From Viola odorata (taxonomy: Eukaryota > Streptophyta > Magnoliopsida > Malpighiales > Violaceae): 64,000 bases of DNA. The notes under the pieces are model-generated. The model saw only the letters and a list, made by a program, of their open reading frames with translations, ran no database searches and was not told the origin of the DNA. Position 1 is the stretch's first letter; every line of letters starts with the position of its first letter. Below are positions 1 to 64,000 of this stretch, piece by piece. The stretch lies in assembly GCA_963691705.1 (NCBI GenBank), contig OY829539.1:21994407-22058406 (forward strand), read 5' to 3'. The position numbers were made by a program, and so were the translations under genes.

Positions 1-653
1 AAAGACCATGCCCACGGCATGTCAAAATTTCAAAACCATGCCCACAGCATGTGAAAATTTTAATTTCAAAAGACCATGCCCACAGCATGTCGATATTTCA
101 AAGACCATGCCCACGGCATGTCGATATTTCAGAGACCATGCCCACGGCATGTCAAAATTTCAATTTCAAAAGACCATGCTCACGGCACGTCGATATTTCA
201 AAGACCATGCCCACGGCATGTCGATATTTCAAAGACCATGCCCACGGCATGTCAAAATTTCAATTTCAAAAGACCATGCCCACGGCACGTCGATATTTCA
301 AAGACCATGCCCACGACATGTCAAAATTTCAAGACCATGCCCACAGCATGTCAAAATTTTAATTTCAAAAGACCATGCCCACGGCATGTCGATATTTCAA
401 AGACCATGCCCACGGCATGTCGATATTTCAAAGACCATGCCCACGGCATGTCAAAATTTCAATTTCAAAAGACCATGCCTACGGCACGTCGATATTTCAA
501 AGACCATGCCCACGGCATGTCAAAATTTCAATTTCAAAAGACCATGCTCACGGCACGTCGATATTTCAAAGACCATGCCCACAGCATGTCTAAATTTCAA
601 GACCATGCCTACAGCATGTCAAAATTTTAATTTCAAAAGACCATGCCCACGAC

Positions 654-3600
654 ATGTCGATATTTCAAAGACCATGCCCACGGTCAAGACCATGCCCACA
701 ACATGTCAAAATTTTAATTTCAAAAGACCATGCCCACGGCATGTCGATATTTCAAAGACCATGCCCACGACATGTCAAAATTTCAAAACCATGCCCACAG
801 CATGTCAAAATTTTAATTTCAAAAGACCATGCCCACGGCATGTCGATATTTCAAAGACCATGCCCACGACATGTCAAAATTTCAAAACCATGCCCACAGC
901 ATGTCAAAATTTTAATTTCAAAAGACCTTGCCCACGGCATGTCGATATTTAAAAGACCATGCCCACAGCATGTCAAAATTTCAAGACCATGCCCACAGCA
1001 TGTCAAAATTTTAATTTCAAAAGGCCATGCCCACGGCATGTCAAAATTTCAAAACCATGCCCACAGCATGTCAAAATTTTAATTTCAAAAGACCATGCCC
1101 ACGGCATGTCGATATTTCAAAGACCATGCCCACGGCATGTCGATATTTCAGAGACCATGCCCACGGCATGTCAAAATTTCAATTTCAAAAGACCATGCTC
1201 ACGGCACGTCGATATTTCAAAGACCATGCCCACGGCATGTCGATATTTCAAAGACCATGCCCACGGCATGCCAAAATTTCAATTTCAAAAGACCATCCCC
1301 ACGGCACGTCGATATTTCAAAGACCATGCCCACAGCATGTCAAAATTTCAAGACCATGCCCACAGCATGTCAAAATTTTAATTTCAAAAGACCATGCCCA
1401 CGGCATGTCGATATTTCAAAGACCATGCCCACGGCATGTCGATATTTCAAAGACCATGCCCACGGCATGTCAAAATTTCAATTTCAAAAGACCATGCCCA
1501 CGGCACGTCGATATTTCAAAGACCATTCCCACGACATGTCAAAATTTCAAGGCCATGCCCACAGCATGTCAAAATTTTAATTTCAAAAGACCATGCCCAC
1601 GACATGTCGATATTTCAAAGACCATGCCCACGGTCAAGACCATGCCCACAACATGTCAAAATTTTAATTTCAAAAGACCATGCCCACGGCATGTCGATAT
1701 TTCAAAGACCAAGCCCACGGCATGTCAAAATTTCAAGGCCATGCCCACAGCATGTCAAAATTTTAATTTCAAAAGGCCATGCCCACGACATGTCGATATT
1801 TCAAAGACCATGCCCAGGGTCAAGACCATGCCCACAACATGTCAAAATTTTAATTTCAAAAGACCATGCCCACGGCATGTCGATATTTCAAAGACCAAGC
1901 CCACGGCATGTCAAAATTTCTAAACCATGCCCACAGCATGTGAAAATTTTAATTTCAAAAGACCATGCCCACAGCATGTCGATATTTCAAAGACCATGCC
2001 CACGGCATGTCGATATTTCAGAGACCATGCCCACGGCATGTCAAAATTTCAATTTCAAAAGACCATGCTCACGGCACGTCGATATTTCAAAGACCATGCC
2101 CACGGCATGTCGATATTTCAAAGACCATACCCACGGCATGTCAAAATTTCAATTTCAAAAGACCATGCCCACGGCACGTCGATATTTCAAAGACCATGCC
2201 CACGACATGTCAAAATTTCAAGACCATGCCCACAGCATGTCAAAATTTTAATTTCAAAAGACCATGCCCACGGCATGTCGATATTTCAAAGACCATGCCC
2301 ACGGTCAAGACCATGCCCACAACATGTCAAAATTTTAATTTCAAAAGACCATGCCCACGACATGTCGATATTTCAAAGACCATGCCCACGGTCAAGACCA
2401 TGCCCACAACATGTCAAAATTTTAATTTCAAAAGACCATGCCCACGGCATGTCGATATTTCAAAGACCATGCCCACGGCATGTCAAAATTTCAAGACCAT
2501 GCCCACAGCATGTCAAAATTTTAATTTCAAAAGACCATGCCCACGGCATGTCGATATTTCAAAGACCATGCCCACGGCATGTCAAAATTTCAAAACCATG
2601 CCCACAGAATGTCAAAATTTTAATTTCAAAAGACCTTGCCCACGGCATGTCGATATTTAAAAGACCATGCCCACAGCATGTCAAAATTTCAAGACCATGC
2701 CCACAGCATGTCAAAATTTTAATTTCAAAAGACCATGCCCACGGCATGTCGATATTTCAAAGACCATGCCCACGGCATGTCGATATTTCAAAGACCATGC
2801 CCACGGCATGTCAAAATTTCAATTTCAAAAGACCATGCCTACGGCACGTCGATATTTCAAAGACCATGCCCACGACATGTCAAAATTTCAAGACCATGCC
2901 CACAGCATGTCAAAATTTTAATTTCAAAAGACCATGCCCACGACATGTCGATATTTCAAAGACCATGCCCACGGTCAAGACCATGCCCACAACATGTCAA
3001 AATTTTAATTTCAAAAGACCATGCCCACGGCATGTCGTTATTTCAAAGACCATGCCCACGGCATGTCAAAATTTCAAAACCATGCCCACAGCATGTGAAA
3101 ATTTTAATTTCAAAAGACCATGCCCACAGCATGTCGATATTTCAAAGACCATGCCCACGGCATGTCGATATTTCAGAGACCATGCCCACGGCATGTCAAA
3201 ATTTCAATTTCAAAAGACCATGCTCACGGCACGTCGATATTTCAAAGACCATGCCCACGGCATGTCGATATTTCAAAGACCATGCCCACGGCATGTCAAA
3301 ATTTCAATTTCAAAAGACCATGCCCACGGCACGTCGATATTTCAAAGACCATGCCCACGACATGTCAAAATTTCAAGACCATGCCCACAGCATGTCAAAA
3401 TTTTAATTTCAAAAGACCATGCCCAGGGCATGTGGATATTTCAAAGTCCATGCCCACGGCATGTTGATATTTCAGAGACCATGCCCACGGCATGTCAAAA
3501 TTTCAATTTCAAAAGACCATGCTCACGGCACGTCGATATTTCAAAGACCATGCCCACGGCATGTCGATATTTCAAAGACCATACCCACGGCATGTCAAAA

Positions 3601-6600
3601 TTTCAATTTCAAAAGACCATGCCCACGGCACGTCGATATTTCAAAGACCATGCCCACGACATGTCAAAATTTCAAGACCATGCCCACAGCATGTCAAAAT
3701 TTTAATTTCAAAAGACCATGCCCACGGCATGTCGATATTTCAAAGACCATGCCCACGGCATGTCAAAATTTCAAGACCATGCCCACAGCATGTCAAAATT
3801 TTAATTTCAAAAGACCATGCCCACGGCATGTCGATATTTCAAAGACCATGCCCACGGCATGTCAAAATTTCAAAACCATGCCCACAGAATGTCAAAATTT
3901 TAATTTCAAAAGACCTTGCCCACGGCATGTCGATATTTAAAAGACCATGCCCACAGCATGTCAAAATTTCAAGACCATGCCCACAGCATGTCAAAATTTT
4001 AATTTCAAAAGACCATGCCCACGGCATGTCGATATTTCAAAGACCATGCCCACGGCATGTCAAAATTTCAATTTCAAAAGACCATGCCTACGGCACGTCG
4101 ATATTTCAAAGACCATGCCCACGACATGTCAAAATTTCAAGACCATGCCCACAGCATGTCAAAATTTTAATTTCAAAAGACCATGCCCACGACATGTCGA
4201 TATTTCAAAGACCATGCCCACGGTCAAGACCATGCCCACAACATGTCAAAATTTTAATTTCAAAAGACCATACCCACGGCATGTCGATATTTCAAAGACC
4301 ATGCCCACGGCATGTCAAAATTTCAAAACCATGCCCACAGCATGTCAAAATTTTAATTTCAAAAGACCATGCCCACGGCATGTGGATATTTCAAAGTCCA
4401 TGCCCACGGCATGTTGATATTTCAGAGACCATGCCCACGGCATGTCAAAATTTCAATTTCAAAAGACCATGCTCACGGCACGTCGATATTTCACAGACCA
4501 TGCCCACGGCATGTCGATATTTCAAAGACCATACCCACGGCATGTCAAAATTTCAATTTCAAAAGACCATGCCCACGGCACGTCGATATTTCAAAGACCA
4601 TGCCCACGACATGTCAAAATTTCAAGACCATGCCCACAGCATGTCAAAATTTTAATTTCAAAAGACCATGCCCACGGCATGTCGATATTTAAAAGACCAT
4701 GCCCACAGCATGTCAAAATTTCAAGACCATGCCCACAGCATGTCAAAATTTTAATTTCAAAAGACCATGCCCACGGCATGTCGATATTTCAAAGACCATG
4801 CCCACGGCATGTCGATATTTCAAAGACCATGCCCACGGCATGTCAAAATTTCAATTTCAAAAGACCATGCCTACGGCACGTCGATATTTCAAAGACCATG
4901 CCCACGACATGTCAAAATTTCAAGACCATGCCCACAGCATGTCAAAATTTTAATTTCAAAAGACCATGCCCACGACATGTCGATATTTCAAAGACCATGC
5001 CCACGGTCAAGACCATGCCCACAACATGTCAAAATTTTAATTTCAAAAGACAATGCCCACGGCATGTCGTTATTTCAAAGACCATGCCCACGGCATGTCA
5101 AAATTTCAAAACCATGCCCACAGCATGTGAAAATTTTAATTTCAAAAGACCATGCCCACAGCATGTCGATATTTCAAAGACCATGCCCACGGCATGTCGA
5201 TATTTCAGAGACCATGCCCACGGCATGTCAAAATTTCAATTTCAAAAGACCATGCTCACGGCACGTCGATATTTCAAAGACCATGCCCACGGCATGTCGA
5301 TATTTCAAAGACCATGCCCACGGCATGTCAAAATTTCAATTTCAAAAGACCATGCCCACGGCACGTCGATATTTCAAAGACCATGCCCACGACATGTCAA
5401 AATTTCAAGACCATGCCCACAGCATGTCAAAATTTTAATTTCAAAAGACCATGCCCACGGCATGTCGATATTTCAAAGACCATGCCCACGGCATGTCGAT
5501 ATTTCAAAGACCATGCCCACGGCATGTCAAAATTTCAATTTCAAAAGACCATGCCTACGGCACGTCGATATTTCAAAGACCATGCCCACGGCATGTCAAA
5601 ATTTCAATTTCAAAAGACCATGCCTACGGCACGTCGATATTTCAAAGACCATGCCCACGGCATGTCAAAATTTCAATTTCAAAAGACCATGCTCACGGCA
5701 CGTCGATATTTCAAAGACCATGCCCACAGCATGTCTAAATTTCAAGACCATGCCTACAGCATGTCAAAATTTTAATTTCAAAAGACCATGCCCACGACAT
5801 GTCGATATTTCAAAGACCATGCCCACGGTCAAGACCATGCCCACAACATGTCAAAATTTTAATTTCAAAAGACCATGCCCACGGCATGTCGTTATTTCAA
5901 AGACCATGCCCACGGCATGTCAAAATTTCAAAACCATGCCCACAGCATGTGAAAATTTTAATTTCAAAAGACCATGCCCACAGCATGTCGATATTTCAAA
6001 GACCATGCCCACGGCATGTCGATATTTCAGAGACCATGCCCACGGCATGTCAAAATTTCAATTTCAAAAGACCATGCTCACGGCACGTCGATATTTCAAA
6101 GACCATGCCCACGGCATGTCGATATTTCAAAGACCATGCCCACGGCATGTCAAAATTTCAATTTCAAAAGACCATGCCCACGGCACGTCGATATTTCAAA
6201 GACCATGCCCACGACATGTCAAAATTTCAAGACCATGCCCACAGCATGTCAAAATTTTAATTTCAAAAGACCATGCCCACGGCATGTCGATATTTCAAAG
6301 ACCATGCCCACGGCATGTCGATATTTCAAAGACCATGCCCACGGCATGTCAAAATTTCAATTTCAAAAGACCATGCCTACGGCACGTCGATATTTCAAAA
6401 GACCATGCCCACGACATGTCAAAATTTCAATTTCAAAAGACCATGCCCACGGCAGGTCGATATTTCAAAGACCATGCCCACGGCATGTCAAAATTTCAAT
6501 TTCAAAAGACCATGCTCACGGCACGTCGATATTTCAAAGACCATGCCCACAGCATGTCTAAATTTCAAGACCATGCCTACAGCATGTCAAAATTTTAATT

Positions 6601-7298
6601 TCAAAAGACCATGCCCACGACATGTCGATATTTCAAAGACCATGCCCACGGTCAAGACCATGCCCACAACATGTCAAAATTTTAATTTCAAAAGACCATG
6701 CCCACGGCATGTCGATATTTCAAAGACCATGCCCACGGCATGTCAAAATTTCAAAACCATGCCCACAGCATGTCAAAATTTTAATTTCAAAAGACCATGC
6801 CCACGGCATGTCGATATTTCAAAGACCATGCCCACGACATGTCAAAATTTCAAAACCATGCCCACAGCATGTCAAAATTTTAATTTCAAAAGACCTTGCC
6901 CACGGCATGTCGATATTTAAAAGACCATGCCCACAGCATGTCAAAATTTCAAGACCATGCCCACAGCATGTCAAAATTTTAATTTCAAAAGGCCATGCCC
7001 ACGGCATGTCAAAATTTCAAAACCATGCCCACAGCATGTCAAAATTTTAATTTCAAAAGACCATGCCCACGGCATGTCGATATTTCAAAGACCATGCCCA
7101 CGGCATGTCGATATTTCAGAGACCATGCCCACGGCATGTCAAAATTTCAATTTCAAAAGACCATGCTCACGGCACGTCGATATTTCAAAGACCATGCCCA
7201 CGGCATGTCGATATTTCAAAGACCATGCCCACGGCATGCCAAAATTTCAATTTCAAAAGACCATCCCCACGGCACGTCGATATTTCAAAGACCATGCC
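654..7298. repeat. Long-range duplication within the satellite, offset 5,968 bp
   Basis: The block beginning at about 654 recurs at about 6622 with the same order of variant monomers; landmarks at 654/6622, 959/6927, 1027/6995 and 1095/7063 all differ by 5,968 bp. The shared block runs for about 650-700 bp in each place. Both copies include the rare monomer ccatccccacggcacgtc, which also appears near 22131 and 29211. Only the two blocks at the ends of this interval are the duplicates; the DNA between them is ordinary array. Confidence 0.7.
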
Positions 7299-7845
7299 CA
7301 CAGCATGTCAAAATTTCAAGACCATGCCCACAGCATGTCAAAATTTTAATTTCAAAAGACCTTGCCCACGGCATGTCGATATTTAAAAGACCATGCCCAC
7401 AGCATGTCAAAATTTCAAGACCATGCCCACAGCATGTCAAAATTTTAATTTCAAAAGACCATGCCCACGGCATGTCGATATTTCAAAGACCATGCCCACG
7501 GCATGTCGATATTTCAAAGACCATGCCCACGGCATGTCAAAATTTCAATTTCAAAAGACCATGCCTACGGCACGTCGATATTTCAAAGACCATGCCCACG
7601 ACATGTCAAAATTTCAAGACCATGCCCACAGCATGTCAAAATTTTAATTTCAAAAGACCATGCCCACGACATGTCGATATTTCAAAGACCATGCCCACGG
7701 TCAAGACCATGCCCACAACATGTCAAAATTTTAATTTCAAAAGACCATGCCCACGGCATGTCGTTATTTCAAAGACCATGCCCACGGCATGTCAAAATTT
7801 CAAAACCATGCCCACAGCATGTGAAAATTTTAATTTCAAAAGACC

Positions 7846-8742
7846 ATGCCCACAGCATGTCGATATTTCAAAGACCATGCCCACGGCATGTCGATATTTC
7901 AGAGACCATGCCCACGGCATGTCAAAATTTCAATTTCAAAAGACCATGCTCACGGCACGTCGATATTTCACAGACCATGCCCACGGCATGTCGATATTTC
8001 AAAGACCATACCCACGGCATGTCAAAATTTCAATTTCAAAAGACCATGCCCACGGCACGTCGATATTTCAAAGACCATGCCCACGACATGTCAAAATTTC
8101 AAGACCATGCCCACAGCATGTCAAAATTTTAATTTCAAAAGACCATGCCCAGGGCATGTGGATATTTCAAAGTCCATGCCCACGGCATGTTGATATTTCA
8201 GAGACCATGCCCACGGCATGTCAAAATTTCAATTTCAAAAGACCATGCTCACGGCACGTCGATATTTCAAAGACCATGCCCACGGCATGTCGATATTTCA
8301 AAGACCATACCCACGGCATGTCAAAATTTCAATTTCAAAAGACCATGCCCACGGCACGTCGATATTTCAAAGACCATGCCCACGACATGTCAAAATTTCA
8401 AGACCATGCCCACAGCATGTCAAAATTTTAATTTCAAAAGACCATGCCCAGGGCATGTGGATATTTCAAAGTCCATGCCCACGGCATGTTGATATTTCAG
8501 AGACCATGCCCACGGCATGTCAAAATTTCAATTTCAAAAGACCATGCTCACGGCACGTCGATATTTCAAAGACCATGCCCACGGCATGTCGATATTTCAA
8601 AGACCATACCCACGGCATGTCAAAATTTCAATTTCAAAAGACCATGCCCACGGCACGTCGATATTTCAAAGACCATGCCCACGACATGTCAAAATTTCAA
8701 GACCATGCCCACAGCATGTCAAAATTTTAATTTCAAAAGACC
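7846..8742. repeat. 299-bp higher-order repeat, about three tandem copies
   Basis: The same series of variant monomers restarts at 7846, 8145 and 8444, a spacing of 299 bp. The second and third copies share the distinctive variants cccagggcatgtggatattt and cggcatgttgatattt. A related pair sits at 3120 and 3419, again 299 bp apart. The first copy differs at its left end, so two copies are nearly identical and one is related. Confidence 0.75.
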
Positions 8743-11700
8743 ATGCCCACGGCATGTCGATATTTCAAAGACCATGCCCACGGCATGTCAAAATTTCAAG
8801 ACCATGCCCACAGCATGTCAAAATTTTAATTTCAAAAGACCATGCCCACGGCATGTCGATATTTCAAAGACCATGCCCACGGCATGTCAAAATTTCAAAA
8901 CCATGCCCACAGAATGTCAAAATTTTAATTTCAAAAGACCTTGCCCACGGCATGTCGATATTTAAAAGACCATGCCCACAGCATGTCAAAATTTCAAGAC
9001 CATGCCCACAGCATGTCAAAATTTTAATTTCAAAAGACCATGCCCACGACATGTCGATATTTCAAAGACCATGCCCACGGTCAAGACCATGCCCACAACA
9101 TGTCAAAATTTTAATTTCAAAAGACCATACCCACGGCATGTCGATATTTCAAAGACCATGCCCACGGCATGTCAAAATTTCAAAACCATGCCCACAGCAT
9201 GTCAAAATTTTAATTTCAAAAGACCATGCCCACGGCATGTGGATATTTCAAAGTCCATGCCCACGGCATGTTGATATTTCAGAGACCATGCCCACGGCAT
9301 GTCAAAATTTCAATTTCAAAAGACCATGCTCACGGCACGTCGATATTTCACAGACCATGCCCACGACATGTCGATATTTCAAAGACCATACCCACGGCAT
9401 GTCAAAATTTCAATTTCAAAAGACCATGCCCACGGCACGTCGATATTTCAAAGACCATGCCCACGACATGTCAAAATTTCAAGACCATGCCCACAGCATG
9501 TCAAAATTTTAATTTCAAAAGACCATGCCCACGGCATGTCGATATTTCAAAGACCATGCCCACGGCATGTCAAAATTTCAGGACCATGCCCACAGCATGT
9601 CAAAATTTTAATTTCAAAAGACCATGCCCACGGCATGTCGATATTTCAAAGACCATGCCCACGGCATGTCAAAATTTCAAAACCATGCCCACAGAATGTC
9701 AAAATTTTAATTTCAAAAGACCTTGCCCACGGCATGTCGATATTTCAAAGACCATGCCCACGGCATGTCAAAATTTCAAAACCATGCCCACAGCATGTCA
9801 ATATTTTAATTTCAAAAGACCATGCCCACGGCATGTCGATATTTCAAAGACCATGCCCACGGTCAAGACCATGCCCACAACATGTCAAAATTTTAATTTC
9901 AAAAGACCATGCCCACGGCATGTCGATATTTCAAAGACCATGCCCACGGCATGTCAAAATTTCAAAACCATGCCCACAGCATGTCAAAATTTTAATTTCA
10001 AAAGACCATGCCCACGGCATGTCGATATTTCAAAGACCATGCCCACGACATGTCAAAATTTCAAAACCATGCCCACAGCATGTCAAAATTTTAATTTCAA
10101 AAGACCTTGCCCACGGCATGTCGATATTTAAAAGACCATGCCCACAGCATGTCAAAATTTCAAGACCATGCCCACAGCATGTCAAAATTTTAATTTCAAA
10201 AGGCCATGCCCACGGCATGTCAAAATTTCAATTTCAAAAGACCATGCTCACGGCACGTCGATATTTCAAAGACCATGCCCACGGCATGTCGATATTTCAA
10301 AGACCATACCCACGGCATGTCAAAATTTCAATTTCAAAAGACCATGCCCACGGCACGTCGATATTTCAAAGACCATGCCCACGACATGTCAAAATTTCAA
10401 GACCATGCCCACAGCATGTCAAAATTTTAATTTCAAAAGACCATGCCCACGGCATGTCGATATTTCAAAGACCATGCCCACGGCATGTCAAAATTTCAAG
10501 ACCATGCCCACAGCATGTCAAAATTTTAATTTCAAAAGACCATGCCCACGGCATGTCGATATTTCAAAGACCATGCCCACGGCATGTCAAAATTTCAAAA
10601 CCATGCCCACAGAATGTCAAAATTTTAATTTCAAAAGACCTTGCCCACGGCATGTCGATATTTAAAAGACCATGCCCACAGCATGTCAAAATTTCAAGAC
10701 CATGCCCACAGCATGTCAAAATTTTAATTTCAAAAGACCTTGCCCACGGCATGTCGATATTTAAAAGACCATGCCCACAGCATGTCAAAATTTCAAGACC
10801 ATGCCCACAGCATGTCAAAATTTTAATTTCAAAAGACCATGCCCACGGCATGTCGATATTTCAAAGACCATGCCCACGGCATGTCAAAATTTCAATTTCA
10901 AAAGACCATGCCTACGGCACGTCGATATTTCAAAGACCATGCCCACGACATGTCAAAATTTCAAGACCATGCCCACAGCATGTCAAAATTTTAATTTCAA
11001 AAGACCATGCCCACGACATGTCGATATTTCAAAGACCATGCCCACGGTCAAGACCATGCCCACAACATGTCAAAATTTTAATTTCAAAAGACCATACCCA
11101 CGGCATGTCGATATTTCAAAGACCATGCCCACGGCATGTCAAAATTTCAAAACCATGCCCACAGCATGTCAAAATTTTAATTTCAAAAGACCATGCCCAC
11201 GGCATGTGGATATTTCAAAGTCCATGCCCACGGCATGTTGATATTTCAGAGACCATGCCCACGGCATGTCAAAATTTCAATTTCAAAAGACCATGCTCAC
11301 GGCACGTCGATATTTCACAGACCATGCCCACGGTCAAGACCATGCCCACAACATGTCAAAATTTTAATTTCAAAAGACCATGCCCACGGCATGTCGATAT
11401 TTCAAAGACCATGCCCACGGCATGTCAAAATTTCAAAACCATTCCCACAGAATGTCAAAATTTTAATTTCAAAAGACCTTGCCCACGGCATGTCGATATT
11501 TCAAAGACCATGCCCACGACATGTCAAAATTTCAAAACCATGCCCACAGCATGTCAAAATTTTAATTTCAAAAGACCATGCCCACGGCATGTCGATATTT
11601 CAAAGACCATGCCCACGGTCAAGACCATGCCCACAACATGTCAAAATTTTAATTTCAAAAGACCATGCCCACGGCATGTCGATATTTCAAAGACCATGCC

Positions 11701-13481
11701 CACGGCATGTCAAAATTTCAAAACCATGCCCACAGCATGTCAAAATTTTAATTTCAAAAGACCATGCCCACGGCATGTCGATATTTCAAAGACCATGCCC
11801 ACGACATGTCAAAATTTCAAAACCATGCCCACAGCATGTCAAAATTTTAATTTCAAAAGACCTTGCCCACGGCATGTCGATATTTAAAAGACCATGCCCA
11901 CAGCATGTCAAAATTTTAATTTCAAAAGGCCATGCCCACGGCATGTCAAAATTTCAAAACCATGCCCACAGCATGTCAAAATTTTAATTTCAAAAGACCT
12001 TGCCCACGGCATGTCGATATTTAAAAGACCATGCCCACAGCATGTCAAAATTTCAAGACCATTCCCACAGCATGTCAAAATTTTAATTTCAAAAGACCAT
12101 GCCCACGACATGTCGATACTTCAAAGACCATGCCCACAGCATGTCAAAATTTTAATTTCAAAAGACCTTGCCCACGGCATGTCGATATTTAAAAGACCAT
12201 GCCCACAGCATGTCAAAATTTCAAGACCATGCCCACAGCATGTCAAAATTTTAATTTCAAAAGACCATGCCCACGGCATGTCGATATTTCAAAGACCATG
12301 CCCACGGCATGTCGATATTTCAAAGACCATGCCCACGGCATGTCAAAATTTCAATTTCAAAAGACCATGCCCACGACACGTCGATATTTCAAAGACCATG
12401 CCCACGACATGTCAAAATTTCAAGACCATGCCCACAGCATGTCAAAATTTTAATTTCAAAAGACCATGCCCATGACATGTCGATATTTCAAAGACCATGC
12501 CCACGGTCAAGACCATGCCCACAACATGTCAAAATTTTAATTTCAAAAGACCATGCCCACGGCATGTCGATATTTCAAAGACCATGCCCACGGCATGTCA
12601 AAATTTCAAAACCATGCCCACAGCATGTCAAAATTTTAATTTCAAAAGACCATGCCCACGGCATGTCGATATTTCAAAGACCATGCCCACGACATGTCAA
12701 AATTTCAAAACCATGCCCACAGCATGTCAAAATTTTAATTTCAAAAGACCTTGCCCACGGCATGTCGATATTTAAAAGACCATGCCCACAGCATGTCAAA
12801 ATTTCAAGACCATGCCCACAGCATGTCAAAATTTTAATTTCAAAAGGCCATGCCCACGGCATGTCAAAATTTCAAAACCATGCCCACAGCATGTCAAAAT
12901 TTTAATTTCAAAAGACCATGCCCACGGCATGTCGATATTTCAAAGACCATGCCCACGACATGTCAAAATTTCAAGACCATGCCCACAGCATGTCAAAATT
13001 TTAATTTCAAAAGACCATGCCCACGGCATGTCGATATTTCAAAGACCATGCCCACGACATGTCAAAATTTCAAAACCATGCCCACAGCATGTCAAAATTT
13101 TAATTTCAAAAGACCTTGCCCACGACATGTCGATATTTAAAAGACCATGCCCACAGCATGTCAAAATTTCAAGACCATGCCCACAGCATGTCAAAATTTT
13201 AATTTCAAAAGGCCATGCCCACGGCATGTCAAAATTTCAAAACCTTGCCCACAGCATGTCAAAATTTTAATTTCAAAAGACCTTGCCCATGGCATGTCGA
13301 TATTTAAAAGACCATGCCCACAGCATGTCAAAATTTCAAGACCATTCCCACAGCATGTCAAAATTTTAATTTCAAAAGGCCATGCCCACGACATGTCGAT
13401 ACTTCAAAGACCATGCCCACAGCATGTCAAAATTTTAATTTAAAAAGACCTTGCCCACGGCATGTCGATATTTAAAAGACC

Positions 13482-16400
13482 ATGCCCACAGCATGTCAAA
13501 ATTTAAAGACCATGCCCACAGCATGTCAAAATTTTAATTTCAAAAGGCCATGCCCACGGCATGTCAAAATTTCAAGACCATGCCCACAGCATGTCAAAAT
13601 TTTAATTTCAAAAGACCATGCCCACGGCATGTCGATATTTCAACGACCATGCCCACGACATGTCAAAATTTCAAAACCATGCCCACAGAATGTCAAAATT
13701 TTAATTTCAAAAGACCTTGCCCACGGCATGTCGATATTTCAAAGACCATGCCCACGGCATGTCAAAATTTCAAAACCATGCCCACAGCATGTCAAAATTT
13801 TAATTTCAAAAGACCATGCCCACGGCATGTCGATATTTCAAAGACCATGCCCACGGTCAAGACCATGCCCACAACATGTCAAAATTTTAATTTCAAAAGA
13901 CCATGCCCACGGCATGTCGATATTTCAAAGACCATGCCCACGGCATGTCAAAATTTCAAAACCATGCCCACAGCATGTCAAAATTTTAATTTCAAAAGAC
14001 CATGCCCACGGCATGTCGATATTTCAAAGACCATGCCCACGACATGTCAAAATTTCAAAACCATGGCCACAGCATGTCAAAATTTTAATTTCAAAAGACC
14101 TTGCCCACGGCATGTCGATATTTAAAAGACCATGCCCACTGCATGTCAAAATTTCAAGACCATGCCCACAGCATGTCAAAATTTTAATTTCAAAAGGCCA
14201 TGCCCACGGCATGTCAAAATTTCAAAACCATGCCCACAGCATGTCAAAATTTTAATTTCAAAAGACCTTGCCCACGGCATGTCGATATTTAAAAGACCAT
14301 GCCCACAGCATGTCAAAATTTCAAGACCATTCCCACAGCATGTCAAAATTTTAATTTCAAAAGACCATGCCCACGACATGTCGATACTTCAAAGACCATG
14401 CCCACAGCATGTCAAAATTTTAATTTCAAAAGACCTTGCCCACGGCATGTCGATATTTAAAAGACCATGCCCACAGCATGTCAAAATTTCAAGACCATGC
14501 CCACAGCATGTCAAAATTTTAATTTCAAAAGACCATGCCCACGGCATGTCGATATTTCAAAGACCATGCCCACGGCATGTCGATATTTCAAAGACCATGC
14601 CCACGGCATGTCAAAATTTCAATTTCAAAAGACCATGCCCACGACACGTCGATATTTCAAAGACCATGCCCACGACATGTCAAAATTTCAAGACCATGCC
14701 CACAGCATGTCAAAATTTTAATTTCAAAAGACCATGCCCACGACATGTCGATATTTCAAAGACCATGCCCACGGTCAAGACCATGCCCACAACATGTCAA
14801 AATTTTAATTTCAAAAGACCATGCCCACGGCATGTCGATATTTCAAAGACCATGCCCACGGCATGTCAAAATTTCAAAACCATGCCCACAGCATGTCAAA
14901 ATTTTAATTTCAAAAGACCATGCCCACGGCATGTCGATATTTCAAAGACCATGCCCACGACATGTCAAAATTTCAAAACCATGCCCACAGCATGTCAAAA
15001 TTTTAATTTCAAAAGACCTTGCCCACGACATGTCGATATTTAAAAGACCATGCCCACAGCATGTCAAAATTTCAAGACCATGCCCACAGCATGTCAAAAT
15101 TTTAATTTCAAAAGGCCATGCCCACGGCATGTCAAAATTTCAAAACCATGCCCACAGCATGTCAAAATTTTAATTTCAAAAGACCTTGCCCACGGCATGT
15201 CGATATTTAAAAGACCATGCCCACAGCATGTCAAAATTTCAAGACCATTCCCACAGCATGTCAAAATTTTAATTTCAAAAGACCATGCCCACGACATGTC
15301 GATACTTCAAAGACCATGCCCACAGCATGTCAAAATTTTAATTTAAAAAGACCTTGCCCACGGCATGTCGATATTTAAAAGACCATGCCCACAGCATGTC
15401 AAAATTTAAAGACCATGCCCACAGCATGTCAAAATTTTAATTTCAAAAGGCCATGCCCACGGCATGTCAAAATTTCAAGACCATGCCCACAGCATGTCAA
15501 AATTTTAATTTCAAAAGACCATGCCCACGGCATGTCGATATTTCAAAGACCATGCCCACGACATGTCAAAATTTCAAAACCATGCCCACAGAATGTCAAA
15601 ATTTTAATTTCAAAAGACCTTGCCCACGGCATGTCGATATTTCAAAGACCATGCCCACGGCATGTCAAAATTTCAAAACCATGCCCACAGCATGTCAAAA
15701 TTTTAATTTCAAAAGACCATGCCCACGGCATGTCGATATTTCAAAGACCATGCCCACGGTCAAGACCATGCCCACAACATGTCAAAATTTTAATTTCAAA
15801 AGACCATGCCCACGGCATGTCGATATTTCAAAGACCATGCCCACGGCATGTCAAAATTTCAAAACCATGCCCACAGCATGTCAAAATTTTAATTTCAAAA
15901 GACCATGCCCACGGCATGTCGATATTTCAAAGACCATGCCCACGACATGTCAAAATTTCAAAACCATGGCCACAGCATGTCAAAATTTTAATTTCAAAAG
16001 ACCTTGCCCACGGCATGTCGATATTTAAAAGACCATGCCCACTGCATGTCAAAATTTCAAGACCATGCCCACAGCATGTCAAAATTTTAATTTCAAAAGG
16101 CCATGCCCACGGCATGTCAAAATTTCAAAACCATGCCCACAGCATGTCAAAATTTTAATTTCAAAAGACCTTGCCCACGGCATGTCGATATTTAAAAGAC
16201 CATGCCCACAGCATGTCAAAATTTCAAGACCATTCCCACAGCATGTCAAAATTTTAATTTCAAAAGACCATGCCCACGACATGTCGATACTTCAAAGACC
16301 ATGCCCACAGCATGTCAAAATTTTAATTTCAAAAGACCTTGCCCACGGCATGTCGATATTTAAAAGACCATGCCCACAGCATGTCAAAATTTCAAGACCA

Positions 16401-17287
16401 TGCCCACAGCATGTCAAAATTTTAATTTCAAAAGACCATGCCCACGGCATGTCGATATTTCAAAGACCATGCCCACGGCATGTCGATATTTCAAAGACCA
16501 TGCCCACGGCATGTCAAAATTTCAATTTCAAAAGACCATGCCCACGACACGTCGATATTTCAAAGACCATGCCCACGGCATGTCAAAATTTCAAGACCAT
16601 GCCCACAGCATGTCAAAATTTTAATTTCAAAAGACCATGCCCACGACATGTCGATATTTCAAAGACCATGCCCACGGTCAAGACCATGCCCACAACATGT
16701 CAAAATTTTAATTTCAAAAGACCATGCCCACGGCATGTCGATATTTCAAAGACCATGCCCACGGCATGTCAAAATTTCAAAACCATGCCCACAGCATGTC
16801 AAAATTTTAATTTCAAAAGACCATGCCCACGGCATGTCGATATTTCAAAGACCATGCCCACGACATGTCAAAATTTCAAAACCATGGCCACAGCATGTCA
16901 AAATTTTAATTTCAAAAGACCTTGCCCACGGCATGTCGATATTTAAAAGACCATGCCCACAGCATGTCAAAATTTCAAGACCATGCCCACAGCATGTCAA
17001 AATTTTAATTTCAAAAGGCCATGCCCACGGCATGTCAAAATTTCAAAACCATGCCCACAGCATGTCAAAATTTTAATTTCAAAAGACCTTGCCCACGGCA
17101 TGTCGATATTTAAAAGACCATGCCCACAGCATGTCAAAATTTCAAGACCATTCCCACAGCATGTCAAAATTTTAATTTCAAAAGACCATGCCCACGACAT
17201 GTCGATACTTCAAAGACCATGCCTACAGCATGTCAAAATTTTAATTTCAAAAGACCTTGCCCACGGCATGTCGATATTTAAAAGACC
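13482..17287. repeat. 1,903-bp tandem duplication within the satellite
   Basis: Landmarks at 13482, 13550, 14024, 14132 and 14467 recur at 15385, 15453, 15927, 16035 and 16370, always 1,903 bp further on. Shared rare variants, such as accatggccacagc and cccactgcatgtc, appear in both copies, so this is a recent segmental duplication of a multi-monomer block and not a chance match of monomers. Confidence 0.85.
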
Positions 17288-18788
17288 ATGCCCACAGCAT
17301 GTCAAAATTTCAAGACCATGCCCACAGCATGTCAAAATTTTAATTTCAAAAGACCATGCCCACGGCATGTCGATATTTCAAAGACCATGCCCACGGCATG
17401 TCGATATTTCAAAGACCATGCCCACGGCATGTCAAAATTTCAATTTCAAAAGACCATGCCCACGACACGTCGATATTTCAAAGACCATGCCCACGACATG
17501 TCAAAATTTCAAGACCATGCCCACAGCATGTCAAAATTTTAATTTCAAAAGACCATGCCCACGACATGTCGATATTTCAAAGACCATGCCCACGGTCAAG
17601 ACCATGCCCACAACATGTCAAAATTTTAATTTCAAAAGACCATGCCCACGGCATGTCGATATTTCAAAGACCATGCCCACGGCATGTCAAAATTTCAAAA
17701 CCATGCCCACAGCATGTCAAAATTTTAATTTCAAAAGACCATGCCCACGGCATGTCGATATTTCAAAGACCATGCCCACGACATGTCAAAATTTCAAAAC
17801 CATGCCCACAGCATGTCAAAATTTTAATTTCAAAAGACCTTGCCCACGGCATGTCGATATTTAAAAGACCATGCCCACAGCATGTCAAAATTTCAAGACC
17901 ATGCCCACAGCATGTCAAAATTTTAATTTCAAAAGGCCATGCCCACGGCATGTCAAAATTTCAAAACCATGCCCACAGCATGTCAAAATTTTAATTTCAA
18001 AAGACCTTGCCCACGGCATGTCGATATTTAAAAGACCATGCCCACAGCATGTCAAAATTTCAAGGCCATTCCCACAGCATGTCAAAATTTTAATTTCAAA
18101 AGACCATTCCCACGACATGTCGATACTTCAAAGACCATGCCCACAGCATGTCAAAATTTTAATTTCAAAAGACCTTGCCCACGGCATGTCGATATTTAAA
18201 AGACCATGCCCACAGCATGTCAAAATTTCAAGACCATGCCCACAGCATGTCAAAATTTTAATTTCAAAAGACCATGCCCACGGCATGTCGATATTTCAAA
18301 GACCATGCCCACGGCATGTCGATATTTCAAAGACCATGCCCACGGCATGTCAAAATTTCAATTTCAAAAGACCATGCCCACGACACGTCGATATTTCAAA
18401 GACCATGCCCACGACATGTCAAAATTTCAAGACCATGCCCACAGCATGTCAAAATTTTAATTTCAAAAGACCATGCCCACGACATGTCGATATTTCAAAG
18501 ACCATGCCCACGGTCAAGACCATGCCCACAACATGTCAAAATTTTAATTTCAAAAGACCATGCCCACGGCATGTCGATATTTCAAAGACCATGCCCACGG
18601 CATGTCAAAATTTCAAAACCATGCCCACAGCATGTCAAAATTTTAATTTCAAAAGACCATGCCCACGGCATGTCGATATTTCAAAGACCATGCCCACGAC
18701 ATGTCAAAATTTCAAAACCATGCCCACAGCATGTCAAAATTTTAATTTCAAAAGACCTTGCCCACGGCATGTCGATATTTAAAAGACC
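16035..18788. repeat. 918-bp higher-order repeat, three tandem copies
   Basis: Identical landmark series start at 16035, 16953 and 17871, spaced 918 bp. Each copy contains the accattcccacagc variant, the gatacttcaaag variant and one truncated 18-bp unit in the same order. Related but not tandem copies start at 14132, 23911 and 27959. 918 is a multiple of three, so each copy carries the same 303-codon open frame; this is a by-product of repeat length. Confidence 0.88.
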
Positions 18789-21700
18789 ATGCCCACAGCA
18801 TGTCAAAATTTTAATTTCAAAAGGCCATGCCCACGGCATGTCAAAATTTCAAAACCATGCCCACAGCATGTCAAAATTTTAATTTCAAAAGACCATGCCC
18901 ACGGCATGTCGATATTTCAAAGACCATGCCCACGACATGTCAAAATTTCAAGACCATGCCCACAGCATGTCAAAATTTTAATTTCAAAAGACCATGCCCA
19001 CGGCATGTCGATATTTCAAAGACCATGCCCACGACATGTCAAAATTTCAAAACCATGCCCACAGCATGTCAAAATTTTAATTTCAAAAGACCTTGCCCAC
19101 GACATGTCGATATTTAAAAGACCATGCCCACAGCATGTCAAAATTTCAAGACCATGCCAACAGCATGTCAAAATTTTAATTTCAAAAGGCCATGCCCACG
19201 GCATGTCAAAATTTCAAAACCTTGCCCACAGCATGTCAAAATTTTAATTTCAAAAGACCTTGCCCACGGCATGTCGATATTTAAAAGACCATGCCCACAG
19301 CATGTCAAAATTTCAAGACCATTCCCACAGCATGTCAAAATTTTAATTTCAAAAGACCATGCCCACGACATGTCGATACTTCAAAGACCATGCCCACAGC
19401 ATGTCAAAATTTTAATTTAAAAAGACCTTGCCCACGGCATGTCGATATTTAAAAGACCATGCCCACAGCATGTCAAAATTTCAAGACCATGCCCACAGCA
19501 TGTCAAAAGTTTAATTTCAAAAGACCATGCCCACGGCATGTCGATATTTCAAAGACCATGCCCACGACATGTCGATATTTCAAAGACCATGCCCACGGCA
19601 TGTCAAAATTTCAATTTCAAAAGACCATGCCCACGACACGTCGATATTTCAAAGACCATGCCCACGACATGTCAAAATTTCAAGACCATGCCCACAGCAT
19701 GTCAAAATTTTAATTTCAAAAGACCATGCCCACGACATGTCGATATTTCAAAGACCATGCCCACAACATGTCAAAATTTTAATTTCAAAAGACCATGCCC
19801 ACGGCATGTCGATATTTCAAAGACCATGCCCACGGCATGTCAAAATTTCAAGACCATGCCCACAGCATGTCAAAATTTTAATTTCAAAAGACCATGCCCA
19901 CGACATGTCGATATTTCAAAGACCATGCCCACGGTCAAGACCATGCCCACAACATGTCAAAATTTTAATTTCAAAAGACCATGCCCACGGCATGTCGATA
20001 TTTCAAAGACCATGCCCACGGCATGTCAAAATTTCAAAACCATGCCCACAGAATGTCAAAATTTTAATTTCAAAAGACCTTGCCCACGGCATGTCGATAT
20101 TTCAAAGACCATGCCCACGGCATGTCAAAATTTCAAGACCATGCCCACAGCATGTCAAAATTTTAATTTCAAAAGACCATGCCCACGGCATGTCGATATT
20201 TCAAAGACCATGCCCACGGCATGTCAAAATTTCAAAACCATGCCCACAGAATGTCAAAATTTTAATTTCAAAAGACCTTGCCCACGGCATGTCGATATTT
20301 CAAAGAGCATGCCCACGGCATGTCAAAATTTCAAAACCATGCCCACAGCATGTCAAAATTTTAATTTCAAAAGACCATGCCCACGACATGTCGATACTTC
20401 AAAGACCATGCCCACAGCATGTCAAAATTTTAATTTAAAAAGACCTTGCCCACGGCATGTCGATATTTAAAAGACCATGCCCACAGCATGTCAAAATTTC
20501 AAGACCATGCCCACAGCATGTCAAAAGTTTAATTTCAAAAGACCATGCCCACGGCATGTCGATATTTCAAAGACCATGCCCACGGCATGTCGATATTTCA
20601 AAGACCATGCCCACGGCATGTCAAAATTTCAATTTCAAAAGACCATGCCCACGACACGTCGATATTTCAAAGACCATGCCCACGACATGTCAAAATTTCA
20701 AGACCATGCCCACAGCATGTCAAAATTTTAATTTCAAAAGACCATGCCCACGACATGTCGATATTTCAAAGACCATGCCCACGGTCAAGACCATGCCCAC
20801 AACATGTCAAAATTTTAATTTCAAAAGACCATGCCCACGGCATGTCGATATTTCAAAGACCATGCCCACGGCATGTCAAAATTTCAAGACCATGCCCACA
20901 GCATGTCAAAATTTTAATTTCAAAAGACCATGCCCACGACATGTCGATATTTCAAAGACCATGCCCACGGTCAAGACCATGCCCACAACATGTCAAAATT
21001 TTAATTTCAAAAGACCATGCCCACGGCATGTCGATATTTCAAAGACCATGCCCACGGCATGTCAAAATTTCAAAACCATGCCCACAGCATGTCAAAATTT
21101 TAATTTCAAAAGACCATGCCCACGACATGTTGATACTTCAAAGACCATGCCCACAGCATGTCAAAATTTTAATTTCAAAAGACCTTGCCCACGGCATGTC
21201 GATATTTAAAAGACCATGCCCACAGCATGTCAAAATTTCATGACCATGCCCACAGCATGTCAAAATTTTAATTTCAAAAGACCATGCCTACGGCATGTCG
21301 ATATTTCAAAGACCATGCCCACGGCATGTCGATATTTCAAAGACCATGCCCACGGCATGTCAAAATTTCAATTTCAAAAGACCATGCCCACGACACGTCG
21401 ATATTTCAAAGACCATGCCCACGACATGTCAAAATTTCAAGACCATGCCCACAGCATGTCAAAATTTTAATTTCAAAAGACCATGCCCACGACATGTCGA
21501 TATTTCAAAGACCATGCCCACGGTCAAGACCATGCCCACAACATGTCAAAATTTTAATTTCAAAAGACCATGCCCACGGCATGTCGATATTTCAAAGACC
21601 ATGCCCACGGCATGTCAAAATTTCAAAACCATGCCCACAGCATGTCAAAATTTTAATTTCAAAAGACCATGCCCACGGCATGTCGATATTTCAAAGACCA

Positions 21701-22511
21701 TGCCCACGACATGTCAAAATTTCAAAACCATGCCCACAGCATGTCAAAATTTTAATTTCAAAAGACCTTGCCCACGGCATGTCGATATTTAAAAGACCAT
21801 GCCCACAGCATGTCAAAATTTCAAGACCATGCCCACAGCATGTCAAAATTTTAATTTCAAAAGGCCATGCCCACGGCATGTCAAAATTTCAAAACCATGC
21901 CCACAGCATGTCAAAATTTTAATTTCAAAAGACCATGCCCACGGCATGTCGATATTTCAAAGACCATGCCCACGGCATGTCGATATTTCAGAGACCATGC
22001 CCACGGCATGTCAAAATTTCAATTTCAAAAGACCATGCTCACGGCACGTCGATATTTCAAAGACCATGCCCACTGCATGTCGATATTTCAAAGACCATGC
22101 CCACGGCATGCCAAAATTTCAATTTCAAAAGACCATCCCCACGGCACGTCGATATTTCAAAGACCATGCCCACGACATGTCAAAATTTCAAGACCATGCC
22201 CACAGCATGTCAAAATTTTAATTTCAAAAGACCATGCCCACGACATGTCGATATTTCAAAGACCATGCCCACGGTCAAGACCATGCCCACGGCATGTCGA
22301 TATTTCAAAGACCATGCCCACGGCATGTCAAAATTTCAAAACCATGCCCACAGCATGTCAAAATTTTAATTTCAAAAGACCATGCCCACGGCATGTCGAT
22401 ATTTCAAAGACCATGCCCACGACATGTCAAAATTTCAAAACCATGCCCACAGCATGTCAAAATTTTAATTTCAAAAGACCTTGCCCACGACATGTCGATA
22501 TTTAAAAGACC

Positions 22512-24034
22512 ATGCCCACAGCATGTCAAAATTTCAAGACCATGCCCACAGCATGTCAAAATTTTAATTTCAAAAGGCCATGCCCACGGCATGTCAAAAT
22601 TTCAAGACCATGCCCACAGCATGTCAAAATTTTAATTTCAAAAGACCATGCCCACGGCATGTCGATATTTCAAAGACCATGCCCACGGCATGTCAAAATT
22701 TCAAAACCATGCCCACAGAATGTCAAAATTTTAATTTCAAAAGACCTTGCCCACGGCATGTCGATATTTCAAAGACCATGCCCACGGCATGTCAAAATTT
22801 CAAAACCATGCCCACAGCATGTCAAAATTTTAATTTCAAAAGACCATGCCCACGGCATGTCGATATTTCAAAGACCATGCCCACGGTCAAGACCATGCCC
22901 ACAACATGTCAAAATTTTAATTTCAAAAGACCATGCCCACGGCATGTCGATATTTCAAAGACCATGCCCACGGCATGTCAAAATTTCAAAACCATGCCCA
23001 CAGCATGTCAAAATTTTAATTTCAAAAGACCATGCCCACGGCATGTCGATATTTCAAAGACCATGCCCACGACATGTCAAAATTTCAAAACCATGCCCAC
23101 AGCATGTCAAAATTTTAATTTCAAAAGACCTTGCCCACGGCATGTCGATATTTCAAAGACCATGCCCACGACATGTCAAAATTTCAAAACCATGCCCACA
23201 GCATGTCAAAATTTTAATTTCAAAAGACCTTGCCCACGACATGTCGATATTTAAAAGACCATGCCCACAGCATGTCAAAATTTCAAGACCATGCCCACAG
23301 CATGTCAAAATTTTAATTTCAAAAGGCCATGCCCACGGCATGTCAAAATTTCAAGACCATGCCCACAGCATGTCAAAATTTTAATTTCAAAAGACCATGC
23401 CCACGGCATGTCGATATTTCAAAGACCATGCCCACGGCATGTCAAAATTTCAAAACCATGCCCACAGAATGTCAAAATTTTAATTTCAAAAGACCTTGCC
23501 CACGGCATGTCGATATTTCAAAGACCATGCCCACGGCATGTCAAAATTTCAAAACCATGCCCACAGCATGTCAAAATTTTAATTTCAAAAGACCATGCCC
23601 ACGGCATGTCGATATTTCAAAGACCATGCCCACGGTCAAGACCATGCCCACAACATGTCAAAATTTTAATTTCAAAAGACCATGCCCACGGCATGTCGAT
23701 ATTTCAAAGACCATGCCCACGGCATGTCAAAATTTCAAAACCATGCCCACAGCATGTCAAAATTTTAATTTCAAAAGACCATGCCCACGGCATGTCGATA
23801 TTTCAAAGACCATGCCCACGACATGTCAAAATTTCAAAACCATGCCCACAGCATGTCAAAATTTTAATTTCAAAAGACCTTGCCCACGGCATGTCGATAT
23901 TTAAAAGACCATGCCCACAGCATGTCAAAATTTCAAGACCATGCCCACAGCATGTCAAAATTTTAATTTCAAAAGGCCATGCCCACGGCATGTCAAAATT
24001 TCAAAACCATGCCCACAGCATGTCAAAATTTTAA
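22512..24034. repeat. 749/650-bp tandem duplication differing by one 99-bp trimer
   Basis: The left landmarks 22512 and 22580 recur at 23261 and 23329 (749 bp), whereas the right ends 23384 and 24034 are only 650 bp apart. The first copy therefore carries 99 bp more, exactly one 31+30+38 trimer. This is direct evidence that the 99-bp trimer is gained and lost as a unit. Confidence 0.75.
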
Positions 24035-24822
24035 TTTCAAAAGACCTTGCCCACGGCATGTCGATATTTAAAAGACCATGCCCACAGCATGTCAAAATTT
24101 CAAGACCATTCCCACAGCATGTCAAAATTTTAATTTCAAAAGACCATGCCCACGACATGTCGATACTTCAAAGACCATGCCCACAGCATGTCAAAATTTT
24201 AATTTCAAAAGACCTTGCCCACGGCATGTCGATATTTAAAAGACCATGCCCACAGCATGTCAAAATTTCAAGACCATGCCCACAGCATGTCAAAATTTTA
24301 ATTTCAAAAGACCATGCCCACGGCATGTCGATATTTCAAAGACCATGCCCACGGCATGTCGATATTTTAAAGACCATGCCCACGGCATGTCAAAATTTCA
24401 ATTTCAAAAGACCATGCCCACGACACGTCGATATTTCAAAGACCATGCCCACGACATGTCAAAATTTCAAGACCATGCCCACAGCATGTCAAAATTTTAA
24501 TTTCAAAAGACCATGCCCACGACATGTCGATATTTCAAAGACCATGCCCACGGTCAAGACCATGCCCACAACATGTCAAAATTTTAATTTCAAAAGACCA
24601 TGCCCACGGCATGTCGATATTTCAAAGACCATGCCCACGGCATGTCAAAATTTCAAAACCATGCCCACAGCATGTCAAAATTTTAATTTCAAAAGACCAT
24701 GCCCACGGCATGTCGATATTTCAAAGACCATGCCCACGACATGTCAAAATTTCAAAACCATGCCCACAGCATGTCAAAATTTTAATTTCAAAAGACCTTG
24801 CCCACGGCATGTCGATATTTAA

Positions 24823-27586
24823 ATGACCATGCCCACAGCATGTCAAAATTTCAAGACCATGCCCACAGCATGTCAAAATTTTAATTTCAAAAGGCCATGC
24901 CCACGGCATGTCAAAATTTCAAAACCATGCCCACAGCATGTCAAAATTTTAATTTCAAAAGACCATGCCCACGGCATGTCGATATTTCAAAGACCATGCC
25001 CACGACATGTCAAAATTTCAAGACCATGCCCACAGCATGTCAAAATTTTAATTTCAAAAGACCATGCCCACGGCATGTCGATATTTCAAAGACCATGCCC
25101 ACGACATGTCAAAATTTCAAAACCATGCCCACAGCATGTCAAAATTTGAATTTCAAAAGACCTTGCCCACGACATGTCGATATTTAAAAGACCATGCCCA
25201 CAGCATGTCAAAATTTCAAGACCATGCCCACAGCATGTCAAAATTTTAATTTCAAAAGGCCATGCCCACGGCATGTCAAAATTTCAAAACCTTGCCCACA
25301 GCATGTCAAAATTTTAATTTCAAAAGACCTTGCCCACGGCATGTCGATATTTAAAAGACCATGCCCACAGCATGTCAAAATTTCAAGACCATTCCCACAG
25401 CATGTCAAAATTTTAATTTCAAAAGACCATGCCCACGACATGTCGATACTTCAAAGACCATGCCCACAGCATGTCAAAATTTTAATTTAAAAAGACCTTG
25501 CCCACGGCATGTCGATATTTAAAAGACCATGCCCACAGCATGTCAAAATTTCAAGACCATGCCCACAGCATGTCAAAAGTTTAATTTCAAAAGACCATGC
25601 CCACGGCATGTCGATATTTCAAAGACCATGCCCACGGCATGGCGATATTTCAAAGACCATGCCCACGGCATGTCAAAATTTCAATTTCAAAAGACCATGC
25701 CCACGACACGTCGATATTTCAAAGACCATGCCCACGACATGTCAAAATTTCAAGACCATGCCCACAGCATGTCAAAATTTTAATTTCAAAAGACCATGCC
25801 CACGACATGTCGATATTTCAAAGACCATGCCCACGGTCAAGACCATGCCCACAACATGTCAAAATTTTAATTTCAAAAGACCATGCCCACGGCATGTCCA
25901 TATTTCAAAGACCATGCCCACGGCATGTCAAAATTTCAAAACCATGCCCACAGAATGTCAAAATTTTAATTTCAAAAGACCTTGCCCACGGCATGTCGAT
26001 ATTTCAAAGACCATGCCCACGGCATGTCAAAATTTCAAGACCATGCCCACAGCATGTCAAAATTTTAATTTCAAAAGGCCATGCCCACGGCATGTCGATA
26101 TTTCAAAGACCATGCCCACGGCATGTCAAAATTTCAAAACCATGCCCACAGAATGTCAAAATTTTAATTTCAAAAGACCTTGCCCACGGCATGTCGATAT
26201 TTAAATGACCATGCCCACAGCATGTCAAAATTTCAAGACCATGCCCACAGCATGTCAAAATTTTAATTTCAAAAGGCCATGCCCACGGCATGTCAAAATT
26301 TCAAAACCATGCCCACAGCATGTCAAAATTTTAATTTCAAAAGACCATGCCCACGGCATGTCGATATTTCAAAGACCATGCCCACGACATGTCAAAATTT
26401 CAAGACCATGCCCACAGCATGTCAAAATTTTAATTTCAAAAGACCATGCCCACGGCATGTCGATATTTCAAAGACCATGCCCACGACATGTCAAAATTTC
26501 AAAACCATGCCCACAGCATGTCAAAATTTGAATTTCAAAAGACCTTGCCCACGACATGTCGATATTTAAAAGACCATGCCCACAGCATGTCAAAATTTCA
26601 AGACCATGCCCACAGCATGTCAAAATTTTAATTTCAAAAGGCCATGCCCACGGCATGTCAAAATTTCAAAACCTTGCCCACAGCATGTCAAAATTTTAAT
26701 TTCAAAAGACCTTGCCCACGGCATGTCGATATTTAAAAGACCATGCCCACAGCATGTCAAAATTTCAAGACCATTCCCACAGCATGTCAAAATTTTAATT
26801 TCAAAAGACCATGCCCACGACATGTCGATACTTCAAAGACCATGCCCACAGCATGTCAAAATTTTAATTTAAAAAGACCTTGCCCACGGCATGTCGATAT
26901 TTAAAAGACCATGCCCACAGCATGTCAAAATTTCAAGACCATGCCCACAGCATGTCAAAAGTTTAATTTCAAAAGACCATGCCCACGGCATGTCGATATT
27001 TCAAAGACCATGCCCACGGCATGGCGATATTTCAAAGACCATGCCCACGGCATGTCAAAATTTCAATTTCAAAAGACCATGCCCACGACACGTCGATATT
27101 TCAAAGACCATGCCCACGACATGTCAAAATTTCAAGACCATGCCCACAGCATGTCAAAATTTTAATTTCAAAAGACCATGCCCACGACATGTCGATATTT
27201 CAAAGACCATGCCCACGGTCAAGACCATGCCCACAACATGTCAAAATTTTAATTTCAAAAGACCATGCCCACGGCATGTCCATATTTCAAAGACCATGCC
27301 CACGGCATGTCAAAATTTCAAAACCATGCCCACAGAATGTCAAAATTTTAATTTCAAAAGACCTTGCCCACGGCATGTCGATATTTCAAAGACCATGCCC
27401 ACGGCATGTCAAAATTTCAAGACCATGCCCACAGCATGTCAAAATTTTAATTTCAAAAGGCCATGCCCACGGCATGTCGATATTTCAAAGACCATGCCCA
27501 CGGCATGTCAAAATTTCAAAACCATGCCCACAGAATGTCAAAATTTTAATTTCAAAAGACCTTGCCCACGGCATGTCGATATTTCA
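24823..27586. repeat. 1,382-bp tandem duplication within the satellite
   Basis: Landmarks at 24823, 24897, 25064, 25194, 25509 and 25597 recur at 26205, 26279, 26446, 26576, 26891 and 26979, all 1,382 bp later. Rare variants such as catggcgatattt (25641, 27023) and aaaatttgaatttc (25142, 26524) are present in both, so the copies are recent. Confidence 0.85.
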
Positions 27587-29689
27587 AAGACCATGCCCAC
27601 GGCATGTCAAAATTTCAAAACCATGCCCACAGCATGTCAAAATTTTAATTTCAAAAGACCATGCCCACGGCATGTCGATATTTCAAAGACCATGCCCACA
27701 ACATGTCAAAATTTTAATTTCAAAAGACCATGCCCACGGCATGTCGATATTTCAAAGACCATGCCCACGGCATGTCAAAATTTCAAAACCATGCCCACAG
27801 AATGTCAAAATTTTAATTTCAAAAGACCATGCCCACGGCATGTCGATATTTCAAAGACCATGCCCACGACATGTCAAAATTTCAAAACCATGCCCACAGC
27901 ATGTCAAAATTTTAATTTCAAAAGACCTAGCCCACGGCATGTCGATATTTAAAAGACCATGCCCACAGCATGTCAAAATTTCAAGACCATGCCCACAGCA
28001 TGTCAAAATTTTAATTTCAAAAGGCCATGCCCACGGCATGTCAAAATTTCAAAACCATGCCCACAGCATGTCAAAATTTTAATTTCAAAAGACCTTGCCC
28101 ACGGCATGTCGATATTTAAAAGACCATGCCCACAGCATGTCAAAATTTCAAGACCATTCCCACAGCATGTCAAAATTTTAATTTCAAAAGACCATGCCCA
28201 CGACATGTCGATACTTCAAAGACCATGCCCACAGCATGTCAAAATTTTAATTTCAAAAGACCTTGCCCACGGCATGTCGATATTTAAAAGACCATGCCCA
28301 CAACATGTCAAAATTTCAAGACCATGCCCACAGCATGTCAAAATTTTAATTTCAAAAGACCATGCCTACGGCATGTCGATATTTCAAAGACCATGCCCAC
28401 GGCATGTCGATATTTCAAAGACCATGCCCACGGCATGTCAAAATTTCAATTTCAAAAGACCATGCCCACGACACGTCGATATTTCAAAGACCATGCCCAC
28501 GACATGTCAAAATTTCAAGACCATGCCCACAGCATGTCAAAATTTTAATTTCAAAAGACCATGCCCACGACATGTCGATATTTCAAAGACCATGCCCACG
28601 GTCAAGACCATGCCCACAACATGTCAAAATTTTAATTTCAAAAGACCATGCCCACGGCATGTCGATATTTCAAAGACCATGCCCACGGCATGTCAAAATT
28701 TCAAAACCATGCCCACAGCATGTCAAAATTTTAATTTCAAAAGACCATGCCCACGGCATGTCTATATTTCAAAGACCATGCCCACGACATGTCAAAATTT
28801 CAAAACCATGCCCACAGCATGTCAAAATTTTAATTTCAAAAGACCTTGCCCACGGCATGTCGATATTTAAAAGACCATGCCCACAGCATGTCAAAATTTC
28901 AAGACCATGCCCACAGCATGTCAAAATTTTAATTTCAAAAGGCCATGCCCACGGCATGTCAAAATTTCAAAACCATGCCCACAGCATGTCAAAATTTTAA
29001 TTTCAAAAGACCATGCCCACGGCATGTCGATATTTCAAAGACCATGCCCACGGCATGTCGATATTTCAGAGACCATGCCCACGGCATGTCAAAATTTCAA
29101 TTTCAAAAGACCATGCTCACGGCACGTCGATATTTCAAAGACCATGCCCACGGCATGTCGATATTTCAAAGACCATGCCCACGGCATGCCAAAATTTCAA
29201 TTTCAAAAGACCATCCCCACGGCACGTCGATATTTCAAAGACCATGCCCACGACATGTCAAAATTTCAAGACCATGCCCACAGCATGTCAAAATTTCAAT
29301 TTCAAAAGACCATGCCCACGGCACGTCGATATTTCAAAGACCATGCCCACGACATGTCAAAATTTCAAGACCATGCCCACAGCATGTCAAAATTTTAATT
29401 TCAAAAGACCATGCCCACGACATGTCGATATTTCAAAGACCATGCCCACGGCATGTCAAAATTTCAAGACCATGCCCACAGCATGTCAAAATTTTAATTT
29501 CAAAAGACCATGCCCACGACATGTCAAAATTTCAATTTCAAAAGACCATGCCCACGGCATGTCGATATTTCAAAGACCATGCCCACGGCATGTCAAAATT
29601 TCAAGACCATGCCCACAGCATGTCAAAATTTTAATTTCAAAAGACCATGCCCACGACCTGTCGATATTTCAAAGACCATGCCCACGGCA

Positions 29690-29974
29690 TGTCAAAATTT
29701 CACAAATTTTTAAAACCATGCTCAACGGCATGTTAAATTTCACAAATTTTTAAAACCATGCTCAACGGTATGTTCAAATTTCACAAATTTCAAAACCATG
29801 CTCAACGGCATGTTCAAATTTCACAAATTTCAAAACCATGCTCAACGGCATGTTCAAATTTCACAAATTTTTAAAACCATGCTCAACGGCATGTTCAAAT
29901 TTCACAAATTTCAAAACCATGCTCAACGGCATGTTCAAATTTCACAAATTTTTAAAACCATGCTCAACGGTATG
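29690..29974. repeat. 40/41-bp tandem repeats at the retrotransposon edge of the satellite
   Basis: Here the monomer changes to accatgctcaacggcatgt followed by tcaaatttcacaaatttcaaa. ATG landmarks at 29718, 29758, 29798, 29838, 29879, 29919 and 29960 give a period of 40 or 41 bp; the extra base comes from ttttt/tttc variants. The last unit runs directly into the reverse complement of the pol stop codon at 29975-29977. The unit aligns with the 38-bp satellite monomer with a few single-base gaps, so it is a plausible ancestor. In the element's orientation (minus strand) it occupies the start of the 3' untranslated region. Confidence 0.9.
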
Positions 29975-30190
29975 TCAAATTCTAGCATGATACAATTTTA
30001 ATCTAGCAATATTCCAAGAGTTAGGTAAGGGAGTACCGTCAACCGCTTCGAGGTGATACGCTCCCTTTCTGATAACACGAGTGACGCGGTACGGGCCTTC
30101 CCAGCTTGAGCTGAGCTTCCGCATTCGTTGGCCCGCCGCTCGTTTGTCCCTGAGCACGAGGTCTCCCGCCTTGAGCGGCGGGTGTCGTTG
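29975..30190 (-). pseudogene. Integrase C-terminal end (Tat-lineage pol), fused to gag
   Basis: The minus-strand frame ending at 29975 contains GDLVLRDKRAAGQ, then GPYRVTRVIRKGAYHLEAVD and LPNSWNIARLKLYHARI, the usual C-terminal tail of Ty3/gypsy integrase (G-x-Y-x-LE-x-x-DG followed by P-x-x-WN-x-x-x-L). The homologous segment in element 2 lies at about 34,860-35,060. Upstream of residues PPLKAGD the sequence no longer matches integrase but late gag, in a different frame, so this is a deletion junction at about 30,180-30,200. The stop codon TGA is at 29975-29977 and overlaps the terminal 40-bp satellite unit. It is a fragment without catalytic residues. Confidence 0.85.
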
Positions 30191-30199
30191 GGGTAATCT

Positions 30200-32183
30200 C
30201 ATCCAAGAACGACGCGCCCCCAGCGATAATGTTAATAATGGGGATGTCCTCGTCATACATCATCAACGCTTCTTTCCCCTTTGCCTCAGAAGTTCCGCTA
30301 TTCCCCAGGGGAGGAGGCAATTGATGGTCACCTAACACCCCGTGCGGAGGGTCACTGCTGGTTTCTTCTCTCATACGAGCGACGATTTCTCCAAGATAGG
30401 CTTCTTCCAACAGGCGCTTTATTGCTGACTTCAATTCCCTGCATACCTCTATAGAATGCCCCTTGACTTTATGGAATTTACAAAAGGAATTTTTTCTTCA
30501 TCCCATGACCACCCCTGGCTTCACAGGAGCTGGATAGCGGATCGGCAGGTTCCGCTGCTGAATGATGGCTAACATTTCCGCTCGTGGGAGCGTAAGGGGA
30601 GGGAGGTCAGAATCGTACGTTCGACCCTTAGGGGGATCCTTCTGTCGCTGAACATTCAGACCGTCTCCCCTTCCTCTAGGGTAATTACCCTTCGGGCGAT
30701 TCGACGCCTTGGGGATGTAATCTTTCCACCGGGTGTATTCATCACCCGGATGCGTGTCTTGGGCCCTACTGCCTTGAGCGGTGGGAGCGGGAGGGGCGTT
30801 CTGGGGAGCATCCCGTATCCTGTTTCTGTATTCATCCTCTTCCATTCTCGCATAACTGTGAGCTTTCAACCTTAGCACGTCTACAGTCGTTGGGGGATCC
30901 ACCATTAGCGTATCTCTAAGTTTCCCATATCTACCATTCCGCTTCAAAGCCTCTATGGCAAAGTCGATGGTGATACCAGGCGTCAATGACATTTCCGTAT
31001 CAAAACGACCAAGATAGTTGTTCAACGACTCCTCTGGCCTTCTACATATATCGAACAAAGCTGCAGCAGACTTCCGAATGAGGATAGTTGTGCTAAAGCG
31101 ACTCTTGAACTTGGCCTCTAGTTGTAGAAAATTATCAATTGATCGAGTAGGTAGTCCTTCAAACCAGAGGCGGGCTACTTCTGACAGCGTCACAACAAAT
31201 ATCTGACACAACGCCGCGTCATTATGTGTTTGAAACTGGACGAAGTCCTTCACCTTATTAAGATGTGAGATGGGGTCTCTGATGCCGTCGTATGACTCCA
31301 TGGGGAGCTTAATATGTCGGCTGACCCTGTGGTGCCTTATATGGTGGGTGAAAGGATGACCAGCGGTGTCATCCAGGATCTCACGATCATGACAAGGAGG
31401 AGACATGTCCAGGTATCGCCTGTGCCTTCGAGGCTCCGGGGTGCGATGCTGCCGGGGAGACCGGCTGCGGCTCCTGGGTGAACGGGATCGACGCCTCCTA
31501 CTGCCTGATCTCTCACTCCGCTCCATAGATACCTCCCTACTGGCTCCCTCTCTTCTGCCGTCCCAACGCTCTCCGTATTCATCTAGCGGCCGCTCTACTT
31601 GAGAGACAGGAATCCGCGGTATCCGCGGTATGTAGTGCTCCTCCTGTCCGCCTGCCAGTTGCGCGAAGCCGAATGGCGTGCTTATCGCAGGTGAGGTCAG
31701 AGGGACACTCATCTGGCGTCGAGGCGATACTGGTCGATCAGCGACGATAGACGAAGTGAAAATAACTCGAGGAGGCACACCTGATGTCGCGGTACTAGAA
31801 GTGGGGCCTGCGGCCATCCCGATCAAATAATCCAAGTGGACACGAAGAGCTAACATGGAGCTTACCGAGGGAGTAGCGAGGCTATCCATCCCAGATCTTA
31901 CAAGTGTAGGGACGGAGCGACTGGATCCGCCCACGTGAGAAAATGGGGCACCCATTGAGGAGGCAAGGGAACCCATTTGCATAAATGGAGTACTCGTTTG
32001 AGAAAACGGGGTACCCGGTTGAGAAAACGATGAGCCAGCTGTCAATCCGAAAAGAAAGTCTGTCTGCGCAGAGGAGGTTTCAGGTGATGTGATATACGTA
32101 CTGGACGAAGACGTGGAAAAAAGTGTCCTACGCGTGTGACCGCCACGAGTATGAGGGGGCGTGGATTCTGAATCCGAAGCCAT
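30200..32183 (-). pseudogene. gag: Gag of Tat-lineage element 1, one nonsense codon, 3' end deleted
   Basis: The capsid/nucleocapsid polyprotein starts at ATG 32183 (MASDSESTPPHTRGG), the same start as in element 2. A Ser/Thr/Pro-rich N-terminus with repeated PFSQ-like segments is followed by an Arg/Ser-rich stretch, then the gag core with YDGIRDPISHLNKVKDF, LWFEGLPTRSIDNF and RFDTEMSLTPGI. The frame stays open for 561 codons to a single TGA at 30498-30500, then continues in the same frame through a zinc-knuckle-like CX2HX4HX4C motif (CKFHKVKGHSIEVC) to the segment IINIIAGG near 30,230. There it meets the deletion junction with integrase. Most residues expected of the family are present, so this copy decayed recently. 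The nonsense codon is consistent with one substitution. Confidence 0.85.
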
Positions 32184-32250
32184 GATCCTTCGACTCTCAA
32201 AAAGAAAAATAGAGCTTGGTTACTAAGGAAAACTCACTTAATCAACCAAA

Positions 32251-32269
32251 GCTCTCAATGAAAACACCA
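32251..32269 (-). promoter_or_regulatory. Primer-binding site of element 1
   Basis: On the minus strand TGGTGTTTTCATTGAGAGC lies two bases after the 3' edge of the 5' LTR. It begins with TGG, as a site pairing with the CCA end of a tRNA must. The same site in element 2 (40769-40787) reads TGGTGCTTTCGTTGAGAGC. I cannot name the tRNA from memory with certainty. Confidence 0.6.
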
Positions 32270-32271
32270 TT

Positions 32272-32752
32272 TGATAAGAGTCCGAGGGGTACTGAGCAGG
32301 ATTGGCTTGATCTGGGGCGGTCGGGAACACTGTACTAGGGGCCTTTATCACCTGCAATGCGCCGGAGGGGGTCTCCGGCGTAAACACTCCGATGCCAAAG
32401 TCAGTGTGAGTAGTAAAAGTGGCAGGGGTTCAGTACGCTATCTTAAGCTTACCCTCTTGTCTGAAAATGTGAGGGTATTTATAGACAAAGGGAAGAGTGT
32501 ACCGAAAGGGGTAGGAATAGTCCCTGGTAGATGTCGTTGGAGTGATATGTGTCGCTGGAGTGCCATAGAGTGAAGTCACGCAGGATGACGTCATGCGGAG
32601 TGACGTCAGGGATGACCTGGGATGGGGTGTCGCCGTGCGGATGTCGCATGAGAGCCCCCCCACTGATGTCGACCATCCCAGGGTTGGCCGCCAGGTTAGG
32701 GGTGGCAAGAACAGGGTCTCATCTCCCGCGACAGGTACAGTATGCTCACCGG
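32272..32752 (-). repeat. 5' LTR of element 1 (outer end approximate)
   Basis: The inner edge is TGATAAGAG at 32272 on the plus strand (LTR end ...TTATCA on the minus strand), matching TGATAAGATT at 40791 in element 2. Shared landmarks are a GC-rich hairpin around gcgccggaggggg, a TATA box (TATAAATACCC, minus strand, 32473-32483) and gaccatcccagggttg near 32670. The outer edge is not clear; homology to the element 2 LTR fades near 32,752, where a coiled-coil coding fragment begins. Confidence 0.65.
32473..32483 (-). promoter_or_regulatory. LTR TATA box, element 1
   Basis: TATAAATACCC on the minus strand is conserved at the corresponding place in the element 2 LTR (40990-41000), which supports it as the core promoter of the element. 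Confidence 0.6.
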
Positions 32753-33127
32753 GTCACCCGGCGGGGTAGTGGAGATGTCGCTTCTGTGGTATCGATAGTT
32801 ATCAGAGAGCAAGAGGTCGCTAGGGCGTCTGATCTTGATGCTGCTCTGACGGCAGAGAGGGCTAAGAATGTCGCGCTGGAGGAAGAGAAGACGGCATTGA
32901 AAGAGGAAAAAGCCACACTAGAGAGGGAGTCGGCAGAAAGGCGTAAATGGTACATTGAGACAACTGCCGGTATCATGTCTGACTGCTTTGTGCAGATTCA
33001 TGGGGAGGAGGTGTACCGCGCTGATGCCCTTATTGACGCTTTTCGGGAGAGGTCAGGGATCCTCACAGATGATCATTTTCGCGGGGTAAAGACGGGGGGG
33101 GGGGGGGCGCGAGGGGCAAGGGGATAG
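32753..33127 (+). pseudogene. C-terminal fragment of an unrecognised coiled-coil protein
   Basis: The plus-strand frame ending with TAG at 33125-33127 encodes a Glu/Lys/Ala-rich heptad-like stretch (EQEVARASDLDAALTAERA, then EEEKTALKEEKATLERESAE) followed by a more globular tail with YIETTAGIMSDCFVQIHGEE. The open frame extends upstream into the element 1 LTR to 32549, but that part is LTR sequence on the opposite strand, so the coding fragment is taken to start near the LTR edge. Coding-like composition lies only in the 32,790-33,090 part. It may be the end of an ORF of another transposable element cut by the LTR. A run of 14 G near the end makes the last residues unreliable. I do not recognise the family. 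Confidence 0.45.
33094..33107. repeat. Homopolymer run of 14 G
   Basis: An uninterrupted G14 tract inside the coiled-coil frame. Such tracts are prone to sequencing length errors, so the reading frame past it (the Gly-rich tail) is not trustworthy. Confidence 0.9.
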
Positions 33128-34240
33128 TGAGACTACAGCGCAATAGACATTTTTGTCATCCTTTCTTGGATATCGGGCACCGCCCATTTTTGTTTTTCAC
33201 TCTTGGAGGTTTTTCTTTTCTAACCCTTCAAGGGTTTTTTGAACAATTATTATATATATATATATATATTCCGCTTGCTATTTCCCTTTGTGGTTGTCCT
33301 CTTTCACGTCGTCCCCCTTTTCTTCGAGCTCCCTTGATAAGATAGTGGCATCAATATTACCATGATGATGTTGATAATAAGCGTAAGTGTTGCTTGCAAG
33401 GCTGCTATCATAACGCAGCAAGATAACGGGGTTCCAACAGAAAACAGGATAACCGTAGCATTGCCATATAATCCGTAGAATCATAAATACTGATAACGAA
33501 TATTATGCAAGACATCGCGACATGACTTAATCATGCGCATTTCGATGTCTAGGTAGAATAACGTCGCTTAGCAGATAGCTTCAGAAATAGAACTCATAGG
33601 AGTGAATTATCATAATCAATATTACCCACGATGCGTAGCATATAACCTGCCATCGCAAGAGAAGATGTTGTGGTGCTATAGCCGTATATGTCTTCAAGCC
33701 GGCGATATCCTTCCAAGCCTCGAACACTGCTATCGTCTCCGTTGAAGAGATAACTCAATCGAAAAGATGTCAACCAGGATGAGTATCTTCATAATGATAC
33801 CGTACAGATGTAAATATTCTCGATCAGTGGTGAAGAATTCCATATAGATAGATGCGGATGTATCCCTTTCCGTAGGAATAGCTATCAAGGAGATATAGCA
33901 TATACGTTCTCCTGGCGGTATTTCTCGAATCAAGACGATAAGAACGTTGGTCGTTGATAGTACACTTGTCACAATGATAGGTAACATAACACTATCGCCT
34001 GCGCGGGCGTCAATCTCCTCATTATTTCCACGATATCCCTACACATTCTTAATCGTTGCTTTAGAGTATTAGTAAAATATCATACAATAACAAATGTTAG
34101 TCGCCGTTGTGAGCCTTTGCGCATCCACGTCGGGGTGTCGTCGGCACCACTCATATCGCTTTCTCAACCAGCCATCTTCACTAGGCATTTCCCATCTGGT
34201 TACTCGCTGGAATATCGCGATTTTTTCCGTATTCCCACGA
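33128..34240. other. Non-coding sequence, no gene seen; probable far 3' region of element 2
   Basis: No convincing ORF. It contains a (TA)n run at about 33251-33268, a pyrimidine-rich stretch around 33290-33330 and sequence of irregular composition. By position it lies downstream of element 2 pol on the minus strand. I searched here for the element 2 3' LTR (it should read TGATAAGATTTG... on the plus strand) and found only a short TGATAAGATAG match at 33331, which does not extend. Confidence 0.5.
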
Positions 34241-34760
34241 TTAGCCTGGAATGTGCCTCATCTTAGTGAGTCGTCTGATCAAGATCGGCCATCACAAGGG
34301 TAGGATTTTCACTTCCAGGCGTTGATACCTCACATCCCTGGAATCGTGCCTCGTTTTAGTGAGTCGTCTGTATTAGTCCGGTTATCACAAGGATAGGATT
34401 TTCACTTCCAGGATGGAGTTACTATCTCTCTAGGGCATGCCTCATCTTAGTGAGTCGTCTATGTTAGCCCGATTATCACAAGGATAGGATTTTCACTCCT
34501 TGAGACGCCGGGACGTGCCTCTTCTTAGTGGGCCGCCTGTGTTAGCACGGTTGCCACAAGGATAGGACTTTTCACTCCCGAGGGTGTCGGGGCATGCCTC
34601 GTCTTAGTGTGCCATCTGTGTTAGCACGGTTACCACAAGGATAGGACTTTTCACTCCCGACACTAAGATTTTAGGTATGCCAGGGCGTGCCTCGTCTTAG
34701 TGAGCCGTCTGATCAGGACCGGCCGTCACAAGGATAGGACTTTTCACTCCTGGCACCCTT
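34241..34760. repeat. Six tandem repeats of 77-93 bp in the 3' region of element 2
   Basis: The motif cacaaggrtaggattttcac recurs at 34293, 34386, 34477, 34554, 34634 and 34727, giving periods of 93, 91, 77, 80 and 93 bp. Each unit also carries gcctcrtcttagtgagycgtct. The repeats begin about 100 bp beyond the element 2 pol stop codon, the same place where element 1 meets the large satellite, but the sequence is unrelated to that satellite. Confidence 0.9.
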
Positions 34761-34859
34761 ATCATCTGCACACAATCAGCCATAAAATACACAAGAATAT
34801 TCTCTATTCAAGCGTTAACACAAGTTAGGGTTGGCGTTAGCAAAACGTGCAGAGATGTA

Positions 34860-36012
34860 TCAAATTCTAGCATGGTCTAATTTCAAACGAGCTAGGTTCC
34901 AAGAGTTGGGTAAGGGAGTACCGTCAAGTGTTTCTAGGTGATATGCTCCCTTTCCAATAACATGGGTGGCGCGGTATGGGCCGTCCCAATTCGGGCTGAT
35001 TTTCCCCACGAGTTGTCCAGCTGCTCATTTGTCCCTGAGTACCAAGTCTCATGCTTTCAGGAATCGCTCCTTGACGCGCCGGTTGTGATAACGCGCCATT
35101 TTTTCTTATAATGTAGTGTTTTCAGGAGGGTTTCCTCATGTAGTTCTGGTAACGCATCGAGGTTCGCTTGTAACCTCTCCTCATTTAGCTCTTCGTTGAA
35201 GTATGCTACTCGCAGGCTCAAAGTACCGATTTCTACCGGTGTAACGGCCTCAGTGCCGAAAGCCAATGTGAAAGGTGTTTCTCTAGTGCTGGTTTTAACG
35301 GTCATGCGGTATGCCCACATCACATATGGCAGCTCGTCTGCCCATTTCTTTTTGGACCCTTCCAGGTTTTTCTTAATACCACTGAGAATGCTTCAATTGG
35401 TCACCTCCGCTTGACCGTTGGTCTGCGGGCGAGCCACGGAAGAGAATCTTTGCTCGATTTGGAATTCCGCGCATTGGTCTCTAAAAATTGACTAGTGAAT
35501 TGTGTCCCATTATCACTGACTAGCACACGGGGTACACCGAACCGCATGATAATTTGGTGCTTAAAGAAACGCCAAATTTTTTCTGTTGTGATGTTGGCCA
35601 CCACTTCCACTTTTGCCCATTTCGTGAAGTAGTCCACCGCCACGACCACGAGTTTTAGCTGAGACCTTGCCTTTGGAAGCGGGCCTAGGATATCAATCCC
35701 CCATTTTGCAAAAGGACAAGGAGCCACAATTTCAAAGATTTCTGTTGCGGGTTGTCGAGGAATCTTAGAGAACTCCTGACATTTCTGACAAGTTCGTACG
35801 TAATTATGGCAATCCCTACGAATAGTAGGCCAATAAAATCCTGACCTGAAAACTTGCGCGGCCAAGGTACCGCCTGATGCATGCATGCCACATATTCCTT
35901 CATGGATTTCTCGTAAGGTATGAAGACCCTCTTGTTCCGTTATACACTTGGCAGTTGGGTGAGAAAAACATCTCCTAACCAGTTCCCCGTCATAATACGT
36001 ACACCGTGCCAC
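34860..36012 (-). pseudogene. Integrase of element 2, frameshifted
   Basis: Integrase joins element cDNA to host DNA. Visible parts in order: an HHCC zinc-binding domain (HEGICGMH ... CQKCQ, about 35,770-35,920), the catalytic core with first Asp in WGIDILGPLPKA and second Asp in VLVSDNGTQFTSQFL, then a frameshift near 35,470 that throws out the segment holding the catalytic Glu. The frame resumes with WAYRMTVKTSTRETPF and FGTEAVTPVEIG (35,057-35,323), and a second shift precedes the C-terminal tail whose TGA is at 34860-34862. The tail matches that retained by element 1. Confidence 0.88.
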
Positions 36013-36264
36013 TTATTTCAGCACTTTTCTCCTCTTGGCATTATCCGCAGGTAATTCCTCATGTTTCAAGTATTTTATTACGGAGATTCGCTAGTCGTTT
36101 TCAATTTCTTCAATGCAAAGCGACGCTTGCTCCTCCATGAAGGAAGGTACGAATATTTCTCGATAGTACACACCCTTAGGTATGGACGCTTCCGGGTTCA
36201 CTGCAAGTTTGGCAAGGTTGTCTGCCTCAGCGTTGTCCTTTCGAGGGATATGCTCAAAGCTAAC

Positions 36265-36843
36265 CTACATGCCACTTTTCTTTATTTCCAACAGCTCGCG
36301 TTTCACTTTAGCAGGATATTGAACCATGATGGGCTCTCTGGCCTGAGAGTGTCCCAAGACTTTGTCTATTATCCACTTGGAATCTCCGCAGATTTTTAGT
36401 CGCAAGTCTCCCATCATTCCCGTATCGTGTATGGCTTTGGTGGAGAAGCTTCTTCCTATTCTAAGTCCAGCCAGTAATGCCTCATACTCCGCCGCGTTAT
36501 TGGATAACGGTTGTAGGATTCTGATGGCGTATCGTATCTGTATATCATGCGGCCTGATTATGAAGATTCTGGCTCCGGCTAGTTCTTGATTCTTGGCTCC
36601 ATCCACGTGGATGACCCACAAGTCAGTGTAGGTTTCAGGGAACAGGAGATCCAAGTCATCTTTTTCTTCTTCAGGTAGGTCCGTCAATGGATCTTGCGTA
36701 AAGGTGCACTCAGCTATGAAGTTTGCTAGGACTTGAGCTTTTATAGATGGTCGGGCTTTATACTGCAACCCATATTTCTCGAGTTCGATGACCCAGATCA
36801 GCATTCTTCTTGAAGACTCGGGTTTCCAAAATATCCTTTTCAA
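36265..36843 (-). pseudogene. Archaeal-type second RNase H of element 2
   Basis: After the RT-linked RNase H, the same frame continues with WVIHVDGAKNQELAGARI, SNNAAEYEALLAGLRIG and LKICGDSKWIIDKVLGHSQA, the Asp-Glu-Asp pattern of an RNase H of the type found as an extra domain in Tat-lineage elements. Its presence is the main lineage evidence here. The frame is interrupted at 36265-36267 and at 36847-36849, the latter between the two RNase H domains at a place where relatives have Gln (CAA to TAA). Confidence 0.85.
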
Positions 36844-36846
36844 AGG

Positions 36847-38292
36847 TTAGTCTATAAGTACGATGATGGGGTGGGCCTGGAAATATCTATCCATTTTCCG
36901 CGTGGTATGTATTAACGCAAACGCCATTTTCTCAATGTGGGCATATCGCAGCTCGGCATCTTTCAAAACATGACCCACAAAGTACACAAGGTGGTGTGTG
37001 TGGTTGTCGTCTCGCACAAAGACAACACTAACCACTTCATCGGCAACCCCAAGGTATAAGTACAGGGTGTCGCCTGGTTCTGGTCTTGTTAACACCAGGT
37101 CAGATGATAAATAGGCTTTTAGGCCCGTAAATGCCTCTTCACATTTTGTTGTCCACCCAAAAGGGGCTTTTTTATGTATGACCTTGAAAAAGGGCAGGCA
37201 TCTCTCGCCTTGATTAGAAATAAACCATCCTAGAGCGATAACGCGCCCTGTTAGTTTTTGTACCTCCTTGACGATTCGAGGAGATATCATATCCTAGATA
37301 GCTTTGATTTTTGAGGGATTGGGCTGGATACCCTTCTGACTGACCACGTAACCCAAAAATTTACCCGTTTGGAACGCGAACATGCATTTACAGGGGTTCA
37401 GCTTCATTTTGTATTCTCTCATCACATCAAAAACTTCTTTCAAGTCGACCAAGTGGTCCTTGAAGCTTCGACTTTTGACTAGTATATCATCAACGTAGGC
37501 TTCCACGTTCTTTCCAATTAGGTTTTCGAATACTTTATTCGCCATGCGCTAGAAGGTTGCCCCAGCATTCTTCAGCCCAAACGGCATCGCCGTATAGCAG
37601 TAAGTGGCCTTTGGAGTGATGAAGGCGGTCTTTTCTTCGTCTTCAACAGCCATAGGGATTTGATGATACCCGGAGTTGGCATCTAATGAGCTTAGATAGG
37701 CGTACCCGACAGTCTGATCGACTAGTTGGTCGATTCGAGGGAGCGGGTAGCAATCCTTGGGACAAGCATCATTCATGTCAGTAAAGTCAATGCGCATACG
37801 CTAGTCTCCGTTGAGCTTTGGAACGAGAATTGGGTTAGCTAACCAGGTTGGATATTGGACCTCTCGGATGAAACCTGTGTCTAAGAGCTTTGACACCTCC
37901 TTGTCAATGGCTAAAGTTTTCTCCATAGAAAATGCTCATCGTTTCTGTTGGATCGGTTTGACGTAGGGATCAATATTAAGTCGATGTTCTGCTACCTCTC
38001 GCGAGATACCAGGCATATCCGCAGGCTTCCACGTGAACTCTCTTTTACATTTGTTCAATAGTCGAGCTAGTTGGAGGTTTTCTTCTGGGCTTAGCTTCTC
38101 GCTAACTAGGAAATTTACTTCGTTGATCCCGTTAACTGATACGGGTACCATTTTGTCCACAGGCTGAGTGCGTTTCTCATCATTTGGCCCATCTGGATCT
38201 ACAGTGACACACACATATCTATCACAACTTTTCTGAGTAATGAGTAGGTAACACTCAGCTGCCAATTTCTGATCGCCTTTGATTGAGACCAC
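36847..38292 (-). pseudogene. Reverse transcriptase and RNase H of element 2, several in-frame stops
   Basis: RT copies the element RNA into DNA; RNase H removes the RNA strand. In order: PR-RT linker (LSPEENLQLARLL, ADMPGISREVAEHRLN), RT fingers (NDACPKDCYPLPRIDQLVD), SSLDANSGYHQIPM, MPFGLKNAGATF, the active site AYVDDILVKS, LGYVVSQKGIQPNP, then RNase H with AELRYAHIEKMAFALI and YFQAHPIIVLID. Stops fall at 37936, 37801, 37549, 37294 and 36847, all in one frame with no indel. Several sit where relatives have Arg, Trp or Gln, that is CGA, TGG or CAG/CAA codons altered by C-to-T or G-to-A changes. Confidence 0.9.
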
Positions 38293-38298
38293 TCCATC

Positions 38299-38712
38299 TC
38301 AGGAGGGATATTTCATCCTCAAATGCTTTTGAGATATCGTTGCTCCAAAACGATTGAGGAACGGTCGCCCAAGTATGGCATTATAGGGCAGGGTTAGGTT
38401 TACGACCAAAACGAACAACTCCTCTGACTGCTTGGACGTGTCTTCTCTAAAGTACACTGGCAGCATCGTGAGTCCAGTCACCGGGATTGGAACTCCATCT
38501 ACCCCAATTATTGGCTTCTTGCAGGGTGTAAGCTCGCTGTCGGGATGCTTCATGAGGTTGTAAGCCTCTAATGAAAATAGATTTACCGCGCTTCCATTGT
38601 CAACAAGAGTTCTTCTAACTCCATGATTGCCGATAACGGGTGTAACTACTAACTTGTCGTTATGCGGGAACACAATACCTTTCTCGTCCTCTTCGGAGAA
38701 AGATAACACCAT
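38299..38712 (-). pseudogene. Aspartic protease of element 2
   Basis: The retropepsin that would cut the polyprotein. The active-site region reads TLVDNGSAVNLFSLEAY, and the flap and C-terminal part ends with YNAILGRPFLNRFGATIS, the usual order for Ty3/gypsy protease. It lies in the same frame as gag upstream and RT downstream, separated by TGA codons at 38713-38715 and 38299-38301. The catalytic Asp is retained. Confidence 0.88.
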
Positions 38713-40704
38713 TCAATCTAAGGCACCTATCACTTCGCTTTTCATTAACACGCCCTCTCGCTTCCGCTTATCTCCTGCTGTGGGCGTTAACTGCACAGGC
38801 TCGTCAAGGTACGGCGTGCCTCCCGCGATAATATTGATGATGGAAACATCATCTTTGTCAATCGTAAGCGTTTCTCTACCTCTCCCAGTAGGAGTAGCAT
38901 TGTTTCCTGGAGCGCGAGGAGGTGTCTGTCGGTTATCTAACTTCCTGCTTGTCGGATTGTTCCTGACTTCTTCTCTTGCCTTAGTGGCAAATTCCCCGAG
39001 GTAACCTTCTTCTACTAAGCGCTCTATCGCTAGCTTTAATTCTCTGTACACGTCTATGGAGTGTCCCTTGACTTTATGAAATTTGCAGAAAGCGTTTTTC
39101 CTTCCTCTCATGACTACTCCTGGCTTTACAGGGGCTGGATAACGGATAGGTAGGTTCTGTTGTTCCACATTCGCTAAGATTTCCACTCTTGGGAATATGA
39201 GGGAAGGAAGGTCTGGGTCATAAATTTGGCCCTTGGGGGGATCTACCTACTGCCGAGTGGGGGAGTTACTGGGTCTTCCTCTTGAGAAGTTGCCTCTTCG
39301 CCGATTGGAGGTCTTGGGGATGTGATCTTTTCATTGGGCGTAATCATCGATAAAATGATCATCAAAGGTCGCGTTGATAGGAACGTTGGGAACCTGAGGC
39401 GCGTTTTGTGGCATGTTTCGGGTTATGACCATATTTTCTTCCTCTTCCATCCTTGCGTAATTATGGGCTTTCAATCTCAACGCGTCCAAATTCATTGGGG
39501 GGTCCACCATTAAAGTGTCTCGTAGTTTCTCATAACGACAGTTCCGCTTCAAGGCTTCCACAATGAAATCAATGGTAACGCCTGGCGTTAATGACATCTC
39601 CATATCGAAACGACTGAGGAAATCTTTAAAAGATTCCTGAGGTTTCCTGTGTATATCGAATAAAGCTGCGGCGGATTTCTTGATGGGGACAGCGGTACTA
39701 AACCGATTTTGAAACTTAGACTCCAGCTGTGAAAAACTGTCAATGGATCTTGCTGGGAGACCTTCAAACCAAAGGTGCGCGACTCCTGAAAATATCATAA
39801 TAAATATTTGGCACAAAGCCACGTCACTGTGAGTTTGGAATTGCACAAAGTCTTTCACCTTGTTAAGGTGGGAAATGGGATCCTTGGTTCCGTCATAGGA
39901 CTCCGTAGGGAGTTTCACATGCCGACTGACTTTGTGACGTCTTATGCGATGGCTAAATGGGTGACCTAAGGTTTCGTCGAGGATTTCGCGAGTATGGCGA
40001 TATGGGGACACTTCCAGATAACATCTTCAGTTTCGTGGATCGGGGGTGTGATGTCGCCTTGGAGTCTAGCTACGACTCCGTGGTGAGCGGGTTCGGTATT
40101 TTCTGCTACTCGATCTCTCACTACGCTCGGGGGATACATCTCTATCCATTTCCCCTTGTCGACCGTCCCAACAATCTCTATACTCGTCATGTCATCGCTC
40201 CTCTTGGGAGATGGGAATTTATCGCGTGTGCGGTACGTAAGGCTCTATTCGCCCATGAGCGAGTTGCACAAGGCTGGCTTGTGTAGTCGTCGCGGATAAG
40301 GTCAACGGAATGTTTCTATGTTGTGGAGGTGATAACGCTTGTTTAGTGACAATAGATGAAGTGAAAATAGTCTGAAAAGGAACAATCAGTCCGGAAACAC
40401 TGGGCGTGAATCTTGCGGCTAACTCGGTTAAATGATCTAACTTAGCACGAAGAGCAGATATTGAATTCACAAAAGGGTTATTAGTGTTATCTATCATAGA
40501 TCCCATTAGAAGAGGAGTGGAAAAGCTAGATCCCGTCATTTGGGAAGGTGGAATACCGATCTGAGGAAATGACGTGCTCACTGTGGGCCCGAAAAGAGTT
40601 CCATGCACTGTGGTAAAGATGTCGGTAGAAGTAGAAGGAAAAATCTCTCTACGAGTGAGAATACCACGAGATTGAGGAGGTGTAGATTCTGAATCGGAAG
40701 CCAT
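38713..40704 (-). pseudogene. gag: Gag of element 2, in-frame stops, altered zinc knuckle
   Basis: The start ATG 40704 begins MASDSESTPPQSRGI, homologous to element 1. Segments follow in one frame: Ser/Thr-rich N-terminus (to a stop at 40219), an Arg/Ser-rich stretch with several stops (40,012-40,218), gag core with YDGTKDPISHLNKVKDF, LWFEGLPARSIDSF and RFDMEMSLTPGV (to 39331), and a C-terminal part with IINIIAGGTPYLDEP. The zinc-knuckle-like motif reads CKFHKVKGHSIDVY, so the last Cys present in element 1 is replaced by Tyr. All interruptions are nonsense codons. Confidence 0.85.
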
Positions 40705-40768
40705 AATCCTTCAATTCCTAGAAAAGACAGAGCTTGGAAATTAAGGAGGCTCACTTAATTAAACCAAA

Positions 40769-40787
40769 GCTCTCAACGAAAGCACCA
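40769..40787 (-). promoter_or_regulatory. Primer-binding site of element 2
   Basis: TGGTGCTTTCGTTGAGAGC on the minus strand, three bases inside the LTR edge at 40791. Conserved with element 1 at 32251-32269. Starts with TGG as expected for pairing with a tRNA CCA end. Confidence 0.65.
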
Positions 40788-40790
40788 GTT

Positions 40791-41223
40791 TGATAAGATT
40801 TGAAATTCTGGGGAACCAGGGGTGAGGACTATGGCCGCTCAAAGTTGCTATACTCGTCGTCCGGTGTACCTGCAAAGCGCCGGAGGGGGAGCTCCGGCGT
40901 AGACACTCTGATGCTTAAGTCAGTATGGTTGTTCCAAATGGCAGGGGTTCGACTGGCAATCATAGGTTTACCTCTCATCTTGAATGGTGGGGTATTTATA
41001 GGCGCAAAGGCGGGCGTTACCTCTAGGGGGTGGGCGTTATCTAGGAAAGATAACGCCTCGAGTGACGTCATGGCTGACCTGGGATGGGATAACGCCGTGC
41101 GCGTGGACAGATAACGCGTGACCATCCCAGGGTTCCTTGCTAGGTGAAGGGCGGCATCTTCGTTGAGGCGCGCATGATAGGAGCTACAGTAATCCGGCCT
41201 TATCGCTGAGTGTAAATACGACA
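40791..41223 (-). repeat. 5' LTR of element 2, 433 bp
   Basis: On the minus strand it starts TGTCGTATTTACAC (41223) and ends CTTATCA (40791), giving TG...CA termini. It contains a TATA box (TATAAATACCC, 40990-41000), the GC-rich gcgccggagggggagctccggcgt hairpin region near 40878, and gaccatcccagggttcc near 41119 shared with the element 1 LTR. It abuts a plus-strand Ty3 coding fragment at 41224, so the element inserted into an older retrotransposon. Confidence 0.75.
40990..41000 (-). promoter_or_regulatory. LTR TATA box, element 2
   Basis: TATAAATACCC on the minus strand, conserved in the element 1 LTR; probable core promoter of the element. Confidence 0.6.
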
Positions 41224-41650
41224 ATGCCCCTAGAATTGCCTCTATTGTTATCACCCATGTTGGATTTAATTACTAAAGTGCCTAGTTATGCTAAGTTACT
41301 AAAAATATTATGCACTGACAAGAGAAAACTTGTAGGTGTTGAAAGGGTTAATCTTAACCCAAATGTTTCTGCAGTTTTACAGGCTAAGCTTCTAGAAAAG
41401 TGTAAGGATCAAGGCACATTTACAATCCCATGCAAGATAGGAACACAAGGTTGTCAGAAAATCCTTCTGCGATTCAGGGCTGGAATCAATATGATGTCTT
41501 TGAATGAATATGAGACGCTGCAGATGGGAACGATGAAGGAAACCCAAGTGGTGATCCAGCTTGCCGACGGGTCAGTAATACATTGAAAAGGTGTGGTAGA
41601 GGATGTACTTGTACAGGTAAATGAATTTATTTATCCTGTTGATTTTTTAT
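41224..41650 (+). pseudogene. Gag-protease fragment of another Ty3/gypsy element
   Basis: The plus-strand frame from the LTR edge reads VPSYAKLLKILCTDKRKLVG, NVSAVLQAKLLEKCKD and GTFTIPCKIGTQGCQKILL, a conserved gag-protease junction of plant Ty3/gypsy elements, then a degenerate active site (LRFRAGINMMSLNEYE, where relatives have D-x-GAS) and VVIQLADGS. A TGA at 41584-41586 interrupts it, and VVEDVLVQVNEFIYPVDF continues in frame after it. The catalytic Asp is absent, so the protease would be dead. The fragment is cut on the left by element 2 and fades at about 41,650. Lineage uncertain; Athila-like is my best guess. Confidence 0.75.
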
Positions 41651-42213
41651 AGGGGTAATAACATTAAGGCCCCCTATACTTTCGTAAAAAATAGAAACCT
41701 CCCCTAAACTATAAAAGTTTTATTCCACCTCCCTTATACTAAAGGTCAAGAAGGTGTAGCCCCATTCCCTTAGTCAAACTAACAGACTGTCAAGGGTGAC
41801 CCTTGACAGCAGGTTGCCTCACTTTTGGAATATTGTAATTAATTTTAAGAATTTAGAAAAATAATTTAATTAATTTTAAAAATTCTAAAAAATAATGTAA
41901 TTATTTTTAATTATTTTTTACAAATAATATAATTAATTTAAAAAATCGTGAAACTCCTGTAATTAATTTTAAAAATTCAAAAAAATAATGTAATTAAGTG
42001 TTATTTTCTTATTCCTTTTTCTTTTTTATTTCTTATTTTCTTACTCCTTAATTTCTTTCTTTCTTTCGTTTTCTTTATTTGTTTCTTTCTTTCTTATTTT
42101 CTTATCCTATATTTTGAAATCCTTCATTTAATTAACTCAAATCTTGCATTTAATTAAAGATTCGATAACTTCATTCTTGTTTGTAATGAAACTCAAACTA
42201 TCCATTTCCTAAA
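41651..42213. other. AT-rich spacer with short tandem AT motifs; no gene
   Basis: 41,651-41,780 holds phrases like aaggccccctatactttcg typical of dispersed plant repeats. 41,820-42,000 repeats a taattaattttaaaaattc motif loosely. 42,000-42,120 is pyrimidine-rich (tttcttattttctt). Nothing coding is visible. Confidence 0.6.
41787..41809. other. 23-bp palindrome with 11-bp perfect arms
   Basis: The arms CTGTCAAGGGT and ACCCTTGACAG are exact reverse complements separated by one G. It sits in the dispersed repeat just before the AT-rich stretch. It could form a hairpin or bind a dimeric protein; no function can be assigned. Confidence 0.8.
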
Positions 42214-43749
42214 TGTCGCACCCCTTTTTCGAAACGCGACAAGTAATACAATAAGGAAAACGTTGTGATGTAAGTCAAAATTCGGGTAGCAACACTAAAT
42301 AAGGAGATGAACAAACTAAAAAATGGGGCCAAAATCAAAAAATTAAATGGCTATGAAACCTCAATAGGCATTCCAAGAATGTATACAACTCATAATTTAA
42401 GTTAGCTTCTCTGTTTAGTTTTCAATTAATTTAAGTTTTTATCTTCAATTAATTAATTGGTTGCTTGGATTAATTACTTCGTTTGCAATTTAATTTCATT
42501 GTTTTGTCAATTAATTGCTTGCTGCATGGTTTATTTTAATTTCCCCATTTTAGTTTAATTTGCTTGTTTTTTTTTTAATTTGTTAAAATTGCTTGCTGTT
42601 TTGGGTTGGTTTAATTGTTGTTTTATTGAGTCTGTTTTGGTCTATTGCTCGCATGTTTTCCTTGCTTGGTTCTGTTCTTGGTCGCCGGCAGTGGCGCCGA
42701 CGACCTAAGGAAGAATAAGCAAGTTTTGGATGGAAAAGAGAGTTGGGCTTGGTTTATCCTTGTCCCAGCTGGAGATGAGGAAGGAAACAATTAGTCATGG
42801 GCCGAGACCAGGCCCATTAGGAGAAAGAAGAACATGTGCTGGGTTTGGGTAGTGGGCTGGAATTCTCGGCCCAATAGGTTGCTGCCTCGTTTAGTTAGGC
42901 CCATTACATTATTTTTTTTGCTAATTAATTAATTATTTGCTTGTAATAATTAGCTAATAATTTGCTGAATTGTTTGTAATAATTATTTAATTATTTTGTT
43001 CACTTGCTTCTAATATTTAGTTAATTATTTGCATATTTGTTTATTATTTATTATTGCTTGTACTACTAACCTCGGTTTTGTAGGTTGAGATTTGGTACCC
43101 GTCCATGGTACATCTTCCTTAACTTTTTTATTTATTTATTCGACGCTTTTTGTGTGCGGCTTTGTCCCAACTTTTAAATTTGTGTGTGTTGTGCGCGGCT
43201 TTGTTCCGACCTTTAAATTTATATGTTTCGTGTGCGACTTAGTCCTACACTCCTGGTTTTTCTCTTTTTAACATATTTTCCGCATCCATTCTAAAATGGT
43301 ACTTTGTTAGTTGATGTATGATTAGAATCACCTAATTAATAGGATTAATCATGCAAGGCCCGATGATGATAGAGGGCGTCGCTTTAGTAAAAATTAAAGG
43401 TAGTAATTCTGTTAAAAATTAGTCCCACCAACGTAAGTACTAAAGCGGCGATTCTTCTGAGGGCTTAGTTACTCATTTTCTTAATGTAATTTTTCAAACA
43501 ACACCTTTTTAACCAGTAACCTTTTTAGGAGACTCGGGTGCTTAACACCCTCCCGAGTCCATAAATAGACCCCGAACCGTTGTTTTCGGGTTTAGACCCT
43601 TTCTTTCGTGCCTTAGTTTTTCTTTTATTTTTTTCTTTTTTCAGACGTTAAATTTCCATAAACCTTAGAAATAAATAGGGTGACGACTTTATTGTATTAT
43701 GCGAGATATCTTTTTTATCTCTCACCGTCCGAACCGCTCGCTCGCGACA
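42214..43749. repeat. 1,536-bp LTR-like unit (possible solo LTR)
   Basis: The unit starts TGTCGCACCCC and ends CGCTCGCGACA, giving TG...CA termini with the inverted hexamer TGTCGC/GCGACA, as LTRs have. It holds no ORF, is rich in taatt motifs, and contains a strong hairpin at 43531-43559. No clear 5-bp target duplication flanks it (ctaaa left, ttagg right). A diverged copy of its last part occurs at 46985-47270, so it is a family and not unique DNA. A solo LTR or LTR from a large Ty3 element is the likeliest reading. Confidence 0.55.
43531..43559. other. Hairpin in the LTR-like unit
   Basis: GACTCGGG and CCCGAGTC are perfect 8-bp arms around tgcttaacaccct. It lies near a cataaatagacc TATA-like sequence, so it may mark the transcribed start or the RNA-end region of the LTR. 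Confidence 0.6.
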
Positions 43750-44533
43750 TTAGGATTTTAAACTTCTTTCATGGTTGGACGGAATGTAAAGTGCATATTT
43801 ATTTTTCCTTTTTAATGTTGGGTGACAGAAAATGAGTTGACCTTTCATTTTTGTACTTTTTTTAATATAGTTAATTAATCAGTTTTTAGTTTAAGTAAAT
43901 TATTCACAGTAAATATTTAAATTTTAATTAGTATTAATTACTAATATTAATTACTATTAATTGTTTTTATTAATATTAATAATTACTATTATTAGTTTTG
44001 ACAATATTAATTAGTATTATAATATATTAGTAAATATTAATTTTAAAATTTCTTATTAATATTATAATTAACTAGTAACTATTAACTTTAATATTCATTA
44101 TTAATATTAAATAATTAATTTTTACTAAATGCTGGATAATATATATATAAAATAATATATGCACATTTGCGATGGAAAAAGCAGTCGGAAAAGGGAATAT
44201 TTATTATTAATTTAAATAATATTAATTACTATTGCATATTATAATTGAAAAGTGATCTCATGGAAAAAGATTTGAGAAATTGTCTGTAGTTGAAATTTGA
44301 AAGAGTCAGGCATCTAATTAAAATTAGTGGCAACCAAGTAGTCTTATCATTTAGAATTGTTGCAACAACTCCAAAGGCCAATTCTCATTCTAAATTGCTA
44401 GTAGGCTAAAAACCTCATGTCACTTACAAGTTGTAAATTGCTTTCGTGACATGGTAACCAGCAAGTCTTGAGCAGCTTCGGATAAATTAATAAAAATAGA
44501 AAAAGAAGACTACTTCAATGCAAGCCCACTGCC
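43750..44533. other. AT-rich spacer upstream of the germin-like gene; no gene
   Basis: 43,850-44,160 is almost wholly A/T with repeated attaattactaatatt motifs and a short (TA)n near 44,141. 44,160-44,533 is more mixed and probably holds the upstream regulatory region of the following gene. No ORF worth naming. Confidence 0.6.
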
Positions 44534-44540
44534 TATAAAA
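44534..44540 (+). promoter_or_regulatory. TATA box of the germin-like gene
   Basis: TATAAAA lies 80-86 bp before the ATG at 44620, in a CA-rich context typical of plant promoters, leaving a leader of roughly 50 bp. Confidence 0.7.
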
Positions 44541-44619
44541 TGCAAGTGACTTCCATGCAAAGTGACCCACACCTCAGGCCCTCAACTCTAATACATTTTC
44601 AAGAATTAGTTAAGCAAAT

Positions 44620-45503
44620 ATGAAAGCAGCTTACTTCCTTGTAGCTTTTGCAGTTCTTGCATTAGTCTCTGCCTCCGATCCCGATCCAGTTCAGGACTTC
44701 TGCGTAGCTGTAAATGACACCAAAGCTGGTGGTATGTGCCCTTGTTCCCCCAATTCAGATCACTCATCTTTTGTTATTTCTTTTAATTATTACTTAAGCA
44801 AAACTATATTTTTTTTCTTCTCCTTTTTGGGTGTCGTTTCTGCACTGTTTGAGTAGGAGAATAATCTCACTCGAGCATTATCAAGTCCGAAGAATGATAT
44901 GTTACTCATCTTTCACTAACTATAACAAGTATGTTCTTTGTCATCCACAGTATTTGTGAATGGGAAATTCTGCAAGGACCCCAAGCTTGCGATGGCAAAT
45001 GATTTCTCCTTCTCTGGACTCAACATTGCCAAGAACACAACAAAAACCCTGTTTGTTCAACTGTCACCCCTGTCAATGTTGTCCAAATCCCAGGACTTAA
45101 CACTCTTGGCATTTCCATGGTCCGCATCGACTATGCCCCATATGGCACAAACCCACCCCACACCCACCCACGAGCAACAGAAATCCTGTTTGTCCAAGAG
45201 GGGAGTCTGTACGTAGGATTCGTGACATCGAACTGCGAAAATCGCCTCATTTCCAAGGTTCTATACCCAGGAGATGCTTTTGTTTTCCCAATTGGGCTTA
45301 TCCATTTCCAATTCAACATGGGAACTACCAATGCTGTTGCCTTTGCAGCTCTGAGCAGCCAGAATCCTGGTGTCATTACTGTTGCAAACGCAGTTTTTGG
45401 ATCCAATCCTGCGATCAACTCTGATGTTCTGACCAAGGCTTTCCAGCTCGATAAAGATGTGGTGAACTATCTCCAAAAGCAATTCTGGTGGGACAACAAT
45501 TAA
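44620..45503 (+). CDS. Germin-like protein, subfamily 1 type, one intron, apparent frameshift
   Basis: A secreted cupin of the cell wall; relatives are Mn-binding glycoproteins linked to superoxide dismutase or oxalate oxidase activity and stress response. Exon 1 (44620-44731) encodes a signal peptide ([19 protein letters not shown]) and [14 protein letters not shown]. The intron is 44732-44950 (GT at gtatgt, AG at cacag, 219 bp). Exon 2 starts [11 protein letters not shown], giving the conserved Cys pair. The cupin boxes are [14 protein letters not shown] (metal-binding His-x-His and Glu) and [17 protein letters not shown] (third His). It ends in QFWWDNN, TAA at 45501. The frame breaks at the A5 run 45042-45046: exon 2 begins in one frame and everything from STVTPVNV onward is in another, a net loss of one base or gain of two. 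Otherwise the gene is well preserved, so a sequencing error is as likely as a pseudogene. Confidence 0.88.
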
Positions 45504-45617
45504 AATCACAAGATTAAGCCAAGCATCAGTTGCTTTTCGATCTTTAATTCTGAATTTCGCATTACAATAATTAATAAGAGGTTGCCCGTGCAGCCCTGTC
45601 ATTGTCTTTGTTGGTTA

Positions 45618-45623
45618 AATAAA
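45618..45623 (+). terminator. Candidate polyadenylation signal of the germin-like gene
   Basis: AATAAA about 115 bp after the stop codon, followed by a T-rich stretch (gttgttgctttttag). An AATAAT at about 45566 is an alternative. Confidence 0.45.
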
Positions 45624-46212
45624 TGTTGTTGCTTTTTAGACTCTCTCTTCATCACTGCATTTTCCTCTACTATCTCCTCTATTGCTCTATCGCGTTGTTG
45701 GCAATTTTCATTCCCTAATGTATATAAAGGTAACATCGTGAGAACATTTAGATACTAGTAAAAGTCATGAGAACCATCATATAAGGTGATTAATTAAGTT
45801 ACGTACACCCAACTTACAAAAATATTAAAATGGTTACTAAATTATATTTTTAAAAATATAAAATTATGAAAAAACCCAAAATAAAATCACAAAATATTTT
45901 AATTTTCTTATTTCGACACTAATTTTTTGTATTTCTACTTTTAATGCTTTATTTTCCTTTTATAAACTTCTACCAATTAGTTTCTAAATGCTAACATTGG
46001 ATATGATCTAGTAACTTTTTGATAACTTATAGGTGTACGTGTACTAGTTACCAATTAAGTAACCTTTTTATACTCTTGTAATTTAGGTATGCGTGTATAG
46101 GCGACTAAATTAAACACCTGGCCGAAGACCTTTCATGACTCATCGGTAATATTTCCATATACCAAGTCTTATATTTATAGCTACCCATTTATGATAACCT
46201 ATATTGTACATA
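45624..46212. other. AT-rich spacer; no gene
   Basis: Mostly A/T-rich unique-looking sequence downstream of the germin-like gene. No ORF, RNA gene or clear repeat was recognised. Confidence 0.6.
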
Positions 46213-46465
46213 CAGTAGAAACTCGATAAATTAATATTCGATTATTTAATAAACTCTCTAAGATAATATTTTTGGCCGGTCCCGACTCGGGGATAGGGTG
46301 CTAAATTAATAATTCGCTAAAATTATAAGATAATACATTTTTGATAATTTCTTTAGACCCCATATAAAATATAAATTAATAATTCCTTATATATAGCATA
46401 TTACATGAATGATTTATGAAGGTTTCTTGAAAAATGACTCAATTGTCTTTTGTTTTTTGTTGAAA

Positions 46466-46612
46466 TCAATTTCCCCATAATTCAAGACTATTAACCCATT
46501 CTTGCAATTGCTTTTGAGTGAGACTTGGATTATCCTTGTTGTGCTTGCATAATGCTCTTCGAATCTCGTCTGTCATTGTTGTTTTTTTCACACCTTTAAG
46601 ATGGGAAGCCAT
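46466..46612 (-). CDS. 48-aa helix-turn-helix remnant of a pogo-type transposase
   Basis: From ATG 46612 to TGA 46466 the minus strand encodes 48 residues: a basic start (MASHLKGVKKTTM) then TDEIRRALCKHNKDNP and SLTQKQLQEWVNSLEL. The pattern of an Arg/Leu-rich helix, Asn-Pro turn, then Ser/Thr-Q-K-x-L-x-x-W is that of the CENP-B/pogo N-terminal DNA-binding domain. A TATA sequence (46659-46667, minus strand) lies about 47 bp upstream. The rest of the transposase is missing, so it cannot catalyse movement; the domain itself is uninterrupted. Whether it is translated is unknown. Confidence 0.55.
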   Translation of the reverse strand: MASHLKGVKKTTMTDEIRRALCKHNKDNPSLTQKQLQEWVNSLELWGN

Positions 46613-46658
46613 GTTGTGTGTATGATTTGTTTGTGTTAACCTACAGTATTTTGATCTT

Positions 46659-46667
46659 GTTTATATA
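46659..46667 (-). promoter_or_regulatory. Candidate TATA box of the pogo-type ORF
   Basis: TATATAAAC on the minus strand, about 47 bp upstream of the ATG at 46612 and inside the transposon, so it may be the original transposase promoter. Confidence 0.4.
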
Positions 46668-46984
46668 GAAAATATTTTTAATGTCCATAAAGTGATACAT
46701 TGAACACAAGAAGCATAATAAGGTGGGAGATTGAAGGTTTCTTTCAAATTGGGCCCTTCATTTGATATACAGTACATGCATTGTATACAATAATTACAGT
46801 AAGTGGAAGCTTGAAAGGTGTTTGTAAACTAAGTATTTTACTATAAATTAATAAAATATTAATTAATATATAAATTAATAATTATTAATTTATCGATTAA
46901 TTAATAACTCTTTTAATTAATAAATTTTGGTCGTCCCAAGTGTATTATTTTATAGAGTTTCTACTGTATACATAATTATACCAC

Positions 46985-47270
46985 CAACCTTTTACCAACC
47001 AAACCAACGTAGCAACTAAAACCACGGTTCTTTCTAAGGTCCTCATTATTTATTTTTTAACGTGATTTTCAAACACTTTTTTTTAGAATCAATAACCATT
47101 TTAGGATAAAATTTGAGTACTTTATACTTTTTCGAATCAATAAATTGATCAAAACCGTAGTTTTTGGGTTAAGACCTTTTCTTTTTATGCGTTAGTTTTT
47201 TTCCAGACTTTAGATAAGTTTTCCTAAATCTTTGAATCAATAGGGTTGCGGCTCCATGTGTGAGATTTAT
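46985..47270. repeat. Diverged fragment of the 1.5-kb LTR-like family
   Basis: Read in the same orientation, it matches about 43,425-43,700: ccaacgtagcaactaaa against ccaacgtaagtactaaa, then ttttcaaacac, aataaccatttt, gtttttgggttaagacc against gttttcgggtttagacc, and aatagggttgcggc against aatagggtgacgac. The central hairpin has been lost. It is clearly older than the 42214-43749 copy. Confidence 0.65.
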
Positions 47271-48405
47271 TGTAGTTAATGGAAAAATTAAAGGTATTAA
47301 ACAGTAAACATGATCTTGGTGATAATTTTGTAGTGAAATAATTAATTTAATACAAAAAAGAAAAGAAAAGAAATACGTGATCCGCATAATATAGGATAAT
47401 TTTCGTATATTTACATATCAAATTTACATTTTAGCATACATAAATACACATGAATTTATTATTAAGATTTCTTTATTTGCAATAATACATCAATAATAAT
47501 AATATTTATCCCAAATTCACGTAGTGAAATAATTAAGTTAATACGATTTTATGGTAGAAAGAGGTTACTAGAATCTAAAGTAGATTATCATAAAAGTGTA
47601 TAGAGGTGGCTGTAAATACAAGACTTTGCGTTGTAAGAACATTTAAATACTACCAAGGCGTTGTGTAGGTCTTATGTGAGGCGTTTAGGTTAATCGTCTA
47701 CATGTACATCTAAACTAAAAATAAATATGCAAATGTTATTTGATTGGTTACTACTACACACGTCAGTTACAAAAATTCAGAATGTCACCAGTATGTACAG
47801 GGAACTCACTAATAATATATATATATATATATATAAAGGTTACCAGAATGTAAGTGAGCTTAGAATTTCAAAAATGAGTATCATCAGTTTTTGAGTCATA
47901 TATATATATATGAAGTATAATTATGAGTTTAAATGCATGCAATCATTACATATCGTATGTTTAGTTTATACATGTCGTAAATGGCCAACAATGGAAATAA
48001 TGAAGTAAATTGTGTTAATGGAAGTATTCGGAGGTACAAGTACATTGTGTATATTGATCACTTATCGAGAGTGTAAAAAATAAGAGTAAATTACAACTCA
48101 ATACGACCCGCAAGGGTATTGCAGATAGTAGTAAAAGGATCGTCCTTAGAGATTCTTTGGATGTGTATGGTTTTTGGTTGACTTACAAGTCACTGATTGG
48201 TTTTAGTTGTTTTGGTATTGATTAAAGAAAGAATTAAAATAAAATAAATAAATGTGTCTTGGTCAGAGGCTTGGTTCCTTATAGTTCGACCATTGATTCA
48301 GTAATGTTTATCTTCTTCTTCATAGTGTTGCTATAGAATATAATGACTCCTACATATTCCTACTTCCCTCAAATATCAAATTACCTAGAGGGATACTCTA
48401 CTAGA
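47271..48405. other. AT-rich spacer with (TA)n microsatellites; no gene
   Basis: (TA)n tracts lie at about 47814-47836 and 47900-47912. The part 48,085-48,180 (cgacccgcaagggtattgcagatagtagtaaaagg in pieces) resembles sequence found inside LTRs of plant retroelements and may be an old LTR remnant. No coding sequence seen. Confidence 0.5.
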
Positions 48406-49225
48406 TGATGCGGATCCAGCCTCATCGCATTCGCACAACGTGCCACTACAGCCAGTTGGGCCAATGATTCGTGCCAAGGGCAAAGAACTTCAAGGGAAGC
48501 TATCCCAGCTTCTATACAGAGATCTTGAGCAAGACACGATGATTGCGGAACTCGTGCTACGTGAGAAGAACCCGAGGCTAGTGACGCTGCTGCTCGTTGC
48601 CGCACCATGCGCACATGACAATACTGTCCGAGCCATTACGGACCAGGGAGGTTCTTAGGAGAGCTTTGGCCGACTTACTGGACCGTTTGGGATGTTGTCT
48701 CGTTGCTGTTCAAGTTTCAACTCAAACGCACAAGCCGTTTAGAAGAAGACCTGAGTCGACTTTGTCACATGCGAGTGTGCGTCCGACCCCATGCGATTTG
48801 AGCAACTCAGCCCAAACTGAAGTCCATTCATGTGAAGCTTCTTCCAAGCTTTTAGAACTTATTTATTATATTTATTATTTAGTTGTTTAAATTATTAGAC
48901 TTATTAGTCGAGTAGAACTCCTAATTCTATTCGAACTAGAACTTGCGTTTAGCGCCTATTTAAGGGTCACTTCGCTCATTATTGGGGGAGACCAATTTGA
49001 TTATTTATTGAGACGTTGTCTTGGGATTATTTAATCTATTGTTTATGGACTCGAACCTTATTCTAATCTTCAGTCCCACAAGCTAGGATTAGTTTCAAGT
49101 AAAATCGAAATTGCGACCGAATCGTGGACTAGATTCAAACCCATCACAAGACATCGACTAGGCCAGCAAGGAGCTCGCCTTCGCTCACCCTTGTGAGAAC
49201 CTCATTAGACATCGGCTAGGCCAGC
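48406..49225 (+). repeat. 5' LTR of the chromovirus, first part (split by a nested element)
   Basis: It starts TGATGCGGATCCAGCC and matches the middle LTR starting at 60470. The nested non-autonomous element interrupts it at 49225; the LTR resumes at 55807 and ends ...CGTATCA at 55924, for about 940 bp in all. A TATTTAA box lies near 48957-48964. The left flank is ctaga. Confidence 0.85.
48408..48658 (+). pseudogene. Pol C-terminal tail copy inside the 5' LTR
   Basis: The LTR begins with an open frame that in the middle LTR is the direct continuation of pol. It includes VGPMIRAKGKELQGKLSQLL and VAAPCAHDNTVRAI and ends at TAG 48656-48658. In this 5' position it has no upstream pol and is just the duplicate carried by the LTR. 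The GPM-x-RA(K/R) motif is seen at the pol terminus of CRM-like chromoviruses. Confidence 0.55.
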
Positions 49226-50873
49226 TGATGACGTGCTTGTCGAGGGCACGATCAAATAATTACAACTTATCACATGCAACAAAAAGGATTGAAGACAGTG
49301 GCAAGAGGTTCGATCCACAGAGAAAGGTGAAGACATACACTAGACAAAACCAGATATAAAGTAAAACAATAAAAGAAACAAAAAGGGGGGTTTTGGTTGG
49401 TTAATCTAGTTAACCAAGATAGAGATGACTGCTAACAAGATAATTAATAAAAACAGAAATCAAGGGCACGAAAGCAAAACACAATCAGGGGCAAGACATG
49501 CAAACAGAAATCAAGGGCATGACATGCAAACAAAAATCAAATAAAGAAATAAAGTCAGAAGAGAAGAAACTAAAAGCAATAAAATCAGAAGAGCAGATAA
49601 AAAAGATTCCTACCAAAGGTTTTTCTTGGGTTGCGTCGAGGGCATGAAAATCTCTTGACCTTGAGGGCTAGATAATTATCGGTGTAGAAATATTCTATTC
49701 TCATGCCATAGACCTGCTATAGGGACCGCGTTTCCACACCGCATCCCCTACTTACCTTCTTAGATAAAAGTCACCCCCCGTTTCTACATATGAGGTGACC
49801 TTGACGTTCCGCCATCCTCCCAGGCACGAATGCGGGGAGGCCACACTCAGAACGCCCATGAAGGGGAGGTAAGACAGATCTAGGACGTGATAGCTCAGCT
49901 TGTCAGACTCGTATCACATACCCTAATCGGTTGTTTACCCCTAGATGAAGACCTCTCGCGCTGTCTCCCCTAGGTGTCTACAATTATCTCAAGGCTTCGC
50001 GTCAGTTATAACCAAGAGAATGATAGTAATCATCTAGGTCTAGATATTAGTTGGCCAGACTACTAATCTGGCCCTAGACGAATTAACAAGAAACCGATAA
50101 ACAATCGAATACAACAATAAGAATATATTAAACACAATTAGGCCTATTAACTACCCATGCAACCCTCAAAATACCTCTGCTAAGAAGGGAGAATCTAGCT
50201 ACTCATACCACAAAACAAGTAAACAAAATAGGAAAATAAAGATTGCATAAAAGAAGAAGAACAAGAAGAATAAAACTATAAATGTTACCGGCCGGAGCAA
50301 AGCTCCAGTTAAGTTCAATGGCTGCTGGAAATGGATGCCTCCGCCACCACCCAAAAGAGGGAGGAGAGAAAAGGAGGTGGCTCCCAAAAGAAGAAAGTGG
50401 AAAAATATTTACAAGATGTGATGTGTGTGTCCTCAAACCCTAAAACTAGAGGCTTATATAGTGTCTAGCCCACAAGAAGACAAATTCCAGCTAAGGGATT
50501 ACAAAAAGACAAATTCCAGCCAAGTGGAGAGAGTGACAGCACATGGAGCGTGCTGGAATATTCTGGAATCTTCTAGATATGCAAGGAATCCCGTGAGAAT
50601 CTTTGGAGATTCGTCTATTTGGCTTTGTAGAGATATCGCGGACGAGAGACTGCTCACTGGTCTGGTTAGCTTTCGAGGGCTCGATGACATTCTGATCTTC
50701 TAGGCCTTGAAGCATGAAATCCTCATAAATACTCCAAAAATGCTTCTTTTCGATCTTTTTCTTCTATTGACGCTGATCTGCAATAAAGATTCGAATAAGG
50801 GTCAAATAGCGAAATCAAGCCCCCGAAAGGGCTAGAAAAGAAGGTAAAATCATGACCATGGAACGTGCTATCA
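49226..50873 (-). repeat. 3' LTR of the nested non-autonomous element, 1,648 bp
   Basis: It aligns along its whole length with 54133-55806. The 26-bp length difference is accounted for by one copy of a tandem motif (agaaatcaagggcacgacat type) near 49,450-49,530, present once more in the other LTR. A TATATAAG box on the minus strand lies at 50453-50460. Open frames inside it are not genes. Confidence 0.88.
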
Positions 50874-52727
50874 AACATCCCCACACTGCCCAATGCTCGC
50901 CCTCGAGCATTCACAAAACTGGAAATCACCTCAAGAAACAGACAAATATAATTAACCAACACACAATTACAAACCGGCACCGAGCTAGACTTCAGACAAA
51001 CTCATCTTCACCTAGAAGGCACCTGTATCAAATCAGAAGGGTAACGACCCGAAAGATTAAACTTTCCCACATCAAGGCCTTCTACCAGTAATCCTCACAA
51101 AGTAATCAAATAGGAAAACTAGTAGTTGATCAGGCTCCTAATAAATCCTAGATGAAATGGCACTCACACTCATAAACAGGGCTAGGTGTTTACCACTCAA
51201 AACTAAATGCACATAGCACAACACAAAGTCAAACTTACATATCAATCTGAGTACTGTAGAACACATGCATGGGCAATCAACAATCGGAGAAACAACGCAT
51301 CAGCAAAAAGAAAGAAAAGGGATGAAACGACCTAGAAATGTGGAAGAGAGAAGCAGGAGATGAACGGAAGAGAAATGAGGGGAGAAAAGAAGGAAAGAAA
51401 AGAAAGGACCAGATATAACCTGGATGGATTCCTTGGCTTAGGAAAAAGGCGATGTGGCAAGGCAGCTTTTATCAAGGGCACGAAGTGGTTCGGGGGCTAG
51501 ACAGAGGTCTTCTTTTCGAGGACAGGAAACTCTTCTTGTTGAGGCTTCGGATGCAGATACTCTTTTTGTTCGCTTAATGCCCCCCTCCTTTTATTTTGAA
51601 TTTTAAATGTTTTTTTTTTCTTTTTTTTTCCTTTTTTTTTTGAAGAGAGGGGCACGAACCAGTTACAAAACCTTGATTCTGCTGGGGCATGAAACTTTTG
51701 ATTTTTCGTTCGGCATTTGCCCTTGATCTGCTTCCAGCATCGATGGTGACTTCTTTTCGTTTCCCTACACTTGAACGTTTCTAGGGCTCGAATTGCTTGA
51801 ATGATCTAGGGCTCGAAACTCTTTCGAGCTTTTGCTTTTTCTTGCCCTAGATTTCTGCTTTCTATTTTCTGCTCTAAAGTCTTTTTGCTTTTGTCTGCTT
51901 CCCCACACTTGAACTTGTCTGTGCGTTCTTCGGGTGTCTAGCCCTCGACGTTACCCTCAATAATCGCTACCTTACCTGCCAAGGAAAAAGATCAAGAAAA
52001 TACAAATGGTCAGGAAAGAATATGAAATGAAGGGGAATGTCGGGGGCTCGAAAAGAAAAGAGAGAGAGAGGGGGAGAAGAGAAAGAAAAAGACATTGATG
52101 CGAAGCTTTTCCTCACATTTAAGCTTTCCCATGTCTAACAGTGCCTATACCCAGGGATATCATGCAAGATCAACCAGTGCCTAGCTAAAGCATCCTAATC
52201 ACACAAGAAAAGAAATAGGCGTGGAGGCTCAAGTGGTCACAGGGTACTTTTGTGACTACTGATGTCGAGGCCTAGATATGGATATAAGGTTCAATAGGCA
52301 AATATGAGAACAGCTAGGTCTAGACAAGGTGCTGGTGGTTCATACTTGTGTGCAATTGATCAAAAAATGTGTGTCCATTCATAGAGGTTTAAAAACTGGG
52401 CAGTGACAGAATTTTGGCAAAATTTTAGCTAAATCCTAAAATTTAAAAAGCCAAAAAATTTTATAATTTCGTAACAAAACAAACAATCATGCAACAAGCA
52501 GAAAAATAAACATACAGTCAAGCAATAATAAAATAACAAGCGCAAACATAATAGATAAATCCCTCCCCACACTTAGGCTTCGCATTGTCCTCAATGCGAG
52601 AAGGGCACACACAAGAAAGTTCTGAAAAATAAAAAGTGAAGCAGAAATAAAAAGGGAAAGGAACGTGGGTTGCCTCCCACCAAGCGCCTCTGTTATTGTC
52701 GAGGGCACGACATTAGTTGTTTGAACT
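50874..52727 (-). other. Non-coding 3' part of the internal region of the nested element
   Basis: No gene. It includes a GT/G-rich minus-strand stretch abutting the LTR at 50874-50892 that could serve as polypurine tract, homopolymer T tracts at about 51,610-51,640, and a purine-rich gagagagaggggg stretch near 52,060-52,090. Phrases built on tcgagggc recur throughout. Confidence 0.6.
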
Positions 52728-54031
52728 TCAACCAATCCTACTAAATGCTTTCCATCCTCTTAGTTTGATGTGAATTATCGCATAAAGTGGATGGTCCAGT
52801 AACAAATCAACCTGCAGGCAACCATAAAATGATTCAAATGTTAACTCGGGTTCCCGCAAAATAAAGAGGAAAAATTTGTTATGAGTGAAAGGTGATTCAA
52901 GAAAAGTATCAATGTAATCAGAAATTTTAGAAATCTCCCTATCACACATAACGACTTTAGAGCTCAAGACCTCGATTGTCTCTTCCTCAATCTCTCTCAA
53001 ATCCTCCTTTTTAACCTCCCCTGGCTTGAATTCTATGTCTAGGGCATGAAAACTGTCGCAAAGTTTGATGTGGTGAAAATCCTCAAAAACCTCAATGTCT
53101 TGGCCCACCAAAGTGTTAGAATAGTTCGGAGTTGACTTGGCAAATTTGGTTGAACAACGATTTCTGCCTCCAAATCTGCGTCTAGGGCACGACGTTCCGG
53201 CTTGTCGAGGGCATGACGCTCCGGATTGTCGAGGGCATGACGCTCATCGTGAAAATCTGGCAGATTTGCATCGTTCAACATTGTGACTGCACTGGCCTTG
53301 AACTCCACATTGGCTCCTGACTCTGAAAGAAGACATTCTTGGCCCTCCAAGTTTAGCTCATTCGTAGGCATGAAAAGGTCCTCTAACCCATAAGACTCAT
53401 CATCCTGGTCATGACGCTCAGATGGCAACTCCCATAGAATGGCGGTTGATAGATTCTCGTCACTTAAATAGTCGTCACTATCTAGGTGCTGCAAATGTTG
53501 TTCTATGGGGGTGATAGGATGATTTGTGGTGTGACTGGGCAGAAGTGTTGGAGCTAAAAATTTTGGTCTAGGTGCAGGGGCAACATCTAGGGCAGGATGG
53601 GTAGGTTCAGGTGCAGGGGCAACGTCTAAGGCAAGATGGGTAGGTTCAGGTGGTCCAGCGTCGGGGGCAGGATGCACGGGTAGCCATACAAAGTTTCCTT
53701 CAATAGCCTCTTGGCGTCTCTGCTCCATAAGCTCCTCCAAGGCCTCATGACCTTGATTCACCATATCAGCTAATTCATCTATTTGTCTTTGTATCTCAAG
53801 CTCATGCAAGGCTAATTGCATCTCCTCAAGTTGGCTCCTCAGGGTAGCTAGTTCTGCCCAAGATTCCTGATTTCCTTAGTTGCTCTGTGGAGGTGGTGGA
53901 GGCTGATAATATTGATAGCTAGGTTCGTCTTGCCCTGCATAGTTGAAATTTTCTTGATCCCACCATGTGGGGTTAGGAGTAAAATACTGAGGAAAAGAGG
54001 GTGAGTAAGAATAAGAATCAAAATAAGACAT
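52728..54031 (-). pseudogene. Gag-like ORF of the nested element, one stop and one frameshift
   Basis: The frame starts at ATG 54031 (MSYFDSYSYSPSFPQYF), with a Tyr/Pro/Gln-rich N-terminus ending in PPPPPQSN before a TAA at 53876-53878 (CAA to TAA is the simplest origin). It continues as a coiled-coil-like helix (LEEMQLALHELEIQRQIDE, then EALEELMEQRRQEA), a Pro/Ala repeat (THPALDVAPAPEP twice), an acidic middle and a short DNPERHALDKPERRALDA repeat. A frameshift near 53,110 leads to QDIEVFEDFHHIKLC and on to the stop at 52728. No zinc knuckle or enzyme motif is seen. It resembles the structural ORF of non-autonomous plant LTR elements; exact family unknown. Confidence 0.6.
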
Positions 54032-54111
54032 GGAAGCAAGAAATAATTAAAAAAAATAAAATAAAAAAATAAAAAAAATCTGGAACTGTCAAGGGCACAA
54101 ATTAACACCAG

Positions 54112-54129
54112 TCCCCGGCAACTGCGCCA
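54112..54129 (-). promoter_or_regulatory. Primer-binding site for tRNA-Asp, nested element
   Basis: On the minus strand TGGCGCAGTTGCCGGGGA pairs with the 3' end of plant tRNA-Asp with one mismatch, and lies three bases from the LTR edge at 54133. This primer is typical of Athila-type elements. Confidence 0.8.
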
Positions 54130-54132
54130 ATT

Positions 54133-55806
54133 TGATGACATGCTTGTTGACGGCACGATCAAATAATTACAACTTATCACATGCAACAAAAAGGATTGAA
54201 GACAGTGGCAAGAGGTTCGATCCACAGAGAAAGGTGAAGACATACACTATACAAGACCAGATATAAAGTAAAACAATAAAAGAAACAAAAAGGGGGGTTT
54301 TGGTTGGTTAATCTAGTTAACCAAGATAGAGATGACTGCTATCAAGACAATTAATAAAAACAGAAATCAAGGGCACGAAAGCAAAACACAATCAGGGGCA
54401 AGACATGCAAATAGAAATCAAGGGCACAACATGCAAATAGAAATCAAAGGCATGACATTCAAACAGAAATCAAATAAAGAAATAAAGTCAGAAGAGAAGA
54501 AACTAAAAGCAATAAAATCAGAAGAGTAGATAAGAAAGATTCCTAGTAAAGGTTTTTCTCGGGCTGCGTCGAGGGTATGAAAATCTCTTGACCTCGAGGG
54601 CTAGATAATCATCGGTGCAGAAATATTCTATTCTCATGCCATAGACCTGCTCTAGGGACCGCGTTTCCACACCGCATCCCCTACTTACCTTCTTAGATAA
54701 AAGTCACCCGCCGTTTCCACATATGAGGTGACCTTGACGTTCCGCCATCCTCCCAGGCACGAATGCGGGGAGGCCACACTCAGAACGCCCATGAAGGGGA
54801 GGTAAGACAGATCTAGGGCGTGATAGCTCAGCTTGTCAGACTCGTATCACATACCCTAATCGGTTGTTTACCCCTAGATGAAGACCTCTCGCGTTGTCTC
54901 CCCTAGCTGTCTACTATTATCTCAAGGCTTCGCGTCAGTTATAACCAAGAGAATGACAGTAATCATCTAGGTCTAGATATTAGTTGGCCAGACTACTAAT
55001 CTGGCCCTAGACGAATTAACAAGAAACCGATAAACAATCGAATACAACAATAAGAATATATTAAACACAATTATGCCTCTTAACTACCCATGCAACCCTC
55101 AAAATACCTCTGTTAAGAAGGGAGAATCTAGCTACTCATACCACAAAACAAGTAAACAAAATAGGAAAAGAAAGATTGCATAAAAGAAGAAGAACAAGAA
55201 GAATAAAACTATAAATGTTACCGGCCGGAGCTTTGCTCCGGTTAAGTTCAATGGCTGCTGGAAATGGATGCCTCCGCCACCACCTAAAAGAGGGAGGAGA
55301 GAAAAGGAGGCGGCTCCCAAAAGAAGAAAGTGGAAAAATATTTACAAGATGTGATGTGTGTGTCCTCAAACCCTAAAACTAGAGGCTTATATAGTGTCTA
55401 GCCCACAAGAAGACAAATTCCAGCTAAGGGATTACAAAAAGACAAATTCCAGCTAAGGGGAGAGAGTGACAGCACATGGAGCGTGCTGGAATATTCTGGA
55501 ATCTTCTAGATATACAAGGAATCCCGTGAGAATCTTTGGAGATTCGTCTATTTGGCTTTGCAGAGATATCGCGGGTGAGAGACTGCTCACTGGTCTAGTT
55601 AGCTTTCGAGGGCTCGACGACATTCTGATCTTCTAGGCCTTGAAGCATGAAATCCTCAGAAATACTCCAAAAATGCTTCTTTTCGATCTTTTCCTTCTAT
55701 TGACGCTGATCTGCAATAAATATTGGAATAAGGGTCAAATAGCAGAATCAAGCCCCCGAAAGGGCTAGAAAATAAGGTAAAATCATGACCATGAAACGTG
55801 CTATCA
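54133..55806 (-). repeat. 5' LTR of the nested non-autonomous element, 1,674 bp
   Basis: TG...CA bounded, matching the 3' LTR at 49226-50873 except for scattered substitutions and one extra 26-bp tandem copy near 54,400-54,450. A TATATAAG box on the minus strand is at 55386-55393. Confidence 0.88.
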
Positions 55807-55924
55807 CTAGCAAGTGCTCGTCAACGCTCATACATAGTGAGTCCTATCCAATTTCCACGTCAATTCTAAGCCTTTGAACTAGATCAACAATTCAATAAGG
55901 GCCTAGGCAACTAGGATCGTATCA
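55807..55924 (+). repeat. 5' LTR of the chromovirus, second part
   Basis: This continues the LTR after the nested element and ends ...GGATCGTATCA; the same ending occurs at 61742 in the middle LTR. Together with 48406-49225 it makes one LTR. Confidence 0.8.
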
Positions 55925-55926
55925 TG

Positions 55927-55938
55927 TGGTAGCAGAGC
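55927..55938 (+). promoter_or_regulatory. Primer-binding site (initiator-Met tRNA), first internal region
   Basis: TGGTAGCAGAGC two bases after the LTR end differs by one base from the TGGTATCAGAGC complement of plant initiator-Met tRNA. Confidence 0.75.
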
Positions 55939-56771
55939 TTAAGGCGTTATAAGGTTTGGTTATATCCATTTATCCTTTACTATTTTTATTATTTTCTTTG
56001 TTAAGATTGGTTCTTCTTCTACCCTATTCCTTAACTAATCTTCTTGTGTGCCGCGTGTTAGTTAGTTTGAGTCAAGTCGAGCTAGGTTTAGGTATGTGTT
56101 TGATTTTAATTATTCCATGCCAATCCAAAAAAGAGTCACAAAATACTAGAAAGAGTCAGTATTTTAGGTAGCTAAAAAGAGTTAAAAAAGAAAAGAAACA
56201 AAAGAAACAAAATACAAAATCCCAGAAGGTATTTGAGATACAAATCAAAAAGAAAAATTGTATTTGGTGATCAAAATCAAAATTTGGCACGGGGAGCACA
56301 ATCGCATGCACTATCGCACACCACTCACAATCCGTGAGCTATTTGAGTCTTCTTGAGTCTTTTGAGCTTTTTCTTGATTCCAAATATTATCTTCTACTCC
56401 ATCTTAACAATTGTTTAGTTGATTGCTCTTGCAACTAACCTCTTGTTAGGCATCAAAACTTCCTTCGAAGCTAGTTGTCTTTGTGTGTCTTCTCGGAAGC
56501 CTTTCTTTGAAACTCTCGAGTCACTTAACGGTTTGTGCTGGAACAACAATAGAGATATTACCAAGGCAATTTGAGTGATATTGTGAGGACAATAGAGAGT
56601 TAAACATGAGAGTAAACACATGAGGGAGTGCTAGGTTTAGTACAATTTTATGCTTGTTTTCTAGTGTTGTGAATTTTAGGATAAACAGGTAAGACGAACG
56701 AAGTTTCAAATGGAATATAGAAGCAAGAATTGATCACACTTCTTAGAAACCTCAATACAAGGTTTGTGGAG
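55939..56771 (+). other. Untranslated leader of the chromovirus, first copy
   Basis: Non-coding sequence between the primer site and the gag ATG, including an A-rich stretch (aaaagaaacaaaagaaac) near 56,190. The matching leader of the second copy is 61,757-62,626. Confidence 0.65.
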
Positions 56772-57165
56772 ATGGAGGAGTGGATTAACAAAGTCTCAGA
56801 TGAAATAATGCCTAAAGTATGTCACTTGGGCAGCCGGCTCAAAACGGCAGTTCGAGCCCTCAAGCATTTGGTATTCCCCGACTAAAGATTAAAAATAAGG
56901 AGTTACATGAAACTCTAGTAAAAATGAATAAAGGGAAGGGTGTCACTGTAGTGGAGGATGCATACGGACCAAGGGTTTCCGAGGTAAATCCTAGGCATAC
57001 AACGCAGCACAACGCCTTAGCGCATACGGTAGAGAGCGAGCCGCCAACAGCACGCGCACTAGCCTTCAATGAGCGCGGACACTCTAAGACGCTTGTCATT
57101 CGGCATAACTTAGGTTTGCAAGGAAAGGTGGACAGCAACGACAGTGAGTAACGCTAGAATTTATT
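56772..57165 (+). pseudogene. gag: Remnant of gag, first chromovirus copy
   Basis: From ATG 56772 the start MEEWINKVSDEIMPK is shared with the second copy (62627). A frameshift leads into MSLGQPAQNGSSSPQAFGIP and ELHETLVKMNKGKG. Only about 400 bp separate this start from protease, far less than a normal gag, and no capsid core or zinc knuckle is present. The second copy has the same shortened layout, so most of gag was lost before the two internal regions became neighbours. Confidence 0.6.
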
Positions 57166-57560
57166 TCACACTCGTTGCTTGGTGGCGAATAAGATATGTT
57201 CCCTAATTATTGATAATGGAAGTTGTACGAATTGTTCGAGTACCCTACTTATACAGAATTTAAGCCTTCTAACTACAAGACACCCAACACCTTATTTACT
57301 CCATTATATGATGAATGAAGGAGAGTTGAAGGTGACGAAGCAAGCTATGGTTCCATTCTTTATTGGGAGCTATAAAGATGAAGTCCTTAGTAATGTGGTG
57401 TCGATGCATTCGAGTCACATCCTCCTTGGATGACCATGGCAGTATGATAGAGAAGCCATTCATGACGGAAGGAGCAATCATTACAAGTTCGTAAAATATG
57501 ACCGAAAATTTACCCTTGTTCCTTTAACACTAACGCAAGTCTCGGAGGACCAACAATGGC
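57166..57560 (+). pseudogene. Aspartic protease, first chromovirus copy
   Basis: Retropepsin with active site CSLIIDNGSCTNCSST, then VTKQAMVPFFIGSYKDEVLS and SSHILLG followed by a TGA (57432-57434) where relatives have Arg (CGA to TGA), then PWQYDREAIHDG in the same frame. The catalytic Asp is kept. Confidence 0.8.
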
Positions 57561-57639
57561 TAGTGAAGGAATTTGCCGAGTTTGAGATCACTAAAATTCT
57601 TGAGAGAAAAAAGAGCATAGTTGAGTATTTAAAAGAAAG

Positions 57640-57815
57640 AGAATTAATGAGAAAAATAACCCCCATGAAAAGAATGAGCATGGGAAGAGAGGAAGTACGA
57701 AAAATAGCCCCCATGAAAAGAATGAGCATGGGAAGAGAGGAAGTACGAAAAATAGCCCCCATGAAAAGAATGAGCATGGGAAAAGAGATAGTGAGAAAAA
57801 TAACCTGCATGAAAA
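57640..57815 (+). repeat. 54-bp tandem repeat in the protease-RT linker
   Basis: The unit containing cccccatgaaaagaatgagc and atgggaagagaggaagtacg occurs three times at 54-bp spacing and a fourth time in diverged form. Being 18 codons long, it keeps the frame and encodes a charged HEKNEHGKRGSTKNSP-like repeat in the frame that joins the RT domain. Confidence 0.85.
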
Positions 57816-58772
57816 AAGTGAGCATGCGAGAGGAAAACACATGCATGAGAGTGGAAATTGTAAATCCAAGCTCGTATCAACATCTAACCCTAACCCTCTC
57901 GATTCTGCCCCTCCTTCTATTTCTTCTCTTTTGCAGGACTTCAAGGATGTTTTGCCAGAGGAGATGCCTCCGGGCTTACCGTCAATTTGAGGGATTGATC
58001 ATCAAATCGACTTTATGCCCGGATCAACCATACCGAACCGACCGACCTATATAAGTAATCCCGAAGAGAGTAAAAAGATGTAGATGCAAGTAGATAAGCT
58101 TCTTAGCCATTGCTATGTGAAAGAGAGCTTGTATCCTTGTGCGGTGCCTGTCATCTTGGTGCCTAAAAAGGATGGATCATGACGCATGTGTGTGGACTGT
58201 CGAGCGGTCAACCGAATCACTGTAAAGTATCGCCATCCCATCCATAATTTAGAAGATATGGTTGATGAATTGAGTGGTAGTAGAATGTTTTCTAAGATTG
58301 ATTTAATGAGTGGCTATCATCAAATTCACATGAAAAAAGGGGATGAATGGAAAACGGTTGTATGAGATTGATGAATTAGGTTCTTAGGCACTTTATTGGT
58401 AAGTTTTTTGTGGTTTATTTTGATGATATCTTAATTTACAGTAAATCACTTGAAGAACATGTTACTCACTTTAAGTTAGTTTTTACTACACTTCATGAGA
58501 AAAAATTATATGCTAAGCTTAACAAGTGTTCCTTTGCTTTAGAACAAGTTGGTTTTCTTGGTTTTGTTATAAGTGTAGATGGAGTAAAGGTGGACGAGGA
58601 GAAGATCAGAGTGATCGAAGAGTGGCCGACTCCTAAGGATGCGAGCAACATGCGCTTATTCCAAGGCTTGGCGAGTTTTTATAGATGCTTTGTCAAGGAT
58701 TTTAGTACTATTGTTATTCCCTTAAATGAACTAACTAAAAATAATGTGCCTTTAAGATGGGAGCAGCAGTAA
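57816..58772 (+). pseudogene. Reverse transcriptase, first chromovirus copy, with internal deletion
   Basis: The frame of RT starts at DFKDVLPEEMPPGLP and runs through [38 protein letters not shown] and [13 protein letters not shown]. After DEWKT a deletion removes the block that normally contains the PFGLTNAP motif; the sequence jumps to the stretch before the active site VYFDDILIYSK (58,41x), then LGFVISVDGVKVDEEKI and LASFYRCFVKDFS. Several stops occur (for example after KKDGS, TGG to TGA). The YFDD active site is kept but the enzyme is non-functional. Confidence 0.85.
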
Positions 58773-59171
58773 GAGGAAGCGTTCTGAACGCTTAAGGAGA
58801 AGTTGTGCTCGACGCCCATGTTGACCCTGCCGGATTTCGATGAGGCCTTTAAGGTAGAGTGTGACGCGAGTGGGCTCGGGATAGGTGTTGTCCTTTCACA
58901 AGAACAAAGACTTGTTGCCTACTTCATTGAGAAGTTGAAGGGTGCTAAAATCATATATCCGACCTACGACAAGGAGTTATACGCCTTAGTGCGCGCACTT
59001 GAGGTTTGGCAACATTACTTGATGCCGCGCAAATTTATTGTGCAAACAAATCATTTGAGTTTGAAGTATCTCAAGGGACAAAACAATTTGCATAAATTCC
59101 ACGCTTCTTGGATGGATTTCATTGAGTCCATTCCCTATCACATCAAGTACAAGAAAGATTAGGAAAATATA
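58773..59171 (+). pseudogene. RNase H, first chromovirus copy
   Basis: Contains [16 protein letters not shown] (catalytic Asp), [19 protein letters not shown] (catalytic Glu) and [13 protein letters not shown], where relatives have T-D-H, so the third acidic residue is Asn here. It ends with a TAG (59161-59163) just before ENIVADALSQRYALLSSL, which belongs to the same frame in relatives. Confidence 0.82.
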
Positions 59172-60469
59172 GTGGCCGATGCACTATCCCAAAGGTACGC
59201 ATTGCTTTCTTCACTTAGTGCTAAATTATCAGGATTTGCGCATATTATTGACCTTTATGCTACTCATTCTGAATTTGGAGAGATCTATTCCTTTTGTGAG
59301 TCTAAGTCTGACTCCAAATATTTTAAGCATGAGGGATATTTATTTAAGCGAAAGCACTTATGTGTGCCACAATGTTCCTTGCGAGAGTTGTTTATACGAG
59401 AGTTGTTTATACGAGAGTCACGCAGTGGCGGTTTGATGGGCCACTTTGGTGTGAATAAGACCTTGGATGTACTCAAAGAACACTTTTATTGGCCCGATAT
59501 GAAGCGTGATGTTGTCCATATTGTCGCTAGGTGTTTAGCTTGCTATAAGGCAAAATCTAGGGTAAATAATCATGGTGAGTACATGCCAGTGCCTATACCT
59601 TCCCACCCTTAGACCGATTTATCCACGGACTTTGTTATAGGATTTCTTAACTCTAGACGAGGGAAGGATAGTATCTTTATAGTCGTAGATCATTTTTCTA
59701 AGATGGAACAATTTATTCCTTGTGCTAATACTGATGATGCGATTAAGGTTGCTAACTTATTTTTCAAAGATGTTGTGCGTTTACACGATGTTCCAGTGAG
59801 CATAGTTAGCGAGCATGATGGAAAGTTCCTTAGTCACTTTTGGAGGATTTTGTCAAAGAAATTAGGTACAAATTTGTTGTATTCGATGTCATGTCATCCA
59901 CAAACCAACGGGCAAACATGAGTGGTTAATAGGATGCTTGGTTCTCTATTGCGCACCTTAGTCCCTAAGCATGTGTCCACATAGGTTGAGTATCTGTCTT
60001 TTATTGAGTTTGCTTATAAACGTTTTGAGATTGTGTATGGTTTTAACCCTATGACACCGTTGGATTTGACCCATTTACCTTTGAGTGAAGTCTCTAGCTT
60101 AGATGGCAGCAAGAAGGCGAAGATGGTCAAGAAGATCCATGAGCAAGTCAAGCGCAACATTGAACGCATGAATGAGAAGTTGGCACATAAGAGAAACCAA
60201 GAAAGGAAGATTGTTTCCTTCAATGTAGGCGATTGGGTTTGGCTCTACTTAAGGAGGGAACATTTCCCTAGCCGATGCTGAGGCAAAATGGCGCCTCGAG
60301 GCGATGAACCGTTCCAAATCATTGCCAAAGTCAACGAGAATGCCTACAAACTACATTTGCCATGTGAGTACGGTTCGGTTAGTATTACATTCAATGTTAT
60401 TGACTTATCTTTGTTTCATGTAGGTGAGGATGATGATTAGAGGGCAAATCAATTCGAAGGGGGAGGGAA
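59172..60469 (+). pseudogene. Integrase, first chromovirus copy, catalytic Glu codon lost
   Basis: The HHCC domain (HFGVNKTLDVLKEHFYWP ... CLACYKAKS) is followed by the core with [10 protein letters not shown] (first Asp), [14 protein letters not shown] (second position, Asp to Glu) and CHPQTNGQT followed by a stop where relatives have the catalytic Glu. A deletion near 60,015 joins FIEFAYK to FEIVYGFNPMTPLDL. The C-terminal part has NVGDWVWLYLRREHFP and ITFNVIDLSLFHVGEDDD. The enzyme cannot work. Confidence 0.85.
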
Positions 60470-60719
60470 TGATGCGGATCCAGCCTCATTGCAAACGCAC
60501 ACCGTGCCACTACCGTTAGTTAGGCCAATGACTCATGCCGAGGGCAAGGAACTTCAAGGGAAGTTGTTCCAACTTCTATACAGAGAGCTTGAGCGAGAGA
60601 CGATGATTGAGGAAGTCGTGCTATGCCAGAAGGACTCGAGGGTAGTGACGTTGTTCGTTGCCGCACCATGTGCACCCGACAATACTGTCCGAGCCATCAC
60701 AGACTTTGAAGGTTCTTAG
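60434..60719 (+). pseudogene. Pol C-terminal tail crossing the polypurine tract into the LTR
   Basis: After a TAG following HVGEDDD the same frame reads RANQFEGGGNDADPAS through the polypurine tract and LTR edge, then VRPMTHAEGKELQGKLFQLL, and stops at 60717-60719. The polypurine tract itself encodes the Glu-Gly-Gly-Gly. Overlap of pol with the 3' LTR is known in CRM-type chromoviruses. A chromodomain of the usual kind is not visible. Confidence 0.65.
60457..60469 (+). promoter_or_regulatory. Polypurine tract
   Basis: AAGGGGGAGGGAA directly precedes the LTR start TGATGCGG at 60470; it would prime plus-strand DNA synthesis. Confidence 0.85.
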
Positions 60720-61033
60720 GAGAGCTTTGGGCTACTTACTGGATCGTTTGGGATGTTGTCTCATTACTATTCAAGTTTCAACTCAAACGCATGAGCCGTT
60801 TGCAAGAAGGCCTTACTCGACTTTGTCACATACGAGTGCGCGTCCGATGCCATGCGATATGGGCAACTCGGCCGAAACTAAAGTCCATCCGTGCGAAGCT
60901 TCTTCTAAGCTTCTAGAACTTATTTATTATATTTATTATTTAGTTATTTAAATTATTAGACTTATTGGTCGAGTAGAACTCCTACTTCTATTTGAAGTAG
61001 AACTTGTACTTAGTGTCTATTTAAGGGCCGCTT

Positions 61034-61636
61034 GTAGGGGTATACACGGGGGGGTTTTGGCCGGGTTTTGAGCTAGACCCGGACCGGCCCGAAAATTTTG
61101 GGTTTTGCTTGGGACAGGCCCGGACCGGCCCAGGTCGGGCAGGTTCTAGTTTTGTCGGGCCTAGCCGGGCCGGTTCCGGACCTAACCCTATTTTTTTTTT
61201 TAATTAAAACTTTCCAACAATAATTAAAAGTAGGAGCCAAGAGGATTTGAACCTCTCCCCTTTAAGATGATATATGAGAAGTTAACCATCAAACCATATG
61301 AAAACTTTGATATTATAGTACATATATATATATATATATTTTTTTATATATTTGGTAAAAAAAAAATTGTTCACGATATACCTTGATAACTATATATTAT
61401 AGTAATGATTAATGGTAATATTACTAGTATGTGCCATATTATTAATAATTAATGCTCTTACCTTATACATATTAACTATATAAATGGCTATTACAATTTA
61501 TAATAATATTCTACTTCCTCATATTAAAATTTTCAATTTCTTACTACGAAAAACAAATCCTAAGAATTTTAAAGTAATAAAAAGGAAAAAAGAAGGTCTT
61601 TTACTTAAGTTAAAAATTAAAAAAAATGATTAAAAT
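61034..61636. mobile_element. Insertion/replacement in the middle LTR, hAT-MITE-like GC-rich start
   Basis: Begins taggggtatacacgggg and continues with repeated ggcccgg/ccgggcc motifs to about 61185, as in many plant hAT-type miniature elements, then turns AT-rich with a (TA)n at about 61322-61340. The expected matching right end (reverse complement of TAGGGGTATACAC) is not present, and part of the LTR is missing, so this is a truncated insertion or a rearrangement. Class uncertain. Confidence 0.4.
61233..61300 (-). other. tRNA-like fragment (degenerate)
   Basis: On the minus strand GAGGTTCAAATCCTC has the form of a T-arm with a B-box (GGTTCAAATCC), and TGGTTTGATGGTTAA about 45 bp upstream resembles a Ser/Leu-type A-box and D-loop. 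The acceptor pairing is poor, so this is a pseudo-tRNA or tRNA-derived SINE piece, not a working tRNA gene. Confidence 0.4.
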
Positions 61637-61744
61637 CCTCTTCGCTCACACCTAGTGAGTCCTATCCAATTTTCGCGTCAATTCCAAGCCTTTGAACTAG
61701 ATCGACAATTCAACACAGGCCTAGGCAACTAGGATCGTATCATG

Positions 61745-61756
61745 TGGTAGCGGAGC
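61745..61756 (+). promoter_or_regulatory. Primer-binding site (initiator-Met tRNA), second internal region
   Basis: TGGTAGCGGAGC two bases after the LTR end; it differs from the first copy by one base and from the tRNA complement by two. Confidence 0.7.
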
Positions 61757-62626
61757 TCAAGGCATTCTAAGGTTTAGTTTATATCCATCTATCCTTTATT
61801 ATTTTTATTGTTTTCTTTGTTAAGATTGGTTCTTCTTCTACCCCATTCCTTAACCAATCTTCCTGTGTGTCGTATGTTAGTTTGTTTGAGTCAACTCGAG
61901 CCAGGTTTAGCTCTATGTGTGCATTCTCAAGTAAATTATTTGCGATTTTTTTGATTTTAATTATTTTGTGCCAGTCCAGAAAAGAGTCACAAAATACCAA
62001 AAAGAGTCAGTATTTTAGGTTGCTAAAAAGAGTCAAAAAAAAATACGAAATCAGAAAAGAAACAAAATACAAAATCCCAGAAGGTATTTGAGCTACAAAT
62101 CAAAAAGAAAAATTGTATTCGGTGATCAGAATCAAAATTTTGCACGGGGAGCACAATCGCATGCACTATCACACACCACTCACAATCCGTGAGCTATTTG
62201 AGTCTTCTTGAGTCTTTTAAGCTTTTTCTTGATTCCAAATATTATCTTCTACTCTAGCTTAACAATTATTTAGTTGATTTCTCTTGCAACTAACCTCTTG
62301 TTAGGCATCAAAACTTCCTTCGAAGCTAGTTGTCTATATGTGCCTTCTTGGAAGCCTTTCTTTGAAACTCTCGAGTCACTTAACGGTTTGTGCAGGAACA
62401 ACAACAGAGATATTACCAAGGCAAGTTGAGTGATATTGTGAGGACAATAGATAGTTAAATACGAGAGTAAACACATGAGCAAGTGCTAGGTTTAGTACAA
62501 TTTTACTCATATTTTCTAGTGTTGTGAATTTCAGGATAAACAGGTAAGAAGAACGAAGTTTCAAATAGAATGGAGAAGTGAGAATTGATCACACTTCTTA
62601 GAAACCTCAATACAAGGTTTGTGGAT

Positions 62627-63095
62627 ATGGAGGAGTGGATTAATGAAGTCTCGGATGAAATAATGCCTAAAGCAGAGACATCAAAATAAAGTATGTCTCT
62701 TGGGCAGCCGGCTCAAAAAGGCACTTCGAGCCCCCAGGCATTTGGTATGCCCCGACTAGAGATTAAAAATAAGGAGTTACATGAAACTCTAGTAAAAAAG
62801 AATAAAGGGAAGGGCATCGCTGTAGTGGAGGATGCATACGGACCAAGGGTTGCCGAGGTAAACCCTAGGCGCATAACACAACGCCTTAGCGCATACGGTA
62901 GAGAGCTAGCCACCAACAGTACGCGCACCAGCCTTCAATGAGTGCGGACACTCTAAGACGCTTGTTATTCGGCACAACTTATGTGTGCAAGGAAAGGTGG
63001 ACAGCGGCGATAGTGAGCAATGCGAGAATTTATTCCACACTCATTGCTTGGTGGCGAATAAGATGTGTTCCCTAATTATTGATAATGGAAGTTGT
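62627..63095 (+). pseudogene. Gag remnant and protease start, second chromovirus copy
   Basis: ATG 62627 gives MEEWINEVSDEIMPKAETSK then TAA. The frame beginning SLGQPAQKGTSSPQAFGMP follows and encodes ELHETLVKKNKGKGIAVVED; a frameshift relative to the first copy occurs near 62,875. The end reads into the protease start (MCSLIIDNGS) and stops at the insertion point. Gag is shortened as in the first copy. Confidence 0.65.
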
Positions 63096-64000
63096 TGATA
63101 CCCGAATTTTGACGCCATTTAAATTGAATTTATCATTTCTGTTATTTTACTTAACTTACTATCGTTTTAATTAATTTACTGTCATTAGTTCATTTTTAAT
63201 TCTCGTCACATTTTATCATCGTTATTATTGCCATCAGTGTCATAAATCGCATTTTTAATTTTTCATCACGTATTTTTTTTATTATTATTAATATTTTCAG
63301 CCTTAAAAATCATATTTTTAATTATCCGTTAGTCATTTGCTATTTATTTTTTCGTTTTAGTTCATCGCATAAAATTTAGGACTTTTAGTATTTTATCATT
63401 TTTTTAGCATTTTTTTATTTTTTTATTATTTTTGTTCGAGCTTTTATTAGACCCGAGTAAGTTCGCTCAGACCATTGATCAAACGCGTTATTTCTTCAGT
63501 TGACAATTACCTACTCTTTTTTTCATTCACGCCAGTCAACTTCGTCTCGTGCAATTTTTGTCGTAACGCTAGTCAACGCGCTAAACGAAGAATTTTCTTC
63601 ATTCGTTGTAGACTATTAAACTCATCTTATTTTTCTCTACGGGCTGGCGCTTTCAGCTCAAGTTTTTGAAATATTTGGTCGCAAAAATGGCTCGAAGCCA
63701 TTTAAATAATTAAATAAAGGAATTTGATCATCACCGTTGATCTGGTTGACCAAGGAAAGTCAACCAGATCAACGACTCCCATAATTCATGTGTATGGCAT
63801 ATGAACAGTCGCCATGGAGTAGCAGCGGAGCAAGCCACCGAGCTGCTTGCTCCCGTCACCTCTCCATCGCATCGCCAATGGCCTAGCCCCACCAGCGCAC
63901 GACCTAGCCCCGCCAGCACACGGCCTAGCCCCGCCAGCGCACGACCTAGCCCCGCCAGCACGCGCTCTAGCCCCGCTCCTCCACGCGCAGCACCGCGTCT
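63096..64000 (+). mobile_element. Start of another LTR-like sequence, continuing past the window
   Basis: It begins TGATACCCGAATTTTGACGCC at the exact point where the second chromovirus copy breaks off, so it is an insertion with an LTR-like TG start. The first 500 bp are AT-rich, the rest GC-rich. No ORF is convincing. The other end is outside the window, so LTR status is inferred. Confidence 0.5.
63879..63977. repeat. 21-bp minisatellite, about four copies
   Basis: Units of the form cctagccccgccagcgcacga repeat at 21-bp spacing with a/g variants. The open minus-strand frame across it (Gly-Leu-Ala repeats) is a by-product. Confidence 0.85.

Follow-up and report, generated by a model that had tools for sequence, protein, structure and literature searches.

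How did a satellite array come to begin at the stop codon of a retrotransposon pol gene, and what lies at its other end? The window considered here, a stretch of 64,000 nucleotides of the Viola odorata genome (C3:21994407-22058406 of 699,142,476 bases in 26 contigs, at 22 of the 77 Mb of C3), contains such a border. The earlier note, based on the window alone, had described it as the junction between a donor element and a satellite at least 29.7 kb long. The relevant features of the window are the following, with the evidence for each.

1-29702, plus strand: expanded satellite of ~99-bp trimers (31 + 30/31 + 38 bp units) with higher-order blocks; TRF, unit listing and block comparison; extends to the left up to C3:21918147 by probes.
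29703-29981, plus strand: 40-bp sub-array, seven units of 40-41 bp, the unexpanded part beside pol; TRF and unit listing.
29975-29977, minus strand: pol stop codon TGA (TCA on the plus strand), within the last repeat unit; sequence reading.
29975-30179, minus strand: pol 3' end, 205 bp, the sole pol remnant in element 1; 92.9-95.5% identity to 20 copies.
30179-30180, minus strand: joint of gag and the pol end, most of pol missing; absent from 39 other scored copies.
30180-32271, minus strand: gag region and 5' leader, with the ORF 30498-32183 containing Retrotrans_gag (PF03732); ORF and domain match.
32272-32804, minus strand: 5' LTR of element 1, TGATAAG...TTATCA, 533 bp; LTR comparison and end motifs.
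32805-33127, plus strand: antisense ORF of the host element, C-terminal portion, interrupted by the insertion; ORF comparison, with the complementary N-terminal portion on the far side of element 1, at C3 ~21908309-21910078.
34245-34756, plus strand: different tandem repeats, of 79-93 bp, in the equivalent part of the 3'UTR of element 2, which is probably the host; TRF.
34860-40790, minus strand: gag-pol of element 2, related Retand-type, with broken frames; ORFs, alignment and domain matches.
40791-41253, minus strand: 463-bp LTR-like end of element 2, TGATAAG...TTATCA; identified by end motifs and position.

In the window, TRF reports arrays of two kinds, one of 31/99 bp (1-29702) and one of 40 bp (29667-29981). 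The reverse-strand TGA at 29975-29977 falls within the final 40-bp unit, so that no spacer separates the array from pol, as the earlier note had stated. Its observation that element 2 shares sequence up to the stop codon and then diverges is also borne out: 29975-30165 aligns with 34860-35050 (79.6% identity over 191 columns), and nothing aligns beyond. It overlooked that the pol part of element 1 comprises only the last 205 bp (29975-30179). Read on the minus strand, element 1 consists of the 5' LTR, the leader, gag, and then directly this pol end. At the 39 other scored places the match ends at query position 480 or before, which corresponds to window position 30179, and thus the joint is private to element 1 among the scored copies. 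Compared with the LTRs of L020 and L025 and with an LTR inserted in L014, that of element 1 shows 88.8-93.3% identity. The region 31416-32805 is 91.6% identical to the stretch L092, situated ~3 kb upstream of the pol stretch L023; these two stretches appear to belong to one element, the comparison covering the stretches themselves. A protein search with gag gave three matches of 24-30% identity. We also considered a chimera of two families and rejected it, as the LTR, gag, pol end and 3'UTR of element 1 all match one family.

The open frame of L023 contains RT_RNaseH (4-81), RVT_3 (137-270), Integrase_H2C2 (388-414) and rve (431-529) domains. According to the relevant passages of Neumann et al. 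(PMC6317226), an additional RNase H (aRH) lies between RH and INT in Ogre and Retand elements, and we read the RVT_3 domain of L023 as a candidate aRH. The RH-aRH-INT order of the Tat clade of Ty3/gypsy elements, the lineage already named from the window alone, is thus seen in the L023 copy, element 1 itself having no such part of pol. In the passages of PMC11963269 used here, an antisense Transposase_28 (PF04195) ORF between pol and the 3' LTR marks the Retand lineage. Two such ORFs lie inside the 3'UTR of element 1, at L071:6479-7261 (E 2.3e-7) and L071:4139-4768 (E 7.9e-10), both on the plus strand, antisense to gag-pol. On the basis of the antisense ORFs and the Tat domain order, element 1 is provisionally assigned to the Retand-type LTR retrotransposons.

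A first look at the genome gave 3,464 candidates; 40 places were scored, window included, and 20 of the 39 others were retrieved with about 7.7 kb on the 3' side. Since the query contained seven 40-bp units and 40 of the 3,464 candidates were scored, the sample favours repeat-bearing copies. Both unit types were found directly behind pol in all 20 retrieved copies. The boundary between the array and the 3'UTR is at the same sequence in 19 of them, the exception being L019, where the edge was not located. The 19 measured short arrays span 632-1182 bp, with a median of 832 bp.

In the L028 copy both LTR ends are present and each is bordered on the outside by ACTAC, a 5-bp target duplication; none is readable in element 1, which is without its 3' LTR. 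The LTRs of L028 are 96.5% identical over the 229 bp compared, the 5' LTR sequence being partial. The distance from its pol end to the 3' LTR is about 9.06 kb by coordinates, the sequence examined covering all but about 4 kb of the interior.

The 3'UTR of the family is itself variable. Its long form is about 8 kb and contains two Transposase_28 ORFs (L071 1790-7515); in the short form of L025 (3593-4209 oriented) about 5.6 kb are absent beside the 3' LTR. A second tandem repeat, of ~132 bp and variable between copies, occurs at L071 8956-9178 and equivalents. The pol gene of L014 contains a same-family LTR in reverse (8080-8618 oriented) and resumes at 8637; a second reverse LTR piece (9525-9901 oriented) reaches the end of that stretch.

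The array continues far to the left of the window. All 44 outward probes, with starts at most 2.5 kb apart, are satellite in the plus orientation; continuity was checked at this spacing, so shorter interruptions are possible. The outermost probe, L054, contains the array edge and hence some non-array DNA. In this one assembly the array occupies C3:21918147-22024387, that is, 106,241 bp or 128 times the median of the arrays in the other copies. Its far end, 76 kb beyond the window, reads ..CACAACAATTGTTA|GACCATGCC.. at C3:21918147, in a register matching the other copies, and is followed by the 3'UTR of the family (86-96% identity in the larger aligned pieces adjoining the array). Both ends of the long array match the pol/array and array/3'UTR borders of other copies. 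From the outer end of the 5' LTR to the far end of the 3'UTR the coordinates give about 117 kb, 91% of it array.

These data modify the initial description. The figure of at least 29.7 kb was true and limited by the window, and the array does occupy the 3'UTR place, as short arrays of the same units lie between pol and the 3'UTR in 20 of 20 copies. A copy with units between pol and the 3' LTR, which the earlier note had sought as a check, is closely approximated by L028, which retains an LTR end on either side and has some tens of units. Repeat-free copies, named there as evidence to the contrary, did not occur among the 20 retrieved with the repeat-containing query. Of the supposed junction of donor and satellite, the pol end and the link to the element stand; the separate satellite does not. 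At its far end the array passes, in the same register, into the 3'UTR of the element itself, which places the satellite inside one insertion.

The 3'UTR of element 1 stops at C3 ~21910085 (L071 ~1786), a point that in L020 and L025 is the beginning of the 3' LTR. Neither a 3' LTR nor a target duplication of element 1 was found at the far end, so that element 1 offers no LTR pair by which to close or date the insertion. The LTR is missing to within ~5 bp of its inner border, perhaps with the last five bases remaining, and the adjoining DNA is the antisense ORF of a related element. Having lost most of pol and the 3' LTR, the copy is immobile on its own.

Two candidate LTR placements were rejected. 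The pair L071:153-636 and 6953-7439 (68% identity) does not qualify, as the first member is part of coding DNA that resembles the Transposase_28 ORF region containing the second. A 3' LTR situated just further left was not found either, the next 4 kb (L072) holding only a related LTR in the opposite orientation. This LTR-like sequence (L072 about 3112-3684, C3 ~21907411-21907983, limits by end motifs) is 72-82% identical in pieces, and to its left there are 3'UTR-like DNA and an antisense ORF. Together, these observations characterise the region as a nest of related elements.

The N-terminal part of the split antisense ORF corresponds to L071 about 10-1779. Aligned with the similar antisense ORF of element 1 itself, the outer flanks cover L071 8589-8801 and 6807-8307, and are collinear and non-overlapping, with ~0.25 kb missing between them. 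The host of element 1 seems to have been a related element, probably element 2, entered in its 3' region; subsequently, both the 3' LTR of element 1 and about 0.25 kb of the host would have been lost by deletion.

Further repeats occur elsewhere in the window. The 1.65-kb direct repeats at 49226-50873 and 54133-55806 (95% identity, TG...CA ends) are likely LTRs of another element; they are adjoined by a 1.4-kb direct repeat (55825-57226 and 61643-63095, 88% identity). A 48-bp tandem repeat (57651-57826, 3.7 copies) lies within a small ORF.

The window contains 912 units, and extrapolation to the whole array gives roughly 3,200. Unit triplets sum to 98-100 bp in 743 of 910 cases in the window, compared with 44 of 379 in the 19 short arrays; thus the expanded array is an array of 31-30/31-38 trimers. 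In the short arrays the 30-bp unit occurs three times, always in L011 (C4), where the unit listing shows 31-30-38 runs within a 1.1-kb array. A 22-base diagnostic of the 38-bp variant was found 193 times in the window, once in L011 and never in the other 19 copies. Similarly, a diagnostic 31-mer occurs 158 times in the window, once in L011 (reverse strand) and in none of the other 19 copies. Genome-wide it has 569 forward matches and one reverse match, the latter presumably being L011. The 100 matches listed are all in C3:21918341-21938237; 311 of the 569 forward matches are outside the window and the listed places, at a density consistent with the remaining 56 kb of the array. For a marker derived from an 18-bp truncated unit, the window gave 33 matches, the 44 probes 14 and the 20 copies none.

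A more general 51-mer matches at 412 places, 356 of them forward and 56 reverse. The 100 matches listed are apparently in contig order and so cover C1, C2 and C3 up to 21.9 Mb; 71 are in the long array and 29 in 15 clusters elsewhere, each spanning less than 1 kb by exact matches, so that the real arrays may be somewhat longer. Among the matches listed, the repeat was found dispersed as short arrays, with one long array. Long arrays on several or all chromosomes, as in a conventional satellite, were not observed among the 31-mer matches listed. An array occurring genome-wide with no link to the element, the other outcome that had been held to count against the initial description, is likewise not what was observed, the long array not being genome-wide among the matches listed.

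In two trees of 3'UTR pieces, built from 19 and 18 of the 20 copies, a sister relationship of L011 and the window copy finds no support, although the two have the rare unit in common. Each unit contains a short dyad, and three units folded as DNA gave z of -2.0 to -2.7 relative to shuffles, a modest signal with a possible, but by no means certain, bearing on instability.

The internal structure of the array indicates how it may have grown. Ungapped duplicated blocks of at least 600 bp, the floor of the search, and at least 98% identity cover 94.7% of the 29.7 kb. The longest include blocks of 2,597 bp (lag 1,903), 2,281 bp (lag 918) and 1,675 bp (lag 1,382), which are 99.3-99.5% identical. The flanks of element 1 differ from other copies by about 4-8%. 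The simplest reading is that block duplication was later than the insertion; block identity could also reflect homogenisation, not solely recent duplication.

We propose, with a probability of roughly 0.9, that a Retand-type 3'UTR repeat was amplified in situ, at a single locus and after insertion, by block duplication. The founder would have inserted on the minus strand in the 3' region of a related element, carrying a short two-part array between the pol stop and the 3'UTR; such arrays are seen in the relatives, and we infer the same for element 1. The 31/30/38-bp part would then have been amplified in place from about 1 kb to about 106 kb, the 40-bp part beside pol staying as it was. This would have involved repeated duplication of blocks up to 2.6 kb, which are directly visible in the array; the agent may have been unequal exchange or replication-based duplication. 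Loss of most of pol and of the 3' LTR would have left an immobile copy. In-place amplification at one locus would make this a young single-locus satellite, with both borders still consisting of element sequence.

A bolder reading, which we put forward tentatively and consider rather doubtful, is that the satellite has been caught at its first locus: the chain of amplification lies inside one dead element, and the array-specific unit occurs once elsewhere (L011), so that the succession of steps could be reconstructed. Taken to its extreme, this reading would have the growth of this one copy released by the loss of pol and the 3' LTR, or by the hairpin-forming unit.

Growth in place might have proceeded not by unequal exchange but via extrachromosomal circles, excised and reinserted, with rolling-circle amplification. 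The near-identical blocks of 0.6-2.6 kb at many distances, some tandem (lags 918, 1382, 1903) and some not, agree with this possibility. However, no circle-specific sign was found, and the uniform orientation is compatible with both mechanisms; we regard circles as a possible but unlikely route.

It is very improbable that the length of the array is an assembly artefact. The length is taken from a single assembly. However, the 40 longest listed block pairs are 98.6-99.5% identical at varied distances, so that the blocks are distinguishable. Moreover, 5797 of the 9854 60-mers of the 44 out-of-window probes are also present in the window part and the rest are not (L054 being partly non-array), and both borders are biologically sensible.

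The repeat might also stem from an older satellite, part of which was captured and then dispersed by the family, with the long array as a relic of the source; this alternative is named for the Ogre satellites in the cited part of Vondrak et al. (PMC7004042). It is hard to reconcile with a long array that lies inside an element copy, and with 15 outside clusters among the matches listed (C1, C2 and C3 before the array) that are each shorter than 1 kb. Further, 19 of 20 copies lack the diagnostic of the 38-bp variant, so the array looks derived, not ancestral. We thus consider capture highly improbable.

Growth during reverse transcription, by template switching between co-packaged RNAs, has been proposed for short arrays (Macas et al. 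2009, as cited in PMC7004042), and in that case the array would have arrived long. The variation of array length from 632 to 1182 bp among 19 dispersed copies may be of this origin. As an explanation of the long array we give it very little credence, as an internal region of more than 100 kb is too long for packaging; to our knowledge, it exceeds any packaged retrotransposon RNA by far. The nested, multi-scale blocks at one locus fit stepwise duplication at the DNA level instead.

Finally, it is hardly credible that the element entered a pre-existing satellite array or became its neighbour by chance: the array is indeed far longer than in the 19 measured copies and the element's own 3' LTR is missing, but both array ends are element-internal borders, the far one already contradicting such an origin, the units are present in 20 of 20 retrieved copies, and the diagnostic 31-mer is confined to the locus and L011 among the matches listed and counted.

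Amplification of a 3'UTR repeat has precedents. It has been published that Tat-clade 3'UTR repeats seed plant satellites, the main study, cited here in part, relying on reads and FISH (PMC7004042). In the passages concerned, nine FabTR satellites of Lathyrus sativus derive from short arrays downstream of Ogre gag-pol, FabTR-51 arrays are graded 'from <5 to 174 kb', and FabTR-54 and -57 are often in elements without pol (Vondrak et al., PMC7004042). This resembles the present locus in that short arrays reside in dispersed Tat-clade elements and are occasionally expanded. The Lathyrus satellites, as described in these passages, belong to the Ogre lineage, were studied by read statistics and FISH, and form many expanded arrays, mostly in primary constrictions, whereas the present case is Retand-type, with one locus, both borders at the base level and the array unit found once outside. 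Two features of a retrotransposon-derived satellite were observed here, namely short arrays at a fixed place behind pol and one array of satellite length. The view that the hypervariable 3'UTR of plant LTR retrotransposons seeds satellites goes back to Macas et al. 2009, compared here as cited in PMC7004042, and our model shares with it the role of 3'UTR repeats as seeds. Internal tandem repeats likewise seed a satellite in the foldback transposon Tetris of Drosophila virilis, which differs in being a DNA transposon of an animal (PMC4079207, cited in part).

The passages of Vicient 2025 considered (PMC11963269) describe, in the regions between pol and the 3' LTR of Retand elements, antisense Transposase_28 ORFs and tandem arrays, often beside pol and variable in copy number, with units of 8-100 bp and at most 85 repeats. 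Against this maximum, the array has roughly 3,200 units by extrapolation. The distance from pol to the 3' LTR given there is 2,933-6,566 bp, compared with about 9.06 kb in L028. A literature search with the 15-base core of the repeat unit gave no match, and a search for expanded Retand-derived satellite arrays yielded just a general review; the further published Retand passages that were covered contain nothing on expanded arrays. What is new is an unusually well resolved Retand-type case, with one locus, both borders and 106 kb.

At one assembled locus both borders of the array can be read, and the array, seemingly confined to this place, can be compared with the unexpanded state in 19 measured copies and with a copy that has the precursor trimer. 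The order and mechanism of the birth of a satellite become testable in a single plant and its relatives, in particular where growth begins, what the block sizes are, and whether growth follows the loss of mobility. The locus shows how satellite DNA can be born, here by the probable multiplication of a short 3'UTR repeat in a single copy of a retrotransposon.
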